Part shown: piece after piece, positions 1 through 25,226 of the stretch
Layout of the letters: every line of letters begins with the position of its first letter
Numbering within the stretch: the stretch's first letter is position 1
DNA from: a virus
IMG/VR virus record: IMGVR_UViG_3300044630_000946
Coordinates: 1 to 25,226 of that record
Length of the DNA: 25,226 nt
Direction: 5' to 3' (one strand)
Program-made: the position numbers and the translations under genes
Notes under the pieces: generated by a model
The model's database searches: none
Told to the model about the DNA's origin: nothing
What the model saw: only the letters and a program-made list of their open reading frames with translations

Positions 1-1
1 C

Positions 2-799
2 CCTGCTGGTGAAGTGTCAAAAGAACATGGATTGTTTTTTTGCTTTGGATGTCAAACCACAAAAACTCTTGTTGAGTTTGTAATGTATGTATCTAATAGA
101 ACCTACTTTGAGGCAATAAGATATATTAAAAGTAAAGAGCAAGAAACTAGCATTGAGACATCAGTCAACAAAGCGTTAATAGATAAACCAGAGTTTGTTA
201 AATATGACGAACTATTGATTAAAAGATTGAATAATAATGCATTAGAGTCTCCAAGAGCAATTAGGTATTACGAAGGTAGAAAAATAACTAAAGACTCAAT
301 AATAAAATTTAATCTTGGTTATTCAGAAAAACAAGATTCCGTAACAATTCCAGTACATTCTCCAGACGGTATTTGTATTGGATTTGTTGCTAGAACAGTT
401 GAAGGTAAAGAATTTAAAAATACGCCTGGTTTGCCAAAAGGTAAGACATTGTTTAATTTACACAGAATAAAGACTTCAAGCATTGTCTATGTAGTAGAGT
501 CTTCATTTGATGCAATTAGACTAGATCAAGTAGGATTCCCTGCGGTTGCTACGCTAGGGGCTAATGTTTCTGCAGCACAAATAAAACTATTAGAAAAGTA
601 TTTTAATAGTATTGTTTTAATTGCAGATAACGATAATGCAGGAATAATAATGAGAGATAAGTTAATTCAAAGACTTGGATCTGTTGTTACTTCTGTGTAC
701 ATAGATAAAAAATATAAAGATATAGGCGACATGGATGATGATGCAATTAAAAAACTGGAGTTTAAGTTTGACAATTCTATTACCAGCATGTTAAAATAG
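2..799 (+). CDS. DnaG-type primase, 5' partial (CHC2 zinc finger remnant + TOPRIM)
   Basis: The reading frame is open to the left edge, so the true start lies outside the window; the GTG at 14 is probably internal. The N-terminal part shows the second half of a CHC2 zinc finger: FFCFGC with cysteines at nt 41-43 and 50-52, followed by a hydrophobic helix and a FxEAI-like segment. A TOPRIM domain follows: the glutamate of VVESSFDAIR (nt 497-499) and the DxDxxG-like ADNDNAG (nt 623-643), which bind metal in primases. No helicase domain follows, so this is a primase-only protein that would synthesise RNA primers for the polymerase encoded downstream. It heads a tightly packed replication block. 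The family call is solid; the exact N-terminus is unknown. Confidence 0.85.
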   Translation, partial: PAGEVSKEHGLFFCFGCQTTKTLVEFVMYVSNRTYFEAIRYIKSKEQETSIETSVNKALIDKPEFVKYDELLIKRLNNNALESPRAIRYYEGRKITKDSIIKFNLGYSEKQDSVTIPVHSPDGICIGFVARTVEGKEFKNTPGLPKGKTLFNLHRIKTSSIVYVVESSFDAIRLDQVGFPAVATLGANVSAAQIKLLEKYFNSIVLIADNDNAGIIMRDKLIQRLGSVVTSVYIDKKYKDIGDMDDDAIKKLEFKFDNSITSMLK

Positions 800-826
800 A
801 TATAACAAATAAGGAGAAAAAATAAT

Positions 827-1483
827 ATGACTATTGTAAAGGGACTAAAAAACATTAATGCCCTAGTTGACAAGCCAAAGTATGATGAAAACTCTCCAAA
901 GGTAAGATGGTTAAAACTTGCCGATGGACAGTCTGCAAAAATCAGGTTTATTGAAGAACTTGACGAAGACTCTGCAAACTATAATGCAGATCGTGGATTA
1001 GCACTTGTTGTTAAGGAACACACAAATCCAAAGGACTACAAGCGCAAGGCTGTAGACACAATGGAATCAGAAGGTCGTGACTGGGCTGAAGAGATGCATC
1101 GCAAAGATCCAAAGGCTGGCTGGAGAGCACGTCTTCGTTTTTATTGCAACGTACTTGTAGATGATGGAATTGAAGAGCCATACGTGGCTATCTGGTCAAT
1201 GGGCGTAAGCAAGCAATCTGCATTTAATACTATTCGTGAATACGCACTGGAAACAGGCAGTATTTCAAACCTTACATGGAAAGTGAAGCGTAATGGTCAG
1301 GGAACTGAAACAAGTTATACACTTATTCCATCTGCACCAGACAAAGAACCATTTGACTGGACAACACAAAAGCCATACGCTCTTGAGTTAGCATTAAAGA
1401 AAATTCCTTATGCTGAACAAGAAGCATTCTATTTGGGGTTTGACACTCCATCCGTAACTTCATCAACCAACACAGATTGGTAA
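827..1483 (+). CDS. Probable phage single-stranded DNA-binding protein
   Basis: A 218-aa soluble protein with a clear Shine-Dalgarno (AAGGAG) before the ATG. It has a basic, aromatic-rich core, with segments such as WRARLRFYCNVLV and a predicted beta-rich centre. The Ser/Thr-rich tail ends in TDW, reminiscent of the exposed tails of ssDNA-binding proteins. It lies between primase and polymerase and stops 1 nt before the polymerase ATG, the usual place for an SSB in such operons. Homologous proteins in environmental phages are often annotated as ssDNA-binding. I see no diagnostic catalytic motif, so the call rests mainly on composition and position. A different replication accessory role remains possible. 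Confidence 0.5.
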   Translation: MTIVKGLKNINALVDKPKYDENSPKVRWLKLADGQSAKIRFIEELDEDSANYNADRGLALVVKEHTNPKDYKRKAVDTMESEGRDWAEEMHRKDPKAGWRARLRFYCNVLVDDGIEEPYVAIWSMGVSKQSAFNTIREYALETGSISNLTWKVKRNGQGTETSYTLIPSAPDKEPFDWTTQKPYALELALKKIPYAEQEAFYLGFDTPSVTSSTNTDW

Positions 1484-1484
1484 T

Positions 1485-4400
1485 ATGAATTACGTAGGCT
1501 TACATGTTCATACTCACTACTCCCTATTTGACGGCATAGCAACTCCACAAGAGTATGTAGACCGTGCTAGCAAGTTGGGTATGAACGCTCTTGCAATTAC
1601 AGATCACGGTTCACTTTCTGGTCACAGAGAGTTTTACCGTTCTGCAAAACAAAAGGGTATTAAGCCAATACTTGGTCTAGAAGGATATATGTGTGCAGAC
1701 ATATCAGATAAAAGAGATAAGTCTGAAAGAACAGGTCAACAAGATCTTGTTTATAATCATATTATCCTTCTAGCCAAGAACCAAAAAGGTTTAGAAAATC
1801 TTAACAAGATTAGCGAAATAGCATGGACAGATGGATTTTTTAAAAAGCCAAGGTTTGATTTTGAAATTCTTCAAAAATATAAAGAAGGAATAATCGTAAC
1901 ATCTGCTTGTCCTAGCAGCGTTATCGTTAAAGCATTAGAAGAGCAGGAATTTGCACTTGCTAAAAAACACATTGGGTGGTTTAAAGATAACTTTGGTAGC
2001 GACTACTACATTGAGGTTATGCCACATAACACACCAGAAATAAATAAATACCTTATTGATCTTGCCGATGAGTTTAATATTAGAGTCGTAGTTACGCCAG
2101 ATTGTCATCACTCTGATGAATCACAAAAGCATATTCAAGAGTTTAAACTTTTAATGAATACTCACGCTAAGGTACAAAAAGATACCACATACGCAAAATC
2201 TACAAAAATTGATTCTATGATGGAACGCCTTGACTATCTTTATGGGGAAGATCGTCAGATAACATTTAACAAATTTGATATTCATTTACTTTCGTATGAA
2301 GAGATTAAAGCAGCAATGGAAAAACAGGGTATTGATAGAGAAGACATATACTCAAACACACTATTGCTAGCAAAGACAGTAGAAGACTATGACATTAAAG
2401 ATGGTCTTGATTTACTTCCAGTACAGTATAAAAATCCAGACCAAGAATTAGCAAACCTAGCCTTTGCTGCTCTAGAAGAAAAAAGATTAAACTCTAACTG
2501 GCTTGGTAATGATATTTACGAACAAAGGCTTGATGAAGAGTTATTTATTATTAGAGATAAAAAGTTTGCACCATATTTTTTAGTAGTTCAAAATATGATT
2601 TCTTGGGCAAAGAAAGAAGGAATTTTAGTTGGTCCAGGACGTGGATCTTCTGCTGGCTCTTTGGTTTGTTATCTTCTAGGAATTACTGATATTGATCCAA
2701 TAGAACATGGACTTTTGTTTTTCCGTTTTATTAATCCAGAACGTAATGACTTCCCTGATATTGATACAGATATTCAAGATACTCGTCGTGATGAAGTAAA
2801 AGATTATCTAGTTAGACAGTATAGGCACGTCGCATCTATTGCAACATTCCTTCAATTTAAAGACAAAGGGGTTGTGCGAGATGTTGCACGAGTTTTAGAT
2901 ATTCCACTTACAGATGTTAACAAGGTTTTAAAACTTGTTGATACTTGGGATGAATATTGCACATCTAAAACTACACTATCGTTTAGAGAAAAATATCCAG
3001 AGGTAGAGATTTATGGAGAACAGTTACGTGGTCGTATTAGAGGCACTGGCATTCATGCTGCTGGTGTGGTTACTAGTAAGAATCCAATATTTAGGTATGC
3101 GCCATTGGAGACTCGCTCTTCTCCTGGATCCGATGATCGCATTCCTGTGGTTGGTGTTGATATGGAAGAGGCTGAAAAAATTGGTCTTATTAAAATTGAC
3201 GCATTAGGTCTTAAAACTTTAAGTGTAGTTAAAGACTGTATTGATATGATTAAAACAAATCATTATAAAGATATTGACCTTTTATCTATTGACATGGCAG
3301 ATCCAAAGGTATATGAAATGCTTTCAGACGGACACACAAAAGGTGTATTTCAGTGTGAAGCAACTCCATACACAAACCTTTTAGTAAAAATGGGAGTAAA
3401 GAATTTTAATGAGTTGGCAGCATCAAATGCTCTAGTTCGTCCAGGCGCTATGAATACTATTGGTAAGGATTATATTGCTCGTAAGCACGGTAAGCAGAAT
3501 GTTTCCTATACCCACCAAATTATGAAAGAATTCACAAGTGATACATATGGGTGTATTCTTTATCAGGAACAAGTTATGCAGGCTTGCGTTTATCTTGGTG
3601 GAATGACAATGGCAGAGGCTGACAAGGTTCGTAAGATTATTGGAAAGAAAAAAGATGCAAAAGAGTTCAATATATTTCAAGATAGGTTTGTTGCTGGGGC
3701 GAGTAAGTACATATCTCCTAATAAAGCCTTGGACCTTTGGCACGACTTTGAAGAGCATGCGGGATACTCGTTTAACAAGAGCCACGCAGTTGCTTACTCT
3801 ACTCTCTCGTATTGGACGGCGTGGTTAAAGTATTACTATCCGCTTGAATTTATGTTTGCCCTTCTTAAAAATGAAAAAGATAAAGATGGTAGAACAGAGT
3901 ATTTGATTGAAGCAAAGCGCATGGGCATATCAGTTAAATTGCCACACATTAATGATTCAGATTTAGATTTTAAAATTGAGGGTAAGGGCATTCGTTTTGG
4001 ACTAACGGGCATTAAATTTATTTCAAACAACATTGCACAAAAATATATTGATGCAAGACCATTTAATAGTTATAAACAACTTGAAGAGTTTACATTTACA
4101 AAAGGTAATGGAGTAAACAGTAGAGCCCTAAATGCACTAAGGTTAACTGGTGCTGCAACATTTTCCGATAATCCACGTAATGATGAAGACATTAAAGAAA
4201 ATCTTTACGAGTACTTAAATCTTCCAGAGTTTAATATTTCTATTCCATCTCACTATTATGCATTTATTCAGTCAATTGAAGATTTTGAAGAAAAGGGATC
4301 TTTTATTTTAATGGGTATGGTTAAAGCAATTAAGAGAGGAAAGGGTTGGTCACGAGTTGAACTTCTGGACAAAACTGGTAGCGTTGGTATCTTTGATGAA

Positions 4401-4772
4401 GAGTCAACAACTATTGAAACGGGTCGTACTTACTTAGTTCTTGCTAATGATAATAGGATTGTCTCTGCAATTCCTGTTGATGAAATAAAAGGATCAACAA
4501 ATGCACTTGTTAAGTTTTTGGGTTATAAGCAATTGCCTTATACAGAGGATGAAATGTTCGTTGTTTCATTTAAATCAAGAATAACGAAGGCTGGAAAGAA
4601 AATGGCTTCTTTAACCTTGGCAGATATTTCAAGAGATTTGCACTCCGTGACAGTATTTCCTACTGCATTTCCAAAAGCATACATGCACATTGAAGAAGGC
4701 AAGTCGTATAAATTTAGTTTTGGTAAAACCAAAGATGGCACGGTAATTATGGAGGATGTAAATGTCAGTTGA
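1485..4772 (+). CDS. dnaE: DNA polymerase III alpha subunit (DnaE type) with intact PHP domain
   Basis: A 1095-aa C-family replicative polymerase. The N-terminal PHP domain (about 1-270) has H7, H9, D16, H41, E66, H92, C142, D206 and H208. By position these match the nine metal ligands of PHP domains that proofread, as in mycobacterial DnaE1. The palm carries GPGRGSS (383-389), PDIDTD with catalytic D425 and D427, and the third carboxylate D572 in KIDALGL. The NKSHAVAY segment and a C-terminal OB-fold-like region (about 930-1095) complete the usual order. Length is near that of cellular DnaE (about 1160 aa). It would copy the phage genome, possibly with the host sliding clamp. The start is 1 nt after the SSB stop, and the end overlaps the recA-like gene by 11 nt. 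Very sure of family. Confidence 0.96.
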   Translation: MNYVGLHVHTHYSLFDGIATPQEYVDRASKLGMNALAITDHGSLSGHREFYRSAKQKGIKPILGLEGYMCADISDKRDKSERTGQQDLVYNHIILLAKNQKGLENLNKISEIAWTDGFFKKPRFDFEILQKYKEGIIVTSACPSSVIVKALEEQEFALAKKHIGWFKDNFGSDYYIEVMPHNTPEINKYLIDLADEFNIRVVVTPDCHHSDESQKHIQEFKLLMNTHAKVQKDTTYAKSTKIDSMMERLDYLYGEDRQITFNKFDIHLLSYEEIKAAMEKQGIDREDIYSNTLLLAKTVEDYDIKDGLDLLPVQYKNPDQELANLAFAALEEKRLNSNWLGNDIYEQRLDEELFIIRDKKFAPYFLVVQNMISWAKKEGILVGPGRGSSAGSLVCYLLGITDIDPIEHGLLFFRFINPERNDFPDIDTDIQDTRRDEVKDYLVRQYRHVASIATFLQFKDKGVVRDVARVLDIPLTDVNKVLKLVDTWDEYCTSKTTLSFREKYPEVEIYGEQLRGRIRGTGIHAAGVVTSKNPIFRYAPLETRSSPGSDDRIPVVGVDMEEAEKIGLIKIDALGLKTLSVVKDCIDMIKTNHYKDIDLLSIDMADPKVYEMLSDGHTKGVFQCEATPYTNLLVKMGVKNFNELAASNALVRPGAMNTIGKDYIARKHGKQNVSYTHQIMKEFTSDTYGCILYQEQVMQACVYLGGMTMAEADKVRKIIGKKKDAKEFNIFQDRFVAGASKYISPNKALDLWHDFEEHAGYSFNKSHAVAYSTLSYWTAWLKYYYPLEFMFALLKNEKDKDGRTEYLIEAKRMGISVKLPHINDSDLDFKIEGKGIRFGLTGIKFISNNIAQKYIDARPFNSYKQLEEFTFTKGNGVNSRALNALRLTGAATFSDNPRNDEDIKENLYEYLNLPEFNISIPSHYYAFIQSIEDFEEKGSFILMGMVKAIKRGKGWSRVELLDKTGSVGIFDEESTTIETGRTYLVLANDNRIVSAIPVDEIKGSTNALVKFLGYKQLPYTEDEMFVVSFKSRITKAGKKMASLTLADISRDLHSVTVFPTAFPKAYMHIEEGKSYKFSFGKTKDGTVIMEDVNVS

Positions 4773-5775
4773 TATACAAGATGTACTAGCACAGTTAGAC
4801 CCAAGAATTAGGAAGCGTCTTGGTACAGGAGAAGGAATTAACTTTGAGTATCAGCCCACTCCAAGTTTTGGTTTAAACCGTGCACTAGGCGGGGGATTAC
4901 CATACGGTAGACAGGTACTTGTATGGGGAAGCAAATCATCGGCTAAGTCATCTATGTGTTTACAGATGATTGCTTTGGCGCAAGCAGAAGGCAAGGTTTG
5001 TGCATGGATTGATTCTGAAATGTCCTATTCGGAAGACTGGGCTAAACTGATGGGGGTAGATCCAACAAAACTAATTTACTCTCAAGCACGTACTATTAGC
5101 GACATGGTAGATGTTGGCGTTGGACTTATAAATGCTGGAGTTGATCTTATTGTTATTGACTCAATTACATCAATGCTTCCTGCAATATATTTTGAAAAAG
5201 ATTCAGACGAAATGAAAGCACTTGAAAACACAAAGCAAATTGGTGCAGAGTCTAGAGACTTTAGCAATGCCTGGAAAATGCTTAACTATGCTAACAATAA
5301 AGTAAAACCTACACTGCTTGTTCTTATTTCACAATCAAGAAATAATATTAACGCAATGTATACAAGCCAACAGCCTTCTGGTGGTCAAGCAACGAAGTTC
5401 TATTCATCTTGTGTCATTAAGTTGTTTTCTTCTGAGTCAGAAAATCAAGCAATTAAGGGAAAGATTAAGGTTGGAGATAAATTAATTGAAGAAAAAATTG
5501 GTAGAAAGATTCGTTGGGAACTCCAATTCTCTAAAACCTCTCCAGGGTTCCAATCTGGTGAGTATGATTTTTATTTTAGAGGTGACAATATTGGCATTGA
5601 TGCAATAGGAGATTTAGTTGATACTGCAGAATCAATGGGCTTGGTTAATAGAACTGGCGCATGGTATCAGTTAGATGACGGCACAAAGGTACAAGGTCGT
5701 GATGGTTTTATTGCTCGTGTTAAAGAAGATCTAGATTTACAGGAACAACTTAAGAAAAAAATAATTAATGCCTGA
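4762..5775 (+). CDS. RecA-like recombinase with variant Walker A
   Basis: A 337-aa RecA/RAD51-family ATPase. Visible features are the FGLNRALGGGLPYGR entry to the core, a Walker A at residues 56-64 (GSKSSAKSS), a Walker B-like LIVIDSI, the LLVLISQSRNNI segment comparable to the RecA L1/L2 region, and a C-terminal lysine-rich tail. In cellular RecA the P-loop reads GPESSGKTT; here the glycine before the invariant lysine is alanine (A61). It should form filaments on ssDNA for strand exchange in recombination-dependent replication or repair. The ATG overlaps the polymerase stop by 11 nt, and the 3' end overlaps the next gene by 8 nt, suggesting translational coupling. Family call firm; ATPase level unknown. 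Confidence 0.9.
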   Translation: MSVDIQDVLAQLDPRIRKRLGTGEGINFEYQPTPSFGLNRALGGGLPYGRQVLVWGSKSSAKSSMCLQMIALAQAEGKVCAWIDSEMSYSEDWAKLMGVDPTKLIYSQARTISDMVDVGVGLINAGVDLIVIDSITSMLPAIYFEKDSDEMKALENTKQIGAESRDFSNAWKMLNYANNKVKPTLLVLISQSRNNINAMYTSQQPSGGQATKFYSSCVIKLFSSESENQAIKGKIKVGDKLIEEKIGRKIRWELQFSKTSPGFQSGEYDFYFRGDNIGIDAIGDLVDTAESMGLVNRTGAWYQLDDGTKVQGRDGFIARVKEDLDLQEQLKKKIINA

Positions 5776-5956
5776 ACAAAATTTTACTGTATATCCTGGA
5801 AAATGGCCATGTAAGACTTGCCAAGAAGTTGTAACATCTTTAAGGTATTGGCCAGAAACTGGAAATGCCACATGGATGTGTACACAAAAACATATCTCAA
5901 AAGTTAACCTATTGCCTCCAACAAAGAAGGATTATGAGCGAAAAGAACGAAAGTAA
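5768..5956 (+). CDS. Small zinc-ribbon phage protein
   Basis: A 62-aa protein with a CKTC pair near residues 15-18, then WMCTQKH (one Cys and one His), and a basic tail rich in Lys, Arg and Glu. The likely zinc site is therefore CxxC plus C/H. The YPGKWPCKTC start and ATWMCTQKH segment feel familiar from small conserved proteins of environmental phages, but no function is known to me. It overlaps the recA-like gene by 8 nt and the following nuclease-like gene by 23 nt, so it is translated with the recombination genes. A role as a small nucleic-acid-binding accessory factor is inference from the zinc motif and location. Confidence 0.65.
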   Translation: MPEQNFTVYPGKWPCKTCQEVVTSLRYWPETGNATWMCTQKHISKVNLLPPTKKDYERKERK

Positions 5957-6224
5957 AAGAATAGGTGCTAAGCAGCATAAGAATTCTGGTAGAAATACAC
6001 AGAAGGGCGATGCTACTTGGAGGGGATTTGTTGTTGACTTTAAAGAAGCCAGCAAATCTTTTACATTAAATAAAGATGTATGGGCAAAGGCTGTTACTGA
6101 CTCTATTCAGGCAGGTAGAGATAAATCTCCAGCCATTGTTGTAATTCTTGGAGAAGGTAATACAAAGGTAAGACTTGCTATAATTGAAATGAACATGCTA
6201 GAGCAATTAACAGAGGAAAAATAG
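5934..6224 (+). CDS. Small PD-(D/E)xK nuclease, Holliday-junction-resolvase-like
   Basis: A 96-aa protein, taking the ATG at 5934 (preceded by AGAAGG, a short 3-nt spacer) rather than the upstream in-frame ATG at 5865, which would overlap the zinc-ribbon gene almost fully. Residues 17-37 hold NSGR, then G25-D26, then V34-D35-F36-K37, the D...DxK signature of the PD-(D/E)xK nuclease fold seen in small archaeal and phage Holliday-junction resolvases. A beta-strand region (AIVVILGEG, RLAIIEM) follows. It would resolve branched recombination or replication intermediates. Its place between a recA-like gene and a RuvC-like gene fits. The fold call is motif-based; substrate is inferred. Confidence 0.5.
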   Translation: MSEKNESKRIGAKQHKNSGRNTQKGDATWRGFVVDFKEASKSFTLNKDVWAKAVTDSIQAGRDKSPAIVVILGEGNTKVRLAIIEMNMLEQLTEEK

Positions 6225-7409
6225 ATGATATTAAGAAATCCAACTGAAGTATTTTTAGTTAGTTTATTAATTATTTTTTTACTCCCATATTTATTTTGGA
6301 AATTTTTTAAAACAGACAATTATATGCCGTTGGCAGTAGTTCAAATTGTATCTGGAATTATTCTTGGACCAGGAGTACTTGGAAAACAATTTCCAGAATT
6401 CTATAATACAGTATTTACAGAAGACAATATCAAAGTTTTAAGTGGAATAGCCTGGTGGGGCGTAATGTTATTTGTCTGGACTGCTGGTGTTGAATTAAAT
6501 TTAAAAGAAGCAATTACTAAAAAGAAAGATACATTGGTAACATCTGTCTTTGCTTTGTTGACTCCTTTATTCTTTGGTTCTATTCTTGCATTAATTATTT
6601 CAAATTATCCTGGATGGAAAGGTAGTGATGCTAGTACATGGCAGTTTACTTTTGGAATTGGAATGGCTACAGCAGTAACAGCATTGCCAATTCTAATTCT
6701 TCTTATGGAAAAACTTGGAATTTTTAATAAAGAATTAGGTAAAAGAACATTAAGATATGCAAGCCTGGATGATATTTTTATTTGGGCAGTACTTGCTATT
6801 ATTATTATGGATTGGCAAAGAGTTATTAGACAAATAATTTTCTTACCAATATTTATATTATTTTCTTATTTGTTAAACAAACTTATTGCAAAAGTTTCAG
6901 AACCTCGTGATCGCTGGTCAATAGCAATGCTTTGGATTATCTTAGTTGGGTTTGCAGCAGACTGGTCTGGACTGCACTATATGGTTGGTGCATTCCTTGC
7001 TGGAGTAACAATGAAACCTGAATGGTTTAATAAAAATGAAATGCAAATATTTAGAAATAACATACTTTTAATTCTTATGCCAGTATTTTTTCTTATTACT
7101 GGTTTAAAAACTGGTTGGTCTGTATCTGGTACATTGGTAATATTTGTTGCTATTATTTTATTAATTGTACAATTTATGTCAAAGGTTTTAGGAGTTTTAG
7201 TTGCTGGAAAAATTCTAAAGTGGAAAAAAACAGATGCTTTTATTATTGGAGTATTGCTCCAAACAAAGGCTTTAATTGAAATTATTTTTTGTACAGTTTT
7301 ATTGGACAAAGGAATAATTACATCTCAGATGTTTACTGCACTATTAATAATGGCAATATTAAGCACAACAAGTACTATGCCAATAACAAGGAGGTTAATT
7401 AAAAAATGA
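6225..7409 (+). CDS. CPA2-family cation/proton antiporter (phage-encoded)
   Basis: A 394-aa polytopic membrane protein with roughly 11-13 hydrophobic segments. The pattern fits the monovalent cation:proton antiporter-2 family: VSGIILGPGVLG near residue 42, an unwound-helix-like GIGMATAVTALP (144-155), and ASLDDIFIW with a double aspartate at 182-183, the ion-binding pair of electrogenic members such as NapA/NhaA. K348 in QTKALIEII could be the partner lysine. There is no C-terminal TrkA domain. It would exchange Na+ or K+ for H+ across the host inner membrane. The ATG directly follows the preceding stop with an AGAGGA Shine-Dalgarno, and the 3' end overlaps the next gene by ATGA, so it is embedded in the replication operon. 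Family clear; ion specificity unknown. Confidence 0.88.
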   Translation: MILRNPTEVFLVSLLIIFLLPYLFWKFFKTDNYMPLAVVQIVSGIILGPGVLGKQFPEFYNTVFTEDNIKVLSGIAWWGVMLFVWTAGVELNLKEAITKKKDTLVTSVFALLTPLFFGSILALIISNYPGWKGSDASTWQFTFGIGMATAVTALPILILLMEKLGIFNKELGKRTLRYASLDDIFIWAVLAIIIMDWQRVIRQIIFLPIFILFSYLLNKLIAKVSEPRDRWSIAMLWIILVGFAADWSGLHYMVGAFLAGVTMKPEWFNKNEMQIFRNNILLILMPVFFLITGLKTGWSVSGTLVIFVAIILLIVQFMSKVLGVLVAGKILKWKKTDAFIIGVLLQTKALIEIIFCTVLLDKGIITSQMFTALLIMAILSTTSTMPITRRLIKK

Positions 7410-7711
7410 CAACAGAAAAAACAACTATAGATATGGTAAATGGTTTAACAGAGATTGCAGACTATATGCAAGATGAAGAGTTAACGGTTGCATTAACTAT
7501 GATTGCAAAGATTATTATAAAGCCAGACATTCCCCTACAGGCTGCTAGTCTTGAAATCGTAAGGCTACAGGCTATTGCAGCAAAGATGTCTTTTAAAGCC
7601 ACTTGGATGGCGAATGTTGACAAATCTGACAGGGCAAAGAAAAATATATACTTTACAGCAGCACAAGCAATAAACGATTTGGTCTCAGCGCTTAAATACA
7701 TAATGCGCTAA
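7406..7711 (+). CDS. Conserved phage protein of unknown function
   Basis: A 101-aa soluble, mostly helical protein starting in a 4-nt ATGA overlap with the antiporter stop. Segments such as ALTMIAKIIIKPDIP and a KKNIYFTAAQAINDLV tail suggest a small all-alpha domain. It lacks a signal peptide and membrane segments. I recall similar short proteins in other actinobacterial and environmental phages near recombination nucleases, but I cannot name a function. It ends just before an extended -10 promoter for the Cas4-like nuclease gene, so it probably closes the first transcription unit. Confidence 0.7.
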   Translation: MTTEKTTIDMVNGLTEIADYMQDEELTVALTMIAKIIIKPDIPLQAASLEIVRLQAIAAKMSFKATWMANVDKSDRAKKNIYFTAAQAINDLVSALKYIMR

Positions 7712-7713
7712 CC

Positions 7714-7722
7714 TGCTATAAT
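7714..7722 (+). promoter_or_regulatory. Extended -10 promoter for the Cas4-like nuclease gene
   Basis: TGC-TATAAT lies in the short gap after the 101-aa gene; no good -35 is seen 17 nt upstream. The predicted transcript starts near 7729, about 16 nt before the ATG at 7745, which has an AAAGGA Shine-Dalgarno. Confidence 0.6.
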
Positions 7723-7744
7723 TAATATAAACAAAGGATGAAAC

Positions 7745-8608
7745 ATGGCTAAAAACTTACTAAAACAGATTATGATTAAAGATGTTAAAAAGAAGAGCAG
7801 AAATAGCGAAGAAGATGAAAGTCTTGTTGAAGGCTTAGATACTGCCATAAACGCTGGCTACCTTACCAAAACAAAACCAAAGTTTACTAAGAAGACTAAC
7901 TTTTCTGCATCCAATCTAACATATGGTTCAGGAGAATGTCCAAGGTATTGGTCTCTAGCCTTTGATGGTCAAATCTTTTATGATAACTCAGATGCAATTG
8001 GTGTAGCAAATAGAACACAAGGAAGCCTTGGACACGGAAGAATTCAGGAAGCAATAGAAGCCTCTGGTTTACTTGCAGAAGATTTAGAGTTTGATCCAAT
8101 ACCAAGAAAGTATAATCAACAAACTCATCCAGCAATGGAGTTTAGAGTTAAGATTGATGATCCACCTTTTGATGGTTATGGAGATGTCATGCTTGACTAC
8201 AAGGGTGAAAGACTTATTGGTGAAATTAAAACAGTAAGAAACGATGACTTTGAACATAAAAAATTAAGTAGAAAACCTAAAATGGGTCACTTAATGCAAT
8301 TACTAATGTATATGAAGGTTTGGAAAATTGGTAAGGGTGTAATGATTTATGAAAATAAAAACAATCATGAATTACTTACCTTGCCCGTTGTAGTAAATGA
8401 TCAGTATCGTACTTGGGTAGACGAAACATTTGAATGGATGAGAGTAGTTTACAAAAGTTGGCAAGACAAACAATTACCAGAAATTCCTTATCGTTCAAAT
8501 TCAAGAATTTGCAAGTCGTGTCCTATTCAAAAAGCATGCGCTGAAGCAGGAGACGGAACAATTAAGATTAAACCTATGAAATTATTAAAGGACGAGAAAG
8601 ATGAATAA
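7745..8608 (+). CDS. Cas4/RecB-like Fe-S exonuclease (PD-(D/E)xK)
   Basis: A 287-aa nuclease. The active-site pattern is GYGD (D147) followed by GEIKT (E160, K162), the D...ExK motif of RecB-family nucleases. Four cysteines are placed as in Cas4 and AddB iron-sulphur nucleases: C65 in ECPRYWS, then C256, C259 and C265 in ICKSCPIQKAC. The fold therefore probably carries a 4Fe-4S cluster that ties the termini together. It would degrade or resect DNA ends, supplying ssDNA for the RecA-like protein or degrading host DNA. No cas1/cas2 genes or CRISPR array are nearby, so adaptation is unlikely. ATG supported by AAAGGA. Confidence 0.85.
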   Translation: MAKNLLKQIMIKDVKKKSRNSEEDESLVEGLDTAINAGYLTKTKPKFTKKTNFSASNLTYGSGECPRYWSLAFDGQIFYDNSDAIGVANRTQGSLGHGRIQEAIEASGLLAEDLEFDPIPRKYNQQTHPAMEFRVKIDDPPFDGYGDVMLDYKGERLIGEIKTVRNDDFEHKKLSRKPKMGHLMQLLMYMKVWKIGKGVMIYENKNNHELLTLPVVVNDQYRTWVDETFEWMRVVYKSWQDKQLPEIPYRSNSRICKSCPIQKACAEAGDGTIKIKPMKLLKDEKDE

Positions 8609-8610
8609 AT

Positions 8611-8901
8611 GTGAAACTATGTGAAAGGTGCGAGACCCAGTTTACACCAAAGGTAAGTTATCAAATTTATTGTGGAGATATTTGTAGAGAAGAAGCCACC
8701 AAAATAAAGATAGCCGAAAGGTATCAAATAACTCGTAGACAAAGAAGGATAGGCAAGAAAAGACTTTGTATTGGCGGTTGTAAAGAACAACTTTCAATAT
8801 ACAATGACTCTGGGTTTTGTTCTAATTGCAATATAAATAAAAAAGAAGTAGACAAGATGCTAAAACAACTAAAAGGATTTTTTGACTATGAACAAGGATA
8901 A
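8611..8901 (+). CDS. Double zinc-finger protein, GTG start
   Basis: A 96-aa basic protein with two cysteine clusters. The N-terminal one is CERC (4-7) followed by YCGDICR. The C-terminal one is CIGGC followed by CSNC. Between them is a strongly basic stretch (RRQRRIGKKR), suggesting nucleic-acid binding. A GTG 2 nt after the nuclease stop is the best start; the ATG at 8601 in another frame gives only a seven-residue peptide. It overlaps the RuvC-like gene by 14 nt if that gene starts at 8888. I do not recognise a named family. The C-x2-C...FCS-like layout resembles zinc fingers that accompany HNH nucleases, but no HNH motif is visible. Confidence 0.65.
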   Translation: MKLCERCETQFTPKVSYQIYCGDICREEATKIKIAERYQITRRQRRIGKKRLCIGGCKEQLSIYNDSGFCSNCNINKKEVDKMLKQLKGFFDYEQG

Positions 8902-9460
8902 CCCAAAAACAATTTGTGCTATTGACGCAAGCACTAACAGTCTTGCTTTTGCTATTTTTAATAATAATGTCCTAGGCAGTATTGGTAAAATTAATTTTAA
9001 TGGAAAAACAAATTATGAAAAGGTAATGGACGCTTGTGCTAAGACAAGGGCATTTTTTGAACATTTTGGTGGGTTTGAAGCAATCATAATTGAGCATACC
9101 GTATTTATGAACAGTCCCAAGACTGCTGCAGATCTAGCATTGGTTCAAGGGGCACTGCTAGGTGCTGCTGGACTAACTGGAACAAAAGTTATAGGAACTG
9201 TATCACCAATAACTTGGCAAAATTATTTAGGAAATAAAAGACTAACAAAAGAAGAGCAGTTAATTATTAGATCAGCAAACCCTGGAAAATCAGTTTCTTG
9301 GTATAAAACATACGAAAGACAAATAAGAAAAGAAAGAACAATAAAACTAATTGAAATTAACTATGATAAAATTATTAACGACAATGACGTTGCTGATGCT
9401 TGTGGCATCGGCCATTGGGCTATTAATAACTGGGATAAAGCAATAGGAGAGAGTAAATAA
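8888..9460 (+). CDS. RuvC-like Holliday junction resolvase / RNase H-fold nuclease
   Basis: A 190-aa protein with the RNase H-like acidic residues in RuvC order: D13 in CAIDAST, E69 in AIIIEHT, and the D167/D170 pair in NDNDVADA ahead of a C-terminal helix (GIGHWAI). Length is close to RuvC (about 170-190 aa). The ATG at 8888 is preferred over the TTG at 8882 because AAAAGGA lies about 9 nt upstream of the ATG but only 3 nt from the TTG. It would cut four-way junctions before packaging or during recombination. The stop overlaps the halogenase ATG by 1 nt (TAATG), so the two are translationally coupled. Another structure-specific RuvC-like nuclease role is possible. Confidence 0.8.
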   Translation: MNKDNPKTICAIDASTNSLAFAIFNNNVLGSIGKINFNGKTNYEKVMDACAKTRAFFEHFGGFEAIIIEHTVFMNSPKTAADLALVQGALLGAAGLTGTKVIGTVSPITWQNYLGNKRLTKEEQLIIRSANPGKSVSWYKTYERQIRKERTIKLIEINYDKIINDNDVADACGIGHWAINNWDKAIGESK

Positions 9461-10920
9461 TGAAAAATGTAAAAAGTTTAACTGTTGTTGGCGGTGGAAC
9501 TGCTGGTTTAATATCTGCACTTATTTTAAAACAACGTAGCAGTTTAGACGTTAACTTAATTTATTCTTCAAATATTGGCATTATTGGTGTCGGTGAAGGA
9601 TCTACAGAGCATTTTAATAACTTTATGGAATTTGTTGGAATAAAGCCAAGCGAAATTATTAAAGAATGCGACGCAACTTTTAAAATAGGGGTTATGTTTG
9701 ATAATTGGGTAACTAATAAAAAATATTTACACTCAGTTGGTGAACCATTTGGCACAAGGTTTGGACCGTATTATGCAATTTATGCAAAACAAATTTCTGA
9801 AAATTCAGACCTTCTTTGTTCAGATAATCTTGAAAAAAATTTAGTTAATGTAAATTCCTTAAACGTAAATTTAAATCCACCAACCAACCAGTATCATTTT
9901 AACACCTTTAAATTAAACGAGTTTTTAAAAAAAATAGCGTTAAACAAAGGAATTAAACTTTTTGATGATGAAATTATTGACGTTAAACTAGAAGAAAATG
10001 GATTCATTAAAACATTAGTTGGGAAAAAAACAGAATACAGCAGTGACTTTTATATAGATGCAACTGGATTTCAAAAAACTTTAGTAAATAAATTAGAGGT
10101 TAAATGGAAATCTTTTAATAAATATTTAACATTAAATTCTGCTATTACATTTCAAACAAAAGATGAAGATAATTATAACTTTTGGACTTTAGCAAAAGCA
10201 ATGAAATCTGGTTGGAGATTTAAAATACCAACATGGGGCCGCCATGGAAATGGGTATATCTATGACAATAATTTTATTACTGCTGACAAAGCAAAGTTAG
10301 AATTAGAAGAAGAACTTGGTTATGAAGTAGAGATTGGAAAAACATTTAATTTTGATCCAGGCGCACTGGAAACAGTCTGGAATAAAAATTGTGTTGCTAT
10401 AGGCTTAAGTGGAAGTTTTTTTGAACCACTTGAGGCAACCTCTATTGGCTTAAGCATTCAGCAAAGTTTTTTGTTAATGGATAAAATTCAAAACTACGAT
10501 GACAAAGTGATAGAGTCTTATAATAATTCTTTTAATTCTATTGTTGAAAACATAAGAGACTTTGTTGTTTTGCATTATTTAACAAAAAGAAATGACACTG
10601 ATTTTTGGAAAAATATCTTAAATTTAGAAATACCAGAATCATTAAAAAATAATTTAGAAAAATGGAAAACAAAACTACCTACGGGTGAAGATTTTCTCAA
10701 TGTTTCAGGTTACTCAATGTTTGGACCACAAAATTTTATTAAAGTAATGCATGGTCTAAATTTATTTGACAAAGAAGCAATTCTAAAAGAATACAACTTT
10801 TTATCAAATGATTATAGGTCTGCTGCAAATCAAATGATTAATGATCATTTACACAGCCAAAGTTCGTCTAACTTTATGAATCATAAAGACATTCTTAGAG
10901 TTATTAGGGAGTATAACTAA
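9460..10920 (+). CDS. Flavin-dependent tryptophan halogenase family protein
   Basis: A 486-aa member of the tryptophan halogenase family, close in length to PrnA (about 530 aa). An FAD-binding GGGTAG (11-16) is at the N-terminus. GVGEGSTEHF (43-52) and ATFKIG follow; K75 is in the position of the catalytic lysine. The family WxWxIP motif appears as WRFKIP (252-257), with the second Trp replaced by Phe. FFEPLEATSI holds E322 at the place of the second catalytic residue. Known members use FADH2, O2 and halide to halogenate Trp or other aromatic substrates and need a separate flavin reductase; none is seen here. Relatives occur in some marine cyanophages. Fold confident; substrate and activity unknown. 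Confidence 0.85.
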   Translation: MKNVKSLTVVGGGTAGLISALILKQRSSLDVNLIYSSNIGIIGVGEGSTEHFNNFMEFVGIKPSEIIKECDATFKIGVMFDNWVTNKKYLHSVGEPFGTRFGPYYAIYAKQISENSDLLCSDNLEKNLVNVNSLNVNLNPPTNQYHFNTFKLNEFLKKIALNKGIKLFDDEIIDVKLEENGFIKTLVGKKTEYSSDFYIDATGFQKTLVNKLEVKWKSFNKYLTLNSAITFQTKDEDNYNFWTLAKAMKSGWRFKIPTWGRHGNGYIYDNNFITADKAKLELEEELGYEVEIGKTFNFDPGALETVWNKNCVAIGLSGSFFEPLEATSIGLSIQQSFLLMDKIQNYDDKVIESYNNSFNSIVENIRDFVVLHYLTKRNDTDFWKNILNLEIPESLKNNLEKWKTKLPTGEDFLNVSGYSMFGPQNFIKVMHGLNLFDKEAILKEYNFLSNDYRSAANQMINDHLHSQSSSNFMNHKDILRVIREYN

Positions 10921-10923
10921 AAA

Positions 10924-11568
10924 ATGCCAGAGTTAAATGCAAACATACCACCAATACACTGTTACGTAAGGGGTAATTATTTAAGAAATCATAAAGATAG
11001 CCATGATAAATACTTTGAGTGCGTAGTCTTTGGTGTTTCAAGTTTAAAATCTAGAAGCCCACTATTTCATATTATGATGCCAGATGGTGGCCTATGGTGG
11101 AGACTTCCAATTTCTGCTTTTTGTACAGAGCCAGGAGTGCCCGAAGTTGATCTACATAATTTAGTTTTGTGGAATTCTTTTAGTCATCACATTGCTGTAA
11201 CTCAATTTGAAAATCTAACCAACCTTAGAATGTCTTATATAGACAGAACAAAAACAATGAATAAAGGCACTTATCTCTTTACATTAGACTGGCACAATCC
11301 AGATACAAATGTTTTAGATGATGGATATTCTGAAAGTCCTGCAGACCACAAGTGTGGGCATGTCATTCAAAGAGATGATGGAAATTTCGCAATTCAGCCC
11401 AACAACAGGGTAAGAGTTTATGAGCCTTCATTTACCTTGGAAAAAGAATATCTAATTGACAGAATAATTAATGAAAGAAAATATGATGTAGAAAATCAAG
11501 ACAAGTGGATAATGGAAAACTCTGATAGATTTAACTATGATATTAATTTAAACGAAGTTGACAAATAA
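10924..11568 (+). CDS. Conserved phage protein of unknown function
   Basis: A 214-aa soluble protein starting 3 nt after the halogenase stop. The N-terminus (PPIHCYVRGNYLRN, residues 9-22), the GGLWWRLPISAF segment and a tyrosine/aspartate-rich tail resemble uncharacterised proteins I recall from cyanophage and pelagiphage genomes. No membrane segment, signal peptide or catalytic motif stands out; several His, Cys and Trp residues are scattered. It sits between the halogenase homologue and a packaging-related HTH gene. No function can be assigned. Confidence 0.75.
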   Translation: MPELNANIPPIHCYVRGNYLRNHKDSHDKYFECVVFGVSSLKSRSPLFHIMMPDGGLWWRLPISAFCTEPGVPEVDLHNLVLWNSFSHHIAVTQFENLTNLRMSYIDRTKTMNKGTYLFTLDWHNPDTNVLDDGYSESPADHKCGHVIQRDDGNFAIQPNNRVRVYEPSFTLEKEYLIDRIINERKYDVENQDKWIMENSDRFNYDINLNEVDK

Positions 11569-11573
11569 CCCAC

Positions 11574-11729
11574 ATGGCTGCTAAACTATATACAAGCGAG
11601 GCTTGGCTACGTAAACGGTTTCTTATGGATAAAAAATCTCCACAAGATATTGCTAAAGAGTGCGATGCTAGCGTTGAAACTATATATGTATACCTTGCAA
11701 AATTTGGATTAAGGAAGTCAAAAAGATGA
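11574..11729 (+). CDS. 51-aa helix-turn-helix protein
   Basis: A short gene in the gap between two longer ones. It begins MAAKLYTSEAWLRKRF and contains a homeodomain-like HTH (roughly 11-45: SPQDIAKECDASVETIYVYL, then KFGLRK), similar to the DNA-binding domain of resolvases and transposase-type regulators. The stop overlaps the next ATG by ATGA, supporting real translation. Phages often have such tiny HTH proteins near the terminase genes. It could be a regulator or a small packaging-recognition protein. No strong Shine-Dalgarno is visible. Confidence 0.65.
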   Translation: MAAKLYTSEAWLRKRFLMDKKSPQDIAKECDASVETIYVYLAKFGLRKSKR

Positions 11730-12061
11730 AACTAAAACCAGTTTATGAAGATGTTAAACATTTTAATTGTAACGATCTTTATCTTCGTTCCGTTGGAGCA
11801 CCTTCGGGTAATTCAATTTGGAAAACATGTCACTCTATAGCACAGATGCTTATAGAAAAAAATATAGCGTATGGAGATTCTGCTCTTGATCCTGTAAGAA
11901 TTTTTAGTAAGTCAGACCCAGCAGAACAACTTAAAGTTAGAATTGATGACAAGTTAAGTCGTTTAATGAAAGGTACAGACTACCCTGGAGATAATGACAT
12001 TGATGATTTAATAGGATACTTAGTTTTATTAAAAATAGCAAAGGAAAAAAATGTCAACTGA
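11726..12061 (+). CDS. DUF1599-like (nucleotide modification associated) protein
   Basis: A 111-aa helical protein. Residues 45-52 read EKNIAYGD, like the KNxDYGDSW signature of the DUF1599/nucleotide-modification-associated domain. The rest is RIDDKLSRLMKG followed by DDLIGYLVLLKIA, where acidic and basic residues would line an all-alpha pocket related to MazG-like nucleotide pyrophosphohydrolases. The biochemical role is not settled for the family; nucleotide metabolism is likely. It overlaps its neighbours by 4 nt (upstream) and 11 nt (downstream). AAGGAAG lies 11 nt upstream of the ATG. Confidence 0.55.
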   Translation: MKLKPVYEDVKHFNCNDLYLRSVGAPSGNSIWKTCHSIAQMLIEKNIAYGDSALDPVRIFSKSDPAEQLKVRIDDKLSRLMKGTDYPGDNDIDDLIGYLVLLKIAKEKNVN

Positions 12062-12584
12062 ATCAGAACTAATTGAGCATCTTGATGAAGTTAATAAGGT
12101 AGTTACAGAATACCTTAAAGGGCAAGATCCAACAAAAATTTCTAAAGAATTGGATATTCCACGTACTCGTGTTGTTTCATTAATTAATGAGTGGAAGGTT
12201 ATGGCATCTGCAAATGATGCAATTCGTGCACGGGCTAAAGAAGCCCTTGCTGGTGCTGATACTCATTATAGTAAACTAATCACGAAGGCTTATGAAGTTA
12301 TTGATGAATCAAGTTTAACTAATAATCTTAGTGCAAAAACTCAGGCAATTAAGTTAGTTATGGATATTGAAAAATCTAGAATTGAAATGTTACAAAAAGC
12401 AGGGCTTTTAGAAAACAAAGAACTTGCAGAAGAAATGGTTGAAATTGAAAGGCGACAAGAGGTTCTTGTTGAAATCTTAAGAGACATTGCTTCAACTCAT
12501 CCAGAGGTTCGTGATTTAATTATGAAGCGTCTTTCTCAAATTGCTAAAGAGGGAGAGGTAATCACCATTGTCCAAGATGTTTAA
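12051..12584 (+). CDS. Terminase small subunit candidate
   Basis: A 177-aa protein with an N-terminal HTH-like region (about 15-50, LKGQDPTKISKELDIPRTRV) followed by a long helical stretch likely to oligomerise (about 60-150). It sits directly upstream of the large terminase and overlaps it by 17 nt. This is the layout of TerS proteins, which recognise the packaging site and feed DNA to TerL. The sequence is not diagnostic by itself; position and architecture carry the call. Confidence 0.65.
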   Translation: MSTESELIEHLDEVNKVVTEYLKGQDPTKISKELDIPRTRVVSLINEWKVMASANDAIRARAKEALAGADTHYSKLITKAYEVIDESSLTNNLSAKTQAIKLVMDIEKSRIEMLQKAGLLENKELAEEMVEIERRQEVLVEILRDIASTHPEVRDLIMKRLSQIAKEGEVITIVQDV

Positions 12585-14352
12585 TGACTTCTTAGAAGTT
12601 TTAAAAGAAAATCAATTTGACGAGATTCCAGTAGACGCAAAGACATTTGTTGAGTCTGCTGATTATCTTGGGCAGCCACAATTGTCTTTAATACAGTATG
12701 AAATTGTAGAAGCGATGAGTCAAATTTATCGTAAAGAAGAACTACAAGAAATATTTGGATCAGTTGCTGGTGCTCAATATTTTGATAAATATACTAAAAA
12801 TGAAATTATTTTACAACTTGGCAAGGGATCTGGAAAAGACTTTGTATCAACGGTCGCCTGTGCATACATAGTATATAAACTGCTATGCCTTAAAGATCCT
12901 GCTAGGTATTATGGAAAACCAAGCGGGGATGCAATTGATATTATAAACGTAGCCATCAACGCACAACAAGCAAAGAACGTATTCTTTAAAGGATTTAAAA
13001 CTAAGATAGAAAAATCACCATGGTTCGCAGGAAAGTATAATGCAAAGGCTGACAGTATTGAGTTTGACAAATCAATTACAGTTTACTCTGGACACTCAGA
13101 AAGAGAGTCGCATGAAGGTTTAAACTTGTTACTTGCAGTTCTTGATGAAATTTCTGGTTTTGCATCTGAGGTTGGAACTGGTAATGAGCAAGGCAAGACT
13201 GCAGAAAATATTTATAAAGCATTTCGTGGGTCTGTAGATTCTCGTTTTCCAGATTTAGGAAAAGTAGTATTGCTTTCATTCCCCCGCTATCAAGGTGACT
13301 TTATTTCCAAAAGATATGAAGATGTCATTGCAGAAAAAGAAACCATTGAAAAGAAACATCTTTTTATTATGAATGAAGACTTGCCACACGATGATCCAAA
13401 TAATCAATTTGAAATTTCATGGGACGAAGATACTATTCTTTCTTACAAGGTTCCAAAAGTTTTAGCACTTAAAAAAACAACGTGGGATGTAAACCCTACT
13501 AGGAAAATAGATGATTTTAAATTAGCATTCTACACAGACCTTGGTGATGCCATGATGCGGTTTGCTTGTACGCCAACATTTGCATCAGATGCATTTTTTA
13601 AAGATAAAGCAAAATTAGAAAAAGTAATGACATTAAGAAATCCAGTTGACAATTTTAGAAGGTTTGATGAATCATTTAAACCTGATCCAGAAAAGATATA
13701 CTATATTCACGCTGACCTTGCACAAAAGCATGACAAGTGTGCTGTAGCAATTGCTCACGTAGATAAATGGGTAAACATTCAAGTTATTAAAGATTATGAG
13801 CAAGTAGCACCAATGGTTATTGTTGATGCAGTTGCCTGGTGGGAACCAAAAGCGGAAGGTCCAGTTAATTTATCAGAAGTAAAGCAATGGATAATTAATT
13901 TACGCAGACAGGGATTTAATATTGGGGTTGTTTCTTTTGACCGTTGGCAGTCATTTGATATTCAACAGGAATTAAAGGCAGTAGGCATAAAGACCGATAC
14001 CGTTTCTGTTGCTAAAAAACACTATGAAGATTTAGCAATGATGATATATGAAGAAAGAGTTGCAATACCAAGAATTCCTTTATTGCTGGAAGAGATGTCA
14101 GAACTCAAAATTATGAAAAATACTAGAGTTGATCATCCACGCAAAAAATCTAAGGACCTAGCAGATGCTGTATGTGGCGCTGTATTTGGAGCAATATCAC
14201 ATACACCTAAAGATTCTAACCATGAGATTGAGATTCATACTTGGTCTACTTCTGCACGACTTGCAGAGAAACAAAGGGATATGGTAGAATTAGACAACAA
14301 GGAAATGCCTAAAGATGTTAGAGATTTTCTTGATAGATTAAACATAATATAA
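12568..14352 (+). CDS. terL: Terminase large subunit
   Basis: A 594-aa packaging motor. The ATPase domain has a Walker A-like GKGSGKD (85-91) and a Walker B ending in LDE (D193, E194). The C-terminal RNase H-fold nuclease has candidate metal ligands D383 (HADLAQKHDK), D458 (SFDRWQ) and D530/D533 (KDLADAV). Start: TTG at 12568 lies about 9 nt after GGGAGAGG, while the ATG at 12577 would be 18 nt away, so the TTG is preferred. It cuts concatemeric DNA and pumps it into proheads. Unusually, no portal gene follows; large exported proteins come next. Confidence 0.93.
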   Translation: MSKMFNDFLEVLKENQFDEIPVDAKTFVESADYLGQPQLSLIQYEIVEAMSQIYRKEELQEIFGSVAGAQYFDKYTKNEIILQLGKGSGKDFVSTVACAYIVYKLLCLKDPARYYGKPSGDAIDIINVAINAQQAKNVFFKGFKTKIEKSPWFAGKYNAKADSIEFDKSITVYSGHSERESHEGLNLLLAVLDEISGFASEVGTGNEQGKTAENIYKAFRGSVDSRFPDLGKVVLLSFPRYQGDFISKRYEDVIAEKETIEKKHLFIMNEDLPHDDPNNQFEISWDEDTILSYKVPKVLALKKTTWDVNPTRKIDDFKLAFYTDLGDAMMRFACTPTFASDAFFKDKAKLEKVMTLRNPVDNFRRFDESFKPDPEKIYYIHADLAQKHDKCAVAIAHVDKWVNIQVIKDYEQVAPMVIVDAVAWWEPKAEGPVNLSEVKQWIINLRRQGFNIGVVSFDRWQSFDIQQELKAVGIKTDTVSVAKKHYEDLAMMIYEERVAIPRIPLLLEEMSELKIMKNTRVDHPRKKSKDLADAVCGAVFGAISHTPKDSNHEIEIHTWSTSARLAEKQRDMVELDNKEMPKDVRDFLDRLNII

Positions 14353-14368
14353 ATAAACAAGGAGAATA

Positions 14369-16045
14369 ATGAATTCATTTAAGAAAATTGCCCTAGGACT
14401 CGCTGCAGCCATGTCCTTTGGCGTATTATCTGCACTTCCGACACATGCTACGGTGATTGCACCAACCTTGACAATTGATTCTGCTACAGACTCAATTCTC
14501 GTAGGTGAAACTGCAACAGCAGTAGTTTCGTTGTCATATATTTCAGAAACATCAGCAGACACAGCAACTGTGCTATCTGCTATGTTTGCACAGCCTTCTA
14601 CGGCTAATAAGTCTGCAACACTCACATTGCTTGAAACAAATACAGCAACAGTGGTAATTGCAGGAGATAGTTTGACTGCAAATGTTAACTCAACAGTTAA
14701 TACAACAGGATATGTAACAGCAAAGTTTACAGTTACTTTGGCAGCGCCAACAGTTGCTGGAACATATGAGGCAAGAATTATTACAACTCGCCCATCAACT
14801 GGTCCATCAGTTATATGGACAATAACAGTTGGTGCTGGAGATACAGTTCCTTCTGCTTCAACAACAACTTCAATTCTTAACAGAGGTGAAGTAATTACTG
14901 CAACAGCAGATGATTCAGTATTTGCTCCAAAAGCAGCAGCAACAGATGCAGCAGCAGTTATTGTTATTGCACAAAAAAATGCAGCAGGCAGAACAACTTC
15001 AGAATCACTTCTTGCTACAGTAACTGGATCAGGATCCGTTGGATATGGCACTAATGCTACAACAATGTCAGTTCTTGGTCGTTCAGTTGTTATTCCTTCA
15101 GGAAATTACATTGGTGTATTTGCTGACGGTACAGCAGGAGTTGGAACAATTACAATTACAACCCTTACAGGTACAGTACTTGCAACAGAAAAGGTAACAT
15201 TCTACGGAGATATTGCAACAATTGAAGCAACTGCCGTTAAGTCTGTTATTGCAGTTGGTGCAAATACAACTACTGTTAAGGCAGTTGCAAAGGATGCTTC
15301 TGGCGTAACAGTCGGAGCAGGAACTCTTTATGCATATTCATCAGATGTAACAACAGTATCTGATTCAGCAACAGCAACAACAATTGTTAACGGTGAAGCC
15401 GTATTTACAATTACTGGTGTTAAGACTGGTGGAGCAGCAATTACAGTTAAGTCTGGAACAATTGCATCATCACCAGTTTCTACTCGTGTAGAAGCAGCAG
15501 CAGCAACTGTAAAGATTTCATTTGATAAGGCTACATACCTTCCAGGTGAGGCAGCAACAGTTAAGGTTCAAGTTCTTGATGCAGTAGGTCTTCCAGTTTC
15601 TGGTAAGACACACTCAGCACTATTTGCAACAGGTGGAATTACTTCTACTTATGCATTTGGCTCAGGATCTGACGCACTTACAGCAACATCAGTTACAACT
15701 GATACAGATACAGCAAAATCATATAAGGTATACATGCCTTTGACTGAAAACACTGTAACACTTTCAGCAACTGGTGGTACATCCCTACCTCTAGCAGGAC
15801 AGGTTGCAGTAACCGCATCAGCAACAGTTTCAAATTCTTCTTCTAGCACAAACGCTACTCTTGCAGCATTGGTTGCACAAGTAACAGCATTGCAGGGAAT
15901 TTTTGATAGCCTTAAAGCAGAACTTGCTGCAGAAAAGGCTAAAGCAATTGTTGATCGTGCTGCTTTTGTAAAGCAATATAATACACTTGCTACAAAGTGG
16001 AACAAGAAAAATCCAAAATCTAAAGTAAAACTTTTAACTAAGTAA
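14369..16045 (+). CDS. Large secreted surface-layer-like protein
   Basis: A 558-aa protein with a classical signal peptide (MNSFKKIALGLAAAMSFGVL, cleavage likely after THA near residue 27). The mature part is Thr/Ala/Val-rich and beta-stranded with bacterial Ig-like repeats, for example YLPGEAATVKVQVLD around residue 390. A coiled-coil follows (about 493-530), then a basic end (KWNKKNPKSKVKLL). This coil plus YNxLAxKWNxKNP tail resembles surface proteins I recall from low-GC freshwater Actinobacteria. No LPxTG or membrane anchor is visible. GGAG precedes the ATG; a hairpin terminator follows. It could coat the host during infection or be a virion decoration; its export signal favours the former. 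Confidence 0.75.
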   Translation: MNSFKKIALGLAAAMSFGVLSALPTHATVIAPTLTIDSATDSILVGETATAVVSLSYISETSADTATVLSAMFAQPSTANKSATLTLLETNTATVVIAGDSLTANVNSTVNTTGYVTAKFTVTLAAPTVAGTYEARIITTRPSTGPSVIWTITVGAGDTVPSASTTTSILNRGEVITATADDSVFAPKAAATDAAAVIVIAQKNAAGRTTSESLLATVTGSGSVGYGTNATTMSVLGRSVVIPSGNYIGVFADGTAGVGTITITTLTGTVLATEKVTFYGDIATIEATAVKSVIAVGANTTTVKAVAKDASGVTVGAGTLYAYSSDVTTVSDSATATTIVNGEAVFTITGVKTGGAAITVKSGTIASSPVSTRVEAAAATVKISFDKATYLPGEAATVKVQVLDAVGLPVSGKTHSALFATGGITSTYAFGSGSDALTATSVTTDTDTAKSYKVYMPLTENTVTLSATGGTSLPLAGQVAVTASATVSNSSSSTNATLAALVAQVTALQGIFDSLKAELAAEKAKAIVDRAAFVKQYNTLATKWNKKNPKSKVKLLTK

Positions 16046-16059
16046 AACTTTATAAATTA

Positions 16060-16090
16060 AAGGGTTAGCCAAGTGCTAGCCCTTTTTTTT
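16060..16090 (+). terminator. Rho-independent terminator
   Basis: An AAGGGTTAGC / GCTAGCCCTT stem (one G-T wobble, 5-nt loop) is followed by a run of T from 16083 to 16090. It ends the transcript of the secreted protein gene. Confidence 0.88.
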
Positions 16091-16102
16091 ATTGTATAAA
16101 AA

Positions 16103-16111
16103 TGGTATAAT
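16103..16111 (+). promoter_or_regulatory. Extended -10 promoter for the 906-aa surface protein gene
   Basis: TGG-TATAAT lies 13 nt after the terminator T-run, with no recognisable -35. Transcription would start near 16118, leaving a leader of about 29 nt containing TGGAG before the TTG start at 16147. Confidence 0.55.
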
Positions 16112-16146
16112 TGCTAATATAGTTACACATTGGAGATTATACATAA

Positions 16147-18867
16147 TTGACTAGCCTCAAGCGCAAAATATTATTGGCTTTGGGGGTAGGTCTATGTTTA
16201 ACAATTTTTGGCATTATGGCGCCTAACGAGGCCTATGCTACTGACAATCAAGAGCAGGTAATTGTTAGCCCTGCTCAGCAAGCAGTTGATACAGCCCTTG
16301 CAACGGCTACTACAGAGGTTCAACAGGCTATTGCAGCCACAGACACTGCCACAGCCACCATAGCCGTAGCAGTTGCTGAAAGGGTAGAGGCTCAAGCAGC
16401 AGTAGACACATTAACAGCCACAGTAGCGGTAGCACAATCAAATGTAGCCTTAGTAGACACAGCCACCGCAACAATTAATGCTATAGATTTATCTGTTACG
16501 CCAGTAGATCAAAGTTCACAGGTAGTCCAAGATGCAAAAAATACAATTACAACAGCCCAAACCTCTATAAATAATATTGATACATCAACTGCACAAGTAC
16601 AAATATCTGAAGTTATTTTAGCAAAAACAGAAGCATCTACAGCACAAGCAACTGCTCAAACCGAACTAACTCAAGCCAACATTGCAATTGATAATGCTCA
16701 GACAGCAGTGAATAATTTACAAGCCACTATTGGAACTAGCACTAATGTTCTTGCTGGCGTAGACGATGCTGGCGTTAAAATGAATCTTCCATTCGGAATG
16801 CAAATGGGTGGAACTTTATATAACAATGTATTTGTTGGGTCTAATGCAACTATAACATTTGGTGTCAACGAAGGTCCTAATTATTATTCTACTCCAAGTG
16901 CACCATCCGTATCTATTGCAGGTTGGGACTGGACAACTTGGAGTACTGGAACGGGAATTACATATGCAACAACTGGTACAAGTTTAGATATTGCATGGGA
17001 CCTTCGTCCTTATCCACAACAGGATGCTTCAACACAAATGGTTCAAGTAAGATTTAATGCTGATGTTAATCCAAATGATGGTGCTTGGATAGCAAGTGTA
17101 ACTGCTAATGGACCAATACCTAATGGAGCAAGATTTAATTATAGAGAAACAACTAATGGAACGGTAACAGAAATTACTAACACTAATGCTGGTACTGGAT
17201 TTACTGGACAAATAAGTCAAGGTGCAGAGTTTACTCCATATGTAGACCCAAATACTTCAACAATTCAAGCAGCAGTAGATTCTGCAAACGCTACAATTGC
17301 ACAATTAAACTCAAGCCTTACTCCAGTTGTTGCTCAAAACACTACAAATACATCAGCAATAAATGCTATTAATACAACATCTTTAACTAATACCGTAAAC
17401 TCAGCGGTATCTAGTAAAACAAATTTACAAACACAATTAAATACAAATGCTCAAGAGTTAATTACAGCAATTAGCACCAACATTCCTACTCCTGCTCCAG
17501 TAATTTTAGAAACAGTCGTTCAGGGTACAACAGTTACCATAGCGCCAGAACTTCCAACAGGGTATGCAGCAAATACTTGGTTTTATCAGGTAGAAACTGA
17601 AGATCCTAGTGCAGAAAATCCATATGAAGGTGGTACTTATAATACAAGTGGTGCTCCAGAATCTATTGAATTAACTGGTTTGACACAAGGTGCTACATAT
17701 TCTATTAGAGTTGCTAACTGGTCAGGGCCTGTAAGTGAATATGCAGAAGTCGTTGTTTCTATACCAGCACCACAAGGTTCTAATTTAACTACTGGAGGTT
17801 CAATTAATACAACTCCTGTAGATACAACTCCAATTGATACAACTCCTGTGTACACAGAACCAATTAATACAACTCCTGTAGATACAACTCCAATTGATAC
17901 AACTCCTGTAGATACAGAACCTATAAACACAGAACCAGTTGAGACTGAACCAATTAACACAGAGCCTGTAGACACAGAGCCTGTAGACACAGAACCAGTT
18001 GAGACGGAGCCTATAGATACAGAACCAGTTGAGACGGAGCCTATAGATACAGAACCAGTTGAAACTGAACCCATTAATACAGAGCCTGTAGAAGAACTTT
18101 CAGTTAGCGAAGAGGCAGAAGTTGTATTTGAAGAAAGCGAAGCCTCTATTGAAGAAATATCAGAAAGTGGTGCAAATCTTTCTGTAGAAGATGTTGAAGA
18201 AATTGTTACTGATTTAATTAGTGATAGCACTTTAGATGCATCTGAGGTTTCTGCAGTACTAGAAGCAATTGCTGAAGGTGGAGAAGTGTCTGCAGAAATT
18301 GCTGCTGAAGTATCTGAATCTTTATCAGAGGGCGGACTAACAGAAACAGAAGCAGCATTTATTACAGAAATGCTTTCTGCGGATGGAGAAATAACAACTG
18401 CAGAAGTTGTTAATTTATCTGAAGCCTTATCTGAAGACGGCAAGTTTACTTTGGCAGAAAAAGATTTAGTTGCAGATGTGTTGGTGTCATCAGCAGAGGG
18501 AGAACCAGTAACTGCTGCAAACATAGAATCGGCGGGACTTGAATATCGTGATCTTCCTCCATTAATACCAGTAGAAGTAAGAGAAGATGCTAACGGTAAC
18601 CCTGTTGTTATTAATGCAGAAGTGGCTTCAGCATTGCTTGTACTAGAAAATCCAGCAGCATTATTAGATGCAGTTGCTACTTGTTTTAATCCAGATGAAG
18701 CAATTGAAGGTTTGACAGAAGAGCAAAAATGTGAGTTAGGCAAAGCCTTGCTTAGCATAGGTGCTGATATGTCTATTCCAGAACGTGAAAAAGCAGAAGA
18801 TATTGTGGTTGTAACAATTATTGCTGGTCAAATAATTGTTGCTGCTGCACCTAGAAGAAGGAGATAA
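16147..18867 (+). CDS. Large exported, C-terminally anchored multidomain protein
   Basis: A 906-aa protein starting at TTG (GGAG 11 nt upstream). Order of parts: signal peptide (1-31, cleavage near AYA); Ala/Thr/Gln/Val-rich coiled-coil (about 35-195); beta domain (about 195-360) with NLPFGMQMGGTLYNN and GWDWTTW segments; second coiled-coil (about 370-460); fibronectin-III-like domain (about 465-550); 20 imperfect pentapeptides of the form (V/I)(D/N/E)T(T/E)P (about 552-648); acidic helical region (about 650-860) with two cysteines; and a hydrophobic segment (VVVTIIAGQIIVAAA) ending in four arginines. The end fits a membrane anchor with a cytoplasmic tail. It would decorate the host envelope. 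A virion fibre is less likely given signal and anchor. Function unknown. Confidence 0.75.
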   Translation: MTSLKRKILLALGVGLCLTIFGIMAPNEAYATDNQEQVIVSPAQQAVDTALATATTEVQQAIAATDTATATIAVAVAERVEAQAAVDTLTATVAVAQSNVALVDTATATINAIDLSVTPVDQSSQVVQDAKNTITTAQTSINNIDTSTAQVQISEVILAKTEASTAQATAQTELTQANIAIDNAQTAVNNLQATIGTSTNVLAGVDDAGVKMNLPFGMQMGGTLYNNVFVGSNATITFGVNEGPNYYSTPSAPSVSIAGWDWTTWSTGTGITYATTGTSLDIAWDLRPYPQQDASTQMVQVRFNADVNPNDGAWIASVTANGPIPNGARFNYRETTNGTVTEITNTNAGTGFTGQISQGAEFTPYVDPNTSTIQAAVDSANATIAQLNSSLTPVVAQNTTNTSAINAINTTSLTNTVNSAVSSKTNLQTQLNTNAQELITAISTNIPTPAPVILETVVQGTTVTIAPELPTGYAANTWFYQVETEDPSAENPYEGGTYNTSGAPESIELTGLTQGATYSIRVANWSGPVSEYAEVVVSIPAPQGSNLTTGGSINTTPVDTTPIDTTPVYTEPINTTPVDTTPIDTTPVDTEPINTEPVETEPINTEPVDTEPVDTEPVETEPIDTEPVETEPIDTEPVETEPINTEPVEELSVSEEAEVVFEESEASIEEISESGANLSVEDVEEIVTDLISDSTLDASEVSAVLEAIAEGGEVSAEIAAEVSESLSEGGLTETEAAFITEMLSADGEITTAEVVNLSEALSEDGKFTLAEKDLVADVLVSSAEGEPVTAANIESAGLEYRDLPPLIPVEVREDANGNPVVINAEVASALLVLENPAALLDAVATCFNPDEAIEGLTEEQKCELGKALLSIGADMSIPEREKAEDIVVVTIIAGQIIVAAAPRRRR
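17801..18092 (+). repeat. In-frame tandem repeats encoding a (V/I)(D/N/E)T(T/E)P rod
   Basis: Two 60-nt units (17801-17860 and 17861-17920) differ at three positions by eye. Two 30-nt units (18001-18030 and 18031-18060) are identical. The unit length is a multiple of 15 nt throughout, so the reading frame is kept. The product is a proline-spaced, increasingly acidic stalk inside the 906-aa protein. Confidence 0.9.
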
Positions 18868-18868
18868 A

Positions 18869-19042
18869 ATGAAAAAGTTAAAAGAATGGGGTATGGCAGC
18901 CCTAAACGAAAACTTTACATTCCTTGGCTTCTTTGTAGCATGGGTGGTTTTAGAGGGTAGCGCAAAGACGGTGGTTGGGTATGTAACCCTAGCATCAGTA
19001 GCCATATGGTTTGCAACCATAGGAATACGTAAAGAAGACTAA
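18869..19042 (+). CDS. Small membrane protein (57 aa)
   Basis: The ATG at 18869 follows AGAAGGAG, which lies inside the end of the preceding gene. The product has a basic N-terminus (MKKLKEWG), two hydrophobic segments (about 18-30 and 35-50) and a charged end (IRKED). It could be a small holin-like or accessory lysis protein, since endolysin genes follow, but size and topology alone cannot settle this. It is cotranscribed with the 906-aa protein gene. Confidence 0.65.
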   Translation: MKKLKEWGMAALNENFTFLGFFVAWVVLEGSAKTVVGYVTLASVAIWFATIGIRKED

Positions 19043-19048
19043 TAAGTT

Positions 19049-19057
19049 TGCTATAAT
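19049..19057 (+). promoter_or_regulatory. Extended -10 promoter, leaderless type, for the lipoprotein gene
   Basis: TGC-TATAAT ends exactly 6 nt before the ATG at 19064, so transcription would begin at or beside the start codon. The AGGAG in between is only 1 nt from the ATG, too near for a normal Shine-Dalgarno. No -35 is evident. Confidence 0.65.
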
Positions 19058-19063
19058 AGGAGT

Positions 19064-19288
19064 ATGTCAAAACTACGCATATTCCTATTATCAACTATTT
19101 TAGCCCTAGGACTAACATCCTGTGGCTATCAGGGTTTTTATAGATATCCTTGTCAGAATCCTGACAATTGGGAGAAGGCTGAATGCAATCCTCCAATTTG
19201 TGAAGCATCTGGAACATGCACAAAAGATATGATTAAAACAAGCACAGAGTCAAACTTAAATACAACAGGGGGAACAAATAATGGCTAA
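19064..19288 (+). CDS. Small lipoprotein
   Basis: A 74-aa protein with a short signal sequence and lipobox LTSC (acylated Cys20), followed by a small Cys-rich domain (CQNPDNWEKAEC, then CEASGTC) and a Thr/Asn/Gly tail. It would be exported and lipid-anchored on the outer face of the host membrane. Its position just before a holin candidate and an endolysin suggests a spanin-like or lysis-associated role, or superinfection exclusion; both are inference. It overlaps the next gene by 8 nt. Confidence 0.7.
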   Translation: MSKLRIFLLSTILALGLTSCGYQGFYRYPCQNPDNWEKAECNPPICEASGTCTKDMIKTSTESNLNTTGGTNNG

Positions 19289-19688
19289 AGAAAAACTATC
19301 TCCACAAGATTTAGATGCAAGATTAAAGTTTATATTAGGTATTACATTAGGATCAATCTTATTTCTTACTTCAGTAGGAATTTTATATGGTCTTTTATTT
19401 GTGTCGCAACCTATCGGCGCACAGTCTGAAAATGATAAAATGTTTTTTAACGTTTTAGGGAGCGTTGCTACTTTTATTACAGGAACACTTGCAGGTCTTT
19501 TAATTGGTCAATCTGGTGCTAAAGATGTAATGTCAGCACAATTAGCCAATAAAGAGATGGATGCCAAAAATACTCAGGCAGATAAAAAATTAGAAGCAGA
19601 AATTGATGCTACAGCAGCACGTTTAGCAGCAAAGCCAGATGGCGCAATGCCAGAAGAACAACCAGTTGATACAGATTGGGATAAGTAA
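19281..19688 (+). CDS. Two-TM membrane protein, holin candidate
   Basis: A 135-aa protein with a short charged N-terminus, TM1 (about 17-40, FILGITLGSILFLTSVGILY), a polar loop, TM2 (about 57-77, VLGSVATFITGTLAGLLIG) and a long charged helical tail. The two-TM topology, the overlap with the lipoprotein gene, and the endolysin gene 2 nt downstream make a holin likely. It would form membrane lesions to release or activate the endolysin. No family-specific holin motif is visible, so the call is contextual. Confidence 0.55.
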   Translation: MAKEKLSPQDLDARLKFILGITLGSILFLTSVGILYGLLFVSQPIGAQSENDKMFFNVLGSVATFITGTLAGLLIGQSGAKDVMSAQLANKEMDAKNTQADKKLEAEIDATAARLAAKPDGAMPEEQPVDTDWDK

Positions 19689-19690
19689 AA

Positions 19691-20266
19691 ATGGCAGATC
19701 AAGGTACAGCAGCACGTTTAATTGAAGTTGCTACAGCAGAAATTGGCACTATTGAAGGACCAAAAGACAACGAAACAAAGTACGGCGCTTATACAAAGGC
19801 TAACTTCCAACCTTGGTGTGGATCATTTGTTAATTGGTGTGGCAACGAGGCTGGCGTAAAAATTCCTAATACTGTTTATACTCCAGGTGGAGCAGCAGCA
19901 TTTAAAAAGGCTGGTCAATGGATTGATGGAGATATTGCAGATCCAGAGCCAGGAGATATTGCTTATTTTGATTTCCCATCAGATGGCGTTGATAGGGTGT
20001 CTCACGTAGGTATTGTTGTTAAAGACAACGAAGATGGAACAGTTTGGTGTATTGAAGGAAACACTTCTTCAAAGAAATCTGGAAGCCAAAGAAATGGTGG
20101 AGAGGTTTGCAAGCAACTTCGTGCCTATAAGAAAAACAAGGCTGGAGTAATGATTTCAATAGTTGGGTTTGGTAGACCTAAATTTGGCTCTGCTCCTGCG
20201 ACTACCTCTAAAAAACCTGCGGGTAAGCCTAAAACATGCTCAGCCTGTGGTCAAAATATTAAATAA
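19691..20266 (+). CDS. CHAP-domain endolysin with C-terminal zinc ribbon
   Basis: A 191-aa protein. The CHAP (cysteine, histidine-dependent amidohydrolase/peptidase) domain spans about 5-165: catalytic C43 in PWCGSFVNWC, H105 in VSHVGIVV, and a polar residue (E122 or N124) in CIEGNTSS. A Pro/Lys-rich linker leads to CSACGQNIK, half of a zinc ribbon or a small binding tag. CHAP enzymes cut peptidoglycan stem peptides or amide bonds. No signal peptide is seen, so release through the upstream holin candidate is expected. Confidence 0.88.
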   Translation: MADQGTAARLIEVATAEIGTIEGPKDNETKYGAYTKANFQPWCGSFVNWCGNEAGVKIPNTVYTPGGAAAFKKAGQWIDGDIADPEPGDIAYFDFPSDGVDRVSHVGIVVKDNEDGTVWCIEGNTSSKKSGSQRNGGEVCKQLRAYKKNKAGVMISIVGFGRPKFGSAPATTSKKPAGKPKTCSACGQNIK

Positions 20267-20272
20267 AGGTGT

Positions 20273-20301
20273 TTGACTAAGAAAAAAGGGTTTGGTATAC
20301 T
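20273..20301 (+). promoter_or_regulatory. Strong promoter for the Ntn hydrolase gene
   Basis: TTGACT (20273-20278), 17-nt spacer, TATACT (20296-20301) with an extended TGG. Predicted start near 20308; the leader carries AGGGGGA 8 nt before the ATG at 20331. Confidence 0.8.
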
Positions 20302-20330
20302 TAAGTAGTATATTCTAGGGGGATTTTCGT

Positions 20331-20855
20331 ATGACAGTATTAGCCGTTGCTCGCCATGAAGGAAAAATCTTTATGGCTGGTGATCGTGGTGCCTCTGATG
20401 ACAATACAATTCTTTCTTTAACTGCGCCAAAGGTTTGGAAACTTGGACCATATCTAATTGGATATGCTGGAGCATTAGATGGTGAACGTATTCGTTACAA
20501 TTTTAATCCATATGTTCCAGATATTAAAGACACAGACAAGTTTATGCAAACTAAATTTATCAAACAACTTAGAGATTTTTATAATAACTGGTGGGTAGAC
20601 ACATCTAAAGAGGGTGATCTTGGTCTTATTATTTGTATTAGAGGACAGATATACGAACATAGTTCTGTAGATATGTCATTGTCAAAATATAATTTAGATT
20701 ATTTAGCAATGGGATCAGGTGCAGAATATGCATACGGATACTTAAATGCTACAGAAAACTCTAAGGATGCTCGTAAAAGGGTTGTTGGAGCAGTAAATTC
20801 GGCAATAAAGTTTAGTCCATCTTGCATGGGACCAGTTGACGTAGTAAGCATTTAG
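20331..20855 (+). CDS. Proteasome-beta/HslV-like Ntn hydrolase
   Basis: A 174-aa protein with the sequence hallmarks of proteasome beta subunits and HslV. Thr follows the initiator Met, so Met removal alone would expose it as the N-terminal nucleophile. Counting that Thr as 1, Asp falls at 17 (MAGDRGAS) and Lys at 33 (TAPKVW), exactly the catalytic spacing of these enzymes. GYAG and GSGAEYAYG (GSG at 128-130 from Met) match the conserved core, followed by an A-x-AI helix and a SPSCMGPVDV end like the family C-terminus. Length is near HslV (about 174 aa). There is no propeptide. No partner ATPase gene is seen. Role unknown: degradation, maturation of phage proteins or interaction with the host proteasome. 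Confidence 0.8.
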   Translation: MTVLAVARHEGKIFMAGDRGASDDNTILSLTAPKVWKLGPYLIGYAGALDGERIRYNFNPYVPDIKDTDKFMQTKFIKQLRDFYNNWWVDTSKEGDLGLIICIRGQIYEHSSVDMSLSKYNLDYLAMGSGAEYAYGYLNATENSKDARKRVVGAVNSAIKFSPSCMGPVDVVSI

Positions 20856-20864
20856 CGCTATACT
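20836..20864 (+). promoter_or_regulatory. Promoter, leaderless type, for the 68-aa acidic protein gene
   Basis: TTGACG (20836-20841), 17-nt spacer, TATACT (20859-20864), then exactly 6 nt to the ATG at 20871. The promoter overlaps the end of the Ntn hydrolase gene. No Shine-Dalgarno is present. Confidence 0.72.
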
Positions 20865-20870
20865 TAATGT

Positions 20871-21077
20871 ATGAATCACAAGCATAAAGAAGATTTGTCT
20901 GCAGAAGAACAAGAGTTTGGTATCTGGCTTGAAAACGGTATTGAAAAAGGTTGGGTAACACCGCCCTATTGCAATACTCATGATGGTGGATACGAGTATA
21001 TGGGTGAAGAAGAGCAAGAAGAATGGGAAGCAGGTGGCGACCCATGCTGTCATGTCATCAGATTGATGATATCTTAA
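20871..21077 (+). CDS. Small acidic phage protein
   Basis: A 68-aa protein rich in Glu and Gly with a HKHKED start, a YCNTHDGGYEYM centre, EEEQEEWEAGG, and PCCHVIR near the end. Cys and His residues (YCNTH, CCH) could bind metal. Similar acidic proteins are known from environmental phages but I cannot name a function. Translation appears leaderless, as the -10 box lies 6 nt before the ATG and no ribosome-binding site is seen. Confidence 0.65.
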   Translation: MNHKHKEDLSAEEQEFGIWLENGIEKGWVTPPYCNTHDGGYEYMGEEEQEEWEAGGDPCCHVIRLMIS

Positions 21078-21093
21078 ATAGATTAGGAATAAT

Positions 21094-21699
21094 ATGAAAA
21101 CAAAAAATAAAGTTATTTTAACAGTTTTAGGTGTCTTGACATCCTCACTGTTTTTTATTGTAGCACCAACAACAGCAAATGCTGGAGATTGTTCTGCTGC
21201 AGATCCATGTGGCACTTGGGCTGTGGTTGAAGGTGGAGTTGTAACAAACATTATTGTTTGCCAACCATCGGTATGTGGATCTGGAGAATTTGCTGGAAAG
21301 CAGGTAGTTTTACAAACACCAGGAAATCCAGTAACTCATCAGTCCCAAGGTGGGTATATGGGAACACGGGAAGAGCCAGTTACATATAACTCAGAACAAA
21401 AAACATTTACTCAATCTGATACTACTTGGTCTGTTCCACAAATTAATACAGAGGTAGTGGAAACAGTAACTGCTACTGGAGCATTAGAAACAGCAACCCT
21501 TACTGCAGTAATTAATCCAGAAGGTCTTAAGTCAAATCCTGCAACTATTTCTGCAACTCAAGGAGAGTTAAATGAAAGCAAAATCTTTAATGAGTCAAAA
21601 ACTAGTGTAGAGGTTGAAATTGCTATTCAAGACAGCGTTATAATGAAAAAATATTTAAATAAGTTTTTGCAATTACTTCGTGGTTGGACAATTGCTTAA
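21094..21699 (+). CDS. Exported Cys-containing protein of unknown function
   Basis: A 201-aa protein with a signal peptide (MKTKNKVILTVLGVLTSSLF, cleavage likely at ANA near residue 30). The mature N-terminus has four cysteines (CSAADPC, CQPSVC) that could form disulphides and a GTWAVVEGGVVTNIIVC segment reminiscent of small beta domains seen in freshwater actinobacterial and phage proteins. The middle is Thr/Glu-rich. The end is a basic amphipathic helix (MKKYLNKFLQLLRGW). TAGGA lies 6 nt before the ATG. It is the third large exported protein of this segment. Confidence 0.65.
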   Translation: MKTKNKVILTVLGVLTSSLFFIVAPTTANAGDCSAADPCGTWAVVEGGVVTNIIVCQPSVCGSGEFAGKQVVLQTPGNPVTHQSQGGYMGTREEPVTYNSEQKTFTQSDTTWSVPQINTEVVETVTATGALETATLTAVINPEGLKSNPATISATQGELNESKIFNESKTSVEVEIAIQDSVIMKKYLNKFLQLLRGWTIA

Positions 21700-21712
21700 A
21701 CAATATTAAAAT
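21684..21712 (+). promoter_or_regulatory. tRNA promoter
   Basis: TTGGAC (21684-21689), 17-nt spacer, TAAAAT (21707-21712). Transcription would begin about 21719, the first base of tRNA-Gly. The -35 lies inside the 3' end of the exported protein gene. Confidence 0.5.
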
Positions 21713-21718
21713 ATAGTT

Positions 21719-21792
21719 GCGGATATTGCATAGTGGTAGTGCGTAACCTTGCCAAGGTTAATGTGTGGGTCCGATTCCCGCTATCCGCTCCA
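21719..21792 (+). tRNA. tRNA-Gly (GCC)
   Basis: Acceptor GCGGATA pairs with TATCCGC. The anticodon arm TAACC-TTGCCAA-GGTTA gives anticodon GCC. The T arm GTGGG-TCCGATT-CCCGC pairs with one wobble. The D arm GCATAGTGGTAGTGC is present. The terminal CCA is encoded (21790-21792). Confidence 0.93.
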
Positions 21793-21793
21793 A

Positions 21794-21865
21794 GGCCCCA
21801 TCTTCTAGTGGTCAGGATACCAGGCTTTCATCTTGGTGAGCAGAGTTCAATTCTCTGTGGGGCTA
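21794..21865 (+). tRNA. tRNA-Glu (TTC)
   Basis: Acceptor GGCCCCA pairs with TGGGGCT (first pair is G-T). The anticodon arm CCAGG-CTTTCAT-CTTGG gives anticodon TTC. The T arm carries GTTCAATTC. It starts 1 nt after tRNA-Gly, so both are probably cut from one transcript. No CCA is encoded (ACAAAG follows), unlike its neighbour. Confidence 0.92.
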
Positions 21866-21873
21866 CAAAGTTC

Positions 21874-21882
21874 TGATATAAT
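21874..21882 (+). promoter_or_regulatory. Extended -10 promoter for hsp20
   Basis: TGA-TATAAT directly downstream of tRNA-Glu. The predicted start (6 nt on) is 21889, exactly the first paired base of leader hairpin 1. The 13-nt core TCTGATATAATAA recurs identically at the promoter before 23921. Confidence 0.7.
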
Positions 21883-21888
21883 AATGTT

Positions 21889-21939
21889 GTATCTGCCAAA
21901 TGGGGATACATTAACTTATTCGCTTGAAAGGGGAATAAA
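21889..21939 (+). promoter_or_regulatory. Hsp20 5' leader: predicted two-hairpin RNA thermometer (ROSE-like)
   Basis: Hairpin 1 (21889-21909): GTATC pairs with GATAC, plus a T-G pair, a bulged G (21895) and two C-G pairs closing an AAAT loop. Hairpin 2 (21916-21938): TTATTC (21916-21921) pairs perfectly with GAATAA (21933-21938), then an opposed G-G (21922/21932), then CTT (21923-21925) with AGG (21929-21931) and a GAA loop. Hairpin 2 buries the whole Shine-Dalgarno (AAGGGG, 21928-21933) and ends 1 nt before the AUG. UCGCU at 21920-21924 fits the U(U/C)GCU element that masks the Shine-Dalgarno in ROSE thermometers, including the G-G mismatch. Paired bases were read by eye; no folding energy was computed. 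Confidence 0.6.
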
Positions 21940-22356
21940 ATGGTAACACAGTTTGCAATGGATCTATTCAATGATCCTTTTTTTATTGGCTTTAACAGAG
22001 AGTTAGGCCGTTTAAATACAGCACATAAAGTAAATTCACAATCATATCCTCCGTATGATCTTCTTAAATTAAATGAAGATACATATAGGCTGTCTCTTGC
22101 TATTGCAGGATTTACAAAAGAAGATATTGATGTATCAGTAGACAATGGAACCCTTGTAATTAAGGGAGAAATTGTAGAGGTTACAGATGCCGAAGTTGTT
22201 CACAAAGGAATTGCTGGTCGTAAATTTGTACGATCTTTTGCTTTGGGTGAATATATGGAAGTATCTAGTGCTGAACTAAAAGATGGATTACTAACAATTA
22301 ATGTTGTTCGTGTCATTCCTGAAGACAAAAAACCTAAAGTAATTAAAATAAAATAA
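21940..22356 (+). CDS. Hsp20 small heat-shock protein
   Basis: A 138-aa alpha-crystallin-domain chaperone, like IbpA in length. The domain (about 38-130) shows YPPYDLLK, YRLSLAIAGFTKEDIDVSV, the family LVIKGE strand, the GRKFVRSFALGEYMEV segment and LKDGLLTINV (the A-x-x-x-n-G-v-L signature). The C-terminal VIKIK contains the I-x-I motif that mediates oligomerisation. It would hold unfolding proteins in the host cytoplasm, perhaps assisting virion assembly. Hsp20 genes are known in marine T4-like cyanophages. It forms its own unit: extended -10 promoter, structured leader, single gene, terminator at 22370-22398. Confidence 0.93.
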   Translation: MVTQFAMDLFNDPFFIGFNRELGRLNTAHKVNSQSYPPYDLLKLNEDTYRLSLAIAGFTKEDIDVSVDNGTLVIKGEIVEVTDAEVVHKGIAGRKFVRSFALGEYMEVSSAELKDGLLTINVVRVIPEDKKPKVIKIK

Positions 22357-22369
22357 AAAAATAACAACC

Positions 22370-22398
22370 TGGGCATGTTGTAAAACTGCCTATTTTTT
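22370..22398 (+). terminator. Rho-independent terminator after hsp20
   Basis: TGGGCA (22370-22375) pairs with TGCCTA (22387-22392) with one G-T pair and an 11-nt loop, followed by six T (22393-22398). It overlaps the next promoter. Confidence 0.6.
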
Positions 22399-22406
22399 GA
22401 TATACT
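22378..22406 (+). promoter_or_regulatory. Promoter for the FmdB-like gene
   Basis: TTGTAA (22378-22383), 17-nt spacer, TATACT (22401-22406) with extended TGA. The -35 lies in the loop of the preceding terminator and the T-run forms part of the spacer. The leader of about 17 nt has AGGAGA before the ATG at 22430. Confidence 0.7.
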
Positions 22407-22429
22407 TAGATATAGCCATAGGAGAGTTT

Positions 22430-22603
22430 ATGCCAAGATACGACTACAAGTGTTCTGTTTGTTCTTCACAGATTGAGTTTGAAAAAAGGTTTGATGAAGA
22501 AATATTTCCAGTATGTTGTAATCAGTCTATGCAAAGGCTTTGGAGTGCTACTACTGCAATATTCAACGGTAGTGGATTTTATTCAACCGACAACAGAAAG
22601 TAG
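22430..22603 (+). CDS. FmdB-type zinc-ribbon protein
   Basis: A 57-aa protein beginning MPRYDYKCSVC, the typical start of the FmdB putative regulatory family. A CxxC pair (C9, C12) is followed by VCCNQSMQRLW, where the usual second CPxC pair is replaced by adjacent cysteines. The tail FNGSGFYSTD matches the family's Gly/Phe-rich end. The ATG at 22430 (AGGAGA 4 nt upstream) is chosen over an upstream in-frame TTG at 22397 that lies inside the promoter. Function in phages is unknown; zinc-dependent regulation is the family assumption. Confidence 0.75.
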   Translation: MPRYDYKCSVCSSQIEFEKRFDEEIFPVCCNQSMQRLWSATTAIFNGSGFYSTDNRK

Positions 22604-22604
22604 A

Positions 22605-22612
22605 TGTATAAT
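22605..22612 (+). promoter_or_regulatory. Promoter -10, leaderless type, for the DUF7455-like gene
   Basis: TATAAT at 22607-22612, with TG directly before it and exactly 6 nt to the ATG at 22619. No -35 or Shine-Dalgarno is visible. Confidence 0.6.
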
Positions 22613-22618
22613 AATACT

Positions 22619-22858
22619 ATGAATAGTGCAATTAAAGATCATCCAAGTGTAAAACCCAAAGAATGGCTTTTAAGTGCAAAAGATCGCTGTGATTCATGTG
22701 CAGCAGAAGCCCTTGTCAAAGTAACTGGATTAACTGGAGACCTAATGTTTTGTGGTCATCATTATAATAAAATTATGGATACTAAAGATGGGTATGCAAA
22801 AATGATGTCTTTTATGCTCACAGTTATTGATGAGCGTGAAAAGTTAGTTAAAGAATAA
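22619..22858 (+). CDS. DUF7455-like zinc-binding protein
   Basis: A 79-aa protein with DRCDSC (CxxC) and, about 20 residues on, MFCGHHYNK (CxHH), a pattern I associate with DUF7455, a small family widespread in Actinobacteria. The ATG at 22619 is chosen over the in-frame ATG at 22604 because the latter overlaps the -10 box, while 22619 lies exactly 6 nt after it. The C-terminal half is helical (YAKMMSFMLTVIDEREK). The function of the cellular family is unknown to me. It points to an actinobacterial host and may have been picked up from one. Confidence 0.7.
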   Translation: MNSAIKDHPSVKPKEWLLSAKDRCDSCAAEALVKVTGLTGDLMFCGHHYNKIMDTKDGYAKMMSFMLTVIDEREKLVKE

Positions 22859-22876
22859 ATAGGGGGTTAACAAATA

Positions 22877-23284
22877 ATGTATGAGTATTTTGTAAAAGAA
22901 GTAAAAAATGTTGTTGATGGAGACACCATTGACGTAATTATTGATTTAGGGTTTGATATTTTATTTTCATCCCGTGTTCGCTTAGCAGGTATTGATACAC
23001 CAGAATCACGTACAACAGATAAGATTGAAAAGGCTCTTGGTCTTGAATCTAAAGAATATTTAAAAAAACAACTTAAAGATGCAAAGTCTGTGGTTATTCG
23101 TACAGAAAAAATGAACTCATCTGAAAAATATGGACGCATTCTCGGCTGGATATATATTAACGGAGAGTCTGAATCAATTAATAATAAGATGATTAACGAT
23201 GGATATGCTTGGGGATATCTTGGTGAAACTAAGATTAAAGATTTTGAAGTTCTCAAAAAGGCTAGATCAAAGTCTGGCAAATGA
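22877..23284 (+). CDS. Staphylococcal-nuclease-like (thermonuclease) protein
   Basis: A 135-aa SNase-fold nuclease: VVDGDTIDV, then RVRLAGIDTPES (the Arg, Asp and Glu equivalents of the catalytic R35, D40 and E43 region), then KYGRILGWIYI with the second catalytic Arg, and an MINDGYAWGY end. All key positions look intact, so it should be an active Ca2+-dependent nuclease. No signal peptide is visible, so it acts inside the host, for example in host DNA breakdown or nucleotide recycling. AGGGGG precedes the ATG; the end overlaps the thioredoxin gene by 4 nt (ATGA). Confidence 0.9.
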   Translation: MYEYFVKEVKNVVDGDTIDVIIDLGFDILFSSRVRLAGIDTPESRTTDKIEKALGLESKEYLKKQLKDAKSVVIRTEKMNSSEKYGRILGWIYINGESESINNKMINDGYAWGYLGETKIKDFEVLKKARSKSGK

Positions 23285-23553
23285 AAAACGTTTTTTACTT
23301 TACAGCAGACTGGTGCAACCCTTGTAAAAAAACAAGACCAGTCGTTGAGGAATTAAAAAAAGAAGGATTTCAGTTTCAAATTATAGATGTTGATTATGAA
23401 CAACTTTTGGCTAAACAATTTCAAGTTAAATCAATTCCTACATTTATTTTATTAGAAGACGGCAAAGAACTTGATCGTGTAACGGGGGCACAAACAAGGG
23501 AAGAGTTGGAGAACTTTATTAATTATGAAAAAACTATTCAAGAGAATATTTAA
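23281..23553 (+). CDS. Thioredoxin-fold protein with CNPC active site
   Basis: A 90-aa thioredoxin: YFTADWCNPCKKTRP places the redox pair at C12 and C15, and VKSIPTFILLEDGKEL holds the cis-proline. The dipeptide between the cysteines is NP rather than the GP of standard thioredoxin, which would alter the redox potential. It ends short of the usual 105-108 aa. Likely roles are electron supply for a ribonucleotide reductase outside the window or use as a polymerase processivity factor; both are inference. It is translationally coupled to the nuclease gene upstream. Confidence 0.88.
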   Translation: MKNVFYFTADWCNPCKKTRPVVEELKKEGFQFQIIDVDYEQLLAKQFQVKSIPTFILLEDGKELDRVTGAQTREELENFINYEKTIQENI

Positions 23554-23902
23554 TCCAGATGGAAAAAATATGAGTTCAGAAGAAAATGAAATGATTGAAA
23601 AGTTAATTCTTGAAGGTGGGTTAGAAGTTGCGGGTATTGATTCTGAGGATGGATCATTACTATACTCATTTACCCCTAAAATTAAAGAATTAATGCCAGA
23701 ACTTTATAACGATCATCTTAATAGAGTCAATGCTGAAATACTTTCTTTATGGGAAAGGGCATATGTAGACATAGATTTCTTGGCAAAAGAGCCAGTCGTA
23801 ACTCTTACAGATAAATCTTTTGATCCTGCAGAAATGTCAAAACTACGCAAGCAGGACGTTTGGGCTATAGAAGAACTTAAACGCCTAACCCGTAAGAAAT
23901 AA
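23525..23902 (+). CDS. Conserved hypothetical phage protein
   Basis: A 125-aa charged helical protein. The ATG at 23525 overlaps the thioredoxin end by 29 nt and has GGAGA 12 nt upstream; an alternative in-frame ATG at 23570 (MSSEENEM) would remove the overlap but has a weaker site. Segments LWERAYVDIDFLAKEPVVTL and a KLRKQDVWAIEELKRL end suggest a compact domain of unknown type. No membrane or catalytic motif is seen. Similar short proteins occur in other environmental phages. Confidence 0.65.
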   Translation: MKKLFKRIFNPDGKNMSSEENEMIEKLILEGGLEVAGIDSEDGSLLYSFTPKIKELMPELYNDHLNRVNAEILSLWERAYVDIDFLAKEPVVTLTDKSFDPAEMSKLRKQDVWAIEELKRLTRKK

Positions 23903-23905
23903 CTC

Positions 23906-23914
23906 TGATATAAT
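23906..23914 (+). promoter_or_regulatory. Extended -10 promoter, leaderless type, for the 255-aa gene
   Basis: TGA-TATAAT ends exactly 6 nt before the ATG at 23921. The surrounding TCTGATATAATAA is identical to the hsp20 promoter core. No Shine-Dalgarno is present. Confidence 0.7.
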
Positions 23915-23920
23915 AAAAGC

Positions 23921-24688
23921 ATGAGTAATGTTGTAGAAGGCGATTTTGTAATGTTTGTCCATGAGGATAACGAAATCATGGCTGGTCGTGTTGAATATGT
24001 TATGACCAATCCTGGCTTACTTGGTCTTCCTGGTTCTGAATATTCAATGGAATATGCTGAAGATGACAAACCAGTTATTGTTCGTGCTTATAAAGCAGGA
24101 GATGGCGCATGGGAAGAACAACCATATGTTTTCTATCATCGCATGTCAGAAGTTGTAAAGATTGAATCACTATCTGTATCTGTTGATATGGTAATGGAAG
24201 TAGGATCAACTGGCAGTGGAATTCCAGCAGTGTTATCGCAATCTGATATGGAAAACATGTATGCTGTTCAAATAGGAAAATCTTATAACTCAGATAATCA
24301 AGATGAAGATAAATGGGACAACATGGAAAAAAAATGTTGGGTCGGATATGAGCAACGTGGCATGAAAGAAAAGGGTGGACGTATGGTTCCTAATTGCGTT
24401 CCCGTTGGCAAATTAAATGAAATGGACAACAACATGGGCAAAGCAAAACCAAAATATGAAGATTTTATTAAACCAAGAAGTGGTGGAAGTGAACCGTCCA
24501 ATCCAAAACTTTATGCAGCAGTTGTACAAGCAGCAAAAGACAAGTTTGACGTTTATCCATCTGCAGTAGCAAATTCTTGGGTAGTGCAAGAATATAAGCG
24601 TCGTGGTGGCACATACAAATCAGAATCACAATCTACAACCAAAAGTATTTGGGGTGGAGCATTTGATCCTTTGACATTGGAAAAATAA
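23921..24688 (+). CDS. Phage protein with CWxGYExxGMKxK motif and DUF5872-like domain
   Basis: A 255-aa protein in three parts. Residues about 1-85 form a small beta domain (VVEGDFVMFV, VEYVMTNPG). Residues about 130-160 carry KCWVGYEQRGMKEKGGRMV followed by PNCVPV, a motif that recurs in virion or prohead proteins of aquatic phages. Residues about 190-230 (PSNPKLYAAVVQAAKDKFDV, then YPSA, SWVVQEYKRRGG) match the DUF5872-type domain. No enzyme is implied. It heads the final gene run; translation looks leaderless. The stop overlaps the next ATG by 1 nt (TAATG). A structural or assembly role is inference. Confidence 0.7.
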   Translation: MSNVVEGDFVMFVHEDNEIMAGRVEYVMTNPGLLGLPGSEYSMEYAEDDKPVIVRAYKAGDGAWEEQPYVFYHRMSEVVKIESLSVSVDMVMEVGSTGSGIPAVLSQSDMENMYAVQIGKSYNSDNQDEDKWDNMEKKCWVGYEQRGMKEKGGRMVPNCVPVGKLNEMDNNMGKAKPKYEDFIKPRSGGSEPSNPKLYAAVVQAAKDKFDVYPSAVANSWVVQEYKRRGGTYKSESQSTTKSIWGGAFDPLTLEK

Positions 24689-24828
24689 TGCCAAAGAAAA
24701 AATCAACAGCATTTAACCCTACACAAATAAAAAATGGTAGGGTTGTTCGTTTAAGAAAAGACGGGACTGTTAAGGCAGACCTTGGTCCGTATCCAAAAAC
24801 AAAGATAGGGGTAACTAATGGCAAATAA
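24688..24828 (+). CDS. 46-aa basic protein
   Basis: Begins MPKKKSTAFNPTQIKNGRVV in a TAATG overlap with the previous stop and ends 11 nt into the next gene. It has a Lys/Arg-rich, soluble sequence ending GPYPKTKIGVTNGK. No family is recognised. Tight overlaps on both sides support translation. Possibly a small DNA-binding or assembly peptide. Confidence 0.55.
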   Translation: MPKKKSTAFNPTQIKNGRVVRLRKDGTVKADLGPYPKTKIGVTNGK

Positions 24829-24928
24829 AGAACAAAAGGGTAACGCTAATAAAAAGAAAGAGCCAAAAATGACTCTTAAAGAAAAGCGTGTTGCTAAACA
24901 AAAAAAACAGGATAAGAAAAATGGCTGA
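24818..24928 (+). CDS. 36-aa lysine-rich protein
   Basis: MANKEQKGNANKKKEPKMTL and a KEKRVAKQKKQDKKNG end: almost entirely charged, with no fold expected. It overlaps the genes on either side by 11 nt and 8 nt, which supports coupled translation. The composition suggests a disordered nucleic-acid-binding peptide. Very short, so it could be a spurious frame. Confidence 0.45.
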   Translation: MANKEQKGNANKKKEPKMTLKEKRVAKQKKQDKKNG

Positions 24929-25226
24929 TACATACACACCTACTTCTGGCATGAAGGCTGCTGCTCGTCGTGCTTTAAAGTGGAAAGCAGATGGTAAAGC
25001 AACTGGTGCAGGAACTCCAGTGGGTTGGGGTCGTGCAACTGATATTGTAAATGGATCAGCAATGTCTCTTAGTACTGTTAAAAGAATGTTTTCCTTTTTT
25101 TCCCGTCACGAAGTAGATAAAAAAGGCAAAGGGTTTTATGATGGTCCAGAGTTCCCTTCTAACGGCAGAATTATGTGGGATGCTTGGGGTGGCGATGCAG
25201 GATTTTCATGGAGCCGTGCAATTGTA
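24921..25226 (+). CDS. Morphogenesis-associated phage domain protein, 3' partial
   Basis: The gene runs off the window after 102 codons. It opens MADTYTPTSGMKAAARRALK, then GTPVGWGRATDI, MSLSTVKRMFSFFSRHEVDK, GKGF and YPSNGRIMW followed by WGGDAG. This GMxxAAxRxLxW / RHEVDK / WGGDAG pattern is common in phage proteins encoded near prohead protease, portal or capsid genes, sometimes fused to them. It therefore marks the likely entry to the virion gene module beyond the window. The 8-nt overlap with the preceding small frame fits an operon. Confidence 0.75.
   Translation, partial: MADTYTPTSGMKAAARRALKWKADGKATGAGTPVGWGRATDIVNGSAMSLSTVKRMFSFFSRHEVDKKGKGFYDGPEFPSNGRIMWDAWGGDAGFSWSRAIV

Follow-up and report, generated by a model that had tools for sequence, protein, structure and literature searches.

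A CPA2-type cation/proton antiporter gene as accessory cargo in the replication module of an uncultured actinophage

Phages carry genes for photosynthesis and for nucleotide and phosphate metabolism; to our knowledge, control of the proton and cation balance of the host by a full-length secondary transporter that a phage carries is hardly documented. Our literature search found no report on actinophage antiporters and one relevant report, in which estuarine viromes yielded viral metagenomic sequences with ion-transport genes that include K+(Na+)/H+ antiporters (PMC13288924). In the portion of that report available to us, the genes are linked to salinity, whereas the kin of the phage described here seem to be freshwater phages, and the family, phylogeny, residues and genome position of the antiporters are not given. 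Among cation/proton antiporters (CPAs) in general, electrogenic members acidify the cytoplasm at alkaline pH (reviewed in PMC7349511), and the eight-position rule of Masrati et al. 2018 associates D-D-K at positions 6-7-8 with electrogenic exchange and a non-polar residue at TM4 position 4 with Na+-type CPA2 proteins (PMC6181914).

The window (the whole stretch of DNA analysed, 25,226 nucleotides) is a 25-kb record from an uncultured virus and is probably a fragment. Its DnaE (55%) and large terminase (54%) are most similar to those of Streptomyces phages of the Stanwilliamsviridae. A WhiB gene is present in a contig of its kin (G005, the contig of locus L002), which points to an actinobacterial host, and also in two other actinophage lineages; the first-pass annotation, made from the sequence alone, had likewise taken the phage for an actinophage. 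The likely host order is actinobacterial, has genomes of 1.0-2.2 Mb and numerous rhodopsin genes, and from this genome size and the rhodopsins it is probably Nanopelagicales. We note that the large genes after the terminase, at 14369-16045 and 16147-18867, where packaging and portal genes might be expected, have only weak matches (extensin-like/fn3 and Ig-like). We also note that G005 and contig G001 (that of locus L006) have unrelated backbones and yet encode CHAP endolysins that are 84% identical; they also have in common a holin-like protein (55%), a class II ribonucleotide reductase (62%), halogenases and WhiB, which suggests one host group and gene exchange.

The Stanwilliamsviridae phages BillNye and Yaboi have the same module as the window, in the order primase, SSB, DnaE, UvsX, small gene, Holliday junction (HJ) resolvase, a variable slot, phrog_9818 gene, exonuclease, small gene and RuvC, but in them the variable slot is filled by short hypothetical genes and the antiporter is absent. 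In the window, the genes for primase, SSB, DnaE-type polymerase and a RecA/UvsX-like recombinase (4762-5775, + strand; Pfam and PHROG matches) lie 5' of the antiporter in one collinear module, and its immediate upstream neighbour is an HJ resolvase-like gene (5865-6224, + strand; phrog_2002, E 2.3e-19). The antiporter gene (6225-7409, + strand; identified by Pfam PF00999, alignment and model) is an uninterrupted, full-length open reading frame of 394 codons. Its ATG at 6225 abuts the TAG of the resolvase gene at 6222-6224, and its TGA (7407-7409) and the start codon of the gene that follows (ATG, 7406-7408) overlap as ATGA, so that the coupling on both sides that had been proposed is borne out as sequence. 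The antiporter had also been placed between a resolvase candidate and recombination genes. The resolvase assignment stands, but the direct 3' neighbour is a phrog_9818 gene of unknown function (7406-7711, + strand), after which come a Cas4/PD-(D/E)XK exonuclease-like gene (7745-8608, + strand; Pfam and PHROG) and, later, a RuvC-like resolvase gene. A second cargo slot after RuvC holds a flavin-dependent (tryptophan) halogenase gene (PF04820; 9460-10920) and a phrog_3704 "ferredoxin" gene (10924-11568).

The antiporter is an accessory cargo gene and not a replication gene. When 80 relatives were fetched by means of the phrog_9818 gene, only three contigs (L011, L051 and L054) had the antiporter; in about 74 of the 80 the HJ resolvase and phrog_9818 genes are 2-55 bp apart, an empty slot, and in L048, L050 and L062 the slot is occupied by another gene of about 184 codons. 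Such rarity indicates that the antiporter is dispensable and, with the lack of any PHROG match to the protein, agrees with the earlier remark that transporters of this size are uncommon in phage replication modules. Together with L003 and the window, the three positive loci represent three distinguishable variants, namely the window, L001-L003, and L004. The most informative relative is L012, which is near-identical to the window (DNA identity 96.5% over 241-6223, 94.7% over 7411-9462 and 95.7% over 10918-15173) and lacks two pieces of it, the segment 6224-7410 with the antiporter and the halogenase segment 9460-10920. In L012 the resolvase gene runs into the phrog_9818 gene, so the flanking genes abut with or without the antiporter, which is thus gained or lost as a unit whose boundaries lie at the flanking stop and start codons. 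The idea that it is embedded among replication and recombination genes thus stands, but it is a clean cargo insertion and not a constitutive part of the module. The 184-codon gene (L048:5447-6001, and likewise in L050 and L062) has no Pfam match and by eye resembles a small 2OG-Fe(II) oxygenase. A further variable point of the replication module is seen in L001-L003, where a gene that by eye is methyltransferase-like (L001:7135-7713) separates the HJ resolvase gene from a small gene of 62 aa.

An assembly chimera or contamination by a host gene would account for a cellular-looking gene in a phage, but we regard it as next to impossible. The identical slot holds the antiporter in four other IMG/VR contigs, the near-identical L001-L003 plus L004, which carry four metagenome identifiers, and such repeated recovery at one position excludes the chimerism that the first-pass annotation had named as fatal to its proposal. 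The gene is also low in GC like the phage (30% versus 36% for the window), and its subfamily is absent from about 790 sampled actinobacterial genomes and from the 201 genomes searched in the likely host order (see below). Within-group comparisons by the NG86 method gave dN/dS values of 0.05-0.18, and of 0.11-0.18 inside the window phage group (dN and dS of 0.032/0.294 for window-L001, 0.089/0.484 for window-L004, 0.0055/0.114 for L005-L006 and 0.033/0.544 for L193-L196); these low ratios indicate strong purifying selection on the antiporter. It therefore has the marks of a phage cargo gene: flanks of phage genes, variable presence and purifying selection.

The encoded protein is, from its sequence and model, a complete member of the CPA2/NhaA-fold class. 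The Pfam profile PF00999 (Na_H_Exchanger) covers residues 15-382 with 110 bits (cut-off 26.2; E 1.5e-31), the NCBIfam CPA2 model TIGR00932 matches at 75.9 bits, below its cut-off of 238.3, and hydropathy indicates 12 strong membrane segments. A profile search of the PDB returned Thermus thermophilus NapA as the sole match (E 5e-15), with D182-D183 aligned with NapA D156-D157 and K320 with NapA K305. An AlphaFold model built on a 15-sequence viral-contig alignment had a pLDDT of 83 and a pTM of 0.81 (an 8-sequence alignment gave a pLDDT of 39.5). NapA ranked first against this model with both Foldseek (TM-score 0.77) and VIA-align (Z 35.5, 361 residues, rmsd 3.6 A), followed by other CPAs such as NHA2, SOS1 and KefC, and a viral fold library gave no match at E <= 0.001. 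In the model the helices are broken at 151-153 and 345-348, where the NhaA fold expects the crossing discontinuous TM4 and TM11, while D182-D183 lie inside one continuous helix and K320 inside another. The motif sites are thus V151-T152-A153-L154 in the unwound part of TM4, D182-D183 in TM5, K320 in TM10 and L345-Q346-T347-K348 in TM11. The essential aspartate of the CPA superfamily at motif position 7 is D183, which is invariant, and the protein is CPA2 rather than CPA1 in having K320 at position 8 of TM10 and Y178 four residues before D182, instead of the pairing of a TM5 glutamate at position 5 with a TM10 arginine at position 8. The original description as a full-length CPA2-type transporter with a DD pair is therefore upheld by the open 394-aa frame, a Pfam score well over its cut-off and the NapA fold.

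All 18 subfamily members analysed have the V/I-T-A-L, D-D, K and LLQTKALI motifs, with D182, D183 and K320 present in each; conservation of the DD pair had been suggested as a check, and both residues are invariant in every viral and plasmid copy checked. In trees the 18 group together with 100/100 support, on a branch separate from NapA and from the CHX-like proteins of actinobacteria, and the subfamily falls beside bacterial CHX-looking proteins, which alone represent the CHX side in these trees. Two identities considered for the protein were rejected. Membership in the NapA clade conflicts with this separate 100/100 clade and with the motifs, V-T-A-L and L-Q-T-K-A-L instead of A-T-S-V and P-R-G-E; KefB/KefC identity requires Q-D at positions 6-7 and a C-terminal RCK/TrkA-N domain, whereas the antiporter has D-D and ends at residue 394, following its membrane domain.

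By the eight-position rule, which has not been validated for this branch, D-D-K predicts electrogenic exchange and L154 predicts the Na+-type. Of the roles put forward in the first-pass annotation, adjustment of pH or Na+/K+ balance, effects on the proton-motive force and use of rhodopsin gradients are still hypothetical; what gains support is only the chemistry class, predicted electrogenic exchange of a monovalent cation for H+, and, as the subfamily is nearer to the CHX-like clade, whose electrogenicity is unsettled, than to NapA, the Na+/2H+ assignment is to be read as a motif-based prediction. Our preferred reading, to which we give about an even chance, is that this is a real, functional membrane antiporter carried by a freshwater actinophage as host-physiology cargo, which extrudes Na+ (or K+) and controls pH. 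It would be translated together with the early replication operon and insert into the host membrane, where the proton-motive force would drive about two H+ in for each monovalent cation out, the exported cation being Na+ by the TM4 rule, or K+. Cytoplasmic pH and Na+ would thereby be kept at levels favourable to DNA replication, which might be of greatest use when the surrounding water is alkaline. The candidate host order nearly always has NhaA (92 of 101 genomes), so any benefit to the phage must lie in dosage, timing or a different set-point, and what the phage brings in would be extra capacity or a shifted set-point rather than a missing function. We note that in many genomes of this order the NhaA match falls in two pieces inside a frame of 265-290 aa, as if the protein were shortened or strongly diverged in its middle.

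It is rather unlikely, though to be taken seriously, that the protein belongs instead to the CHX-like branch and exchanges K+ (or monovalent cations broadly) for H+, serving to lower K+, turgor or ionic strength, or to set pH by way of K+, and not to expel Na+. The trees place the subfamily with bacterial CHX-like proteins and not with NapA, its TM4 V-T-A-L and TM11 Q-T-K-A-L are similar to V/I-T-A-F and N-T-R-G-L in these CHX-like proteins, and Na+ is scarce in fresh water. Against this, TM4 position 4 is non-polar, the Na+ type according to Masrati et al. (PMC6181914), and the D-D-K triad is as found in Na+ antiporters.

When IMG/VR was searched for the subfamily with alignments of the phage and plasmid proteins, 24 viral loci came up. 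L005-L007 (58% identity) represent a second actinophage lineage, with a different terminase and backbone, a third comprises L213-L217 and L220 (with WhiB in L214), and a group with QueE/MetK genes, so named by eye, comprises L193, L196-L199, L202 and L219; L202 was excluded since its reading frame is broken. Further loci are L195 and L201/L218. L194, which sits past an integrase at the end of a provirus and whose contig number is styled differently, and L200, a fragment of 67% GC, may be copies from bacteria and not from viruses, and for that reason were not counted as extra phage lineages. GenBank phages gave only matches under 27% identity. A gene for a small DUF389-like membrane protein lies directly 5' of the antiporter in L196 (5453-5992), L193, L197, L202, L201 and L218, two phage groups in which these genes are 63-100% alike, and it is possible that its product is a partner subunit of the antiporter.

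The closest relatives of the window antiporter are in other phages and on plasmids of Pseudomonadota, at 50-58% identity, the plasmid homologues (50-54%) being those of Novosphingobium ES2-1, Variovorax paradoxus VAI-C and Methylorubrum populi pMPPM04. A transmissible stress-tolerance locus containing kefB, which we took to be a candidate home of the antiporter, was rejected, as the plasmid regions around the closely related genes do not contain the complete locus; the Variovorax plasmid has Hsp20 genes about 6-7 kb from its homologue. Genome sampling covered Actinomycetota (394 and 396 genomes, with an actinobacterial centre obtained by way of a class II ribonucleotide reductase), with Pseudomonadota chromosomes outside the sample, and among these Actinomycetota only relatives of 21-32% identity were found (at most about 29% for full-length ones) and none of the phage subfamily. 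In the candidate host order, PF00999 proteins occur in 36 of 151 genomes, the four that could be aligned being Q-D and Kef-like, and a search of 201 genomes gave no convincing copy of the subfamily, only one weak 64-residue fragment with stops. Such absence from the sampled Actinomycetota and host order indicates that the phage gene was not copied from a sampled host gene, and the possible derivation from host antiporters, which the first-pass annotation had wished to see checked by phylogeny, is rejected for the actinobacterial genomes sampled. We consider it possible, though somewhat doubtful, that the V-T-A-L/DD/K/LLQTKALI subfamily is a private mobile antiporter of unrelated phages, drawn from at least three lines of actinophages and one T4-like/Gram-negative line, that controls pH and ions in the infected cell: a viral ion-homeostasis module independent of host NhaA/Kef that moves between phages and plasmids across phyla.

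The positions of the gene in these phages bear on two other possible roles. In L005-L007 it follows holin-like and endolysin genes, and in L213 it is followed by a stretch similar to a holin-like protein, as might be expected of a helper of lysis or energy state, a high-capacity electrogenic exchanger that would put a load on the proton-motive force late in infection and thereby tune the triggering of holin. We judge this improbable: in the window the antiporter lies among the replication genes, with holin/endolysin 12 kb away, and in L195, L196, L199 and L201 it is among metabolic or unrelated genes. The other role is as partner of the flavin-dependent halogenase, giving resistance to, or supplying ions for, a halogenated product. 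A halogenase gene lies close to the antiporter or is linked with it in the window, L001-L003, L213 and L214-L216 and twice in G001, lies 24 bp upstream of it in L195, shares one operon with its homologue on the Methylorubrum plasmid, and is present in 6 of 7 antiporter-bearing contigs versus 3 of 18 without the antiporter, a count in which contigs of one population are not independent. Seen from the halogenase side, however, the link is weak, since only 4 of 80 viral halogenase loci, from two lineages, have the antiporter, and in the QueE/MetK group the antiporter is present and halogenase is absent from the fetched flanks. A partnership is thus very improbable, and the co-occurrence is probably that of common cargo of similar phages. 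Hundreds of related halogenase loci are present in IMG/VR, and the plasmid operon (L185:239-9495) resembles a small biosynthetic cluster, with genes for halogenase, FAD oxidoreductase, amidase, methyltransferase, acetyltransferase and NAD(P)H oxidoreductase beside that of the antiporter homologue.

If the antiporter is active, phages modify cytoplasmic pH and Na+ while they replicate in abundant freshwater bacteria, and the compact subfamily (394 aa, without a regulatory domain) could be assayed in standard antiporter-deficient E. coli strains. Its nearest structural counterpart, NapA (PDB 4BWZ, 5BZ2), has the same fold, the DD and K triad, broken TM4 and TM11 and likewise no C-terminal regulatory domain, but is only about 20% identical, differs at TM4 (A-T-S-V) and TM11 (A-P-R-G-E), and is on a different tree branch. 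The bacterial CHX-like CPA2 proteins of Actinomycetota and others are the nearest broad group (25-29% identity), with a similar style of TM4 and a basic residue in TM11, but are often longer, have N-T-R-G-L in TM11, and often do not have Asp at position 6. Most similar are the "cation:proton antiporter" genes of the Pseudomonadota plasmids, a sister clade with the same length and the V-T-A-L, DD, K and LLQTKALI motifs, though these are on bacterial replicons of another phylum and in other neighbourhoods. The transporter superfamily is thus a known one, and what is new is the subfamily and its genomic home.

Follow-up and report, generated by a model that had tools for sequence, protein, structure and literature searches.

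The leader of the hsp20 gene in a 25.2-kb fragment of phage DNA from IMG/VR (a virus record; the whole stretch analysed, 25,226 nucleotides long, is referred to as the window) is probably a phage-carried, short, two-hairpin ROSE-like translational control element, opened most likely by heat. Direct support for this reading comes from the anatomy of the leader, its conservation and covariation, its strict association with hsp20 and its likeness to the RNA thermometer of Pseudomonas ibpA. What is new here is the presence of the ROSE class in phages, and its commonness there. The coordinates are collected in Table 1; those of the -10 element, hairpin 1 (H1), hairpin 2 (H2), the Shine-Dalgarno (SD) sequence and the start codon were verified base by base.

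Table 1. Features of the hsp20 leader and its surroundings in the window.
Feature	Position	Strand	Sequence	Basis and remarks
tRNA-Gly	21719-21792			upstream of hsp20
tRNA-Glu	21794-21866			upstream of hsp20
Extended -10 promoter element	21874-21882	+	TGATATAAT	sequence
hsp20 leader	21889-21939	+		forms H1 and H2
H1	21889-21909	+	GTATCTGCCAAATGGGGATAC	fold; at predicted mRNA 5' end
H2	21916-21938	+	TTATTCGCTTGAAAGGGGAATAA	fold; masks SD
ROSE U(U/C)GCU anti-SD motif	21920-21924	+	UCGCU	sequence; motif definition PMC3669281
Extended SD	21926-21933	+	GAAAGGGG	core AGGGG 21929-21933
hsp20	21940-22356	+		ATG at 21940; 138-aa small heat-shock protein (alpha-crystallin); Pfam PF00011 (HSP20), E=7e-18

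The DNA polymerase III alpha and the terminase encoded in the window are closest to those of Streptomyces phages, with 53-55% identity, so that the host is likely to be an actinobacterium, as a preliminary description made from the sequence had supposed. The gap between the tRNA genes and hsp20 contains, in this order, the extended -10 box, H1 and H2; going by the promoter consensus, our guess is that transcription starts at 21889. H1 has a bulged G (G21895) in the arrangement U-[G]-CC loop GG-G, and H2 is laid out as UUAUUC-[G]-CUU GAA AGG-[G]-GAAUAA, with UCGCU facing the SD core across a single G-G mismatch (G21922 versus G21932). This is the anatomy that the preliminary description had put forward: the fold of 21889-21945 bears out its two hairpins, as does conservation in relatives, and its burial of the SD in the second, and the mismatch opposite AGGGG holds base by base. 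The comparison with ROSE elements on small heat-shock genes stands as well. Thus the leader is a 5' UTR directly before an Hsp20/IbpA gene, consists of two hairpins (ROSE-like elements have two to four) with the SD in the 3'-proximal one, and places both U(U/C)GCU and a mismatched G opposite the SD. The 5' arm reads UUAUUCGCUU and lacks the four U that face the SD in a fourU element.

How far does the window sequence alone take us? The segment 21889-21945 folds into the two hairpins at -13.9 kcal/mol (z=-2.72), a stability equalled in 2/200 shuffles. Among the 30 genes of the window, the SD-opening energy of hsp20 ranks third and its SD/anti-SD duplex, at -10.6 kcal/mol, is one of the strongest. 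Masking of the SD, judged from the single sequence, is modest and unexceptional: 66 of 1000 shuffles of the 5' part (6.6%) mask it equally. A score for unpaired SD bases between 4 and 50 C was discarded as uninformative because half of GAAAGGGG sits in the loop, and SD-opening energy was used in its place. The latter, as computed, falls from 8.8 kcal/mol at 25 C to 6.6 at 37 C and 5.7 at 42 C. The corresponding figures for the P. aeruginosa ibpA leader are 5.7, 4.5 and 4.0, making H2 of the window tighter at every temperature compared, which speaks against a simple reading of the leader as the thermosensor that the preliminary description had proposed; melting at lake temperatures is therefore not predicted. 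The remaining leaders compared, from cyanophages and other phages, all have lower values than the window, and only Mosig comes close. As nearest-neighbour parameters handle the G-G mismatch crudely, we take the higher opening energy as a reason for caution rather than as a refutation.

It is the comparative evidence, above all the exact H2 in front of hsp20 and the covariation in H1, that places the fold beyond chance. Among 80 viral contigs chosen by the similarity of their Hsp20 proteins, H1 undergoes free compensatory change and H2 is nearly invariant. The element TGNTATAAT is kept in 76/78 close hsp20 relatives, irrespective of upstream context. The exact 23-nt H2 lies directly 5' of the hsp20 ATG in 120/120 of the IMG/VR matches listed (at least 120 contigs), in front of Hsp20 proteins that diverge down to ~40% identity, and across 165 distinct leaders of the actinophage clade H2 is frozen in sequence. 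For H1, which we parsed by its inner pairs only, so that the outer stem provides an unbiased test, 413 of the 468 outer-stem cells from 78 distinct arms are paired, compared with 249±10.6 (maximum 283) when the 3' arms are shuffled and 178-277 when the register is slid. Double changes occur at all six outer pairs, at least 30 of them at each of five pairs and one at the innermost. When the 80 leaders are aligned by fitting them to a model, pairing holds in 97.1% of cells, and covariation scores 0.279 versus 0.092±0.007 after shuffling, a value that none of 500 shuffles reached. Covariation of the kind that the preliminary description had asked to see in homologous leaders is therefore present, strongly in H1 and, among distant relatives, in H2. 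H1 loops are often UNCG closed by a C-G pair. MAFFT alignments of the divergent leaders misregistered H1 and the SD and were used neither for models nor for statistics.

More distant hsp20 loci, likewise chosen by protein, share the same order of parts: a promoter, H1 with its bulged G (Y-[G]-CC...GG-G), YGCUU...AGGAG, and the ATG. A bulged G opposite the SD is present in H2 of these relatives, and the arms of H2 exchange bases while continuing to pair (for example GAC[G]CUC/GAGGUC, CUU[G]CUU/AAGGAG and UUAUUU/AAAUAA). Across 38 distinct arms we count 135 contiguous outer pairs, against 104±4.9 (maximum 122) after shuffling, a figure that is supportive but short of final since the shuffles leave relatedness in. 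In T4-like relatives the leaders stand behind TATAAATA late-promoter-like boxes; two of these phages (L231 and L237) carry a third hairpin, GCCG...CGGC, between H1 and the UYGCU element, and hence three in total. Isolates with the leader anatomy include the cyanophages P-SSM4, P-SSM3, S-SKS1, Sf-CH8, S-8S53, S-SCSM1 and DSL-LC02 as well as Mosig, HTVC008M and HTVC103P (Pelagibacter), Melnitz-3 (Methylophilales) and Phosso (Sinorhizobium).

The association with hsp20 is strict. A loose motif, YGCT...GGR, is found in 194/206 protein-selected phage hsp20 leaders and in just 29/500 other SD-bearing ORFs of the same loci; two Vibrio phages lack it. Trained on 80 leaders from the clade of the window, a covariance model (R2) returned 13 matches at E<=10 in 97 kb of loci from distant relatives and isolates, every one in an hsp20 leader. 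Twelve of the 13 finish within a few bases of the hsp20 ATG, the remaining one (L336) ending ~8 nt short, so that although the single E-values are weak (the best is 0.0064), the placement of the matches is not. A search for the exact H2 23-mer across 84,980 genomes gave a single match (L352, 5050-5478), which lies in a Chitinophagaceae MAG on a contig of 22.9 kb whose genes look phage-like. This may be a misbinned phage contig, and we dropped it as a host clue because a MAG contig with phage-like genes identifies no host.

Where does the leader stand with respect to the known ROSE families? The preliminary description had suggested a scan with ROSE models, and none of them matches the window: an all-Rfam search returned no ROSE hit even at E<=10, and per-genome searches with RF00435 and RF02523 gave no window match. 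Since the leader reaches the gathering score of neither ROSE (RF00435), ROSE_2 (RF01832) nor ROSE_3 (RF02523), we do not file it in any Rfam ROSE family. A match to the Rfam model freshwater-2 (E=1.7) was taken as chance. Relatives come closer. ROSE_3 scores 34.1 bits with the hsp20 leader of Melnitz-3 (E=1.6e-6 per genome), 27.9 bits with that of S-SKS1 (E=9.2e-5) and 24.8 bits with that of S-SCSM1, all below the gathering score of 43. Like that of ROSE_3, the phage H1 has CC directly after its bulged G and is closed by GG-G, and the bulged G is common to the ROSE_3 consensus, P. aeruginosa ibpA and the phage leader. Rhizobial hspA (ROSE1, RF00435) and E. coli ibpA (ROSE_2) resemble the window in carrying the UYGCU/SD core, with its non-canonical G-G, in the 3' hairpin, and in their small heat-shock gene, but have three to four hairpins.

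The closest known counterpart is the Pseudomonas ibpA RNA (ROSE_3; Krajewski et al. 2013, PMC3669281), a proven two-hairpin thermometer in which H2 melts, and alone suffices, and H1 stays closed (PMC3669281). For P. aeruginosa we used the leader at 380-465 of L349, an unverified record named 'Pseudomonas phage Y7' that may be host DNA. It scores 69.2 bits with ROSE_3 and has, at each ibpA position that Krajewski et al. cite, the base they give (CCGC 23-26, A35, C36, G39, C40, G51, G52, G54 and G64). Both leaders have only two hairpins in ~50-60 nt, share the bulged G of H1 (AU-[G]-CC...GG-GU), mask the SD with U(U/C)GCU in H2, leave the AUG unpaired and precede a small heat-shock gene. They differ in that the window gene belongs to a phage, probably one with an actinobacterial host, has A+U-rich stems, and sets a 1x1 G-G mismatch against AGGGG where Pseudomonas ibpA has a bulged G against AGGA; in addition, the window H2 is computed to be more stable and, of the two leaders, the ROSE_3 model matches only that of Pseudomonas.

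RNA thermometers have been described in phages before. The papers found name only lambda cIII, SPbeta blyA and a gut-phage sigma70 leader, of which none is ROSE-like and none belongs to a heat-shock gene (PMC10586365, PMC11182007); to speak of a new layer of phage regulation, as the preliminary description did, is therefore too strong. With cIII and blyA the window leader would share temperature-linked control of the translation of a phage mRNA. Unlike the window leader, however, cIII works through alternative structures that lower expression at high temperature, blyA is a fourU element, and both lack UYGCU and a heat-shock gene. The small heat-shock gene hsp17 of Synechocystis also has its ribosome site masked by a thermometer (PMC4477652), but this is a single hairpin that contains a 1x3 internal loop and no ROSE core. 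Two papers on small heat-shock proteins of cyanophages are silent on thermometers and untranslated leaders (PMC3827213, PMC5028025), and a search confined to the open-access literature yielded none that describes such a thermometer on a phage hsp20 gene.

How might the leader work? H1 would form at the 5' end of the mRNA as a stable folding or stability module, and H2 would pair UCGCU with the SD through weak pairs and the G-G mismatch. Closed at low temperature, H2 would bar the ribosome and keep translation low until it opens, most likely by heat in the manner of a zipper thermometer, at which point the chaperone would be made. Opening could be aided by a repressing Hsp20 that leaves the leader as misfolded protein builds up, as E. 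coli IbpA does. We infer repression, the temperature response and autorepression alike. Because hundreds of phages and Pseudomonas ibpA share the design, phages probably turn on Hsp20 synthesis when heat or stress melts the RNA; and because the window H2 is computed to open less readily than that of Pseudomonas ibpA, the natural trigger in the window's phage may be strong heat or the titration of an autorepressing Hsp20.

Several findings count against this explanation: no Rfam ROSE model matches the window, masking of the SD is unexceptional in the single sequence, H2 is computed to be tighter than in Pseudomonas, and in the actinophage clade it is frozen in sequence beyond what pairing requires, which a pure thermometer would not need. 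This fixation suggests a binding partner. Imagine, then, that the leader were mainly an autoregulatory operator, with Hsp20 binding its own H1/H2 and holding the leader closed until misfolded proteins titrate it during infection, temperature playing a minor part. We consider this unlikely. It would account for the frozen H2, as expected of a protein site, and for an H2 computed to be too stable for melting at mild temperatures, and it has a precedent in E. coli IbpA, which uses R93 and Y34 to keep its own ROSE leader repressed; R93 is reported not to be conserved in gram-positive IbpAs (PMC10474464). The residues aligned to these two in the phage Hsp20 are R94 and Y36, with R94 invariant in 13 proteins. 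However, R94 falls in a generally conserved alpha-crystallin segment; of the IbpA-type charges at 97 and 98, the phage protein has R98 aligned with the former but S99 in the place of K98, which is needed in E. coli; and distant relatives vary H2 freely as long as pairing is kept.

If, on the other hand, the leader sensed nothing, H1 might simply protect the mRNA 5' end while H2 set a constant low level of translation or was opened late by a phage or host factor. The position of H1 at the predicted transcript start, the frequency of UNCG loops and the late-promoter-like boxes of T4-like relatives would all fit, yet such a model, which strikes us as quite improbable, leaves unexplained the specific UYGCU/SD core with its bulged or mismatched G, why the element goes exclusively with hsp20 rather than with other late genes, and the ROSE_3 matches of relatives. 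A chance fold or alignment artefact, for which the weak single-sequence statistics on masking might speak, is barely credible, being ruled out by covariation and the other comparative results. Our best reading of the leader thus remains ROSE-like control of translation in the short, two-hairpin form of a phage branch, and we infer thermosensing.

A wider conjecture strikes us as possible rather than probable: that phage hsp20 genes generally carry thermometers of the ROSE class, which travelled along with the gene into phages that infect actinobacteria, cyanobacteria, SAR11 and methylotrophs, and that the actinophage branch combines a thermometer with an Hsp20-bound autorepressor, sensing the proteotoxic state of the host via its own mRNA. 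A ROSE-like leader conserved on the hsp20 genes of hundreds of aquatic phages would imply that phages commonly let temperature or protein stress decide when the chaperone is made, and cultured phages such as P-SSM4, S-SKS1, HTVC008M and Melnitz make such control readily testable. The role of H1 in ROSE elements is a long-standing question that the phage leaders open strongly to comparison: relatives preserve the bulged G of H1 while the H1 stem changes freely.

Elsewhere the window holds several further ORFs of note. The one at 20331-20855 weakly resembles proteasome subunits (PF00227, E=1.5e-4), its match falling just short of the cut-off. A 906-aa ORF (16147-18867) with a long T-P-(I/V)-(D/N/E)-T-(T/E)-P-like repeat, matching Pfam Extensin_1 below cut-off, is probably a repetitive surface or tail protein. 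The phage also encodes a sodium/proton exchanger of 394 aa (6225-7409; PF00999, E=1.5e-31) and, unusually for a phage, a halogenase of the flavin-dependent tryptophan-halogenase family (9460-10920; PF04820, E=3.3e-93), which is followed by a 214-aa ORF without a match (10924-11568).
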